From positions 25,489,250-25,553,249 of the forward strand of contig CM026570.1 in the NCBI GenBank assembly GCA_015143295.1: a DNA stretch of 64,000 nucleotides, written 5' to 3'. The DNA comes from Tetracentron sinense (Eukaryota; Streptophyta; Magnoliopsida; Trochodendrales; Trochodendraceae). Each line of letters starts with the position of its first letter. Within the stretch, counting starts at the first letter, position 1. The notes under the pieces were generated by a model. The model did not search any database, was not told the origin of the DNA, and worked only from the letters and a program-made list of their open reading frames with translations. Shown piece by piece: positions 1 through 64,000 of the stretch. A program made the position numbers and the translations under genes.

Positions 1-52
1 AAATTAACTCATGAAAATTATGAAACCAATGAATTTAATGCGGATCATTACA
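1..52 (-). repeat. E1 3' LTR, edge fragment
   Basis: These bases match the outer edge of the E1 5' LTR at about 9866-9918 (shared run gaatttaatgcggatcatta). The LTR begins TGTAATG when read on the minus strand and continues outside the window. Confidence 0.85.
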
Positions 53-69
53 TTCTCCCCCCTTAAAAG
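53..69 (-). other. E1 polypurine tract
   Basis: Read on the minus strand this is CTTTTAAGGGGGGAGAA, directly before the LTR start TGTAATG. It is the expected plus-strand DNA primer for reverse transcription. The upstream block (tttcgag.atgaaatt) is shared with the tracts of B and C. Confidence 0.85.
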
Positions 70-94
70 AATTTCATTCTCGAAATTACATACC

Positions 95-3000
95 TTAGTC
101 AAACAGGTGAGGATATTTTTCTCGAACTTCATCCTCTCTTTCCCATGTAGCTTCCTCATTGGAGTGGTGTTACCAATGTAGGAGGATGAAGCAGATGGTC
201 TCCCTTCGCAAAACATGTTCCTTTCGGTCCAGAGTTTGAACTGGTTGTTCAATCATTGTCAGATCTTCTCGAACTTCTAGTGGTTCCAAATAAATGACAT
301 GAGATGGGTTTGGAATGTACTTTCTTAGCATGGAGACATAGAAGACATTATGGATTGCTGCCATATCAGCAGGTAAGGCAACTCGGTATGCTACTTCACC
401 TATCCTCCTGATGATTTCAAATGGCCCAACATACTTTGGGCTCAACTTGCCTCGCTTCCCGAATCTCATGATTCCTTTGGTAGGGGATATCTTGATAAAG
501 ACCTGATCCCAAACTTGGAATTGTAGATCTCTTCTTCTGGTGTCTGTATAACTTTTCTGCCTACTCTGAGCAGTCTTCAACCTTTCCCTGATTAGATTCT
601 CCTTGTTTGTAGTCTGTTCCACCAACTTTAGGCTTAGAAATTTCCTTTCTCCCACTTCATCCCAACAAAGAGGAGATCTACAACTCTTACCGTATAATAC
701 TTCAAAAGGAGCCATCTGAATACTAGCCTAGTAGCTATTATTATAAGCAAACTCAATTAATGGCAAATGTTCATCCCAACTGCCCTGGAAGTCTAGCATA
801 TATGACTGGGGCATATCTTCAATGATCCGATTTACCCTCTTTGTCTGACCATCTATCTGTGGGTGAAATGCTATGCTAAAATCCAATCGAGACCCCATGG
901 CTTGCTGAAAGCTCTTCCAAAATCTCGATGTAAATTTGGCACTCTATCAGAAACGATACTGACTGGTACTCCATGCAATCAGACTACTTCCTTTATATAT
1001 AGTTCTGCCAGTTTGTTAGAGTTATAAGTGGTTCGATAGGGAAGAAAGTGAGCCGACTTAGTTAACCGATCCACAATGACCCAAATTGCATCAAAATTCT
1101 TAGATGTCCTTGGTAAACCCACAATAAAGTCCATGGCTATATTTTCCCACTTCCACTCGGGAATGGGAAGAGACTGTAGTAATCCTGCTGGTCTTTTGTG
1201 CTCAGCCTTGACTTGCTGACACTCTCTTCATGTTCGTCCACCAAAAATGTTTCTTGAGATTTTGGTACATCTTTGTATCTCCAGGATGAACTATATATTT
1301 AGATCTGTGAGCTTCATCAAAAATCTCACGCCTTAACTCTTCATTGGTTGGTACACAAAGTCTACCCTAGAAGGTTATAGCTCCATCTCCATTTGTAGAG
1401 AAATCCTCCTGGCCAATTTCCAAGGATTTAGCTCGATAGGCTAAGAGTTCTTCATCCGACTCTTGCAACTCTTTGATTCTAGCCTGAATATATAGTCTAA
1501 CTGAAAGGTTGGCCATTAATACTCTACCGTGGTAAACACTGAAGCTCGTTTCATTGTTAGACATGTCTTCTAACAACTTCCACTCCTTGACCATCAAGTG
1601 TGCAATTAAACCAGAGGGCCTTCTACTAAGTGCATCAGCTACTACATTTGCTTTCCTCGGATGATACTGAATCGACCAGTCATAATCGTTCAAAAATTCT
1701 ACCAAATGGTGTTGTCTCAAATTAAGCTCCTTTTGTGAAAATAAATATTTGAGACTTTTATGATCCGTGAGCACCTCAAATTGCTCACCATACATATAGT
1801 GCCTCTAGATCTTAAGGGCGAAAATAACTGCTGCCAGCTCTAGATCGTGAGTAGGATAATTCTTCTCGTGATCTTTCAACTGTCGGGAAACATAAGCGAT
1901 AACTTTCCCGCGCTGCATTAGAACACATCTTAAACCCATATGAGAAGCATCGCTATACACTACAAATCCTCCACTACCTGTTGGGACTGTAAGGATGGGT
2001 GCTGTGGTGAGGCGCTTCTTCAATTCCAAGAAACTTTCTTCACACTTCTCATTCCATGTGAACTTGGCATTCTTCTTAGTCAATTGGGTGTGTGGTACTG
2101 CCAAGCTCAAAAATCCCTCTACAAACCTTCTGTAATACCCAGCAAGGCCTAGGAAGCTTCTTATCTCTGTCACACTCTTCGGTCTCTTCCAATCTGATAC
2201 AACTTCGATTTTCGCAGGGTCAACTGAGATTCCCTCCCCAGAAACCACATGGCCTAGAAATGCCACATTCTCTAGCCAAAATTCACACTTACTCAGTTTA
2301 GCATACAACTTATGCTCTCTTAGGGTCTCAAGTGTGATACGGAGGTGATGGTCATGATCCTCCCTAGTCTTGGAATATACCAAGATATCATCTACAAAGA
2401 CTATAACATAACTATCAAGGGCTGGCTTGAACACCTTGTTCATCAGATCCATAAATGCTGCAGGTGCATTTGTTAACCCAAAAGGCATCACCAAAAATTC
2501 GTAATGTCCATATCTTGTTCTGAATGCCGACTTAGGGATATCTTCTGATCTAATCTTCAACTGATGATATCCTGACCTTAAGTCAATCTTAGAAAAGAAT
2601 TTTGCTCATTGCAGTTGATCAAACAGGTCATCTATCCTTGGTAGAGGATATTTATTCTTTATGGTGACCTTGTTTAATTGCCTATAATCGATACACATTC
2701 TCATTGATCCGTCTTTCTTCTTCACAAAAAGTGTTGGAGCTCCCCATGATGATACACATGGTCTGATAAAACCACTGTGAAGCAATTCTTCGATTTGTAC
2801 TTTCAATTCTCTTAACTCAGCTGGAGCCATCCTATAAGGTGCTCTTGATATTGGTGTTGTCACAAGAGCTAAGTCTATCATGAATTCTACTTCTCTATCT
2901 GGTGGTAGACCTGGCAGTTCCTCTGGAAACACATCCATAAATTCACTAACAACTGGGATGCTTACCGACTATGGCATTTCTGAATTAGCAATGCTCAAAG

Positions 3001-4810
3001 CTGCAAATCGAGCAAGGTCCTTTTTTCTTAATCCCCGAAAGTGGAAAGGATTTCCATTGACTAATTTGAAATCAAATCTCTTCTCAAAGTAGTCGACATT
3101 CCCGTGGTAGGTTGAAAGCTAATCCATACCCAAAATTACATCTGGAAGTCGAGTATTATCAGATTTGCTGGTAACTCGTGCTGCCCAATACGGATAATAC
3201 AGGTTTTGTACACCTCACTAGTGATAACTGAGCTACCAAGGGGAGTGGCAATGGACAACTCACTATCTAGCCAGCTTGACTCAGATGGAAAACCTTGGGC
3301 AAACCTAGGTGTAACGAAAGAGTGTGTTGATCCCGTGTCAATCAATACATGAGCTAGACAATCGTTTATTAATAGCGATCCTGAGTTCATAAATAACTAA
3401 GTGTTAATTTATCATGAAATAATCAAAATCACACAATGTACATATTTTCGTAAAATCACATATATATAATATCATGTTTCTATAATTAGTACCATGCATA
3501 CCATCAATCTGCAATATGTAACTACTTCTACTCAATTGAATTATAAGTCATACGTACCCTAGACCACATCATCTGAGGCTAGAGCATCTTGCTCTAAGAT
3601 GGCAAAGACTCTCCCCTGAGTGTTCTAGCGAGGGGGTTGAGGGGCCTGCTAAGTCTTTGGTGCCAGAGGAGGCCTTGGTGGTGGTGTATGTCTAGCTGGA
3701 GGCCTATTTCCTTGCATCTGGGATTTCTGAGTTGCCGACTATGACTTCTGAGGGCAATCCCCAATTTGATGTCCCAAATCACCACACTAAAAACATCCGC
3801 CAGTGAGAGTATGACATTCCCTGGCCTTGTGCTTTTTCCCGCAAGGAACACAAATCTCAAACACTACTGGAGGAGTAGGCTGGGCAGGACGATTGACTGA
3901 TACTGTAGTCGTGGTAGGGCGAGGGGTAGGTGTAGGCCTCTGAGTACATAACCGGGTATGGGGCGGGCCTGGCCCTCTTCTCTAGTTGCACTGGCCCACT
4001 GGTCTGACCTCTAACCATCTTCCTATTCCTTATGTTGCTATCTCTCTTCCTAAAGAACTCCTCACAATTCTTCTCAGCTATCTTTGCCTTGTTCACTACC
4101 TCTCCAAAAGTTCATATTTGTAGTATAGAAACCTTATCCCTGATGAATGGCCTTAGACCCCTTTCGAACTTTCTGACCTTCATACTCTCATTCGAGATCA
4201 GTTGGGGTGTAAATCGAGACAGTTCAACAAAATTTGCTTCATATTCCACCACTGTCATCTCTCCCTGTTCCAAGGTGAGGAACTCAATTTCTTTCTGTTC
4301 CTTGACAAAGGCTGGAAAATACAATTTGTAAAATAAATCCAGGAATTCTGCCCATGTCCAAGGCTGTCCAATCCTTGTGATGTCTCTCTGTCTCACTGTA
4401 GCTCTCCACCAGTGCTCGGCTTCTCCTTCCATAACAAATGCAGCCCAATCAACCCTCTGTTCATTTGTACACTAGAGTACCCTAAAAATTTTCTTCAATT
4501 GTATGATCCATGCTTCAGCCGCCATTGGATCAATGGTATCATAAAATGTTGGGGGTCTCAGTCTCCTAAAAGCTTCAATTCCTGCCGTATGATGCATAGG
4601 AGGAGGAGGTGGTGGTGGTACATGTACTTCTACGTGTACAGGTGCAGCTCAAACAGGTTGCCTGGTTGCGAGGAGAGCCATTGTTTGGGCAATGGAACCC
4701 ATAACCTGTGTCAAGCCGGGCTGGTTATAACCCTCTGGGCGTCCTTCTCTAATGCCCCTTCCTGCGCTCCCCCTAGTGTTGTATCCACAAGCTCTACCAC
4801 CGCGTCTCAT
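95..4810 (-). pseudogene. E1 gag-pol polyprotein remnant (Tekay-like)
   Basis: The remnant encodes, in order, gag (core about 4432-4112), a zinc knuckle near 3797-3744 whose second spacer carries a stop codon, aspartic protease (DTGSTHSF, about 3341-3315), reverse transcriptase ([17 protein letters not shown] about 2408-2370), RNase H (YSDASH), integrase and a chromodomain-like tail ending EKYPHLFD. I placed the start at the ATG of MRRGGRACGYNTRG because C begins alike. Several frameshifts and stops break it; near 170 a Gln codon has become TAA just before the chromodomain. The product would have reverse transcribed and integrated the element; it cannot now. An intron must be removed between gag and protease (3381-3557). 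Confidence 0.9.
3381..3557 (-). other. E1 predicted gag-protease intron
   Basis: On the minus strand the gag tail (ALASDDVV, then TAG for the expected Gln) ends at a donor reading GTACGTATG, and an AT-rich 177-base stretch ends GAACTCAG before GATCGCTATTAATAAACG, which translates SLLINDC just before protease. C has a donor and acceptor at the same two codons. The unspliced frame does not continue. Position is seen; splicing is inferred. Confidence 0.65.
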
Positions 4811-4939
4811 TATAAGATTCCCGAGAACAAATGGGAACATCAATTTCGTCTTGTAACCATCCTGTTAGCCCTAGCATCCAATGACTCATCCTAGCACATG
4901 GGATTTCTAAACTCATGCCCTAGCTGACCTAATGCCTTT

Positions 4940-4951
4940 GCTCTGATACCA
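4940..4951 (-). other. E1 primer-binding site (tRNA-iMet type)
   Basis: Read on the minus strand it is TGGTATCAGAGC, complementary to the 3' end of plant initiator methionine tRNA. It lies six bases inside the LTR end GGGTCGCA. Confidence 0.9.
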
Positions 4952-5229
4952 TCTCTTTGCGACCCAAAACCCCACTTAGGAGGATGTGAGCTCTAGGCAC
5001 GTGACTTAATAATCATCCTGTTAGAAGCAATTAAGGCACAATAAAAATATGGACCTAAAAATTTCTTCCATTAATGACATTAACTAAATGCATAATCCAT
5101 AATCAATAACAAAAATATAATAAAATCTTGATCATCCATCATGATCATAATCATGAAACTAAACTAAAACATAAATCTCTATGATGTCAATTAAAGTCTT
5201 TCTAAATTTTCAACTACTAATAAATAACT

Positions 5230-5357
5230 TCAATAATAGGGCCATCGATCAAGGTCCCATTCTTCCTCAGGATAGTCACCTTCGGGTTCCTTGATGTACT
5301 CTTCTTTTTCCCAAGGTCCGGGTGCATAAATGTCAAAACCTGAACCTGAACCTGGAC
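5230..5357 (-). CDS. Conserved acidic LTR reading frame, E1 copy
   Basis: After the acceptor TCAGCAG at 5358 the frame reads ...GFDIYAPGPWEKEEY, then EGDYPEEEWDLDRWPYY and stops. The same layout (FDI., PW.EEEY, DLD.WP) occurs behind a CAG acceptor in A3, E2, S2, B and C. No ATG is in frame here: a TGA lies about 21 bases upstream of the acceptor. It therefore needs splicing, non-AUG start, or is not translated. I do not recognise a protein family. A purine-rich exonic splicing enhancer is the main alternative explanation for the Glu-rich run. Confidence 0.4.
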
Positions 5358-6002
5358 CTGCTGACAACAAAAGTCATTGGCTGAGTAACGAGTTACTCTG
5401 CATATATAACAGATCATAATAAACAATATAAAGAATAACTTCTTGTATGCATTTCATCACTTCATACATCAATTTACATATAAAATCAGAGTGCAGAAAA
5501 TAAACATGTACTGTAGAGACCCGAATCTTTTTTTCATATTTTTAGTGCATTGCATTAAGGGTATTTTAGTCTTTATAAGGTGTTAAAGTGTGTGTATTTA
5601 TATCTAAGTATGGTGATGTAAACTAGGCTTAATCAACTTGTAACGGATGGATGTCATAGCACATCCTAAACTTTAGGAAGCTCTAGTTTTGGCACCGTTC
5701 ACGGGAATTGAGTGATTCTTGAACCATTAGAAAGGTGTTGGAACCCTCTTCGAGGTTCATGTTTAGTGTTTTTCCTCATTTTGAGTTTAAGTCAAGTCAA
5801 TAGTGAGTTTTGTCTAATGGAATTACAGATCAGTCAACTTTGGGGACAATTTAGTCTATTAATTAAGTGGAAATTGGAAATTCTAAAATGCCAGGAATGT
5901 TCATTTTCGAGAGACGAATCCAACGCAAGTTGAATCGTCAAAATCCGATGAACGAGTAAAAAGTTATGGCCAAAACAGTAAAGGGAGTCAAAACCTGCAG
6001 GA

Positions 6003-6188
6003 ACCGATCGCTCGGTCAGAACCAGCGATCGATCGGTCCAGAACCGATCGATCGGTATCTATCGACTGGTCCAAAATTTTGTATGGGGAAATTTTCCAGA
6101 GAGTGTGTTTTTGACCGATCGCCCGGTCATAAACACCGATCGATCGGTAGGCAACCGATCGCTCGGTCATTACCACCGATCGCTCGGT
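6003..6188 (+). promoter_or_regulatory. S1 array of TCGA-type palindrome boxes
   Basis: Seven 14-base boxes of the form ACCGATC-GATCGGT or ACCGATC-GCTCGGT, plus a partial TATCGACTGGT, form two clusters. They flank a spacer containing TTTGTATGGGGAAATTTTCC. The array ends about 65 bases before the TATA box. The same boxes and spacer are in I1 (minus strand); B and C have the same cluster-spacer-cluster plan with different arms. A dimeric DNA-binding protein is a reasonable inference. Confidence 0.75.
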
Positions 6189-6251
6189 CCTTCGTATTTT
6201 TGCTGATTTTTAGTAAGGGCTTTTTGGTCTTTTTGTTCTCAGACCTTGGGG

Positions 6252-6261
6252 CTATAAATAG
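6252..6261 (+). promoter_or_regulatory. S1 TATA box
   Basis: CTATAAATAG lies upstream of a stretch of about 190 bases without ATG that ends at the donor-like CCTAAG/GTCGAT. This places the U3/R boundary just downstream. Confidence 0.75.
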
Positions 6262-7100
6262 GGGGTCCTACTCGAAATATTAAAATACTCCACCTAGTTC
6301 TAACCTAATTTGGCAAAAAGAGGGAGAAACCCTAGGGTTTGAGAGAGGGTTTTTTTGGAGAAGGAGGAGATTGATAGGAGATTGCAAGAAAAGTTTGGGA
6401 AGCTTCTCCAAATCGTCTCGGGAGCGTTTTGAATCCAAGGGAGGGATTCCTAAGGTCGATATACTATCCTAATCAACTTTATTTTAAGGTTTTGTGAATG
6501 TTAAGATGATAGAAATGATAGAATAGAGATTGAATGCATGTTTTCCCTAATTTTCTATGAAATGAGCTAATTATGAGTGGATATGTGAATGGAAATGTGG
6601 ATTTGAATGTGGATGGGATGTATGAAGGATGGGAAATGTGTGGAGGATGGGATTACTATGTGGATGTGAATGGTGAATGGATTGTGGTTAGATGGATGCT
6701 TGAGAAAGTAGAGAAATAATGGATTCATAATATGGGTACTCAAGGTGTTTGTAAAAATGTTTGAGAGAATAAATGCTATTATGTTCTTATGAAATGGTGG
6801 TAAATTGATTATGAATTGCGATATGAATTATGATAAGATATGTATAGGTGAATGGTTTGTTAAGTATGTTTAATTATTTGCTTGGGAATTGATAGTCGGG
6901 AAGGTAAGAACTTAGAGGAACATCTCTCAAACCGGGAATTCTCTAACTATTTGGTATGGGACATATAGTGGAGTTTCCATGGTGGGAGATCGGAACCTAA
7001 GCAATTACCAACTCGAATATTAATTTCGACACTTAAGCACACAAGCACGTGTATGCGAAGATAAGAGTCTCACAAGTCACACATGTGGACTACAAGCATG

Positions 7101-7290
7101 AACATGGCATACGTATGACATTCTGAATAAGCATAAGCATGACATGGTCCGTATCCGCCAAGAACGGCATGTCTCATTACTGTGTGATCTGAATAAGTGC
7201 ATAAGGCGTGGTCCGTATCCGCCAAGAACGGCATGTCTCATCCTTGTATGATCTGAATAAGTGCATAAGCATAAGCATAAGCATCTCACA
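7101..7290 (+). repeat. S1 tandem stem-loop repeat in LTR
   Basis: Two roughly 62-base units contain GTCCGTATCCGCCAAGAACGG flanked by pairing arms; a decayed third unit precedes them. Unit one pairs GACATG with CATGTC and CCGT with ACGG. In unit two the left arm is GGCGTG, which still pairs with CATGTC by G-U wobble on the plus strand, the element's sense strand. Short GCATAA repeats follow. Confidence 0.7.
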
Positions 7291-7530
7291 AGCAAGTGGT
7301 CTCGTAAGCATAAGTACCTCATAAGTGTATGGTTTTCTAAGTCTAAGATTCTCACAAGTACACGAGTCAAGGTGATGATATGATGTATATGCGCACACGT
7401 TCTTCCGCACTCTGATTATGTTATTATGTTATTGGATATGTTTCTAACTAAGTGCAGGTATATTATTATTGTTGGTTGGATTTTATATACACTGAGTACC
7501 TTTGTACTCAGCCGGACTTTGTCTTGGCAG

Positions 7531-7646
7531 GTTTAGAGCAGGAGTACACGGCGGAGCCGTGGGTTGAGGAGACTTACCTCGAGGAAGGAGGTGAAGGTGA
7601 GCCTTCTGAGGAGGGAGCCGGAGACTTGGGCGGCTACACCTCTTAG
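7531..7646 (+). CDS. Conserved acidic LTR reading frame, S1 copy
   Basis: Behind the acceptor CTTGGCAG (ends 7530) the frame reads LEQEYTAEPWVEETYLEEGG and ends GDLGGYTS. The PWVEE core, the acidic run and the place relative to acceptor and LTR end match the frames in A3, C, E1, E2, S2 and B, but FDIC is not recognisable. An open frame with an ATG exists upstream from 7452, crossing the acceptor hairpin CTGAGTAC/GTACTCAG (7490-7510). Start and translation are uncertain. Confidence 0.4.
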
Positions 7647-8910
7647 TTTACATTTCCTTTCTTTGAGAGAGTTTTGTAATTGACTTTTAGAGGATGTTGC
7701 TCAGTAGACTTTTATGGTTGTGTATCAGACTCTTATTGGTTCATTGTTAGTTGTATATATAGACCTTAGACTTGTGCAGGTTGGATTGGGTTTATATATA
7801 TCGAAATTTTATTATCCTCATTTTTGAAGACTCGTGTAGTAGCCTTGTATGCATGGTTTTAAGCAGGTTTAAGTAATGTGGCGATTCCAAAGTCCTATTT
7901 TAGCCTTGTAGGATTTTGGGGTCGTTACATGTACATTATGTCAATTTCTTTCTTTCTTTCTTTTACTTTCTTTTCCTTCTTTCTTTTCTTACTTTTTTTA
8001 CTTTTCATATGTCATACGTTATCATCTCACCAATACCCATTCACATGCATTTGTAATAACTTAAAATACCGTTTTCCCGTATAAGGAAAGGAGTTACTAT
8101 ACTTTACTTTACCGAGATACTACCCTTCGTACATTATCCGGCACGGACGGCTTAGTATATTTTCCGTTACGACGGCTTACTTACTTTGGCATATATCTCG
8201 CCCTTTCTGATGGTATCCAGTGGTGCACAACACAACATACATTATCGCTTTCGTGTGTCTTTCTTTCTTACTTTCATACTTTTCTTACTTTACTTTTGGT
8301 CTCACTTAACATCTCATTAATGTCTTTAATTCTTTATTCATACTTTTGCATATTTTTCATTTGTGAGTGTACAATGATATACCTCTTGTTTAAATTAACC
8401 TAAGACTAACCGTCAAGGGCCATAGGATATCTCACCATAACGTCCCATACCACTATGTTAACCAGGCCTAGGCAAGCCTGACTTTCATCAGAGGTTCATT
8501 TACCCAATGGTATATCACGTATTAAGAAGCATAACAGACAACATACTACCTCTCACATTTCCTATAATCTGACAACCAAACATCATAGTTGATATTAAAA
8601 GTACTCCTAAATCATGATCTAAATTAATTGTCGAAATCTCCTTTTTGTTTAATCAAGATCAATATCCTAATTATAATAGTTTTTTTTTTCAATAATGATT
8701 CTCATAAATTTTTAAACATAAAATCGAACTCACACATCATTAAATATCACAATTAAATAATCCATTCAAATCCATCCATCATCTCATTATTCTCATAAAT
8801 CTACACACTTCAATAACTTTCTCAATCCTCTTGTTGAATCATAAATAATTTAAACATAGATCTACACATCATAATTTAATGATCACAAGATAAAGAAATA
8901 ATATTATAAT

Positions 8911-9310
8911 TAAGTGCTTCACATCTTGTTTTTAACAATCCAAGAATGATAAATCAATCTCATAAATAGCTTCTTCACATCCTATTTTAACCATCAAAAT
9001 AATGAAAGAAACGTCATAAATAGGTTCTTCAAATCCTATTTAACCATCAAGAATAATTAAACAACATCATAAATAGGTTTTTCACATCTTATTTTAACCA
9101 TTAAAATTTATAACTGAAATTATAGATCTAGTTCTTCAAATCCTATTTTACTCATTCATCAATAACAATGTAGGAATCAAAATATGGTTCTTCACATCCT
9201 ATTTTAACAGATCCATCAATAATAATATAGGAGCAGACTATGGTTCTTCACATCCTATTTAACAGATCCTTCAATAATAATATAGGAATAGACTATGGTT
9301 CTTCACATCG
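8911..9310 (-). repeat. E1 LTR tandem array (53-57 base units)
   Basis: About eight copies of a unit marked by TTCTTCACATCCTATTTT recur near 8916, 8969, 9025, 9079, 9131, 9188, 9243 and 9298. Several units pair AAATAGG with CCTATTT; later ones pair ATAGGA with TCCTAT. The array lies in the predicted LTR intron, like the arrays of C and S2. Confidence 0.75.
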
Positions 9311-10176
9311 TACATATCTTTACATCTTTACCTAGATTCATCCCTTTTTATTCATTATTTAACTTAACTATTCAAAATATTGAATACTAGATCTGTTATT
9401 TACCTCACTTGATCGTCTCCCTACGTTCTATCGCTTGTGAATCAGGTTCTATCTTGATCTTCTCACCTCTTTTCTTCTTTTTTCTGAACAAATCTTTGAA
9501 CTCCTTCCGTTTTCCCTTTTTGATATCTTAGAAACTCTCCATTTTCTCTCTTTTAGGTTTAGAAGGCCTTAGAAACCCTCAACCCTCGAGTATAAGGGGT
9601 ATTTATAACATTGGGAGCTCTAGGGACTCAAAACCCACGAGATCATGCAAACCTGCCGCTGAACTGCGTTTTGGGCGATCGATCACCGACGCCTTTTTTT
9701 TTTTTTTTAAAGTCACTTGCTACTTTTTGTTTTTCTTTGATTTAGTGAAATTTATCTCTATAAATTCACTAAATCAAGTGAATTAAATGAGTTTTTTAAT
9801 TCAAGATTTTTAATACTTTAATTCTCTCCTAGGACTTACATCTAATTTTATGTGCATTTATTTAGGAAATCAACTCATGAAAATTAAGAAACCAATGAAT
9901 TTAATGCGGATCATTACAGAAAGCATGATTTAAGTTTTTCCCCAAATTATCAAATTGCTAACATGCCTCTACATTTTCTATTTAAGTTCTCTCAAATCTA
10001 TGGAATGCTATATCTTATCCTTATAAGTGTTTTCATGCCAATATGATGTTCACAATGCACTATGCACAAGCATGCATGCATGAACCAAATTTCCTAAGTA
10101 TAAGTATATGAAAACTCAACAAGACAAGACACATGATTTCACGAAACACATGATAAAGCCGAACTTTAGGTCGGTC

Positions 10177-10364
10177 AAGGATAGGGCATATCCAAGGATA
10201 TGCCACATTTGGCTTCAAGAAAACAAGAAAAGCAAGCATGATAATGCCGGACATTGGGCCGATCAAGGATGTTAGTATACCTTTTCTATTTAATGAGGGG
10301 TGTTTACACACCCGGCTTTCAAGTCATTTCATGTTCAATTTCGATGAAGGGTATTTACATACCC
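10177..10364 (+). repeat. A3 stem-loops with paired base changes
   Basis: GGCATATCC-AA-GGATATGCC is a perfect nine-pair hairpin. Downstream, GGGTGT-TTAC-ACACCC (10298) and GGGTAT-TTAC-ATACCC (10349) share the loop and differ by a G-C to A-T change on both arms at once. Both are followed by CGGCT. They sit in the predicted LTR intron. Confidence 0.65.
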
Positions 10365-10697
10365 GGCTCAGAAGTTGCTTCAAGGACACTAACAGCTGGC
10401 TCACAAGACAAGCATGACAAGAAAAGGCCAGTGTGATTTAAACAAGAACAAGCAATACAAGACAAGCATGATTTTCATAAGACAAAAACAAGACGAGAAT
10501 GTGAAAACACGAGAAGAGTTTTTCAAGAACAAGTTATGAATTATGCACATGGATTTTGTACGGGTTTTCACATTTAGTTTCATGCATGTCATGGTCATCA
10601 TGTTGTTTGTAAATTGAAAATATGAATTTAATTATGTTATTACTATTGTTAGCTAGGGGCTTGTACTCGTTGAGTATTCAATACTTAGCTGTACCTA

Positions 10698-10889
10698 TTG
10701 ATGTCAGTAGGTACACCATTTGATATATGTGCTCTTGATCCTTGGGTAGAGGAGGACTATGGTGAGGAGAAACCATATGTGGAGCAGGTAGTAGAGCCTC
10801 AGGTGGAGGCAAGAGACTTAGATAGTTGGCCCTATTCGGGTGACCATGAGGGGCAGAGAGATAGAGAGTTTTACTGTTTTGTATTTTGA
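10698..10889 (+). CDS. Conserved acidic LTR reading frame, A3 copy
   Basis: The 63-codon frame reads MMSVGTPFDICALDPWVEED, then EEKPYVEQVVEPQVEARDLD and SWPYSGDHE. It aligns codon by codon with the C copy over the FDIC...DLD.WP core, with several silent differences (for example GAC/GAT, GGC/GGT, GCG/GCA). Two ATGs lie just upstream of the acceptor GTCAGTAG, so an unspliced start is possible. No family recognised; acidic, with fixed Trp and Pro. Confidence 0.45.
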   Translation: MMSVGTPFDICALDPWVEEDYGEEKPYVEQVVEPQVEARDLDSWPYSGDHEGQRDREFYCFVF

Positions 10890-11195
10890 TGGGTAGGCAT
10901 ATCCACCTTTATTTTGTTATACTTTGTATATGAACTTGGAATACAGTCCTAGAGATATTTAAGGAGAGATTTTTGTTATGCTTCCGTACCATGATTAAAT
11001 TTCCATTTTGTATTACACTTCCGCTATGTATATGTCTGTATCTTACAAGATGGTTTGCCAGGTTATGATTAGTCACGTCTAAAGTCTCACCTAACTCCTA
11101 GGGAGGATTTTGGGGCGCGACACTTACCTAATAGTAGAGTACCAAATTCAGAGTAAGGGAACACTATTTGCATCCATTAATTAGTAATAGAACCA

Positions 11196-11443
11196 TGTTA
11201 GATAGAGATAAAGAAGAAAAACCAACTCAAACCAATATACCCAAATCAGATGGAGACAAAGAAGGAATGCCAACCCATAACAGATCCTCCGGTTGTGATT
11301 AGTTATATATTTCGTTGTGTAAAATATTCTGTATTTATCTTCTCCTCCAATCAAGCCCTCAAAGATGTGGGTAGCTGTAATATCCTTCTCTTTATATAAT
11401 ACATATTGGTGACTAATGAAATCACCAATTAGATTCTCCAACA
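11196..11443 (+). repeat. Copia element G, 5' LTR
   Basis: A short LTR (about 250 bases) starts TGTTAGATAG, contains TTTATATAATAC near 11390 and ends TTCTCCAACA, 11 bases before an iMet primer site. The partner LTR is missing, so the left edge rests on the TG...CA rule. Confidence 0.6.
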
Positions 11444-11454
11444 CTAGTCTTTTA

Positions 11455-11466
11455 TGGTATCAGAGC
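11455..11466 (+). other. Copia G primer-binding site
   Basis: TGGTATCAGAGC, complementary to the initiator methionine tRNA 3' end, between the LTR and gag. Confidence 0.9.
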
Positions 11467-11489
11467 AATAATGTACTTACATCCTACCA

Positions 11490-12771
11490 TTGTTACACTC
11501 AAGCCAACCTTCTCTTCGTTATCTTCCCTCACAGTTTGAATCTTCAAATTTTTTTATGATGCCTTCCTCTACTCCCCCAACTTTTGTCATTTCTATCATC
11601 TCGCAACTTATTTCGATCAAGCTTGATCGAAACAATTATCTAATCTGGAAATCTCAGTTTATGCCGGTGCTCAAAGGTCATGGACTGCTTGGCTTCGTTG
11701 ATGGTGCACACCCATGTCCGAATAAATATCTTTTGGGCAATGATGGCAATACCACCACTACTGTTGATCCCAAATACACAGTGGCAGCGTCAAGACCAAA
11801 ACTTACTGAGTTGGATCAACGCAACAATTTTTGATGGCGTTCTTCCATATGTTTTTGGTCTCCCAACCTCATATGCTTTTTGGGATGCTCTTGCACGGTG
11901 ATTTTCAGCCTTATCCAGACCGCATATCATGTAACTAAAGCAACAAATCCAATCGATAAAGAAAGGTACCTCAATTATTGCTGAATACCTTCTTAATATC
12001 AAACAATTGGCTGATCGATTAGCATCCGTTGGTAAGCCCATGGACGATGCCAACCTAGTATTGGTCACACTCAATGGCCTCCCACCAGAATATGCTTCAT
12101 TCTGCACTTTGATTAAGGTGCGATCTGAACCCGTTACGTTTGATGAATTAGATAATCTTCTCTTATGTGAAAAACTCTCTTTGGTTGAATCCTCATTGCC
12201 CCCTCCATCCACTAAATCTACGACAAATATAGCATCTCGAAGTTTACTTCCCTCACCTCAAAGAACTGGCATTAACCATCCACATTATCCCTCTAATAAC
12301 TCATGTGGTCGAGGGAGGGGGTGTAGCAATGGTGGTCATTTTGGTGAAGGCTCTAACAACTTCTTTTCCTCCGATCAACATGCCAAATTTGCAATCAAAC
12401 ATGCCATCTTGCTATTGATTGCCACCATCGCATGGACTATGCCTATCAAGGACGGATTCCACCTCACAAGTTGGCTGCTATGATTGCTACTCAAACACCT
12501 ACTGCAGATCAAGTTTGGTACATGGGCACGGGAGCAACAAATCATGTCACATCTGATCTATCGAATTTATCCATTCGATCTGATGATCAAGGCAGTGACA
12601 AGTTATCTGTAGGTAATGGTCAAGGTTTCTCTATACACAACACTAGTTATTCCTCTTTACACACCCCATCATCCACCTTTCACCTCCAACATTTATTACA
12701 TGTTCCTGCTATCTCATCAAATTTGCTTTCTGTTCATCAATTTTCTAAAGATAATAATGTTGTCCAAGTAT
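11490..12771 (+). pseudogene. Copia G gag-protease remnant
   Basis: The gag core begins near MMPSSTPPTF and reads LDRNNYLIWKSQFMPVLKGH, typical of short-LTR Copia (Ale/Retrofit-like) gag. A frameshift near 11775 moves the frame to INATIFDGVLPYVFGL; stops follow at LAR and HIM; the next frame gives LADRLASVGKP...LVLVTLNGLPPEY. After a glycine-rich stretch the zinc-knuckle region frameshifts again near 12400. Protease reads WYMGTGATNHVTSDLSNLS, so the catalytic Asp of DTGA is Gly. The element is cut off at 12771 by an opposite-strand LTR; RT and integrase are absent. No functional product is expected. Confidence 0.85.
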
Positions 12772-14176
12772 TGACCCTAGAGGGGGGTGTGTGAATAGGG
12801 TTTTGGCAAATTTAAAATTCTACTATGTGCCTCTGTGCGGAATTTAATTTATCAAAGGAATAGAAACTAAATAAAATAATGTAAATCAGAAAATTAAATG
12901 CAAAAATTAAACAGAACAAACGCAACGATCTTGTTCACGAGGTTCGGCAATCCCGCCTACGTCCCGCCTCAAACTACTCATGAGAGGATTCACCATGATT
13001 CAATTATCGTATAGAATTCTTCCGGGTGAAGTCCAAATATTTTAAAATCTTCTTCCGGACGAAAATCAAGCCTACATGCAAGAGAACACCTTCTCTTGAC
13101 TTTTCCCGAAGCTTCCCGCTTCAATTGCAAGAATCCACCGATTCTTGACTTTCTCAATACAACATGTATGAGGAGTTACAATCTTGAAATATGCTCCTTA
13201 GATGAGCTGGATAAGATCTCTTTGAATCCCTAATAAAATCTCCTAATAGTTGTCATTGAATAGCTCAAGAACAGAGGATTCAGGATTTTTGGGTTTTTCA
13301 CTAAGGATATGAGAAAATCAGCTTCTAATGAATGATGACTATTTATACATTGATCAATAGTAGTTTTTCATTCATAAGTGATCTCATTTTATAGCCCATA
13401 AAGATTTATGGCCATTGGTGGGATAATAAATTCAAACTAGTCGTTACTGTGCATTTATTGTGCATTTTGAGTCATCTAGTCGGCTGGATGATCACAATGA
13501 CCATATTGAATTATGGCCTTCATCTAGTCGACTGGATGACTCTATCTAGTCGACTGGATAACTCCATCTAGTTAATTGAATAATGTAATTTTTAAACATA
13601 ATCCATTTTTAGAGACCTTAAAGATGGGATTTGATTCCAATGCCTCTTACCTTATCTTTATCAAGATAATTACCAACTTTTTAGGTCCTTAAAGTGATTT
13701 TCAATTAGGTCTTAAGGTACCTATGGTAATTATAAGTTTGTGAGCTTTTCAACACCAACTTATGAGGACTTTTTATATTTGACCTAAGCACTCTCAAAGA
13801 CTAAAAAATAAACTTTAAAACCTTCTTGAGAGTCTTCAAACTTGATTCTTAGATCTTCAATAATAGTTCTAATCTTGAGATCTTCCGAGACTTCTTCTTC
13901 ATCTTTTTGGCATGAACTTAAATTTTGTCTTCTAGAATGATTGAAGCTTCTTTTGACTTTGATTGTTATGTGCTTCTACAATTTGACTTGAATGTTTCTT
14001 TTAGCAACTTAGATGACAATTTCATGTCATTTGAGTTGAATGGTTAGCTAATGCTCTTGTACATTGTTTTTCATAAACACTTTAAAGTAGACATTAGTAG
14101 TACAAAAGTCATTTCATTATTTAAGTTATCATCAAAATTAATAAGTTTACCTATGGTTGTAACCTTTAGGCTGACA
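12772..14176 (-). repeat. F: LTR of a minus-strand Copia-type element
   Basis: On the minus strand it starts TGTCAGCCTAAAGG at 14176 and ends CCTCTAGGGTCA at 12772. A purine tract and a GTCATCAT stretch, typical of Copia 3' ends, lie just outside at 14177-14198. The TATA box is TATAAATAG (plus 13339-13347) with palindrome boxes upstream at 13474-13580. An edge motif AGAGGGGGG.GTGAATAG is shared with I1. SIRE-like assignment is tentative. Confidence 0.65.
13474..13580 (-). promoter_or_regulatory. F palindrome boxes (AGTCGACT type)
   Basis: Three copies of ATCTAGTCGACTGGATGA-like sequence and a decayed fourth lie about 130 bases upstream of the TATA box. The core AGTCGACT is again centred on TCGA. 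Confidence 0.6.
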
Positions 14177-14477
14177 ATCTATCCCTTTTTTATGATGACA
14201 AAATAATTGAATGAAATGAGATTATGTTCCCTCTCAATATGTAAATTTATTGAAATCTTGAGGAAAACTCCCCCCTAAACATATGCATTATAAAACAAGA
14301 CATTTATGTCATCCTTTTGCATATAGTTTAGAAAACCATTCAAGAGATACCAAATATGTATGTTGTAGCACAATTAAGCATAAAGAGTCAAGATTTAAAG
14401 TGAGATTAATCATGTCATATATATGTCCAAAATGGTACAATGAGTTCATGACATACATCAAAAGGTGCCAATGATTT
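14177..14477 (-). other. F polypurine tract and 3' internal remnant
   Basis: The minus strand has AAAAAAGGGATAGAT next to the F LTR start. The rest, up to the abrupt switch to gypsy integrase at 14478, is AT-rich with no coding similarity I can see. Confidence 0.5.
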
Positions 14478-14993
14478 TATCGACTTTGTGTAGTCTTCAA
14501 TCTGTCCCTGATCAACTGAATCTTGTTTGATGTATGCTCAATGAGTTCAGGACCCAATATCTTTCTTTCACATACTTCGTCCCAACATAGAGGTGAACGA
14601 AAATTCCAACCATAAATTGCCTCGAAATGTGCCATTTGAATGCACCTCATAACTGTTGTTGTAGGCAAACTCTACCAATGAAAAGTGATCATCCCAACTG
14701 CCCTTGAAGTCTAACATACATGCCCGTAGCATATCTTCAATTACCTGATTCACCATTTCAGTTTGCCTATCAGTTTGAGGATGAAAGGCTGTGCTGAAAT
14801 CCAACCAAGAACCCATAGCTTTCTGAAAGCTTTTCCAGAATCTCAAGGTGAATCTTGTATCTCTATCCTAAACAATGCTAATAGGTACTCCGTGCAAACG
14901 AACCACTTCCTTGATATACAAGCTTGCCAACTGGTTCAAATTGAAGGTAGTGAGATATGACATAAAATGAGCTGACTTGGTCAATATGTCAAT

Positions 14994-17161
14994 TGAAAGT
15001 ATGCCTCTTTTTAATTTTAGAAAAACAGTTCTTGGGGGGCATACATCTAATCCCAAGATCTGACTAAGATTCTAATTGATTTTATTCAATAAATGTTAAA
15101 ATAACATTCACCTTTGCAACTTTGAAATTGTTAAGTCAAATCTACATTAGAACAATACTCACAAAACTTCACAAGTGTCAAGTCTCCTTCGCAATCCACA
15201 CGAACCTTCTTTTTCCTTTAAAGCTTTCTCTAATGGAAGCTAATGACCTTTCCAAATTCTAGCTCTATGATCTTTGTTCCTTTCTTGAATCTCAAGATCC
15301 TTTCTTGATTTAACAAGATTGGTTCTGCTTTTGCTCAAGAGAAAAACTAGAACCAAGAGAGAAAAGAGGGTGACTGTACACTTCAAAAGAGAAGAGGGGT
15401 TGGGTGTGAACTTGAGGAGAGGGGAGGGAGAGAAAAACGTGGATTGAAGAGTCTCCCAAAGGTTTGGACATCCACCACTATATATAGAAAATCCTTGGAT
15501 TGCTTTGCTTGCAATCCAAGTCTCTCATCCTTATCCTAATCCAATTAGGATTTCCTCAATAGTTTCCTTAATGATTATTCCTAATTTAATTAGGATTTAT
15601 CTTAAAAGAAACTAACCTTATCAATTAATAACAAATTAATCTTACCCTTATCTAATAAGGAATCTTTAATTAGTAACTAACTAATTATTGATTAATAACA
15701 AACTAATGAAATCCCATTTAAATAGGGAATCTTTAAGTAGTAACTAACTAACTAACTTTATCCTTATCTAATGAGGAGTCATTAATTAGTAACTAATTAA
15801 ACAAAGGTCCACTTCTTGAAGTGGGTGTCCCACCCTAGGTGGGCCCCACTTCCACACGCCCCTTAGGGTTTCCAAAACCCTAAAGGTCATCTTTGATCTT
15901 TTATCAAAATCCCCAATGGGTCCCACCCATTTGGTTTATCACATCCAATGTGATTTCACCTATTAGAGCTTCACTATACCATATAGTGATTACTTAGAGA
16001 AATTAATTAATTTAATTAATAATTAAATTAAAAGCTTTAAGAAGGTCCTAGTGTGTGGGATCTAAAGGGATCTCCTATTTCCAGTTGTGGGACCAAGTAC
16101 TTCACCTTTTTGGTTGAAACATTGTTGCTAGGAAACACTTTCCTAAGACTCCATTAGGGATCATAGAATTTTATCTATGTCCCTAGACTTCCACCAATCA
16201 CAATAATGTCCATTAACATAATGTGACTAACCTCCAGAATTTAGAGAATTTCTTGTAAGTACTATCTCACAATATATTTACAAATAAATCATTCCACATT
16301 CCGATATCACATGTAAGCTTCTGGGATTGGAACAAGTCCACTATCTAGTCCCTAGCTTATGAATAGAACTCTTTCTCATAAATACCTTTTCATTGAACTG
16401 ATCTTCCAAAACACTTTTGAAGAAACATTAGAAAAGAACTAACATATATATATATTTTTCCATATTGAAAATATCAACTTCGATAAAGACCATTTTACCG
16501 AAAAGCACCAATACTGGATTTAACAGTTCAGTTCAACAAGTATCACATTGATATCATTATCTCCAATTAAGAAGTTGTGGATTCCTTATTGAGTGTTTAC
16601 ACACTTCTCCAAACATTGTGAACATGACCCAACGTACCCGGAGTTAGTCCTATGAATTGTATATTCCCGATTGGCACATCAAAGCCATATGGGTAGATGC
16701 TTGAGAAGATGTTAACCTCTTAGGTCTAAGGAAAATTTGTCGAATGGATAACCCTAATACAACCTGATAGTGTATTCCATAGGGTATCCACTAGTAACCC
16801 CGTTCAGTATTATGTACTTGCTATATTTACTCACATGTTAGTCAAGAGTCAACACTCTTTGTGAATGAGATTCATCACACTATCTTATAAAACTACACAT
16901 GTGCAAGCCATGATGAAGTACGACGCTCAACCAGTACTCTAGAGGCTTCGAAAAATATTAGGTTTACAAGGAACTGGAAAATCATATCTCGTCACAACCT
17001 TTGCATGATTTTCCTAAAATGTTACCTATAGAACTTTATGTCATCTCAAATGGAGAGTAATTAATATAAATACCCTTTATAGTTGGTTGTGTGAATATGA
17101 TGCTTGTCTAATCAACATGGAAAAGTCTCTTATTGGCTTTCGAGGGCATATATGTCCAACA
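14994..17161 (-). mobile_element. J: Angela-like Copia solo LTR
   Basis: On the minus strand it begins TGTTGGACATATATGCCCT and ends GGCATACTTTCA. The start resembles Angela/Tork LTRs (TGTTGG.ATATGCCCT). Flanks are TCAAT (14989-14993) and TCAAC (17162-17166), one mismatch; removing it restores the E2 integrase reading. The TATA box is CTATATATAG at plus 15478-15487. Upstream lie hairpins CCACTT-cttg-AAGTGG (15809) and CCCACC-cta-GGTGGG (15829), and three related units near 15645-15800. Confidence 0.8.
15645..15800 (-). repeat. J degenerate hairpin repeats in U3
   Basis: Three units carry, on the plus strand, CCTTAT-ct-ATAAGG, CCCATTTAAATAGGG and CCTTAT-cta-ATGAGG, each followed by GAATC or GAGTC and a TTAGTAACTAACT-like tract. 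Arms vary but pairing is mostly kept. Confidence 0.55.
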
Positions 17162-19751
17162 TCAACTATAACCCATATTGCATCGAAGTTCTTCGGTGTC
17201 CTTGGCAAACCTACCACAAAATCTATCGAGGTGTTTTCCCATTTTTATTCCAGAACAGGGAGTGACTGAAGTAATCCTACAGGTCTTTGGTGTTCGGCCT
17301 TATTTATTGGCAAACCAAACATTTAGACACATAAGTTGCCACATCTCTCTTCATATTTCTCTACCAGAAGTGCTTCTTCAAGTTCTGGTATATCTTGGTG
17401 CTTCCAAGATGAACAATATACCTTGACTTGTGTGCCTCATCCAATATTTCTCTCCTTAGTTCCTCATTGGCAGGAACACATATTCTTCCATCAAAGGAAA
17501 GAGCACCATCCCCAATCATCCTGAGGTCCTTGTTGCCCTTGCTAATCATCTTGTTGAAGAACTAGCACAGTTCTTCATCTGTGGCTTAGAGATCCTTGAT
17601 CTTATCCAATAGCATTGGCCTGACTGTGATGTTAGCCATTAAGGCTCCTGATGTGCCAACACTGATATTTGCCTCATTGTTGGACAAGTCTTCCAACAAT
17701 ATCCATTTATGGATCATCATGTGAGCCAATAGTCTAGAAGGCTTTCTGTTGAGTGCATCTGTCACTACATTGGCCTTCCCCAGATGGTACATGATCGAGC
17801 AATCATAATCCTTGAGAAAATTTACCAAACGACGCTGCCTCAAGTTTAGCTCTTTTTACGAGAAGAGATACTTTAAGCTCTTATGATCAGTGAATATCTC
17901 GAACTGCGTCGAACTAATCTCCATAAAGATAATGCCTCCATATTTTAAGAGCGAATACAATTGCTGTAAGTTCTAGATCATGAGTAGGATAGTTCTTCTC
18001 GTGGTTCTTCAGTTGTCGGGAAGCATAGATAATCACTTTCCCGTGTTGCATGAGAACACATCCTAGTCCAATATGTGAAGCATCACTGTACACAACATAA
18101 GCTCCACTACCAGATGGAACTGTTAAGACTGATGCCGTAGTGAGACGCTTCTTTAACTCTAGGAAACTTTGCTCACATTTTTCATCTCATGTGAACTTGG
18201 CGTTCTTCCTAGTAAGGTGAGTGAGTGGTGCTGCCAAGCTGGAAAATCCTTCCATAAATCTTCTACAATAGCTAGCAAGGCCCAAAAAGCTTCTGATCTC
18301 AGTAACACTCTTAGGTCTACCCCAATCTACTATTGCTTAAATCTTCGCAGAGTCAACTGCAATCCCTTATGCTCAAACTACATGGCCAAGAAATGACACT
18401 TTTTCTAGCCAAAACTCATATTTGTTAAGTTTAGCATACAACTTATGCTCTCTTAGCTTCCTCAAGGTGTTCCGAAGGTGTCTCTCATGATCCTTCTGAG
18501 TCGATGAGTAAATCAGGATATCTATCATCCATGAATACTACAACATAATTATCCAGGGCTGGCCTGAATATCCGGTTCATCAAATCCATAAAAGCTACTT
18601 TGGCATTTGTCAAACCAAATGGCATAACCAGAAACTAATGATGTCCATATCGAGTTCTGAAAGCAGTTTTAGGGATATCTTCTTTCTTGATCTTCAACTA
18701 ATGGTAGCCTGATAGAAGATCAATCTTTGAGAAGTACTTAGCTCCTTGCAACTGGTCCAATAAGTCATCTATTCATGGCAATGGATACTTATTCTTGATG
18801 GTGACCTTATTCAATTGCCTATAGCCGATGCACATTCTCATCGAACCATCTTTCTTCTTTACAAAGAATATTAGAGTTCCCCATGGTGATACACTGGGTC
18901 TAATGAAACCCTTTTCTGACAACTCATGAATCTGATCTTTCAACTCCTTCAATTATGTTGGAGTCATCCTATGAGGTGCTCTTGAAATCAGTTCAGTGCC
19001 CTGAGCTAGATCAATGACGAATTCTATCTCCCTATCTAGTGGCAAACCAGGCAAGTCATCGAGAAATACATCCAATCATTCACCACTGGAGTGATAGAAG
19101 AATCCCGATCTCCTATAATAGAAATGCTCAATGCTACAGATCTAGCAATATCCTTCTTTAATCCTCAAAAATGGAATGCTAGTCCATCAACTGGTTTAAA
19201 ACTGACAACTTTCTCCAAACAATCGATGTGGCCATGATAAGCTGAAAGCCAATCCATACCAAGAATAACATCGAAGTCTTGGAACTCAAGAACAATCAAG
19301 TCGGCTGGCATCTTTTGTTTTCCAATCCGAATGATACAAGACTGATACACTCTATCTGTGATAACTGAACTGCCTATTGGTGTGGCAATGGATAGTGCAC
19401 GCTCTAGGACTTGATTCCATAGGAAAGTCTTAGACAAAACTAGGTGTGACAAACGAATGAGTGGATCTAGTGTCAAATAAGATTCTTGCTAGATAATCAT
19501 TAATCAATAGTGTGCCTGAGGTTCATAAATAACTATGTTATGGTTTGCATGCATAAGTTCATACATCACAATATAATTCATATATGGTATAGTAGCATAT
19601 TATCCAAAACATCACTCAAAACATCATAATCAATACATAAAGCTAGCACTCAATGCTAAGCCTAGATAACTCTAGTGTATTATTTTTTATGTTGCTTTTT
19701 TTTTAAAGTGTTATTCTTAAAGTTTCATCCCTAAGGGATCTAATGCCTTAT

Positions 19752-19763
19752 GCTCTGATACCA
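19752..19763 (-). other. E2 primer-binding site
   Basis: Read on the minus strand it is TGGTATCAGAGC. I1 now separates it from its own LTR, which resumes at 20979 after the duplicated ACCTC. Confidence 0.9.
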
Positions 19764-19767
19764 CCTC

Positions 19768-20973
19768 TGAAATTTATCCAGATCAATGATCTCTAAGACC
19801 TAGAGGGGGGGGGTGAATAGGTCTATCTAATAATTTCTAACCAATTTTAATTTTTTAATTAATATGTTTAGAAATCAATGAACAATTCACTCAGACAATC
19901 CACACAAATCAAACACAGAAGATTTTTACGTGGAAAACCCTAACGGGAAAAAACCACGGGACCTCGTCCAGCAACAAACTTCACTATGAAAAGATTTTAA
20001 GTACAAGACAAGACCTTACCAAAACAGAAACGACGTTCCTAGGTATAGACTCTTACTCTTGATTTCCACGAACCAGCAGGTTCGATCTCCGCCGTAGCAG
20101 CTTCGGTTCCACACCGACCAAATCTTCTCAAGCTACTTCAAAACCACGATCACACACGATCGATCTCCTTCCACGAAGGCTCCAGATCAAACACCGGACA
20201 CACACACAAGGTGTAGGGTTGTGAATCAATTTTGGAAGTTTCAAACCCTAGAGGGATCTCATATAGATCTGAGATCACACAATGCAAGATCAAAGGTTTA
20301 GATCTATACTTGCATTCTCTAGGATCAAAGAAAGAGGAGGGATCAACAAAGATCTAATAAGAACAATAGGAAAAACCCTAGAGGAGTTTCTCAGACCTCT
20401 ACTCTTTCAAAAATAAACAAAGATACGAATTAGGTCTCCAAAAAGTTGTTTATATAGGGTTTAAAAAAGGAATCCAGAAAAATAAAAATTCTTTTTACGG
20501 GGACCGATCGATCAGTGCACATTACCGATCGCTCGGTCCAAAACGGATCGATCGGTGCTCATAACCGATCGAGCGGTTGAAAATTATCTCTCTGAAAAAA
20601 TACCCCATACAAATTTTTTGTCCAGTTGATAGCCACCGATCGATCGGTCTCAACACCGAGCGATCGGTTGAGACATAATTTTTTTTTAAGCCATACTTCA
20701 TTTCATGTTTATTTGATTCAACTAAGATCAAACAACTTTATTAGGTTTAAAACTATCCTCCTAGGTATGTTCAGAGTTATCTAAGTCAAATCCAACCTAG
20801 GTAGGGGTCTCTAAGTCAATTACCTTTCTAGATCCAGAGTAGGAGCTTTTTCTTCACTTTCTTCAATCTTCTTGATGCTTTAGCTCTTCTCTTCTGACAA
20901 GTTGAACACGACTCGACTCACATGACCTATCTAATGATCACGGAATTTTCCAACACCTACTTAGGGATTTACA
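19768..20973 (-). mobile_element. I1: solo LTR at the E2 primer-site/LTR junction
   Basis: It begins TGAAATTTATCC and ends GGGATTTACA, with perfect duplication ACCTC at 19763-19767 and 20974-20978. The sense strand is minus, from the TATA box at plus 20449-20458. Its U3 carries the S1-type boxes and spacer, and a decayed copy of the S1 U3 block (TTGAATC...GTATGGC). The edge motif AGAGGGGGGGGGTGAATAG is like F. The superfamily is not settled. Confidence 0.8.
20503..20668 (-). promoter_or_regulatory. I1 array of TCGA-type palindrome boxes
   Basis: Six boxes (ACCGATCGATCAGT, ACCGATCGCTCGGT, ACGGATCGATCGGT, ACCGATCGAGCGGT, ACCGATCGATCGGT, ACCGAGCGATCGGT) form clusters of four and two. Between them, on the minus strand, is TTTGTATGGGGTATTTTTTC, the counterpart of the S1 spacer. 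The TATA box follows at 20458-20449. Confidence 0.75.
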
Positions 20974-21272
20974 ACCTCTGTAACGCCCCAAAATCCCATG
21001 TTGGCCTAAATAGGACTTTGGACCTGTGACATTGCATTCCATATCCATATCCGTATAACAGGCAAGGCAAACTAAATATGAGTTTGTAAATTTCTTCTAT
21101 ATTAAACCAAATAGAACTTCAATCTAACAATATAAACCAACTGTCGACCAACTAACAAATAATAATCCGATCACCCAAATGATCTCAATACTGAATTTAA
21201 AACCTAAGCAACATCTTTAATTTTGTCTTATTACATTGCTTTCAACTGAATTAAAAACAAACTATCTAAAGA

Positions 21273-21386
21273 TCAATAATATGGATAATAATCCGGATTG
21301 ATTTCCTCCTCGAGATAATCACCCTCATGTTCTTCTTGGTACTCTTCTTCAATCCAATGTTCCAGAGCACAAATATCAAACCCTCC
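21273..21386 (-). CDS. Conserved acidic LTR reading frame, E2 copy
   Basis: Just after the acceptor the frame reads GGFDICALEHWIEEEYQEEH, then EGDYLEEEINPDYYPYY and stops. FDICAL and WIEEEY match A3 and C; the PYY end matches E1. The frame is closed by TAA about 45 bases upstream and has no ATG, so its start is unresolved. Confidence 0.42.
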   Translation of the reverse strand, partial: GGFDICALEHWIEEEYQEEHEGDYLEEEINPDYYPYY

Positions 21387-21654
21387 TGAAACTACAGATA
21401 TAAAAAGTACGGTTGAGCAAACAAAAGCTTAGTGCACACAAAGTCTAGCTAACAGTATCATAACTTATAATCATGCTCATGCTTTATCATAAATAAACAT
21501 ATCTTACAGTTCATGTGCGAAACATGTAAACATAACATCATCAATGACATGTAAGACTCGTGACTTGTATAGACATGTAAGACTTGTGCATGATCGTAAA
21601 AGTTCATAGAAGCATGTGTATCAATGTATGTAAGATAATTTGATTATGTCTGTA

Positions 21655-21775
21655 ACATGAAAGTTTCCCAATGTTTGTAACATGAGTTTCTGAATGCCTG
21701 TAACAGAAAGTTCCCCAATGCCTATAACATGAAAGTTTGCCAATGCCTGTAACATGAAAGTTCTTGTGCATGGAC
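21655..21775 (-). repeat. E2 LTR tandem repeat (about 31 bases)
   Basis: Four to five units of TGCCTGTAACATGAAAGTTT occur in the predicted LTR intron. The minus strand has GAAA-C-TTTC mini-hairpins. This is the E2 counterpart of the arrays in C, S2 and E1, weaker in pairing. Confidence 0.65.
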
Positions 21776-23040
21776 TCGTACTTGAGTTTGGACTTATGAG
21801 ACGTGCTTATAATACTTATCATGCGATGCAACATGTACTTGAGTGTCTTGGTCAACTTCCATCTATGCTATCCCTTAGATTCCAACATCAAAACATAGAA
21901 TTCCACCAAAGCCACCCATATAACCAAGGTTAATGAATTTCGGGCTTTGAGATCATCCTCTAAGTATTTACCTATCGGAAATTTAACCAATCCATATACA
22001 TGTATAATTAGGCATAATTTACATGAAAGTAATACACGAACAATTTATGTACATAGAATAGAATCACAGTTAACATCATATATAATCATCATTCAACCAT
22101 AGTCTCTCCCTTATGATCCCATTCATGTGCAAACCCTAAAAATCATCCCCTTCATCAAGATCAATAAATATGTGCATGAAAGTTCCTAAAACAATCATAA
22201 TATCATGTCAAAACCTTATTATAATCTCTAATCCATCATCACAACATCAATAACATATCAAATCCCATATAACTTATTCCATTCATGATCATCAATAAAA
22301 AAATCCTCTTGAAATCATACAAAATCTTCATCAACATAACTTAAAAACACGAAATCATCATTCCCAGATCTTAAAATCATAATAGCATACATATTATTAG
22401 GTTAGAACAGTGTGTGGTACCTTCCTTTATTACTTTCCTACGATCGAATCGCTTTAGAATGTCTTTGGAGATGATCTCCAAGCTTTTTCCTTCTTCTCTT
22501 TACAAAAAGCTTTGAAAAAACTTAGGTCTTTCTTTCCTTTTTCTCTCTAATAAGTTTTAGAATGATAGAATACCTAAAACCCACGTGTTAAGGTCCTTAT
22601 ATAAGCAATAACAAAGTTGGAAAGTGATTAGAATTGCTAAAAACATTATTCATGAAACACTAGTCACACGGTTACTATTCATCTTATTTATAGTTTTGTC
22701 ATTGAACTTTGAATAATTCTATAGAGCTCAAGTCTTATTGGATTAACCTAATTTAGGTCATATAGAATCTACCTTAAAATTTTCATAAATTTTGGATGAT
22801 GGAAAATTACCAATATACTCCTCTTGTGACAAAGACAATTTCACCTATTTTGACCATTTTCTTTGCTTTAGACCTTAACTACTAATCATGCAATACTTAT
22901 AACTATGTTAAAACTTTACATAGAGATATTTAAACATAATTAATCATTAATTAACATTAATTGATATGCTTTAAACAAACTTTTCATATTTTCAGTCAAT
23001 ATGCACTAGTTTAAAGAAAAACAAGTTTTGGGTCTCTACA

Positions 23041-23570
23041 AGATCAGAGGTGTGGAGATGAGAAGGGAACTCCATCCACCTCAAACAATGAACCTGGTGT
23101 TAAAAGGCATCCTCCTGAAAATAGGAAAGATCATTTTACTCATAAATTCATTCCTACATCTCATAAATGTGGAGTGAAGGGTCATATTAGGCCGATGTCC
23201 TAAACTTCGAAGAAGGCCCAATCATAGTTGTAGGAACCAAAATAATTTTAATGAGAATCTTCAAAGGAGAGTTGAGGTCCTAGTGGATATGTCTAGGAAT
23301 TTAAATGATGATATTTTGAATAACTATAATAACTCTAGACAGTGGCATGGTCGGGACACTCCTTATGCTATATATAGAGGAAACGAGAAGAACCATAATG
23401 CCTACCATAATTCTATGACTCAATCTTGGAATAGGAGGAAGAGGCAAAAGGTCTTGTCTGGAACCTCATCTGAAATGATTAATGACCAAAGAGTCAATAA
23501 ATCTGTTAAAGCCGTTTGGGTGAGAAAGAAAGACCAGAAGGGCTTCACTTAGCCCGTGCCTATCATAGCC
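23041..23570 (+). pseudogene. Copia-type gag remnant (element H)
   Basis: The stretch reads SHKCGVKGHIRPMS, a CCHC knuckle in which the first and last Cys are Ser, then a stop. A tail follows with SWNRRKRQKVLSG and KAVWVRKKDQKGFT. This resembles the gag end of SIRE-like Copia elements. The 5' part is cut by E2, and no protease, integrase or RT follows. Confidence 0.55.
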
Positions 23571-24816
23571 TAGGGTGTGATACTAGTGTTCTATCTTTCC
23601 TAGTGCTATGATGTATGTGTAAACTAGTAGTTTTTTTTACTAGTTGTTATTTACTTTGGTTTGTTTTCTATTTTATTTATTTTGAAAAATTCAAAAACAT
23701 TGAAAAACTATAAAATCTAAAAATATTTTTGTAATATTGCCCTAGTTTGACTTGCATTATTTTCATTCCTTGTATGATCTTTATTTTCCTACTTGTCCAA
23801 GGTTGAATATGTTTTTTTTATGTTGCCGATTGAGGATATAACACCTTTAGTAGTCTCTAGGTTAGGCTGAAAATTAGACTTGTTTTATCTTGTACAGTTA
23901 GAGACTTATTCATTCGTGTATGCTTTGCACTTTCACATGCGCTATAACTGATTCTGTTGATAGGTCGAATTCCTAATCTGTAGGTGAATGACTTATCCAA
24001 AAGTGTGACCTAGGATGACAATCTAGAATGACCATATTGTTAGTCATCCTCATTTTGTGTATCCTCCATGAGCAAAAATTATTGTAATGAAAAGGTCTAC
24101 CTATTAGGTTAGTGTAAAAGCTACTAATTGGATGCAAACAGTAGTAATGGCTACCTATACAAACAGTAGTTATCTATCTAAGTTGATAGTGTGAAAGCCG
24201 CTATTGCTAATAGAGAAGAGCTACCTACTCTAATAGTGTGAAAGTCATCATTGCATAAAAGAAATGTTCAAAAAAAGAACATCAAAAGAATTCTTACAAA
24301 GTGAGGAGGTATTTGACCAAAGTAAAAGAAAAATATTTGGTCAAATCAAAATGATAAAGGTGCACCAAAATGTAAAAAATCAATATAACTGGATCTAATT
24401 ATGTTTGACTTCTTAGATTTGAGTCTCCGAGAGTCCCCTTTAGTGGTTAATGTCATATCTTTGGAAAGGGAGAGAAACCTTGATTTAGTATCTAGTCAAA
24501 CCACCACTACACACAAAGCTTGAATTGTTCACTAAATGGGACTAAGTGAATTGACTATGCTTTAGCATTCCGTGAGATTTAGTTATAAGTTTATCCTCAG
24601 TTTGACTAACTAATCATGTTCTTCATTGGATTTGTAATTTTAAATTATTGTTGCTTGGAATGTTTATAATGCATATTTGTGTGACACATGATATTTTTTA
24701 GTTTTATTATTATGTGTTTTTTAGTTTTAGTTGGCATGGGCCTTTCTAGAATAGGTGCAATGTCCTTTAGGTGGTGTCCTTGATCATCGGGGGAGAAGAT
24801 CAAGTTGAGGTGTTGA
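23571..24816 (+). other. Non-coding interior of element H
   Basis: I see no coding similarity. Between about 24085 and 24260 there are degenerate units of GCTACCTA...AATAGTGTGAAAG. The block ends in a purine run GGGGGAGAAGATC before S2. It continues after S2 at 27680. Confidence 0.4.
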
Positions 24817-25048
24817 TGTCGCGACCCAAAATACCCCCTAGGAGTTAGGGATACTTTAACTCGTTATTGCCATATCAAAACCATCCTGTAACAACATACA
24901 AGGCATAATAAAAAGCGGAACTAAAAATTTCTTTATAACATAACCTGCGATTTGTATTCCAAGTTCGAACCAACCGATTATACAAAATATGAAGTCTACA
25001 ATAGACATTCCCCACTTTCAAAATACACAACCCTCTCCCTCACATCAC

Positions 25049-25173
25049 TCAATAATAGTCTAGATAGGGCCTCCTATCTAGAGCTCCATCATCCTGGTGA
25101 TGATCCATGGCAGGCTCCGGTTCGTAGTACTTCTCCTCTATCCAAGACTCAGGAGCATGTGCATCCACAAAAC
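25049..25173 (-). CDS. Conserved acidic LTR reading frame, S2 copy
   Basis: Behind TTGGCAG the frame reads GFVDAHAPESWIEEKYYEPE and continues to LDRRPYLDYY before the stop. SWIEEKY corresponds to PWIEEDY in C, and the end to the WPYY of E1. An acceptor hairpin CTGAGTA/TACTCAG lies just upstream. No obvious start codon. Confidence 0.4.
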
Positions 25174-25436
25174 CTGCCAAAGTAACAGTTCGGCTGAGTA
25201 GGGAATACTCAGTGTAACAAACTACTAACTAGCATTACTATAAGCATCAATGATAGCATATGTATTTATCAGAGTGAAACAGGCAAAAACAAAGTGGAAC
25301 GAGCATATAACTTAGAGTAGTTCATAAAACAGATAGCATGTGAGCATTTCTTTACAAGGCACATATCGTTGAGCATTTCACTAAATATATACTTGAGCCA
25401 TACTTAGAGTAATTTTTGAAACCAATAACAAAGCGA

Positions 25437-25825
25437 TACTTTACAAGCTAGGTGGTAAACACCTTTGAGTTCAAAGCGAAACGATACTTTACAAGTAAGG
25501 CGGTCCTTTAAGAACACCCTTGAGTTCAAAACAAAGCGGTACTTTACAAGCAAGGAGTTAAACTCCATTGAGTTCAAAACAAAGCAATACTTTACAAGCG
25601 AGGTAAACTTCCTTGAGTCCAAAAATCAAAGCAATACTTTACAAGCAAGGAGGTAAACTCCCTTGAGTTCAAAACAAAATGATACTTTACAAATAAGGAG
25701 GTAAACTCTCTTGAGTCCGAAAATCAAAGCAATACTTTACAAGCAAGGAGATAAACTCCCTTGAGTTCAAAACAAAGCGATACTTTACAAGTAAGGCCAA
25801 AGCCCTTGAATTCAAAAATCATTCT
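25437..25825 (-). repeat. S2 tandem stem-loop array (about 48-base units)
   Basis: Eight units marked by TACTTTACAAG start at 25437, 25485, 25540, 25588, 25635, 25683, 25733 and 25781. Most hold a stem-loop that changes on both arms: GGTG-gtaaa-CACC, GGAGT-taa-ACTCC, GGAG-gtaaa-CTCC, GGAG-ataaa-CTCC, AAGGC-caaa-GCC. Units at 25485 and 25588 pair poorly. The array lies in the predicted LTR intron. Confidence 0.78.
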
Positions 25826-27679
25826 TTGAGCAAAGCCACTTTTGAGAAAAACCCCTTTTAGCAAAACCATATTTTGAAACCTTAACTTAGAGTAAAACCC
25901 TTTTGAGCCAAAACCTTAACTTAGAACAAAACCCTTTTGAGCCAAAACCTCAACTTAGAATAAAACCATGCTTGTCAACATTTATCTTTATACAAATCCA
26001 ATCATATGAGCACACTAGTTCATGGAGCATTTGTGAACAATTCAATGACCATATCACACCCTCAAGATCATGGTAATATCCATAGCATGCAAAACATGAT
26101 TATCAATTCCAATTTCTATCAAGAACATACCTCAAAATCTACTATTCATTAACAACTTATAGCAAAGCAATTTAGTAGAGTGTAGCTACTAGTTGTCTTA
26201 TCAAAATCATGCTTTATATCTTACTTATAATATAGGAATTATAATTATGCCCAAAACATCCGAAGTTTCATCAAAAACATTTATTTAAACCATAGAAAAC
26301 AAACTACACATCAAGGAAATATAGCAAGACAAGTTAGTAGATTGTTCTACCTTTTGAAGAATTGATTTTCTTCGATTAAGAGCTTTTAGAAAGCTTGAGG
26401 GATCAATATCCAAGCTTTGAGAAGCTTATGAAAATATGGAAAAGAATAAAGCTTCACTTTTACTCTCATACCACAATCAAGAACTAACCTCGGTGAAATC
26501 CCAACTTGATGAATCACTTTGGAATTGAAATTCAGGTGCTATAACGCCAAGAAAGCAAGAAGAACTCTTCCTTTAATGGAAAAACACAAACTCAGAACAT
26601 CCAAACAACTCTTAGCTTTCTTCTTCTCTTCTTCAATCTCTCAAAAATCCAAGCTTAGGGTTTGAGTAGATAAACCCATGAAATCTCCTTCTATTTATAG
26701 TCTAAAGGTTGCCAAAAACCCAAAATCCCTTAGGAAAATATCCCCCAAGGTCGGTGGCCAGTTACAGCTCATTACTAGGTGTTTTTGCCCATTTATGGGT
26801 TGAATTCATCGCCGAAATTCACCCCCCAACACAATTTGTCACCGAATTTGAACTCTGCCTGGCAGGTTTTTCCCGCTTTTGTATTTTGATCATAACTTTT
26901 GACTTGCTTATCAGATTTTGACGATTCAACTTGTGTTGGACTTGTTATTCAAAGGGGAACAATTTTATCTCTAATAGACAAATCCTAATTTTGAGTTCTT
27001 AATTGTCTAAATTGGATCTAAAGCTGACTAGTCTGAAATGGATTTCAGCAACCCAGATTTTTAGCAAACCCGATTTCGGAAATCCGACGTTTGACCCAAC
27101 TTCGACTCAAAATCTGAAAAAGTGATAAACATGAACCTCAAAGAGGATTTCAATATATTTTTAAAAATTCAAGAATCACTCAATTGTGATTAGCGGTGAG
27201 AATTCTAGAGCTCCTTAAAGTTGTGGGTATGTTAAGACCTCCCCCATCTTTTAACACTTAGAACCTTTCCGCTTTTTATTCTAACACCCATAAACATTAC
27301 ATTGACACTCTCTTACGACTTTAAAAACTTCATAACACATTGAACATAAATTGGAATCCAAAAACTTCTTTCGCATAAAACACAACCATTACAATAAACA
27401 AGGCTTTAAACCTTAAATACTATTCACTAGCACTATTCACAGCATTACAAACTTGGTTTCTGGGGTTCTACATACACTTAGGTTATGCTTTTAGACACTT
27501 AGAGTATCTTTATACTCTATTTTTGATACTCAACACATGCACCTAAAACCCTCACTTGACTCACAATAATACCAAGAACACAATGGAAGGCCTTAGGCCT
27601 TTACACACACCATATATGGGCGCGCACTATTCATTAACATTGTTCATAGCACAGTGAACTCAGATTCCGGGGTTCTACA

Positions 27680-27866
27680 TTTGAGGAGTTTTTTCTTTAT
27701 ATTTTTGTATTTTGTTCCTTGCTCTATAGTCCTCGCATTGTCTACATTTGCTTCATTGTATTGTGGTTACTTTGATATTACTTATGCTTTAAATTGTTTT
27801 TTTTTTTTTTTTTGTGATATTGGCTTCCTTCCTACCTTTGGCTCTTGGTGTCAAAAATTGGGAGAA
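27680..27866 (+). other. Element H 3' interior with purine tract
   Basis: The sequence continues from 24816 once S2 is removed. It is T-rich and ends AAAAATTGGGAGAA directly before an LTR start TGTTAGGG, as expected for a Copia polypurine tract. Confidence 0.5.
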
Positions 27867-28463
27867 TGTTAGGGTATTTGTCCATGTTCAGTATATTCCT
27901 TGCAATACATGTGTTTATCTATTTCCATATTACATACATGTTTCACTGGGTATTTTGTTTATGAGCATGTGCAAAAAAAAAAAGTGTAGGTTTGCAGCAG
28001 ACAAATCTTGCATGACAAGAGCCTCAGTGTCTACAATTTAAGTTGTATTTCATTTTGTGTCATGTAATTTTGTTGGAGTCATGTAATGGCCTAATTCACC
28101 ATTTGATATGTTTGGGTGAGTTTTTGTCGTGTCATGTACTTCAGTTGGGTTTTGTCACGGAATTACCAATGTGGGAGATTGTAAGTCCATATATTGGTAT
28201 TGGCATATTCCGGTTTCAAAACAAAGTATCTAGTAGTGTCTTGTGTCATTGCCTACAAGCATCAAAGTCCGTAATGATGAAGACCGAAGAAGTTCGATTG
28301 AAGACATTCAAATCGTCGTATTCGTCTCACTCATAAGATGGTAAGTGACCTAGATGCCATGTTACCTTAGGAGGTTTTGACTTAGAATCATTCTATATAC
28401 CCTAGGTGATTAACTAGATGCATTAGAACTTGAAAATCAGGTTTTTGGGCAAAATTTGGACTA

Positions 28464-28580
28464 ACTGGTTAACCGCTCTTGGCACTAGTCAACTGCTCAG
28501 CTAGATTTTTTGGATGGTGATTTATTCCAATGAGTTTGTTTTTCAGGGGTTGACCGCTCTTGAGACCGGTCGACCGGACC
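28464..28580 (+). promoter_or_regulatory. H palindrome boxes and TATA box
   Basis: ACTGGTTAACCGCTC, CTAGTCAACTGCTC, GGTTGACCGCTC and GACCGGTCGACCGG occur in two pairs, the last a perfect palindrome CCGGTCGACCGG. The TATA box CTATAAATAG is 33 bases downstream, the same arrangement as the gypsy LTRs. Confidence 0.6.
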
Positions 28581-28761
28581 CCGTGGATTTTGGTTTCCAG
28601 CTCCTATTTTGCCTATAAATAGTTGGGTTTGATCCTCATTCGAACTTAAGAAGTTTGAGAGAGTTTCTAAAGGATTATTAGGGTTTCCTAAACCCATTCT
28701 CATCTCCTCTTCCACCCTAGAGTATGCAAGACATTGTTTGATCATTCTTGTTTATTTATTC

Positions 28762-29636
28762 TAGTGTTGTCGAAACCGGATCGGACCGGCCGGTCAAACT
28801 GGTGGAACCGAGAACCAGTCATAGTTCCGGTCCCCAAAGTCTCCAAAACAGGATACAATTCAAAATAGGATGAAATTAATGGAATCAGAGTAACCGACCG
28901 ATCGAACAGGGAACCGTCGGAATCGATGACTGGTTTTAATAACCGGTGCATCACTCTAACATACATGTTCAGACAGTTTTCCGGTCAAATGGCTGCAAAA
29001 AAAAAAAAAAACTTCCTATCAGATTGGGAAAGGGGGAATTACCTCTTCTCTTCCCCAACTAATGCCTCAAGCAAATAATAGCAACCAATCAATGAAGAAT
29101 AACATCTTCCCACCTTTAACAATACTCCAGTCGGCTTTTAATCTCGCCATTATCTCCTCAACTCTCACACCTCTTCTCCCTCCTCTCTACTTCATCTTTC
29201 ACTTTTGTCTTACACCTAAAACTTCATCCACCTCAAGCACTTCAATTCTCTATGGACTATTCGGATCCTCTTCATTTTCATTTTCTCATTGGCACTCGAC
29301 CAAGTCCTCCATCTCCCTTTCTTTCCTCTTTGTACAAGTATTTTTAAAACTATAAAAAGGTACCAGTCCATTTAAAACAATGACAAATTTGTAATTAATG
29401 GGAGAAAACCATGCTATAAGATTACCATTTTCTCTCAATATAATTACAAACCTGCGACGATTTAGCATTGAAATGTGGAGTTCTGCTCCTTCACATGGCT
29501 CACAACCTTTTAATGATAGTTTATTTGAAGGCTAAAAAGAACATATTTTTCAATTCACTGTCAATCGGTTGAACTGGCCGAACCGGGAACCGGTCACCTA
29601 ACAGGTTCAACGACTGGTCCAATTATTAAAACATTG
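28762..29636. mobile_element. hAT-like non-autonomous DNA transposon
   Basis: Ends are imperfect inverted repeats, TAGTGTTGTCGAAACCGGA and (reverse) CAATGTTTTAATAATTGGA. The flanks ATTTATTC and GTTTATCC match at six of eight, fitting an aged 8-base duplication. Both ends are rich in CCGGT/ACCGG subterminal motifs. There is no transposase; the interior has a poly-A run near 28997. Removing it rejoins the H LTR. Confidence 0.65.
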
Positions 29637-29894
29637 GTTTATCCCATTATTGGGAATCAAACTAGGGTTTGTTAAACAACCATCAACCCGTTCTTGTTAA
29701 GAACAACTTGGTTGGAGAAATCTAAAGCCTTTGCAAAGGAAATCGATCAGAGGAGGATCGTGATTATTTAGTCAGAGGAATCCGGAACCGTCATTGACGG
29801 AAATCGATCTGAAGATCGTGATTGCCGAGACACAAAGAGAAGAACAGACTACTGCAGTGGATTGCGAGTCTTGCGAGATCGTGATTGCTTATCG

Positions 29895-31284
29895 AGACGT
29901 GGAGGACTGAGTACTAATCAGGAAGCTCTACCAGCTTCTCCAAACCTTGACAGCAGAAGAGATCATATGGCAATCTGAGTGGCTTGTCCTGAGAAGGCTA
30001 CCTCGTGTTGTCATAACCAGTAGACGATGCATGATTCTTGCATATCTTACAGGCTCCGCAGTCTATACACCACTCCGAGTCCTCCGACAGTTTGGATTCC
30101 TTCAGTGCATCCTAATGATTGACCGGCCGGGAAATAATTTGATCACCTTCTCAGTGCACTCCGATAGCCTCACTTGACGATTCCAGATAGATTGGCAAAG
30201 TTCTAGACGAGATCAATGGCCTGACTTCGTGGTTACATCAGGACCACCGATTGATTCAATATACCTACTATGGGTGGGAGATCCTGACATTCCATCCGGT
30301 ATGCCCGCACCCAAGGAACTACCCACGCCAGTCTCAGCTCTATCACACGGAATATACCCCTAACTGAAATGGTGGTTCCCTGGAGAGACATCTTCCTGGA
30401 AAGATAGCTCCAGATCCAGCAAAAAAAGAAAAGGCTATAGAAAGCCCAGCGAGCATTCAAGCAACAGGAAGCGGAGCAGAGCTACGAACTTCAAGCCACG
30501 TAAGAACAGGTTGAGCAACTTGAGCAGACAATCCAGTCTCTCCAGAGGAGACGCAAGGGCGATGCCAAAGAGACAGTCGTCATCAGGGGCCAGCTGCACT
30601 TCTACCAAGAGCAGTTTGACAGTACAAAGGTTGAGATGACTGATCGGATCCGACAATTCGGATTTTGAATGTTCAACACTGCAGAAACAATTGACAACAT
30701 GAAGGTTGAGATCAAATCCCTCCAACAATAGATCATGGACATTAACGGAGTGCCCTGGCCACTTGACTTCGCGATCCCTCATGGACCTGCCTAAGATCGA
30801 GTCTTTTCTTTTTTTGAGTTGCACTGTCCTGTACTCATTACACTTTGCATGCATCATTGAAAAATTATTTTTCTAGCATCTTCTTCCTATCATCATGCAT
30901 ATTCATGTTTAGCCGTTGCATCTATTTTAGTTTGCATGAGCCGATCCATGACTCATTCTATAACTGCGATTCTCGTAGAAGCAGCAGCCGCAGAAGAAGT
31001 TCTGACAGAGGTACCAGTCACAGAATAGTACCTTACACAGCCCAATCAGTGAGCAGCTCAGACTCAATGGCAAAACCTGTAGATCAGCATCAGAGAACTA
31101 GTGAAATCCTACAGTCTCATGACAAGGACATCACAGCCATGCAAGCAAAGCTCGACAGTGTTCTGGAATCCGTGAAGATTCTAATTGGTGTCCGAACCGA
31201 TGAACCCTCTACCCATATCCCAACTGGCGAACCATCCGAGAAACCTACTCAGGAGCCTCACCTTATTCCCCTCATCATACCTAA
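29895..31284 (+). pseudogene. Ogre-like element A: ORF1/gag remnant, 5' piece
   Basis: The sequence matches D from about 54210 onward. It carries the ORF1 tail (TAEEIIWQSEWLVLRRLPRV, PDFVVTS-like stretch, coiled-coil region) and then the gag front, which reads QLQ.. DKDITAMQAKLDSVLESVKI. Stops and frameshifts are frequent. The 5' LTR and ORF1 head are missing, replaced by H. The piece ends CCTAA where B inserted; gag resumes at 49118. Confidence 0.75.
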
Positions 31285-32062
31285 TGTAGAGCCCCGAAAA
31301 TTTGGGTCACTGTTCATGTGAGCAGCTCCCTTATACGGTATGTGTAAAGGCCTAAGGCCTTACATAGTGTTCTTGGTATTATGGTGAGTCAAGTGAGCAT
31401 TTTGGGGGCATGTGTTAATTTTCAAAGAGATAGTATAAATATACTCTAAGCAGGTAAAAGTAAGGGTATAAAATACCCTAGGTGTTTAATGGGTTGTAGG
31501 TGAGTAGTGTTGTGAATAGTGCTAGTGCGCGAGGCATAAAGAGGCCAGGGCCTCTCATGCATATTGGTAGGAATTCAATGATCACTGAGGTGGGTTGCAA
31601 ACCTATGGGGATCGATTCATGAGGTGTGAGTAGGGTGTTGGACCCAAGGGAAAAGAGTGTGAAAGCACTCCTTATGTTCTAGGGGTTGAAGAGGAATGTT
31701 TTGGCATTACCCTCAACTTTAAAAAGTTCTAGTTTACTCACCGTTGCTTGGAATTGAGTGATTCTTGAATTTTTCGACAGGTATTTAAACTCTCTTAAAG
31801 GTTCATGCTTTACATTTTTTCATATTCTAAGCGTAAGTTATGCCAAATTTGAGATTTCCGAAAGGTGCTCTGTTGTCGATTCAGCAGTCATGTTAGACTA
31901 GTCCAATTGTGGGCCCATTTAGACTATGTAAAACTCAAAATCAGGAGTTTTATAAAACATGAAAGTCGTTTCCCACTCAAAGATGAATCCAACACAAGTT
32001 GAATTGTCAAAATCAGATGAGGGATTCAAAATTTATGACCAAAATACCAAACCGGGTCAGTA

Positions 32063-32216
32063 ACCGGTCGACCGAACACAAATCCGGTCGACCGACCCTC
32101 TATCCGGTCAACCGAACCTCACTACCGGTCGACCGAACCTGCCAATTTTTGAATGAAAAATATTTCCAGAGAGCTAATTTTGATCCGATCGACCGATGGG
32201 CACCTCCGGTCGACCA
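32063..32216 (+). promoter_or_regulatory. B 5' LTR palindrome boxes (GGTCGACC type)
   Basis: Six boxes built on CCGGTCGACCGA form clusters of four and two. The spacer AATTTTTGAATGAAAAATAT plus TTCCAGAGAG corresponds to the S1 and I1 spacers. They lie about 80 bases upstream of the TATA box. Confidence 0.75.
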
Positions 32217-33739
32217 AACCACACGTTTTTGGCCTTTTTTTGGTCCATTTTAAGTCATTTCATTAAGGGTATGTTGGTCTTTGACCACCCCAACTTCTAT
32301 ATATACCCAAATTTCAGGGGTTAGGGTTTTAGAAACCCTCTAAGACACAAATTGAGAGATTTTAGAGAGAGGGAAGGGGGAAGAACTAGGATTCTTCTAG
32401 GATTTGCCTTGATTGGTCTTGAGATCAAGGAGAAAGCTTGATCTTACTCTTCAAAGCCGGAGTGAGCTTCTTCAAGCCTTCTCAATCCTTCTAAAGCTCT
32501 CAACAAAGAGGGGTTTGATCTTAAAAAGGTAAATACACTCTACTAGGTTCTAATTTCATAAACCTTTAATGATAAGCATGATTTTCTTGACAATCATAGT
32601 TATATATAGCCTCCTATATGTGGAAATACACTCTTCTAGCTATTGATTTCATGAAACCCTCTTTACATCAAGATAAAATCCTATGAATGGTGATGTGAGC
32701 TAACTTGTGATGATGTTATGCCTTTAACCCATGAATAAAAGGTGTAAATGGTTATATGTTTTATATGTTAGTTTCCAAAGATGAAAAGCATGTTAAAAGC
32801 CACAAGTTTTGAGAAAAACAAGTAGAAAAATCTTATTTTCAATGTGATTGGAATGATGTGATGTTATTATATACGGATTATTGTGATGGATGAATTATGT
32901 TTAGTATTGGACATATGACCATATGTAAAGTGTTTCCTTTAATGTCTACCATGTTATATCACAATTGCTACACGGACACATATGCATATGCATGATCGAG
33001 TTTTTCTAAATTATGGGTATCCAAAAGAAGAAGTACAAGTATATAAGATGTAATACAAGAATAAGAAGAGGAAAAGTATAAGATGCAAATGAACCAAATG
33101 AAAAGTACAAGAAGCAAAAGATGTATACAGAAAGTATAAGAAGCACAAGATGTATATGAAAAGTATAAGGGGCAAAATAGGTTACAAGAAGTACAAGAAG
33201 ATGGAAAGTATATGGAAAATGCCGATGGGGATGCACGATAGCAACCGCCTGGAAGGGAAATGGATACTGGCATCGGACTCTGATGATAGCAGGCCGCTCA
33301 GAAGGGAGATGGATACTGATCATCTACTCCGAAGGTAGCCAATGGTGAGGAGAACATTAGGCCACCCAGCTTACGTGGGTACGGGTACTAGTTGTCCGAC
33401 TCCGGAGGTAACAAATGATGAATACTAAGGTATTTTAAATACTCGTACATGAGAAGATAATAAAAGATGAAAACCAAGGTATTTTAAATACCTGTATATG
33501 CAAGGATAAAAGATGATAAGAAGACGTTTTCGATAAAAGATGATAAGAAGATGTTTTCCGATAGTATTTTTTTGAGATATATGCACATGATATGATTTGG
33601 TTTTCCGCTCTCTGATTTCAGGAATGCATGTGAAGTGATTAAACTGTGACAGATGTTGTATTGCTGTTTATGATATTACTATCTAGTGGTTTGTATACGC
33701 TGAGTATTCCATGCTTAGTCGTACATATTATGTCGGTAG

Positions 33740-33834
33740 GTCCCTTCGACATCTGTGGCGAGCGTCCTCAGGAGCCGTGGTTCGGGGAAGGGTATGTTGA
33801 GGAGGAGGAGACTTGGGGTAGTCTTCAAGAGTAG
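33740..33834 (+). CDS. Conserved acidic LTR reading frame, B 5' LTR copy
   Basis: After the acceptor the frame reads GPFDICGERPQEPWFGEGYV, then EEEETWGSLQE and a TAG. The 3' LTR copy (38001-38146) runs on to RAFVRWPLHE, so this TAG is a secondary nonsense change. ATG TCG lies just upstream of the acceptor. Confidence 0.42.
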
Positions 33835-34145
33835 AGGGCTCAGGAGGAGTAGAGGGCTTTCGTTAGGTGGCCCCATCATAACTGATGAGAGGGAGAGACT
33901 TGTACATATATTTTATTGAGCGAGTATGTTCGCTCTTTATTTTGAGTTATGTATAAACTGAGATATAGTATGTATAAAAATTTTGTAGTACACTTCCGCT
34001 ACCATATATAGATTGTATTACGCTTCCGCTATCACAGGTTTTATATGTTGCACAGGATTTATATGTTATATAGGATGGTTTGGTAATGTGTTTCCGACGC
34101 CAAAGTATCCTAACTCCTAAGGGGTATTTTGGGTCGCGACAGGTT

Positions 34146-34157
34146 TGGTATCAGAGC
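34146..34157 (+). other. B primer-binding site
   Basis: TGGTATCAGAGC, four bases after the LTR end CGCGACA. Confidence 0.92.
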
Positions 34158-35560
34158 TTAGGCTCTAGATTCCCTCAGATTGGGGTTGTTGTACTAAGGT
34201 AGATGTATCTCCTTCAAGTTAGAGTATGTTCGAGTCTAGGCATTGGAATGGTACGGGTAGAAGTGGTCCTTCGAGTTCAACCTAGAACTCAGATGAACTT
34301 GAATTTTAGGATGATACAACGACACCATAGGTACCAAGTAAGGGTATTAGATCCATATAGGAAACGGTATTCCAAGTATAGACTACGTGGATACCTCAAC
34401 CGACTTGATTCCTAGCTTCGCTAAGTTATTTAGGAATCCATATTATGGGTATACTATATGTACTGTGTCACATCATGGTTAGGAACCCTAGAAGAAAGAA
34501 AAATAATAATAAATGAATAAATATATATATGTAAATTTTTGGACATGCTCATGGATGTTTGAAGCATGTTTCTAGATACAGATGCGCATTTTCTGCAGCA
34601 CGTTCTAGACTCAGTGCTCACTCCAAAAGTCTAGATACAGATGCACGTTAATTCTGCAGCACGTTCTAGACCCATTGCTATGTCCAAAATGATAAACATA
34701 TTATAAACTCCAAGGATAATTTTCATCATACATAACATCATACACATCATGAGCATCATCCATTTCATGAACATCATACATGACATGAGCATTATACATA
34801 GCATCATACATGACATGAGCATCATACATAGCATCATACATGACATAAGCATCATACATAGCATGAGCATCATACATAGAATGCGTCTCATACATATCAT
34901 AAGCATCATGCACATCTCATATGCATCATATAGATCTTAGAAATATCATACATGTCACAAAGATTTAAAGGAAATTGCTTAAATAACTCAAGGGTGTAAA
35001 CAACTCATTAGTCTTAATCTTAAGTCGGTTAATGTCTTAAGTATGTAGTCGGTTAGGGTTTTAACCATGTTTTAGAATGTAGCTTCGCTAGGAAACCAAA
35101 GTGTATGCCTATACTATTAATTGTATACCATGATGTATACGAAGCGCTATATAATCACTATATGCTCATTGAACTATTCAAAGATCTTGATTCAAATTAG
35201 ATTCACGTTGTGTTATTGCTCTCAGGACTATAGTCATGAGACGCAGTAATAGAAGAAGCAAGAACCCAGTGTAAAATTCTATAATGATCGTAAGACATGC
35301 TATTATACAACTATATGTGCAATATATTGTGATGTATGAACTTATGTATGCCTAATGAAAAATAATAACATAGTTATGTATGGTACTTTGGCACCTTGCT
35401 AGTAAGTGAGTGCCTAGTCCATGTGCTAGTCTAAATTGGATTGACACATCCTAGTGAATCTAGGGTTGTCAAGTCATATGCTCAGTAAAGTAAAGTGAAG
35501 TGTGAGAATTATATCCCCGTTTTTCTGTGTGAAAGTCCTAATTTCGAGGACGAAATTCTT
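34158..35560 (+). other. B non-coding interior
   Basis: No gag or pol motif is visible in any frame. It holds a 60-base duplication marked TTCTGCAGCACGTTCTAGAC (34569-34690), a CAT-rich repeat (34735-34930) and otherwise AT-rich sequence. Near 35550 it gains the CGAGGACGAAATTCTTATAA block seen before the C tract. Confidence 0.7.
34735..34930 (+). repeat. CAT-rich simple tandem repeat
   Basis: Units such as CATGAGCATCATACATAG and CATACATGACATGAGCAT repeat about ten times with drift. The long apparent frames here come from the repeat. Confidence 0.8.
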
Positions 35561-35574
35561 ATAAGGGGGGAGGA
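35561..35574 (+). other. B polypurine tract
   Basis: ATAAGGGGGGAGGA directly precedes the 3' LTR start TGTAGAGCC. C has GTAAGGGGGGAGGA at the same point. Confidence 0.9.
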
Positions 35575-36356
35575 TGTAGAGCCTTGGAAATTTGGGTCAC
35601 TGTTCATGTGAACAGCACCCTATTATGGTATGTGTAAAGGCCTGAGGCCTTACATTGTGTTCTTGGTATTATGGTGAGTCAAGTGAGCATTTTGGGGGCA
35701 TGTGTTAAGTCTTAAAGAGAGAGTATAAATATACTCTAAGTGGGTAAAAGTAAGGGTATAAAATAACCTAGGTGTTTAATGGGTTGTAGGTGAGCAATGT
35801 TGTGAATAGTGCTAGTGCACGAGGCATAAAGAGGTCGGGGCCTCTCACACATATTGGTAGGAATTCAATGATCCCTGAGGTGGGTTGCAAACCTATGGCG
35901 ATCGATTCATGAGGTGTGAGTAGGGTGTTGGACCTAAGGGAAAAGAGTGTGAAAGCACTCCTTATGTTCTAGGTGTTGAAGAGGAATGTTTTGGCATTAC
36001 CCTCAACTTTAAAAAGCTTTAGTTTAGTCACCGTTGCTCGGAATTGAGTGATTCTTGAATTTTTGGAAATTTAATTAAACCTTCTTAAAGGTTCATACTT
36101 TACGTCTTTTCAGATTTTAAGAGTAAGTTATGTCAAATGTGAGATTTCCGAAAGGTGGTCTGCTATCGATTCAACAGTCATGTTGGACTAGTCCACTTGT
36201 GGGCCCGACCCTCTAGACTATGTAAAACTCAAAATTAGGAGTATTATAAAAAATAAAAGTTGTTCCCCTTTTAAAGCCGAATCCAACGCAAGTTGAATCG
36301 TCAAAATCCGATAAGGGAGTCAAAAGTTATGACCAAAATACCAAACCGGGTCAGAT

Positions 36357-36491
36357 ACCAGTCGACCGAACACAAATCCGGTCGACCGACCCTCTATCCG
36401 GTCGATCGAACCTGCCAATTTTTGTATGGAAAATATTTCCAGAGAGTTTATTTTGATCCGGTCGACCGATGGGCACCTCCGGTCGACCGAA
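36357..36491 (+). promoter_or_regulatory. B 3' LTR palindrome boxes
   Basis: Five GGTCGACC-type boxes in clusters of three and two around a TTTGTATGGAAAATATTTCC spacer. The fourth box of the first cluster, present in the 5' LTR, is missing. Confidence 0.72.
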
Positions 36492-38000
36492 CCACACGTT
36501 TTTGGCCTTTTTTGGTCCATTTTAAGTCATTTCATTAAGGGTGTGTTGGTCTTTGACCACCCCAACTTCTATATATATCCAAATTTCGTGGGTTAGGGTT
36601 TTAGAAACCCTCTAAGACACAAATTGAGAGATTTCAGAGAGAGGGAAGGGGGAAGAACTAGGCTTTTACGATTTTCCTTGATTGGTCTTGAGATCAAGGA
36701 GAAAGCTTGATCTTACTCTTCAAAGTCGGAGTTAGCTTATTCAAGCCTTCTCAATCCTTCTAAAGCTCTCAACAAAGAGGGGTTTGATCTTAAAAAGGTA
36801 AATACACTCTACTAGGTTCTAATTTCATAAACCTTTAATGATAAGCATGATTTTCTTGACAATCATAGTTATATATAGCCTCTTATATATGGAAATACAC
36901 TCTTCTAGCTATTGATTTCATGAAACCCTCTTTACATCAAGATAAAATCCTATGAATGGTGATGTGAGCTAACTTGTGATGATGCTATGCCTTTAACCCA
37001 TGAATAAAAGGTGTAAATGGTTATATGTTTTATATGTTAGTATCCAAAGATGAAAAGCATGTTAAAAGCCACAAGTTTTGGGAAAAACAAGTAGAAAAAC
37101 CTTATTTCAAATGTGATTGGAATGATGTGATGTTATTATATATGGATTATTGTGATGGATAAATTATGTTTTGTATTGGACATATGACCATATGTAAAGT
37201 GTTTCCTTTAATGTCTACCATGTTATATCACAATTGCTACACGAACACATATGCATATGCATGATCGAGTTTTTCTAAATTATGGGTATCCAAAAGAAGA
37301 AGTACAAGTATATAAGATGTAATACAAGGATAAGAAGAGGAAAAGTATAAGATGCAAATGAACCAAATGAGAAGTACAAGAAGCCAAAGATGTATACGGA
37401 AAGTACAAGATGCACAAGATGTATATGGAAAGTATAAGAGGCAAAAGAGGTTACAAGAAGATGGAAAGTATATGGAAAAAGTCGATGGGGATGCACGATC
37501 GTAGGCCGCCTGGAAGGGAAATGGATACTGGCATCAGACTCCGATGATAGCGGGCCGCCGGAAAGGAAGATGGATACTGGTCGTCTACTCCGTAGGTAGC
37601 CAAAGGTGAGGAGAATATTAGGCCACCCAGCTTACGTGGGTACGGGTACTAGTTGTCTGACTCCAGAGGTAGCAAATGATGAATACCAAGGTATTTTAAA
37701 TACTCGTACATGAGAAGATAATAAAAGATGAAAACCAAGGTATTTTAAATACCTGTATATGCAAGGATGAGAGATGATGAGAAGACGTTTTCGATAAAAG
37801 ATGATAAGAAAGTGTTTTCCGATAGTATTTTTCCGAGATTTATGCACATGATATGACCTGGTTTTCCGCTCTCTGATTTCAGGAATGCATGTGAAGTGAT
37901 TAAACTGTGACATATGTTGTATTGTTGTTTATGATATTACTATCTAGTGGTTTGTATACGTTGAGTATTCCATTCTCAGCCGTATATATTATGTTGGCAG

Positions 38001-38146
38001 GTCCCTTCGATATCTGTGGCGAGCGTCCTCAGGAGCCGTGGGTCGAGGAAGGGTATGTTGAGGAGGAGGAGACTTGGGGTAGTCTTCAGGAGCAGAGGGC
38101 TCACGAGGATCAGAGGGCTTTTGTTAGGTGGCCCCTTCATGAGTGA
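38001..38146 (+). CDS. Conserved acidic LTR reading frame, B 3' LTR copy
   Basis: The frame reads GPFDICGERPQEPWVEEGYV, EEEETWGSLQEQRAHEDQ and RAFVRWPLHE before TGA. PWVEEGY and RWP match the other copies. C inserted 110 bases downstream, so the frame is intact. An ATG (ATGTTGGCAGGT) lies just before the acceptor, so both a spliced and an unspliced product can be drawn. Confidence 0.45.
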
Positions 38147-38539
38147 TCAGAGGGAGAGACTTGTACTTATATTTTGTTGAGCGAGTATGTTTGGTCTTTA
38201 TTTTGAGTTGTGTATACTGAGATATAGTATGAATAAAAATTTTGTAGTACGCTTCCTGTCACGCCCCAAAATACCCCCTAGGAGTTTAGGGATACTTTAG
38301 GTGGACTATACAAACCTGCCAAACCATCCTGTAATGAACAAGGCAAAATATAATACTAATACAATGAAAATCAGAGCACGGAAGCTAAACATAAAATGCG
38401 GAAGCGCAACCAACTCTTTTTTTTTTCTTCTAAAGTTCCAAAACAGTATTCCAAGTTTAACATATGTACAACACGTCTAAGCATAAGGTGGACAGGCCCA
38501 CCTAAGAAATACAAAAGACAAAATACAACTCTGTCTCGC

Positions 38540-38685
38540 TCAATAGTCACCCCCGTGGGGCCAATGGTCTAAGTCTCTCGCCTCCGCCTGAGGCTCGACT
38601 ACTAGATCCTCATAAGGTTCCTCCTCGCCATAGTCCTCCTCTATCCAAGGACCCGGATCACAAATGTCGAGAGGGACTCGGGTAC
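38540..38685 (-). CDS. Conserved acidic LTR reading frame, C 3' LTR copy
   Basis: Read on the minus strand: VPLDICDPGPWIEEDYGEEE, then PYEDLVVEPQAEARDLDHWP and HGGDY, stop TGA. It aligns without gaps to A3 over the core, with silent and conservative differences. ATGTCGGCAGGT precedes it, so translation may start at MSAG without splicing. Predicted 45-50 residues, very acidic, no membrane segment. Function unknown. Confidence 0.48.
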
Positions 38686-38912
38686 CTGCCGACATGAAAG
38701 TACGACTGAGCATGGAATACTCAGCGAGTACAAGCCCCTAACTAACAATGGTAATAACGAACAACATCATATACAAGTAATGGGAGGAGTATAGTTCATA
38801 ATCATTTCTAGCAACCTCATACATAAACATTTTATCAAGTCATAATTATTATGAAACTAAAACATGTCTATGCATCATACAATTCCTCTTTGAGTTGTCC
38901 TTTCAATATTTC

Positions 38913-39528
38913 TTATGAGCCAGAGGTTAGCACCCGCATATCCCTGGGCTACCAACCTCCTTGACAGTACAATACCTTTCTTATGAGCCAGGGGTTAGCA
39001 CCCGCACATCCCTGGGCTACCAACCCCCTTGACAGTACAATACACTTCTTATGAGCCAGAGGCTAGCACCCTCACATCCCTGGGCTACCAGCCTCCTTGA
39101 CAGTACGATACCTTACTTATGAGCCAGAGGTTAGCACCCGCACATCCCTGGGCTACCAACCCCCTTGACAGTACAATACCTTTCTTATGAGCCAGAGGTT
39201 AGCACCCGCATAATCCTGGGCTACTAACCTCCTTGACAATACCATTTCCTTTCTTAAGAGCCAGAGGTTAGCACCCTTAACCGAGGCTACCAACCTTCTT
39301 GACAGTGCAACATTTCCGAGTCCTTTCTTATGAGCCAGGGGTTAGTACCCGCATGATCCCTGGGCTACCAACCCCCTTGACAATGCAATACGTTTCTTAT
39401 GAGCCAGAGGCTAGCACCCGCATAATCCTGGGCTACTAACCTCCTTGACAATACTATTTCATTTCTTATGAGCCAGAGGTTAGCACCCGCACATCCCTGG
39501 GCTACCAACCCCCTTGACAATATCCTCC
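38913..39528 (-). repeat. C 3' LTR tandem stem-loop array (68-base units)
   Basis: Nine units start at 38913, 38981, 39049, 39117, 39185, 39254, 39328, 39397 and 39466. On the sense (minus) strand each can pair GGTTGGTAGCCC with GGGTGCTAACC. Arms change together (plus strand): GAGGTT/AACCTC, GGGGTT/AACCCC, GAGGCT/AGCCTC; units at 39117, 39397 and 39466 keep pairing through G-U on the sense strand; the unit at 39254 has an A-C mismatch. The array is in the predicted LTR intron. Confidence 0.88.
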
Positions 39529-40345
39529 ATCTACATATGTGCTCGTGCATAGCAATCGTGAAATCATGATGACATATAGCATTTTAACAATTCCCAACTC
39601 ACATGAGAATTTAAGAAGCGAAATAAACACATGCATACAACTTGCCAAATGGGGAACATTTATGTGACTCATGCTTTCAAATCTTAGTTTATTCATGCAT
39701 TCTATCAAACATGTGGTATTCAACCTTTTTACCTTTAGTTATTTATATTTTCTCATTCGAACATTTCATCAAACACTTGGGGTGTGTTCATTATGCGTAA
39801 TATGCCCTTCCACCATTTTTTCCATCATTCAACACATCACAACATGGCATCCAATCGCCTCCACTCCTCATCCATTCATACATTCCACCATTTTTTTGTA
39901 TTATCTTGTTTATGTTTTAGGGATTTAGCATATACCAACACAAGGGAGCAATGGGGAAGATCCAACACATATTTACTTAGAAAAATCCTAGGTTATTACC
40001 AAAGTAACTAGGAAGAGTGTACTAACCTTGAAAAGGGAAAGAAAAATCCTTGAGGATGATGTAGAAACGCTGCCCTAGCTTGGAAGAGGTACTCCACACG
40101 AGCTTGAGGTTGGATTTGGAGAATCCAAGCCTTTTAGAACGATTCTAGGGTTCTAAAACCCTTGATTGAAGCTCTTCTTGGTTTCAAGCAAAACCCTCTT
40201 TGGAATGCTCAAGATCCTTTCCTTCTCTTTCTAGGAACTCTCCTTGGTTTAGGGTAACCCAAAAACCCTCCTAAAGTCTTCTATTTATAGTGTAAGGGGT
40301 GAAAAACCCCTAAAAAATCGCATCCAAGAAAGTAAAATCGCGTAT

Positions 40346-40533
40346 CTACGATCGTTGGTAGCGATTTACGATTGATTGTAGCCTTCTACGATCGATCGTA
40401 GATTCCTACGATCAATCGTAGTTTCACCCGAGAGTTTTTAGCATTTCTGGGGCTTTACGATCGATCGTAGCAACTCTACGATCGTTCGTAGCTCCGCTAC
40501 GATCGTTCGTAGGGTCCCTACGAGCGATCGCAA
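40346..40533 (-). promoter_or_regulatory. C 3' LTR palindrome boxes (CTACGATC type)
   Basis: Eight 16-base boxes of CTACGATC-GATCGTAG type form two clusters of four with a 40-base spacer. Outer arms CTACGA/TCGTAG are almost fixed while the centre varies (GA, GT, AA). They lie 56 bases upstream of the TATA box on the minus strand. Confidence 0.78.
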
Positions 40534-41066
40534 CTTTTGCAGAAAGCTTCAGCATTTTTATATTTTCGTATCTCGGCCATAACTTTTGACTCGCTTGTCC
40601 AATTTTGACGATTCAACTTGCGTTGGATTCTTCTTTTGAAGGAGAACAACTTTCATGTTTTTCAAAACTTCTAATTCTTCCTTTTTCTTGGACCATGTTG
40701 CCCCTAAACCTGACTGATCCGAAATTGGGTTTCGTCAATCCAGATTTTAAACCGACCCGACTTCAGAAATCGGTCTTTTGACCTAACACCAACTCAAAAC
40801 CAAGACAAGTGATCAACATGAACCCCGAAGACGGTTCAATTACCTTTCCAAAAATCCAAGAATCGCTTGATTCCGACGAGCGGTGTGAACGCTAGGGCTA
40901 TTTAGAGTCGAGGGTATGCCAAGGCATAACCCTTGTCAATACTCAAGAGTATTCTATACTCTTGCCTATTTCATTCCAAACACCCATACACCATAAATAC
41001 ATTCTTACATGCTTTAGTATATGATATCATTCGTCGTACATGGCCATCAAGATCCGGGGTTCTACA

Positions 41067-41082
41067 TCCTCCCCCCCTTACA
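41067..41082 (-). other. C polypurine tract
   Basis: Read on the minus strand it is CTGTAAGGGGGGAGGA, directly before TGTAGAACCCC. Confidence 0.92.
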
Positions 41083-41145
41083 GAAATTTCGTCCTCGAAA
41101 TTGGAACGATACATAGAGATTATAAAGAACAAAATTACATAAACA

Positions 41146-44100
41146 TCACTCAAACAAATTAGGATATTTTTCCCTCACTTCCGCTTCGCGCTCCCATGTA
41201 GCTTCTTCTCGTGAATGGTGTTGCCATCGAACAAGAACCAAGGGGATGACCTTATTGCGCAAGACTTGATCCCTACAGTCCAAAATTTGAACCGGCTCTT
41301 CCACCAAAGTGAGATCCTGAGAAGGATCCGGAATATATTTCCGAAGCATAGATACATGGAATACGTTGTGAACCACCGCCATGTGAGTGGGTAGAGCAAC
41401 CCGGTATGCAACTTCACCAATTCGGGTGATAATTTCAAATGGACCAACATACCTCGGGCTGAGCTTTCCTCTTTTGCCAAACCTCATAACACCCTTTGTC
41501 GGTGAAATCTTCACAAATACCATATCGCCAATACGGAACTCAAGATCTCGTCTACGGGTGTCGGCATAGCTCTTTTGCCTGTCCTGAGCCGTCTTTAATC
41601 TCTCTCTGATGATCTTGACTTTATTCGCGGTTTGTTCAATCAATTCCGGGCCCAATATCTTTCTCTCTCCAACTTCATCCCAGTATAGGGGAGATCTACA
41701 ACTTCGACCATACAAGGCCTCAAAAGGAGCCATTTGGATGCTCGCCTGATAGCTGTTATTGTAGGCGAATTCCACCAATGGCAAGTGATCCTCCCAACTG
41801 CCTTTGAAGTCCAACATGCAAGCTCGGAGCATGTCCTTTATAACCTGGTTCACCCTCTCGGTCTGTCCATCTGTCTGAGGATGAAAGGCGGTGCTAAAGT
41901 CTAGCCGGGAACCCATGGCATCCTGAAAACTTTTCCAAAACCTGGATGTGAATCTTGGATCCCGGTCTGAGACAATGCTCACTGGTACTCCATGCAATCG
42001 GACTATCTCTTTGATTTACAAGGCAGCTAACTGATTTGAGTTGAATGTAGTCCGGTACGGTAAGAAATGGGCGGACTTCGTGAGTCTGTCAACAACAACC
42101 CATATCGCATCAGTCTTTCTAACTGTCTTTGGCAACCCCACAATGAAGTCCATAGAGATATGTTCCCATTTCCACTCGAAAATAGGGAGAGACTGCAACA
42201 GACCCGCCGGTCTCCTGTGCTCGGCCTTGACTTGTTGGCACACCAAGCATCGGGACACGTACTCCGCTATTTCTCGCTTCATGTTCCGCCACCAAAAGTG
42301 CTTCTTCAAGTCCCTATACATCTTGGTACCCCCGGGGTGAACGGTGTACTTGGACCGGTGAGCCTCGTACAAGATTTCTCGTTTAAGCTTCTCATCGGCT
42401 GGGACACATACTCTTTCCTTGAAAGTGATAATTCCATCATCCCTCACCACAAAATCCTTGATGCCACTTTTAACTGACTGGTCTCGGCAAGACAGTAGCT
42501 CGGCATCCATTCCCCGCAACTCCCTCGTCATGCTCAGGATATATGGCCTAACTGTGATATTAGCCATTACTGGCCCAAAAGTAGGGAGACTAAAACTGAT
42601 GTCGAGGTTGGATGCATCTTCTAACAACCTCCATTCCCTCAGCATCATGTGCGCCAAAAGTCCAGTGGGCTTCCGGCTAAGAGCATCGGCTACAACATTC
42701 GCCTTGCCCGGATGATATTGAATGGAACATTCGTAGTCTTTCAAAAACTCTACCCATCTCCTCTGCCTTAAATTCAATTCCTTTTGGGAGAACAGGTGCT
42801 TCAAGCTTTTATGGTCCGTAAATACGTCGAACTGTTCCCCATAGAGATAATGTCGCCAAATCTTCAAGGCAAACACAACCGCGGCGAGCTCTAAATCGTG
42901 AGTGGGATAATTCTTCTCATACTCTTTCAATTGCCTGGAGGCGTAAGCAATGACTTTGCCGTGCTGCATAAGTACACATCCCAACCCCACATGCGAGGCG
43001 TCACTGTAAACCACAAAACCACCACTCTCGGATGGCACAGTAAGGACGAGGGCCGTGGTGAGGCGTTTCTTCAACTCTTGGAAGCTCGCTTCGCATCTGT
43101 CGCTCCAACTAAACTTAGCATTCTTTCTCGTCAGGTAAGTGAGAGGTGCAGCCAAACTGGAGAATCCCTCCACGAATCTCTGATAATAGCCTGCCAACCC
43201 GAGAAAACTACGTATCTCCGTGACGCTCTTGGGTCTCTCCCATATCATAACTGCCTCTATCTTTGCCGGGTCAACAGAAATACCCTCAGCCGACACTACG
43301 TGGCCTAGGAACGCCACATTCTCCAACCAAAATTCACACTTGCTTAACTTAGCGTATAGCCTATGCTCTCTCAATATCTCCAGAGCAAGACGAAGGTCTC
43401 GTGCGTGATCTTCCCGTGTCTGGGAATACACCAAAATGTCATCTATGAACACAATCACACATCGATCCAAGTACGATCGGAACACCCGGTTCATCAAATC
43501 CATGAACGCCGCCGGTGCATTCGTCAGCCCAAAAGGCATGACAAGGAACTCGTAGTGCCCATACCGAGTCCTGAAAGCCGACTTTGGAACATCTGCCGCC
43601 TTGATCTTTAACTGATGATACCCCGATCTAAGATCAATCTTGGAGAAAAATCTCGCTCCCTTCAGTTGGTCAAACAAGTCGTCTATCCGAGGCAAAGGAT
43701 AACGATTCTTAATAGTTATCTTGTTCAACTGCCGGTAATCTATGCACATTCTCATTGACCCGTCTTTCTTTTTCACAAAGAGGACCGGAGCTCCCCATGG
43801 TGACACACTTGGTTGGATGAAACCAAGTTGTTGTAACTCCTCAATTTGCTTCTTTAATTCCTCAAGCTCTATTGGGGCCATTCTATATGGTGCCCTTGAA
43901 ATCGGAGCGGTGCCTGGAGTAAGCTCTATAGCGAACTCAATCTCCCGATCCGAAGGCAATCCGGGAAGTTCCTCCGGAAACACATCCAAGAACTCACTCA
44001 CGACCGGAATGACCGAGGAGTTTTGTGCTTCTGGGTTTGCTAAGCTCAAAGCTGCGAGGCGAGCAATGTCTCTTTCCCTCAACCCTCGAAAGTGAAATGG

Positions 44101-45814
44101 CTTAACTCCCATCGGCTCAAAGTTCACCATCTTCTCGAAACATGCCACATGTCCGTGGTGAGCCGATAGCCAATCCATACCAAGTATGACATCGAAATCT
44201 AAGTCTTGGAAGTCCAGGATGATGAGGTCGGCTAACAACTCATTCTGTCCCACTTGGACTACACAGTCCCTGTATATATGGTCCGTGTCCACTGACTTGC
44301 CGAGCGGTGTGGAGATGGTTAATTCATGCTTCAACTGACTGGACATGGTTGGAAATCCTTTCGCAAAGCTAGGCGATACAAAGGAATGAGTGGATCCTGT
44401 GTCGATCAACACTTGGGCTAGGCATTCATTCACTAATAACGCGCCTGTGTGATTAATTAAATTCACGTTAATAGATTTCACGCAATAACACATAAGTACA
44501 GGTAGCATGTCATACATATAAGCAATCACATTACATAATAACAGCCAATTACAACTCGAAACTTTAGCATGATAGCGTACCTTGCACGACATCGTCAGAT
44601 GCACGTGCATCCCGTTCCGATAAAGCAAAAACCTGACCCTGGTTTGCCCTACGAGGCGGTGGAGTGGATAACGTGGGTCGTGAAGGCCTAGACGCAGAAG
44701 CCTGTGAGGATCCCGGCTGGGAATCCTGTCGAACTAGGGGCCTACTCCCCTAGGGTTGGATAGGCTGCAGCTGCCTGCGTGGGCAATCCCTGACCATGTG
44801 ATTCACATCTCCACAGTGAAAGCACCCACCCGAAATCCTCTGACATTCACCAATCCGGTGACTCCGACCACAATAGGAGCACTCCTCAAATGCTGATGAG
44901 GATGAAGGTGGAACATATCGGGTGGCCTGTGAAAGTGTGGGACGAGGTACCGGTGTAGTGGTAGGCCGAGATACCTGTGATGTCAAGGGAGGCCTCGGTG
45001 ACCGTATCAGCCTGGATGCCTGATATGGGGCTGTCCTAACCCTCTTCTCTGCCGACCCCGAACTACTCGACTGGCCTCGAGTCATATCCCTTCTCTTGAA
45101 GAATTCTTCCGAATTCTTCTCGGCAAGCTTCGCCTTGCTCACCTCTCCCCAGGTAGCCACCTGGAACATTGAGACCCTGTCTCTAATGGAGGGTTTCAAT
45201 CCCCGCTCAAATTTCCTGACTCGCATATGCTCTGATGTAATTAGGTGAGGTGCGAATCTCGATAACTCCACGAAGGTAGCCTCATAATCGGCCACACTCA
45301 ACTCTCCTTGTTCAAGAGTCATGAATTCAATCTCCTTCTGTTCTTTGACAGCTGCTGGAAAATACTGCTTATAGAAGAAATCCAAAAATTCCAGCCATGT
45401 CCACGGCTCCCCCGCCCTGGTGGACTCCCTCTGTCTCTGTGCGGCTCTCCACCAATGCTCGGCCGCACCTTCCATCACGAAGGTGGCCCAGTCCACTCTC
45501 TGTTCATCCGTGCAGTGGAGCGCACTAAAAATCTTTTCCAATTGCATCACCCATGCCTCGGCGACCATGGGGTCAGTAGTACCAAAAAAGGTAGGAGGAC
45601 GTAATCTCCTAAATGCTTCCAATCCTGAAGCATGGTGTGCCGGAGGTGGCGGAGGTGTAGAAGGAGTAACAGCAACCGGCCTTGCTGCTAACATAGCCAA
45701 AGTCTCGGCTATAGATGCAAACGCTTGGGCAAAATTGGGTTGCTCGTCACCGGAAGGGGCATCACTTCCATTTCCCCTCGTATTGTATCCGCGACCCCGA
45801 GCACCGCGTCTCAT
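41146..45814 (-). pseudogene. C gag-pol polyprotein (Tekay-like), two nonsense codons
   Basis: Minus strand. Gag starts at MRRGARGRGYNTRG; core about 45480-45100; two knuckles, CSYCGRSHRIGEC (a CX2CX3HX4C variant) and CFHCGDVNHMVRDC (about 44880-44785). Protease DTGSTHSF near 44400; RT with YRQLN and [12 protein letters not shown] near 43450; RNase [14 protein letters not shown]; integrase HHCC region near 42330-42240, catalytic SMDFIVGLP and [11 protein letters not shown]; chromodomain-like tail [20 protein letters not shown]. Removing the intron 44445-44580 gives a single frame broken only by TAG at 44747-44749 (after QPIQP) and TAA at 42013-42015 (Tyr of QLAALY expected). Otherwise complete and probably functional until recently. 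Confidence 0.93.
44445..44580 (-). other. C predicted gag-protease intron (136 bases)
   Basis: Gag ends ARASDDVVQ with donor GTGCAAG/GTACGC; the acceptor is AATCACACAG/GCGCG, followed by [16 protein letters not shown]. Unspliced, the gag frame meets TAA within six codons. The length is not a multiple of three, and removal restores the frame through protease. The interior is AT-rich. E1 has donor and acceptor at the same codons and E2 the acceptor. Confidence 0.75.
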
Positions 45815-46140
45815 GATGTGATCCTGAGAACGACAGTACCACATGAGTCTAACTTGGATACGTGTTTAGCAATAATTCAATAATTGCACAATATTTAATA
45901 ACAATTTTAGCATCCCTATCATTTATTGAGCATATGACAATTCATTCAAGGTATACACAGCAACAACAAGCATACGTTCGTGTTCTACCGTAGGTTACTA
46001 AGTGCGGTTTGGCTTTCCAACCGGTTATGGACTAAGACTAAGTTATTAGTCTATACTTGGAATACGACTCCTCTTAGTGGCCTAAGACCTTGTTCAATCA
46101 TAGTATCAGTTCTAGTGACCCTAAGGACTCTAACGGCTAG

Positions 46141-46152
46141 GCTCTGATACCA
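46141..46152 (-). other. C primer-binding site
   Basis: Read on the minus strand it is TGGTATCAGAGC, four bases from the LTR end GGCGTGACA. Confidence 0.95.
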
Positions 46153-46440
46153 CCTCTGTCACGCCCCAAAACACCCCCTAGGAGTTTAGGGATACTTTAG
46201 GTGCACTATACAAACCTGCCAAACCATCCTGTAATGAACAAGACAAAATATAATACTAATACAATGAAAATCAGAGCGCGGAAGCTAAACATAAAATGCG
46301 GAAGCGCAACCAACTCTTTTTTTTTTCTTCTAAAGTTCCAAAACAGTATTCCAAGTTTAACATATGTACAACACGTCTAAGCCTAAGGTGGACAGGCCCA
46401 CCTAACAAAATACAAAAGACAAAATACAACTCTGTCTCGC

Positions 46441-46586
46441 TTAATAGTCACCCCCGTGGGGCCAATGGTCTAAGTCTCTCGCCTCCGCCTGAGGCTCGAC
46501 TACTAGATCCTCATAAGGTTCCTCCTCGCCATAGTCCTCCTCTATCCAAGGACCCGGATCACAAATGTCGAGAGGGACTCGGGTAC
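46441..46586 (-). CDS. Conserved acidic LTR reading frame, C 5' LTR copy
   Basis: Same frame as 38540-38685 (VPLDICDPGPWIEEDYGEEE ... GGDY); the stop is TAA here and TGA in the other LTR. No disabling change separates the two copies. Confidence 0.48.
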
Positions 46587-46813
46587 CTGCCGACATGAAA
46601 GTACGGCTGAGCATGGAATACTCAGCGAGTACAAGCCCCTAACTAACAATGGTAATAACGAACAACATCATATACAAGTAATGGGAGGAGTATAGTTCAT
46701 AATCATTTCTAGCAACCTCATACATAAACATTTTATCAAGTCATAATTATTATGAAACTAAAACATGTCTATGCATCATACAATTCCTCTTTGAGTTGTC
46801 CTTTCAATATTTC

Positions 46814-47425
46814 TTATGAGCCAGAGTTTAGTACCCGCATATCCCTGGGCTACCAACCTCCTTGACAGTACAATACCTTTCTTATGAGCCAGGGGTTAGC
46901 ACCCGCACATCCCTGGGCCACCAACCCCCTTGACAGTACAATACACTTCTTATGAGCCAGAGGTTAGCACCCTCACATCCCTGGGCTACCAACCTCCTTG
47001 ACAGTACGATACCTTACTTATGAGCCAGAGGTTAGCACCCGCACATCCCTGGGCTACCAACCCCCTTGACAGTACAATACCTTTCTTATGAGCCAGAGGT
47101 TAGCACCCGCATAATCCTGGGCTACTAACCTCCTTGACAATACCATTTCCTTTCTTATGAGCGAGAGGTTAGCACCCTTAACCGAGGCTACCAACCTCCT
47201 TGACAGTGCAACATTTCCGAGTCCTTTCTTATGAGCCAGGGGTTAGTACCCGCATGATCCCTGGGCTACCAACCCCCTTGACAATGCAATACATTTTTTA
47301 TGAGCCAGAGGCTAGCACCCGCATAATCCTGGGCTACTAACCTCCTTGACAATACCATTTCCTTTCTTATGAGCCAGAGGTTAGCACCCGCACATCCCTG
47401 GGCTACCAACCCCCTTGACAATATC
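46814..47425 (-). repeat. C 5' LTR tandem stem-loop array
   Basis: Nine units as in the 3' LTR with a few substitutions. The sixth unit pairs GAGGTT with AACCTC here while the 3' LTR has AACCTT; the unit near 46950 has GAGGTT/AACCTC where the 3' LTR has GAGGCT/AGCCTC, so both arms differ together between the two LTRs of one element. Confidence 0.87.
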
Positions 47426-48247
47426 CTCCATCTACATATGTGCTCGTGCATAGCAATCGTGAAATCATGATGACATATAGCATTTTAACAATTCCCAACT
47501 CACATGAGAATTTAAGAAGCGAAATAAACACATGCATACAACTTGCCAAATGGGAAACATTTATGTGACTCATACTTTCAAATCTTAGTTTATTCATGCA
47601 TTCTATCAAACATGTGGTATTCAACCTTTTTACCTTTAGTTATTTCATATTTTCTCATTCGAACATTTCATCAAACACTTGGGGTGTGTTCATTATGCGT
47701 AATATGCCCTTCCACCATTTTTCCCATCATTCAACACATCACAACATGGCATCCAATCGCCTCCACTCCTCATCTATTCATACATTCCACCATTTGTTTG
47801 TATTATCTTGTTTATGTTTTAGGGATTTAGCATATATCAACACAAGGGAGCAATGGGAAAGATCCAACACATATTTACTTAGAAAAATCCTAGGTTATTA
47901 CCAAAGTAACTAGGAAGAGTGTACTAACCTTAAAAAGGAAAAGAAAAATCCTTGAAGATGATGTAGAAACGCTGCCCTAGCTTGGAAGAGGTACTCCACA
48001 CGAGCTTGAGGTTGGATTTGGAGAATCCAAGCCTTTTAGAATGGTTCTAGGGTTCTAAAACCCTTGATTGAAGCTCTTCTTGGTTTCAAGCAAAACCCTC
48101 TTTGGAATGCTCAAGATCCTTTCCTTCTCTTTCTAGGAACTCTCCTTGGTTTAGGGTAACCCAAAAACTCTCCTAAAGTCTTCTATTTATAGTGTAAGGG
48201 GTGAAAAACCCCTAAAAAATCGCATCCAAGAAAGTAAAATCGCGTAT

Positions 48248-48435
48248 CTACGATCGTTCGTAGCGATTTACGATTGATCGTAGCCTTCTACGATCGATCG
48301 TAGCTTCCTACGATCAATCGTAGTTTCACCCGAGAGTTTCCAGCATTTTTGGGGCTTTACGATCGATCGTAGCAACTCTACGATCGTTCGTAGCTCCGCT
48401 ACGATCATTTGTAGGGTCCCTACGAGCGATCGCAA
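48248..48435 (-). promoter_or_regulatory. C 5' LTR palindrome boxes
   Basis: Eight CTACGATC-type boxes in the same four-plus-four layout as 40346-40533. One box has decayed to CTACGATCATTTGTAG. Confidence 0.77.
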
Positions 48436-49122
48436 CTTTTGCAGAAAGCTTCAGCATTTTTGCGTTTTCGTATCTCGGCCATAACTTTTGACTCGCTTGT
48501 CCAATTTTGACGATTCAACTTGCGTTGGATTTTTCTTTCGAAGGAAAACAACTTTCATGTTTTTCAAAACTTCCAATTCTTCCTTTTTCGTGGACCATTT
48601 TGCCCCTAAACCTGACTGATCCGAAATTGGGTTTCGTCAATCCAGATTTTAAACCGACCCAACTTCAGAAATCGGTCTTTTGACATAACACCAACTCAAA
48701 ACCAAGACAAGTGATCAACATGAACCCCGAAGAGGGTTCAATTACCTTTCCAAAAATCTAAGAATCGCTTGATTCCGATGAGCGGTGTGAACGCTAGGGC
48801 TATTTAGAGTCGAGGGTATGCCAAGGCATAACCCTTGTCAATACTCAAGAGTATTCTATACTCTTGCCTATTTCATTCCAAACACCCATACACCCTAAAT
48901 ACATTCTTACATGCTTTAGTATATGATATCATTCGTCGTACATGGCCATCAAGATCCGGGGTTCTACACTTCCGCTACCATATATAGATTGTATTACGCT
49001 TCCGCTATCACAGGTTTTATATGTTGCACAGGATTTATATGTTATATAGGATGGTTTGGTAATGAGTTCACGATGCCAAAGTATCCTAACTCTTAGGTGG
49101 TATTTTGGGTCGCGACACCTAA

Positions 49123-49398
49123 CCCTATACCCGCAGCAGGCGGAGGTGAAGAGTATGATCAATATGATAAGCAGCCTAAAGCCTCGCATGTCAATCAGGA
49201 CTTGCCATCATCCTCACACCCTACCTCATCCCTCAGGGATCAACATGAGGAGATTCAGCAGATGAAAGAAGAGATGAGGAGAATGAAGGGTGCGTCTACC
49301 AGTACCAGTCTATCTTTAGAGGACCTGACTTTCTCATCAGGGGATGCTATTCCCGCAGGCTTCAAGGTACCAGATTTTGATAAATATGATCGCATAGG
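49123..49398 (+). pseudogene. Ogre-like element A: gag remnant, 3' piece
   Basis: Continues the gag of 29895-31284 after B is removed. It translates to a stretch with GEEYDQYDKQPKASHVNQD and QMKEEMRRMKGASTSTSLSL, parallel to D at 55575-55830. It ends at PDFDKYDR where the D LTR starts (flank ATAGG). Confidence 0.78.
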
Positions 49399-49484
49399 TG
49401 TAAGCACCCAATTTATACACCCTGTTTAACCATGGTTAACCTCCGTTAAGCATGGTTATTCCAAGCCAAACCTTAGTTTAACCC

Positions 49485-49615
49485 TAGGTAGTGGCCTAAG
49501 CCCTAGTCTAACCCCTAGGCTAACCCTAACTAAACCCTAGGTAAACCCTAGACCTAACCCTAGGTCTAACCCTAACCTAGCCCTAGCCCGAGCCCTAGGC
49601 AAAGCCCCACAGGCT
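49485..49615 (+). repeat. D U3 telobox-like repeats
   Basis: Degenerate AACCCTAG/AAACCCTAGG units, about a dozen, recur in both D LTRs (again near 62098-62225). They resemble plant telomere (CCCTAAA) and telobox (AAACCCTA) motifs but are too irregular for a telomere. Confidence 0.7.
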
Positions 49616-50844
49616 CTAGGTTTGAGTCCAAAACTCCATAAAAATTAATTAAAACCTTTTTGGCCCAAGCATGGGCCCACTAAGCCCAAGTGGGACCCAC
49701 ATTACCTCTTTCAAAATTCAAAATTTTTTAAGGGTAAAACACTTTTGGCCTTCCCCACACATGTGGTGGTTTAGCCCAAAAGAGGAACAAAACAAAAGTT
49801 TAAAATTCAAAAAAATAATACAAAAAACGAAAATGTTTTTTTTTTAGGTCCCATAAAAAAAAACAAGAATGGGCACCAACCCCATGTTGTAGGGTCCACA
49901 TGTGGGTGGGCCCAACTCAAGTAACCAATCCAAATGACCATATACAACATAAGAAAACAAAAAAAAAATCAAAAAACAATCTGAAGGTACTGTTCATCGT
50001 CTTCCTCCGGAAGATGAGGACAGTCCCCCTTGTTGCCTCTGGCTCCCTTGCTGCCTGCCACCTCCAACCTTGTCCCCCATGCATCCCTCATCCTTATCCT
50101 TCCCTTCCTTCCACTCCATCCCTTATAAAAACCCCACGACAGTCACCGTTTGGGGGGATTTTGAAAAAAAAAAAACTCTGCAACTCCCATTCGGCCCCAT
50201 TACAGCCACCCATCTTAGATGCCCAAGGTCTTCCACCCATCTTAGACCTCCAAGCCTCACTGTACCACCCCTCTACTCCCCCAAAGTTTCAAGAATTATA
50301 AAAAAAAAAAAAAAAAAAACAACACAGTAGACCCCCTGCTAGAACCAAATAACCCTAGGCCCTCCCCGGAGTTACCTCAGGCCTTCAACCTTACCTCAGG
50401 ACACCCTTAGGATGTCCCTAAACTCCATAGCAAATGGCATCACCTGCAGCCATCACCGTGCAACAGTCTGTAGCTCGCCACCGTGCAGCCAATCCATGAG
50501 GGTACACACCCCCTTCCCCTTTCTTTTGTCTGTTGATTTGGAATTGTAAGGGACCCCTGGTCCCATTCTAGGGGTCCACCACCACCCCCCACCTTGGCGG
50601 CTTTTCTTAGACATCTAGGGGGGTCCTCAATCCATGAGGAACCCCCTCTAGACTCTCATTGCTCAAGCACAGCCCAAAAAAAAGTTTCTCAAAAAAATCT
50701 AGGAAAAAATCAATTCGGATAGCTGCCTGTAACTACGATTTAATCGTGGTTAGACCCGGACTTGGTCGAAACCAAGGTCATGGATAAACTCCCCACATAC
50801 CCGGCTTTCCTCCTGTGCGTTTTTGGCCCCTAACTCCACCGTTA

Positions 50845-51845
50845 ACCATGGTTAATCGGCCCCCAAAGTATGGTCTGCAGTCTGCCAAACAGCCCAACAA
50901 GGTTACTTTGGGCCTCTGTGGGGCCCACATCTGGCCTCCTTTTAGGCCCCACAAGGGCCCAAATTGTTTCCCTCATAGCACGCTTCACGACCGTGGTCTT
51001 GGATCCCACGGGGGTTGAGCCAATCAGCGGCAAAATTGCCGCAAAATTTAGAAAAAATACTGTTTGGGGAAATCGTCATTTTATATGAATTTCAACGGGG
51101 CAACTTTGGGCCTTTGTGGGGCCCACATACAACCTCTCCTTAGGACCCACAAGGGCTCAAATTGTTCCCCACATATCAGGCTACCCACTGGTAGTCTCAG
51201 ATTCCCGCAATTCTCATGTTAACAGTGGTTAAATTCACGTTAACTATAGTTAAAAATTTGATGGAAATTTTAGGTTTTTTAAAATTTCTGATATTTGTGG
51301 GGGCCCAGGCTGGGTAGGAGGCTAGTGTAGGCCCTACCATGGACCCTAGGCCCACTTTCGCCTCAGTCGGCCCCTTAACCATGGTTAAACTCACCCATGA
51401 TTAACATTTAACCATGGTTAAGCAGCCCATGACCTGGCAAAATTATGGAAAAATCATCAAAAAATCATAAATATTACATGGAATCCAGAAATGACTTCTG
51501 TGACGTTTTTTATTTTGGTTAGTACCCTTAATCAGAGTCAACCCCATTTTTGACCCTTAACCATGGTTAGAAAATCCTTAACTGGAAAAAATCTGAAAAA
51601 ATACTCAAAATATTCAAAATATTAGGAAAAACCCAAAAATGGTCTATTTTGACCATTTAACCATGGTTAGTATCCCTAACCATGGTGACCACCCCACCTT
51701 AACCGCGGTTAAGCAGTCTTTGACTGCTGGGAAAAATCTGAAAAAATCCCAAAAAAATTTAAAAAAATCAAAAAAACTGATATTTGACTTTTTAACCATG
51801 GTTAGCACACCTAACCATGGTTAATCACACTACTTAACCCTGGTT
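50845..51845 (+). repeat. D LTR dispersed AACCATGGTT palindromes
   Basis: More than eight copies of TTAACCATGGTTA occur, irregularly spaced, with symmetric variants TTAACTATAGTTAA (about 51238) and TTAACCGCGGTTAA (about 51699). Copies also lie near 49428 in U3 and in the 3' LTR. Confidence 0.78.
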
Positions 51846-51883
51846 AGCAACCCTAACCCTTGGTTCAGAAACCCTGGGCCTAC

Positions 51884-52145
51884 TGGGCCTCACTCCTTGG
51901 CCTACCGGGCCCAATCTCGGCCTATCGGGCCAAACCCTAACCTATCGGGCCTCACCCCTTGGCCTACCAGGCCCAATCTCGGCCTACCGGGCCCAAACCC
52001 TAGCCTACCGGGCTCACCCTAGGTCTACCGGGCTCAATCTCGGCCTACCGGGCCAAACCAGCCTGCTAGGCTTCCCTCTTGGCCTATCGGGCCCAACCCT
52101 AATCTACCGGACTTACTTTAGGCCTACTGGACCCAAATACCAAGC
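51884..52145 (+). repeat. D LTR 20-base tandem array
   Basis: About 13 units of GGCCTACCGGGCCCAATCTC and variants lie in tandem, GC-rich against an AT-rich surround. Confidence 0.75.
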
Positions 52146-52557
52146 ACTTGACCAACCCGGTCAACCACCCCTAGCCTCCTGGCTAGACCCTAAGCCACCC
52201 TTGGTGCACACACACACACCCCTATGTGAGTACGTAGGCAGCCCAACCCGGGTTCGACCCTAGTCTATGATTTTCTCCTTCTTAGATTAGCATTATCTTA
52301 AACACTTAAGGCATTTAATTAAAACTGAGATTAATTTGGCTTAATCCTAGCAAGTAGGGAATCACTAAAAAGTGAAAGTGCCGGGGTGCCTAACCCCTTC
52401 CCCGGACTTAACCGAACCTCTTACCCTAATCTCGGATCGTAGACCAAGACCTTATCCAAATCCCAGGGACTTATCCCTTCCGAATGAATACGTGACGACT
52501 CTATACTCATCCATGAGATTCAAACCAGGGTTTCCCCAAAACCCGTGCTCGTAGCTC

Positions 52558-52575
52558 TGGCGACTCTGCTGGGGA
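52558..52575 (+). other. D primer-binding site (not iMet)
   Basis: TGGCGACTCTGCTGGGGA starts with the TGG common to primer sites and differs from the initiator-Met site of the other elements. Tat/Ogre elements are known to use other tRNAs, often Arg; the exact tRNA was not determined. Confidence 0.65.
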
Positions 52576-53404
52576 CTATTTAAGGTTGAACCCGGAACCT
52601 AGGTTTAAGTTAAACTAAACCTCAAATTAATCAAAAGCCTAAGTATTTCATATAATACTAATCATTTTTACATCTCTTTGGTGATTTGTGTACTGTGCAT
52701 CTCATTCATATCATATTAGTGTAATCAACCTGATACCTATTAGACAGGCTTATTACGCTAACGACCGTTGGATGATGATCCTCGATGTTAGTGGCTTAAA
52801 CGTCTTGCAGGTCTGCGGAATTACGTCTGGTGGATGATGACCCTCAGGGAAGGTTCTGAACGCTCCCGCTTACACCAATTGTCCCTTTTCAAGTGAGTCG
52901 CATATACGGTGTTAAGTGATCCCCCCATCCTTAGGAACACACTTGCATACCCTAGCATGCATACATATAGTCTAAGCTAAGGTATAGTCTACAAGAAACC
53001 CACCTAGAGGGAAACTATAAACCCTAACCTGCTTGCACCCTATACTCGTCCCAAATCAGGGTTAACTACCCGGGTACACCCTACCCGAATAAACACCCTC
53101 CCAGGGGCATGTGATGAGCCAAACTTGTGCTTGTAATAAAACACATCCTACCCCTCTTCCAGACATAGTACATGGGGTCCAAATCCCCGACATATCCGTC
53201 TTCACTTAGACCTATCCCCCACCTTGTCCTGATAGGCCCCCAGTTCCCAACAATCCGGGTAAAGCATACCAGACCTCTGTCTGACTGCCCTATCAGGGTA
53301 CATGTGTCATATCACACCCTAATGAAAAAATCAAAAACAATATTGCATCATTTGCATTGCATACACAATACACTTACACAGAGTTTGTATATTTTTCTAG
53401 GTAG
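52576..53404 (+). other. D leader without a gene
   Basis: Between primer site and ORF1. Contains a loose duplication (TTAGTGGCTTAAACG... / GTTGGATGATGATCC and GTGGATGATGACCCT). No coding similarity seen. Confidence 0.5.
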
Positions 53405-55104
53405 ATGGTAAGTCCGTCAGGGATTGCTCCGTCAAACAGCCAGCCTTCACGGCTCATGCACCTGACCTCCCAGGGGGCATGTGACCAAAACCTTCATGAC
53501 TTGATTGATACCCTATCTCATGATCAACGTTTAGCCTGGGCCCAGTACTACAGACTGGGTAACACCCTTGACCTGTCCATGGTTGATCCGGATCGGCGCC
53601 TCATTAACGCAGCCATCCAGTGTTGGAACCCCACTTTTATGGTATTCCGCTTCGGTAAGAACGAGATGTGTCCAACACTGGAGGAGATACAGTGCATCCT
53701 CGGACTAAACATGGATGGTGGTGCTATTGTGCCACTCTACAAAACAAACTTTCAGGCAAGCCTCTCACGGTTCTTACGAATCAGGCCTGCCTCCTTGGAG
53801 TACGACACAGAGGGCACTTACGACAAGGTGTTTATACATTTCCTTGAGAAACTGTACAGGCCCAGGTGGGACACTGACATCCCAGCACCCAAGCTCCCTG
53901 GTCTCAATGCCTTTACACTCATCATCATGTTGCAACTGGTGTTCCTGAAAAGTCGTGCCTACGCCGACTCAGTACTGACAGGGATCATCGATGACATGCG
54001 GGAGTCGAAGACAGTTGTCCTAGTCATTCTTGTAGAGCTTCTCAGGGCTCTCAACCTTACAACAGAACATAGAAAGGGTATCTTCCACGCCAGTGCACCA
54101 CTCTTGCATCTATGGCTAGTCTCACACCTGCCCATTATCTTCCCGGTACCTGACGTACCATATGATGCATATAGCCTGCCCAAGAAGATTGCACAGAATT
54201 AGGGCCAGATCGTGACTACTAACGTCAAAGTTCTCTACTAGTTTTTTCAAGACCTGACAGAGGATCAGATTATATGGGAATACGTGTGGCTTGTTCGCAG
54301 ACAGCTACCACGTGTTGTCATAGCAAGAAGATGAGGTATGGTCCTAGCCGGCATCACCGGCTCAGCCGACTACGTACCACTCTGAGTCCTTAGATAGTTT
54401 GGACTCCCTCAGCGCATCCCGGTTATTGACAACCTGGAGCAGGACTTCGTCAACTTCACAAAGCAATCTGAGCGCCTCACCTGCCAATTCCAAGCAGATT
54501 GGTGAAGCTCACAGAGAGACCAGTGGCCAGACTTTGTGGTTACAACTAGATTATCAACTGATTCTGCATACCGACAGTGGGTAGAAAACCCTAACCTCCT
54601 TCCTGGTATGCTAGCACGTAGGGAACTGCCTATGCCAGTTGCAGCCCCATCTCGAGGAACCATACCCATAGCTGACATGGCGGTTCCTTGGACAGACTTT
54701 TTCTTGGAAAGGCAGCTACAGATCCAGGAGAGAGAAAAATAGCTTAGACGAGCCCAGCATGCATTCAGGCAGTAGGAAGCGAAGCAGAACCGCGAACTCA
54801 TAGCCATGCAGGAGCAGGTTGATCACTTTGATCACACAGTCTGATCCTTGCAGAGGAGACACAGGGGTGATATTAGAGAGAACTCCATCCTTCGGACCCA
54901 GTTGCACTTCCATTAGGAACAGCTTGACAGTACGAAGGAGGAGATGACCAGCCGGATCCGTCAGTACGGATCCCACATGTACAATGCCTCAGAGACAATC
55001 GAGCGTATAGAGGTCGAAATCATATCCCTCCAGCAACAGGTCATGGACTGTGATGGTGTGCCCAGCCCCTTGACTTTGTTATCCCCGATAGGCTGTCTAA
55101 GGTT
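53405..55104 (+). pseudogene. D ORF1 (Ogre-type protein upstream of gag), broken
   Basis: The first 265 codons are open and include WNPTFMVFRFGKNEMCPTLEE and IQCILGLNMDGG, resembling the ORF1 of Ogre elements and plant-mobile-domain-like proteins; function is unknown. The same frame continues past TAG and TGA stops (after IAQN, VLY, ARR, VPL, VLR, QADW, EREK, FRQ, HTV, HFH) through a Gln/Glu-rich coiled-coil part to about 55104. Element A carries the matching tail. Stops at former Arg and Gln codons are common. Confidence 0.65.
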
Positions 55105-55187
55105 GAGTCCTTTTTCACTTTTATTGAGTCAGTCCTGTATCACACTCACTCAATCATTGCAATCAATGAAAATCTTTCCTGTATTTT

Positions 55188-57337
55188 TTGTCTCGCACCT
55201 CATGCATATTCATGTTTAACCGTTGCATCTTTTCAATCTGCATGAGCCGACCCATGACTCGTTCTTTGACTGCGATTCTCACAAAAATACCAATCACGGA
55301 TATTATACCATACACCGGCCCATCTGAGAGCAGCTCAGAAGCAATGGTAGAACCATCAGACCATCAACAGTGGACAGATGAATTGTTGCAGGCTCATGAT
55401 CAAGATATTGCAGTCATGCAAGCTAAGCTGGATAGTGTTTTGGAATCCCTGAAGATTCTGATTGGTGCCTGAATCGAAGAACCCTCTAACTGGAACCCTA
55501 CCAGTGAAACCCCCGATCAGCCTCACCCAGAGCAGCCTATTCCTGTCGTTATTCCCAACCCTGGACCTGCAACAGGGGGAGGAGGAGAGGAATATGACCA
55601 GTATGACGAGCAGCCTAAGGCATCACATGTCAATCAGGATAGGCCGTCATCTTCCGACCCTACACCGTCCCTCAGGGACCAGCATGAGGAGATAAAACAG
55701 ATGAAAGAAGAAATGAGAAGAATGAGAGGGGCATCTACCAACCCCACCCTATCATTAGAGGACCTAACTTTCTCCTCTCGGGATGTTGTTCCCCTCGGAT
55801 TCAAGGTACCTGACTTCGATAAATATGACGGCTCGGGTTGTCCTAAACAACATTTACAAATGTACCTGGGGGACATGCTCCCATATAACAAGAATCAACC
55901 TTTGCTCATACAGTATTTTCAGAAAAGTCTGAAGGGGGCAGCCCTAGCCTGGTGGATGTCAATCAACAAACAGAAAATCAAGACATAGCAAGACGCCATG
56001 GATGCCTTTGTAGAACAATACTCTTTCAATCAGGAGCTTTGACCTCAGCAAAGCCAGCTGGAACAGATGTACCAGCAGAACAATGAATTGTTCTTGGAGT
56101 ATGCCACCCGGTGGAGAGAAATGGCAGCAAAGGTCATCACCCCTATCCCCAAGGAAGAGCTGGCAAACATATTTATGGGCACTCTAAAGCAGCCCTACTC
56201 GACCTTGATGGTCACTCTACCAGTTGTAGACTTTGACATAATTGTCAAGATGGGTGCTCGAATTGAAGCAGCAATTCAGAATGGAGCTATCCACTCCAGT
56301 CTAGGGACTACTCCCCCTAGAACAACTACCTCAGTCTGCATGAACAATGGTCCTAGAAACCAGAGAAAGAAAGAAGAAGTACACATGGTAGCTTCCGTAG
56401 CACCCATCAGATTACCGACTATAGCCGCCCGACATCGTTTAATTGCCGGAAACACCGGACCAGCTAAATCAAACCAGGGGCAAGATCGTCATCTGGACAA
56501 ACCCCCCAGAAACTTCACCCCTCTTCCTTATACCCTCAGTCAGCTGCTAGACTTTCTCCTCAAACAGAACCTCCTCACCCTAAGGGGCCCTATCCCTCTA
56601 CTGCCACTTGACAAATGAGGTCAAAACTATAATGCCGATCATCATTGCGCCTTCCATAGAGGTCCAGGCCATGCTACAGACACTTGCATCGCCCTAAGAT
56701 ACGCCATCCAAGACCTCTTGGATGAAGGAAAGGTTGAGCTGGCCCCCAGCAACATGAGCATCAACCAAGTACCTCTGCCCCCACATAATAATCAAGTCAA
56801 TTACATTGGGTGGGAAAAACCCAGGGCAGAGGATCCGAGACCTAGCGCGTCCGCAATCAATGATGGCGTCATCAAGCCCTCCTATTGACCTCCAGTCATA
56901 ATCCTCATTACACAATTAAATATCCAAGCCATCATGGCCCCAGAACAACTCCCAACTCTTGAACCTAACAAAGAGCAAATTGTCAACACCATTTCCAGTC
57001 CTGCCAATTAGCTCACAGCTCCAGCTCAAGCCCTTACCTCTCTTGCACTCCTTGCTAACACACCCTACCTAAAACCCAGCACCGAGTCTTCAGGAATTCC
57101 AGAATCGTAAATATTTGGCATAGCCCAGATGTTTGAAGAGCTGGCTGTTGAAGACACTGTAGAAACTGAAATGAAAGACCCAGCGGAACAGCAGGTTTAC
57201 GCCCTCTCCAACAGCTCAGAAGCATCCTCCAGACGCCGACTGCTGATTCATTGGTGGACCGAGGTTCTCACCATAGAGGCCACTCAGGGACGGGGCAGTT
57301 GCAGTGCAGGGAAGGTCGGTCTAGTCAAGCAGTGATC
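55188..57337 (+). pseudogene. D gag remnant
   Basis: The gag core reads DFDKYDGSGCPKQHLQMYLG, KSLKGAALAWWMS, LEYATRWREMAAKV and EELANIFMGTLKQPY, typical of Tat-clade gag. Stops fall after LIGA, KIKT and NQEL. After a frameshift near 56615 the zinc-knuckle-like CAFHRGPGHATDTC and LRYAIQDLLDEG follow, then a low-similarity tail to 57337. Confidence 0.75.
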
Positions 57338-57867
57338 CAAGCTCTTAACTCTTTCTTCTTAATCTATGTTTCTTTTGATCTCGTTGCAAAATCTAAAATA
57401 TCGGCCAATTGTAGGCCTCTTTTTGTTCAATCGAGTTAATTTTGCAAACCGTCCACTTTTTATCAATGAAAATTTGGAATTTTTACTCAAAAGCATGTTT
57501 TCAAGAAAAAATTTGCATTCGGTTGATGACGAAATCACACAGACTCTTCCCCTAGAAGGCCTAGTGTTTTGAAGCCAACAAAAACACAAAAACATGAGCA
57601 TGTTAAACTAAGCTTAATGATCTGCTAAGAAATCACCTCGGACAAGGCTACCCTTAAAACCCTCCTTGAGCTTTTTGAAGTTGAGTATGACTCAGAGTAG
57701 GAAGAGGAATCGCCTCAAAAGATTTTGGACCTCCTAGAACACAGCAAAGGACCTCTACAATCAAACTTCGAGGACTCCAAAATAGTAAACCTTGGATCTG
57801 AAGATAGTCCTCAACTAGATCGGCACAACCATGAGCCCATAACAGAGAACAGATACGATTAGTCCCT
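57338..57867 (+). other. D stretch with no recognised domain
   Basis: AT-rich in its first part, then an acidic broken reading (LLELFEVEYDSE) leading into the RT remnant. I cannot find an aspartic-protease DTG or DSG motif. Possibly decayed protease or spacer. Confidence 0.4.
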
Positions 57868-58396
57868 AAAGAGCTACAATGACAGCTTCGCCTGGTCCTA
57901 TACAGATAGGCCCGGCCTAGAACCAGCCTTAGGTAGTACATAGATTACCCCTGAGCACTCAGTAGGGGCAACACCATTCTTTTTGGCATATGGTATGGAA
58001 GCAGTCCTTCCTATCGAAGTTGAGATTCCATCACTCCGAGTGTTAATGGAAGCAGAAATCTTAGAAGCAGAATAGGCACAGACCCAGTATGAACACCTAA
58101 ATCTAATTGAAGAGTGGCGAGTAAAAGTCATCAATCATTCTCAGGCCTATCAGAGGCGTATGGTTAGGGCTTTCAACAGGAACGTCAAACCCCACAGCAT
58201 CAAAGTCGGTGACCTGGTTCCCTAGAAAATATTACCAAACCATCCTGACCCAATGGGCAAGTTCACACCTAACTATGAAGGCCCATACATTTTCCGAGAC
58301 AAATTCTCTAGCGATGCCCTTCGATTTGGACATATGAATGACAAAGACCTCCCAGAGCCCGTCAACATAGATAAAGTCAAACGATATTATGCTTAG
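57868..58396 (+). pseudogene. D pol remnant: RT start fused to integrase end
   Basis: SYNDSFAWSYTDRPGLEP is the segment that normally precedes RT in this clade. About ten codons later the reading is the integrase C-terminal part ([61 protein letters not shown]). RT, RNase H and the integrase catalytic core are missing. TAG codons follow EAE and LVP. D therefore cannot move without help. Confidence 0.75.
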
Positions 58397-60400
58397 GGTC
58401 TAGATCTGATAGGCGCTTTGCACTCATGGAATCTTCAGGAAATGACAAGAGACCATCCTTGGCACACGCCTACCCCAGCAATATAACCCATTTTACAAAT
58501 CGATGAAATCCGCTAGTTAGCCCCTTGAGCCTAACAGCCTATCTTTCACAAAAACCTTTTTAGGGACACCCTCCCTTGCCATCTGTGGCATTGCCTGAAC
58601 TACGTCATGACCTGATCCTACAAAAGGTACGTAGGCAACTTGAAAAATCAGGTGCGGTCACAAAAAGGGATTTAAGCCCTTTTGCCAAAAAAAAAAGAAA
58701 GTCAAACTCTCTCTCCACAGGGACAATCATTCCCCCACAGAGTCACTCCCCAAGCAGAGACTAACTCTCCCACCTTCCACGGCAGAGTCGACATCAAATT
58801 TACAAAATGTTCCATCAAAGGAAATCCCAAAATAGAAGTTGAAACATTCTCTATGTCATGGACTCCCCGAGCAAAAATAATCTTTTTGGGGTTTCTCTCC
58901 AACAGAATCAATTTCTCCCAAAACATCCTCAGTGGAATCAAATTCTCCCTAGAGGAAGTCAATCTCTTAAACAAAAAAAATCAACCTCTACCAGAAAGGA
59001 CAATCCCCAGTGGAGCCCAACAAAAAAAACAAAAATCTATCTCCAACAGAAATTCCCCATGCAAGTCAATTACCACAAGAACAATTCCAAGGTGTCCCAA
59101 ACTTCGGTCCCCTAGCCTACATTTCATCCCACTCTAAGTCCTCCTAGATCCCTTAGAAACTATGAGTGCAAACGCAACATCGCATCTACATCCCCAGTGG
59201 AATATTAATCCCCAGTAAGTGTTAATCAGGGCAATAAAGGGAGAGGATCCGAACCCTCAAAAAAATCGCGGGCATGAGTGAAAACCAGAAACGGCCTCAT
59301 CGAGCAAAAGTTACGCGACTCCCAGACCTAGTCTTACAACTAGGGGCAAAAAAGGGTCAAAAATCAATCAGCTTCACAAGCGTGAGGAAAACTGGTAATG
59401 GCCTCATCGCGCAAAAATTATGCGAATCCCATGACTTGGTCATTCCAAGGGTAAAAAATGGAAGAAAAGCTAAAAATCAGTTCGACAATAGAATCCGGCA
59501 ACAATCAGTCTCACCAGATTCCTCAATTATCCCAACAGTCAACCTCTCTCATCGGATCAGTATACCCAATAGAGATTCCATCAAGGAATATCCCCAGTAG
59601 ATGTTCTACTCCAGGCATTCCTCAGCAGAGAACCCGTCAGAAAACATCTCCTCAGCATATAGGCAAGCATCGGGAAATCCCCAGCAGATTGGAAATCCCC
59701 AAACTCCCCGGCAGTAGTCTATGACAGAGACCTACTCCCCAGCAGATCCCCGGCAACAGGCTATAACAATCTTCCAATCCCTAGTGGATCCTCCAGTAGA
59801 AGCCTCTGACAGCCTCTCAGCGACACTTTACCTCAGTAAGAGTCCAGAAGTCTTCCAAAAGCTTCAGCCTGCAAAAACATTTAGACAAGCTTGTCTACCG
59901 CAACAGCAGTATCCTACTCTGAACCATACTCAGCGCTCCGAGAGTGAAAGGGAACCCACAAAATCCCATAAGCCCAGAACAAAGGCGATTTAATGGCAAA
60001 TCTAAAAGCTAGTAAGCATGCTTCTATCAAAATCAAAAATCTTTACAAAATGGTCTATACTCTTCCCGAAAAGGATTTTCAAAAACAAACTCTTGGTATC
60101 AAAGTCAGTTTGAACCAACCTATACTGAGCTGCCCCAGCAAGCAAAGCAGTATAAGCCGCTCCTGCCCCTCTCCAGCAAGCTGCAGTCAATAGAGTCATG
60201 GGAAAGCATCCTCGCCTTTATCCCTTGCATGACATCAAACTGCATAGTGTCACACACTACATTTCAGCATTATCCAACATGATCAAACTTCGGCATCCCT
60301 CGACCATATCAATATCAATCTGACTAGTGCCTCCAAGACATGCCACCACTCAACATCTGGTGCTCCTTAACAGCGTACACCACTCAAAATCTTTTATACC
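58397..60400 (+). other. D 3' non-coding region
   Basis: No gene. It holds the TACGTAGGCAACTTG motif (58628) seen near 3' ends of this clade, a loose pair of repeats around GGCCTCATCG.GCAAAA (59293 and 59400), and many CCCCAGCAGA/CCCCAGTGGA motifs (58970-59760). Confidence 0.5.
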
Positions 60401-61720
60401 TTAACAGTGTACATCCCCTTGACACCCCGTGTGTCTTGGGTATCCCAGGTGAGCATCGACATAACACACTTTGTCGACACCTCACATGCCCAACATCCCG
60501 TGTGTACCCTTACAGTATACACCACCCGCATGTCCTTTCTATGACACCCCCGTGTGTCTCTTGACCAAATCTGAGTGTGTTCTTAAACCAATTTTGAGTG
60601 CATCCTCGACACCCCCGTGTGTCCCTTGATCAAACCTGAGTGTGTTCTTAGACCAATTCCGAGTGCGTCCTCGACACCCCCGTGTGTCCCTTGACCAAAC
60701 CTGAGTGTGTCCCTTGACCAAATCTGAGTGTGTCTTTAGACCAATCCTGAGTGCGTTCTTGACACCCCCCCGTGTGTCCTTGACCAAATCTGAATGTGTT
60801 CTTAGACCAATTCTGAGTGCGTCCTCAACACCCCCGTATGTCCCTTGACCAAACCTGAGTGTGTCCCTTGACCAAATCTGAATGTGTCCTTAAACTAATT
60901 CTGAGTGCATTCTTGACACCCCCGTATGTCCTTGACCAAATCTGAATGTGTCCTTAGACCAATTCTAAGTGCGTTCTTGACATCCCTGTGTGTCATTTGA
61001 CCAAATCTGAATGTGTTCTAAGACCAATTCTAAGTGCGTTCTTGACACCCCCTTGTATCCTTGATCAAATCTGAATGTGTCCTTAAACCAATTCTGAGTG
61101 CATTCTTGACACCCCCTTGTGTCCTTGATCAAATCTGAATGTGTCCTTAAACCAACTCTGAGTGCGTTCTTGACACCCCCGTGTGTCCTTGACCAAATTT
61201 GAATGTGTACTTAAACTAATTCTGAGTGCGTTCTTGACAACCCCATGTGTCCTTGACCAAATCTGAATGTGTCCTTAAACTAATTCTAAGTACGTTCTCG
61301 ACACCCCCGTGTGTCCTTGATCAAATCTGAATGTGTCCTCAGACCAATTCTGAATGCGTCCGTGACACCCCCGTGTGTCCTTGGCATCCTAGGTGAGCAT
61401 CGACATAATGCACTTTCTCGACACCTCGCATGCTGGACATCCTGCGTGCTCCGTGATAACCTCGTCACACCGTAGCATTACCTCCTGCATGTCCCCTTCT
61501 GTGACACATCTATGTGTCCTTGGCACCCTAGGTGAGCGTTGACATAACACATTTTGTCGACACCTAGCATGTCCGACATCCTGTGTGTACCTTTACAGTG
61601 TGCACCACCTGCATGTCTTTTCTTTGACACCCCAAGTGTCCATGGCATCCCAGGTGAGCGTCGACATAACACACTTTGTCGACACCTCGAATGCCCAATA
61701 CCCCGTGTGTTCTCGACACC
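60400..61720 (+). repeat. D 3' satellite-like tandem array
   Basis: About 13 units of roughly 65 bases, marked GACACCCCCGTGTGTCCTTG and CCAATTCTGAGTGCGTTCTT, run from about 60540 to 61390. Higher-order flanking units contain TGAGCATCGACATAACACAC. GACAC can pair with GTGTC in each unit. Tandem repeats before the 3' LTR are known in Ogre/Tat elements as a source of satellites. Confidence 0.82.
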
Positions 61721-62003
61721 CTAGATGTCTTCCGATCAATTCGATTAATATCTCCTAGGAAACACCATTTCGATCAACCCCTCTCACCACTTCCGAGCGA
61801 CACTTTCTTTTGGCCAGTGCCTCAGGGCCATGCCATCCCTACATTCCTGTCCTTCTCTTGCTACTCACAATCCTCTAGCAGTAGTTTTCAACACTTCACC
61901 ACAGTCACCATTTGCACAGTATGCCCATTCTTAACATCCATCTTGGTGTAAGAATAGGATGTTTCCAGTCTTTGCCGTTCAATCGTCATGCTGGCGCTCT
62001 CCA

Positions 62004-62018
62004 GTAAAGAGGGGCAGC
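62004..62018 (+). other. D polypurine tract
   Basis: GTAAAGAGGGGCAGC directly before the 3' LTR start TGTAAGCACCC. Confidence 0.8.
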
Positions 62019-64000
62019 TGTAAGCACCCAATTTTTACACCCTGCTTAACCATGGTTAACCTCCGTTAACCATGGTTATTCCAAGCCAAACCCTAGTTTA
62101 ACCCTAGGTAGTGGCCTAAGTCCTAGTCTAACCCTAGGCTAACCCTAGGACTAACCCTAGGTAAACCCTAGACCTAACCCTAGGTCTAACCCTAACCTAG
62201 CCCTAGCTCGAGCCTTAGGCAAAGCCCCACGGGCTCTAGGCCCAATTTGAGTCCAAAACTCCAAAAAAAAATTAATTAAAACCTTTTTGGCCCAAGCATG
62301 GGCCCACTAAGCCCAAGTGGGACCCACATTACCTCTTTCAAAATTCAAAATTTTTTAAGGTTAAAACACTTTTGGCCTTCCCCACACATGTGGTGGTTTA
62401 GCCCAAAAAGAGGAACAAAACTAAAGTTTAAAATTAAAAAAAATAATACAAAAAAACTAGAAGGTTTTTTCTGTTAGGTCTAAAAAAAAAATATTTGGCA
62501 CCAACCCCATGTGGTAGGGTCCACATGTGGGTGGGCCCAACTCAAGTAACCAATCCAAATGACCGTATACAACATAAGAAAACAAAAAAAAAATCAAAAA
62601 ACAATCTGAAGGTATCGTTCATCATCTTCCTCAGGAAGACGAGGACAGTCCCCCCTATTGCCTCTGGCTCCCCTGCTGCCTGCCACCTCTGACCTTGTCC
62701 CCCACGCGTCCCTCATCCTTCTCCTTCCCTTCCTTCCACTCCATCCCTTATAAAAACCCCACAACAGTCACCGTTTGGGGGTGATTTTGAAAAAAAAAAA
62801 ACTCTGCAAATCCCATTCGGCTCCATTACAGCCACCCATCTTAGACCCCCAAGGTCTTCCACCCATCTTAGACCTCCAAGCCTCATTGTACCACCCCTCT
62901 ACTCCCCCACAGTTTCAAGAATTATCAAAAAAAACAAAAAACAACACAGTAGACCCCCTGCTGGAACCGAATCACCCCAGGCCCTTCCCGGAGTTACCTC
63001 AGGCCTTCAACCTTACCGCAGGACACCCTTAGGACGTCCCTAAGCTCCATAGCAAACGGCATCATTTGCAGCCATCACCGTGCAACAGTCCGCAGCTCGC
63101 CACCGTGCAGCCAATCAGTGAGGGTATACACCCCCTTCCCTTTTCTTTTGTCTGTTGATTTGGCATTGTAAAGGACCCCTGGTCCCATTCCAGGGTCCCC
63201 ATTTTTTTTTTTCTTTTTTCTTTTTTTTAGTAGCTAAAAAAAAGAAAAAGAAAAAAAAAGTAGGCGGGTCTTGAAGCGTGGCCACAGGCACCACCACCCC
63301 CCACCCTTGGCGGCTTTCCTTAGACGTCTAGGGGGGTCCTCAATCCATGAGGAACCCCCGCTAGACTCTCATTGCTCAAGCACAGCCAAAAAAAAAAAAA
63401 GTTTCTCAAAATAATCTGGGAAAAAATCAGTTCGGATAGCCGCCTATAACTGCGATTTAATCGTGGTTAGACCCGGACTTGGTCGAAACCAAGGCCATGG
63501 ATAGACTCCCCACATACCCGGCTTTCCCCCTGTGCGTTTTCAGCCCCTAACTCTACCGTTAACCATGATTAATCGACCCCAAAGTATGGTCCGCAGTCTG
63601 CCAAACAGTCCAATAGGGTGACTTTGGGCCTCTGTGGGGCCCACATCCGGCCTCCCCTTTTGCCTAAGTCGGCCCCTTAATCACGGTTAAACTCACCTAT
63701 AGTTAACATTTAACCATGGTTAAGCAATCCTAACCTGGTAAAATTCTGGAAAAATCATAAATATTACATGGAATCCAGAAATGGCTTCTATGACATATTT
63801 TGTTTTGGTTAGCACCCTTAATCAGAGTCAACCCTATTTTTGACCCTTAACCATTGTTAGAAAATCCTTAACCAGAAAAAATCTGGAAAAATGCTCAAAA
63901 AATCTAAAATATTATGAGAAACCCAAAAAATGGTCTCTTTTGGCTATTTAACCATGGTTAGTACCCCTAATCATGGTGACCACTCCACCTTAACCGCGGT
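62019..64000 (+). repeat. D 3' LTR, cut by the window end
   Basis: Collinear with 49399 to about 51708. It differs by an inserted T-run/A-run foldback at about 63200-63285 and by loss of about 400 bases near 63657 (present in the 5' LTR between about 50940 and 51355). TATA box TTATAAAA near 62748. Confidence 0.85.

Follow-up and report, generated by a model that had tools for sequence, protein, structure and literature searches.

The LTRs of seven families in the window, i.e. the whole stretch of 64,000 nucleotides of Tetracentron sinense DNA that was analysed, encode a short acidic peptide that is under purifying selection and is read in a fixed phase from an acceptor-like site. In the explanation that we prefer and consider reasonably probable, the frame is an alternative terminal coding exon: the copy in the 3' LTR would be spliced to the gag donor and give a Gag protein with an acidic tail. 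The gag/pro donor is found in the matching phase and its splicing appears to have left intron-less copies in the genome; the join between this donor and the LTR acceptor is what we infer.

Copies of the frame and their place in the LTR

Translation of all frames and of the flanks revealed the frame in the seven LTR families, and many copies of it occur across the 1.16-Gb host genome. The frame was confirmed at each of the nine places named in the original prediction, with several corrections (Table 1). Five of the nine copies (E1, E2, S2 and both copies of C) lie on the minus strand, which had gone unstated, and coding starts on the base after the AG (10711 instead of 10698 in A3, 21385 instead of 21386 in E2). 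The copy at 33740 in B is present but decayed, and the A3 copy, without the usual stop, extends 13 codons beyond the end point of the C frame. In the families measured, the stop is located about 230-295 nt from the LTR end. The frame is found inside the LTR, near its 3' end, and not between pol and the 3' LTR as expected of an aORF.

Table 1. Coordinates in the window of the tail exons and associated features (a slash marks a splice junction)
Feature	Position	Strand	Remarks
Tail exon, element C 5' LTR copy	46441..46586	-	AG precedes 46586; stop 46441-46443
Tail exon, element C 3' LTR copy	38540..38685	-	copy that would act as terminal exon
Tail exon, element E1	5230..5357	-	coding from 5357
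Tail exon, LTR S1	7531..7646	+	coding from 7531
Tail exon, LTR A3	10711..10889	+	usual stop gone, reads through to 10889
Tail exon, element E2	21273..21385	-	coding from 21385
Tail exon, LTR S2	25049..25173	-	coding from 25173
Tail exon, element B 5' LTR	33740..33834	+	decayed, in-frame stops
Tail exon, element B 3' LTR	38001..38146	+	open
Hairpin, element C 5' LTR	46607..46625	-	21-39 nt upstream of acceptor; counterpart in C 3' LTR at 38706-38724
gag/pro intron, element C	44445..44580	-	136 nt; donor CAAG/GTACGC, acceptor ACACAG/GCGC, phase 1
gag/pro intron, element E1	3381..3557	-	same phase as C intron
Listed ORF holding gag, element C	44750..45844	-	gag ATG 45814; in-copy stop interrupts gag before donor
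5' LTR, element C	46156..48968	-	
3' LTR, element C	38256..41066	-	element C nested in 3' LTR of B
Leader donor-like site GAAAG/GTAATT, C 5' LTR	48740..48750	-	second copy at 40838-40848; TATA-like box lies upstream at about 48799-48808
Block of about 370 nt	48459-48838; 5641-5990, 26871-27250, 31680-32060, 35970-36354, 40563-40936		

The host element displays gag and pol ORFs, a PBS-like sequence (TGGTATCAGAGC) and LTRs of 2.8 kb, and in its relatives the pol C-terminus is 60% identical. These features fit the Tekay/Del chromoviruses, which are defined by a Ty3/gypsy gag-pol with a chromovirus integrase end, a tRNA-Met-type PBS and long LTRs, and the elements are tentatively placed in that clade, whose name comes from the original prediction and from general knowledge. 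In the nest formed by B and C (31285-49117), the internal region of B measures only about 1.4 kb and retains remnants of the gag start and of the gag/pro boundary. A tandem array of 68-bp repeats was observed in both C LTRs (38841-39522 and 46742-47423), and self-comparison revealed in another repeat a tandem array at 60430-61710 whose units are about 65 bp apart.

An alignment of eight window copies, from which B1 was omitted because of its stops, gave the consensus xPFDICAPEPWIEExYxEEEP...DLDxWPY with one W, one E and one Y invariant. The tail has a length of roughly 36-48 residues and is acidic, with 11-16 D/E against 0-4 K/R in nine representatives. Searches with this alignment found no relative among 56 stretches of viral contigs, and the four candidates obtained from the protein collection were not significant.

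A first look through the host genome with the E2 tail produced 11,316 candidates; 150 of them were scored and, among the matches listed, identity ranged from 58 to 100%, some matches having internal stops. In addition, 20 copies were chosen solely for their gag donor sequence and the expected 5' LTR end region was examined. The hairpin and LTR end described below were present in 17/20, and in 15 of these 17 the frame was open to the usual stop. The open frame of L104 carries an in-frame deletion of five codons, the tail of L107 contains one stop, and L110, in which YAG is changed to AAG, was left unscored; in L097, L111 and L115 no LTR end was detected at the expected place.

Purifying selection on the tail

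In the window comparisons, carried out by the Nei-Gojobori method on an alignment built from the translations, a procedure that favours the frame, pS exceeded pN in 21/21 family pairs. For C and A3, dS was 0.77 and dN 0.19; many other window pairs have saturated dS. The same substitutions were also scattered randomly over the sequence, asking how often as many residues survive, and the four pairs assayed gave P values of 0.027, 0.0002, 0.0002 and 0 of 20,000. Differences at codon positions 1, 2 and 3 numbered 8, 9 and 14 between C and A3, and 7, 12 and 18 between E1 and E2.

The excess of pS disappeared or was reduced in the shifted frames. The pS/pN values for C and A3 were 0.48/0.17 in the true frame and 0.24/0.23 and 0.15/0.19 in the shifted ones, which contain 5 and 7 stop-containing codons; the corresponding values for E1 and E2 were 0.79/0.25 against 0.29/0.37 and 0.50/0.32, with 0 and 6 stop-containing codons. 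Amino-acid identity between E1 and E2 dropped clearly, from 21/36 in the true frame to 13/35 and 12/29, whereas one shifted frame of C and A3 was about equal to the true one (24/37 versus 30/45, stop codons excluded).

Among the genomic copies, pN/pS was calculated on 14 gag-picked ones (two C-type copies and L110 being omitted) and seven intron-less ones, two of these containing a stop, which was skipped. The ratio was 0.20 within subfamily T1 (10 copies) and 0.27 within T2 (9 copies). Comparisons of T1, T2 and S with one another gave 0.31, 0.24 and 0.19; S itself offers one pair, which has replacement changes only and hence no ratio. The intron-less subfamilies represented by L023 and L025, which align without gaps, gave a dN of 0.12 and a dS of 0.57. 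In samples of 12 pairs, the aligned tails showed no indel in any of five comparisons, nor did the 60 nt upstream of the acceptor, against 5-38 indels in flanks of similar length. Between subfamilies, the upstream and downstream flanks contained 34 and 26, 38 and 29, and 27 and 15 indels, respectively, in three such samples.

The tail is a coding exon under purifying selection in which the amino-acid sequence is kept. Of the two possibilities first raised, a peptide or a purine-rich splicing enhancer encoding Glu by coincidence, the ratios of about 0.2-0.3 (0.19-0.31 over the five comparisons that yielded one) and the indel-free sampled tails support the conserved peptide.

Acceptor-like site and hairpin at the frame start

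In 7/7 window families the frame starts in phase 1 at a YAG/G (CAG or TAG followed by G), and two bases complete a split codon there in every family. An acceptor-like site at the first base of the frame would explain why the original prediction could not settle on a start codon. Judged by its pyrimidine content between -20 and -4, which reaches 53-71% in nine window copies compared with 88% in L003, the putative LTR acceptor is not a strong one. The spacing between the acceptor and the invariant Trp differs among families by whole codons, and the spacing between the hairpin and the acceptor is variable.

This hairpin, of the type CTGAGTA..TACTCAG, is located upstream of the acceptor in the window families and is degenerate in E2. 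With arms aligned by hand, pairing was 86%, against 16-44% for slid versions. The hairpin was also considered as a covarying structure, for which the signal is weak: 1/7 pairs was changed on both sides, and shuffles of the hand-aligned arms reached the observed number of doubly changed cells in 39/500 cases and the observed covariation score in 54/500. The z-scores of single sequences ranged from -2.6 to +0.1, and the hairpin pattern was matched by one viral contig (L004) as well.

The gag/pro intron and its donor

In element C, gag runs as ..ASDDVVQ up to the donor and protease sequence is found beyond the acceptor. The acceptor-side sequence of the intron is retained in E2 and B, the AG being altered in B. 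The donor leaves one codon base, which is completed as G+GC in pro or would be completed as G+GT in the LTR, Gly in both cases; its phase is the phase of the LTR acceptor. The gag-pol region of C, taken from its gag ATG up to where pol ends, contains 269 GT sites; scored with a donor matrix, the gag/pro donor ranks third among them and first among the 64 in phase 1.

A 22-nt donor pattern gave 8,043 genomic matches at no more than 2 mismatches and the control none, and the 32 loci examined (L065-L096) all possess the post-intron exon sequence 125-146 nt downstream of the donor. The 27-nt spliced gag/pro junction gave 12 genomic matches at 1-3 mismatches, the control again none. In a gag tree of 10 of these 12 copies (L013-L022) and 33 intron-bearing copies, most spliced-junction copies adjoin different intron-bearing ones, L017 and L022 standing apart. 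This pattern suggests that the intron was lost repeatedly, independently and recently, apparently through reverse transcription of spliced RNA. The gag/pro intron would therefore be spliced in living elements, and the DNA copies point to a GT-AG intron that is removed in RNA.

The LTR itself carries a leader donor-like site, present in C, S1, B1 and L002 and lost in B2 and S2. An acceptor-like CTCAG/G (45824/45823) is located a few bases upstream of the gag ATG of C and, in a scan of 42 copies, was kept in 36 of the 37 in which this ATG could be located. These two sites suggest further splicing of the leader from the LTR. The TATA-like box, the position of the leader donor and a stretch ending in AAAAGTTATG make up a block of some 370 nt towards the 5' end of the LTR, which is about 64-73% conserved among S1, S2, B and C, well past the donor. 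A conserved block near the LTR 5' end (..NPTQVESSKSDK..) was assayed as a coding sequence and rejected, two frames being about equally conserved.

Intron-less copies and relatives

Of the 12 intron-less places, nine have the tail in the 5' LTR end; it is open in seven of these nine, and L024 and L026 have stops in it. No LTR end was found in L027 and L031, and no YAG/G in L030. Had the intron been lost long ago, tails in these copies would speak against the gag donor, but the tree suggests recent losses.

Plant-like retrotransposon contigs (L001, L002 and L003) were encountered in the Streptomyces clavifer, Geminicoccus harenae and Solirubrobacter assemblies. L002 and L003 are plant contaminant in two bacterial assemblies and their gag-pol is one open frame; their LTR displays a TATA-like box, a leader donor, the hairpin and a pyrimidine-rich acceptor, and in L003 the frame in the tail phase closes after 4 codons. 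Four relatives with long open frames (L117-L120) were examined in the host genome. L117 (1,470 codons) and L119 (1,477 codons) possess the hairpin followed by TTTCAG/GA and a frame that closes after 2 codons; no hairpin was detected at the expected place in L118 (1,530 codons) or L120 (1,057 codons). L003, L117 and L119, three relatives that have no gag/pro intron, have thus kept hairpin and acceptor, the tail frame being absent. Among the lineages examined, the tail was encountered solely in the group that has this intron, a link that rests on few independent lineages. The acceptor and the hairpin may be older than the tail.

Proposed production of the peptide

We propose that, in a full-length transcript, the gag donor would join the nearby pro acceptor to give Gag-Pol or, alternatively, would skip pol and join the acceptor of the 3' LTR. 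The product of this second choice would be Gag followed by an acidic tail that contains Trp and Tyr, and its short mRNA would end in the LTR. On unspliced RNA, translation of Gag would stop a few codons inside the intron, and this RNA would also serve as genome. As a guess, the tail may make Gag a form dedicated to assembly or, as with CERV in Cer1, a regulator of genomic RNA. The peptide had been described as outside gag-pol, which holds for its position; its product would most likely be a C-terminal extension of Gag, and the peptide is probably not free-standing. Spliced retrocopies were sought as proof of the tail join, and genomic DNA contained no spliced leader junction and, at no more than 3 mismatches, no gag-tail junction of either C-type or T1/T2-type. 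Copies of the latter are hardly expected in DNA, since such RNA would be without the polypurine tract.

A more extensive version, in which a tailed Gag, made as a third gene product when the host spliceosome skips pol, would regulate the element's RNA throughout the group in the manner of Rev or CERV, and in which acceptor and hairpin, at first a leader-splicing signal, would later have gained a coding exon together with the gag/pro intron, is possible and we hold it tentatively.

In our opinion, the frame is unlikely to be translated from its own ATG (ATG-TCG-GCA-G/GT...), in an LTR transcript or a leader-spliced RNA, as a uORF or a stand-alone small protein. Such an ATG is found by reading in frame 10 nt upstream of the acceptor in A3, B, C and 15/17 gag-picked copies, some in-frame upstream ATG exists in 20/30 E-family loci (chosen by protein similarity), and the start ATG is present in most C, T1 and T2 copies and many E copies; the 60 nt preceding the frame, ATG included, are well conserved. 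However, no start codon is common to all families, as a stand-alone uORF would have: by reading, the in-frame ATG is absent from the open upstream stretch of E1, E2, S1, S2 and L032, and subfamily S (L099, L101) has ATA in its place. The comparison of L032 with S2, both ATG-less, still gives a pS of 0.82 and a pN of 0.18 over 40 codons. Judging from the TATA-like box, an unspliced RNA would begin about 2 kb upstream of this ATG. The stretch from this box to the leader donor holds no ATG in six aligned LTR copies. An exon within the LTR was likewise rejected as the supplier of a start, on account of this same stretch and of stops found by reading in the needed phase in B1 and S1.

The tail could also be spliced to another phase-1 donor, for instance at the Gag N-terminus or in pol, producing a small Gag-N/tail or a Pol/tail protein. 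Phase-1 GT sites common to C, E1 and the D copies do exist near the gag start (TTCCG/GTGACG in C, ATCAG/GTGATG in D and AGAGG/GTTATA in E1), and intron-less copies retain open tails, but the near-start sites of C are outside its six best phase-1 donors, headed by the gag/pro donor, and use is indicated for the gag/pro donor only; we consider another donor improbable. The pol end was rejected as a donor, the strongest donor of C (41452) being in phase 2 and the C pol stopping before the LTR.

Finally, it is very improbable that the frame is an RNA element, either a purine-rich enhancer or a leader-splicing signal, open by accident and with an acceptor used for 5' LTR leader splicing only: the 60 nt of hairpin and acceptor are indeed the most conserved part (4/60 differences between L023 and L025, versus 21/131 in the tail), they persist in the three relatives devoid of the frame, and several LTRs carry the leader donor-like site, but the silent-site bias and the indel-free frame are not predicted by an enhancer that encodes Glu by chance, and a leader signal requires no reading frame.

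Discussion

Coding capacity is not usually attributed to the LTRs of plant elements. With a conserved exon in its LTR, an abundant kind of plant transposable element would have one more product, and the choice of acceptor would offer a way of setting the ratio of Gag to Gag-Pol. Pieces of LTR landing in host genes could, by extension, act as ready-made terminal exons. For the additional ORFs of plant elements, the location given in most cases in the passages concerned of PMC7264820 is the region between pol and the 3' LTR, and a paper on Del LTRs has no word starting with splic, intron or ORF (PMC4029996). Literature searches limited to open-licence papers listed none that describes an LTR terminal exon of this kind in its title or abstract opening. 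In sunflower, according to parts of PMC7730604, Tekay is absent from the set of expressed elements and other clades are alternatively spliced; RNA evidence may hence be hard to obtain.

The closest plant system is offered by the barley Copia element BARE1, which has, in the sections on its splicing, a facultative GT-AG intron of 104 nt at the gag/pr boundary and a spliced RNA class devoted to Gag only (PMC3735527). An intron at the gag/protease boundary is common to BARE1 and to the present elements; in BARE1, Gag ends three residues past the junction, the acceptor is in the pr region and not in the LTR, and these sections describe no conserved tail (PMC3735527). Unlike in BARE1 as presented there, removal of the gag/pro intron in the present elements would join Gag to Pol.

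The Ty3/gypsy element Cer1 of C. elegans produces a spliced mRNA in which gag exons are followed by a far 3' exon that supplies a C-terminal part of its own, and the resulting CERV is required for export of Cer1 genomic RNA, as stated in the passages on Cer1 (PMC10309623). The likeness lies in the joining of gag exons to a far 3' exon, which for our elements is a proposal. CERV has 517 residues, with its C-terminal half coming from the fifth exon, and these passages do not place that exon in the 491-bp Cer1 LTR (PMC10309623). Ogre, in the excerpts concerning it, contains a facultative intron between its ORFs (PMC6317226), and resembles the present elements in that a partially spliced intron of a plant Ty3/gypsy element controls polyprotein output. 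The position of the Ogre intron is different; the same excerpts describe Bianca as two separated ORFs and mention neither Tekay by name nor an exon in the LTR.

The comparison with retroviruses is made here without any claim of homology. MMTV Sag and HIV Nef are retroviral proteins encoded wholly or partly by the 3' LTR and translated from spliced RNAs; each starts at an ATG of its own, and neither is a Gag tail. In CRM elements, the pol frame continues into the LTR. CRM chromodomains reach into the 3' LTR, in the passages at hand, and these elements share with ours a coding sequence within the LTR of a plant chromovirus (PMC3605345). Unlike in CRM, the present exon is situated far inside the LTR, near its 3' end, behind an acceptor-like site of its own.
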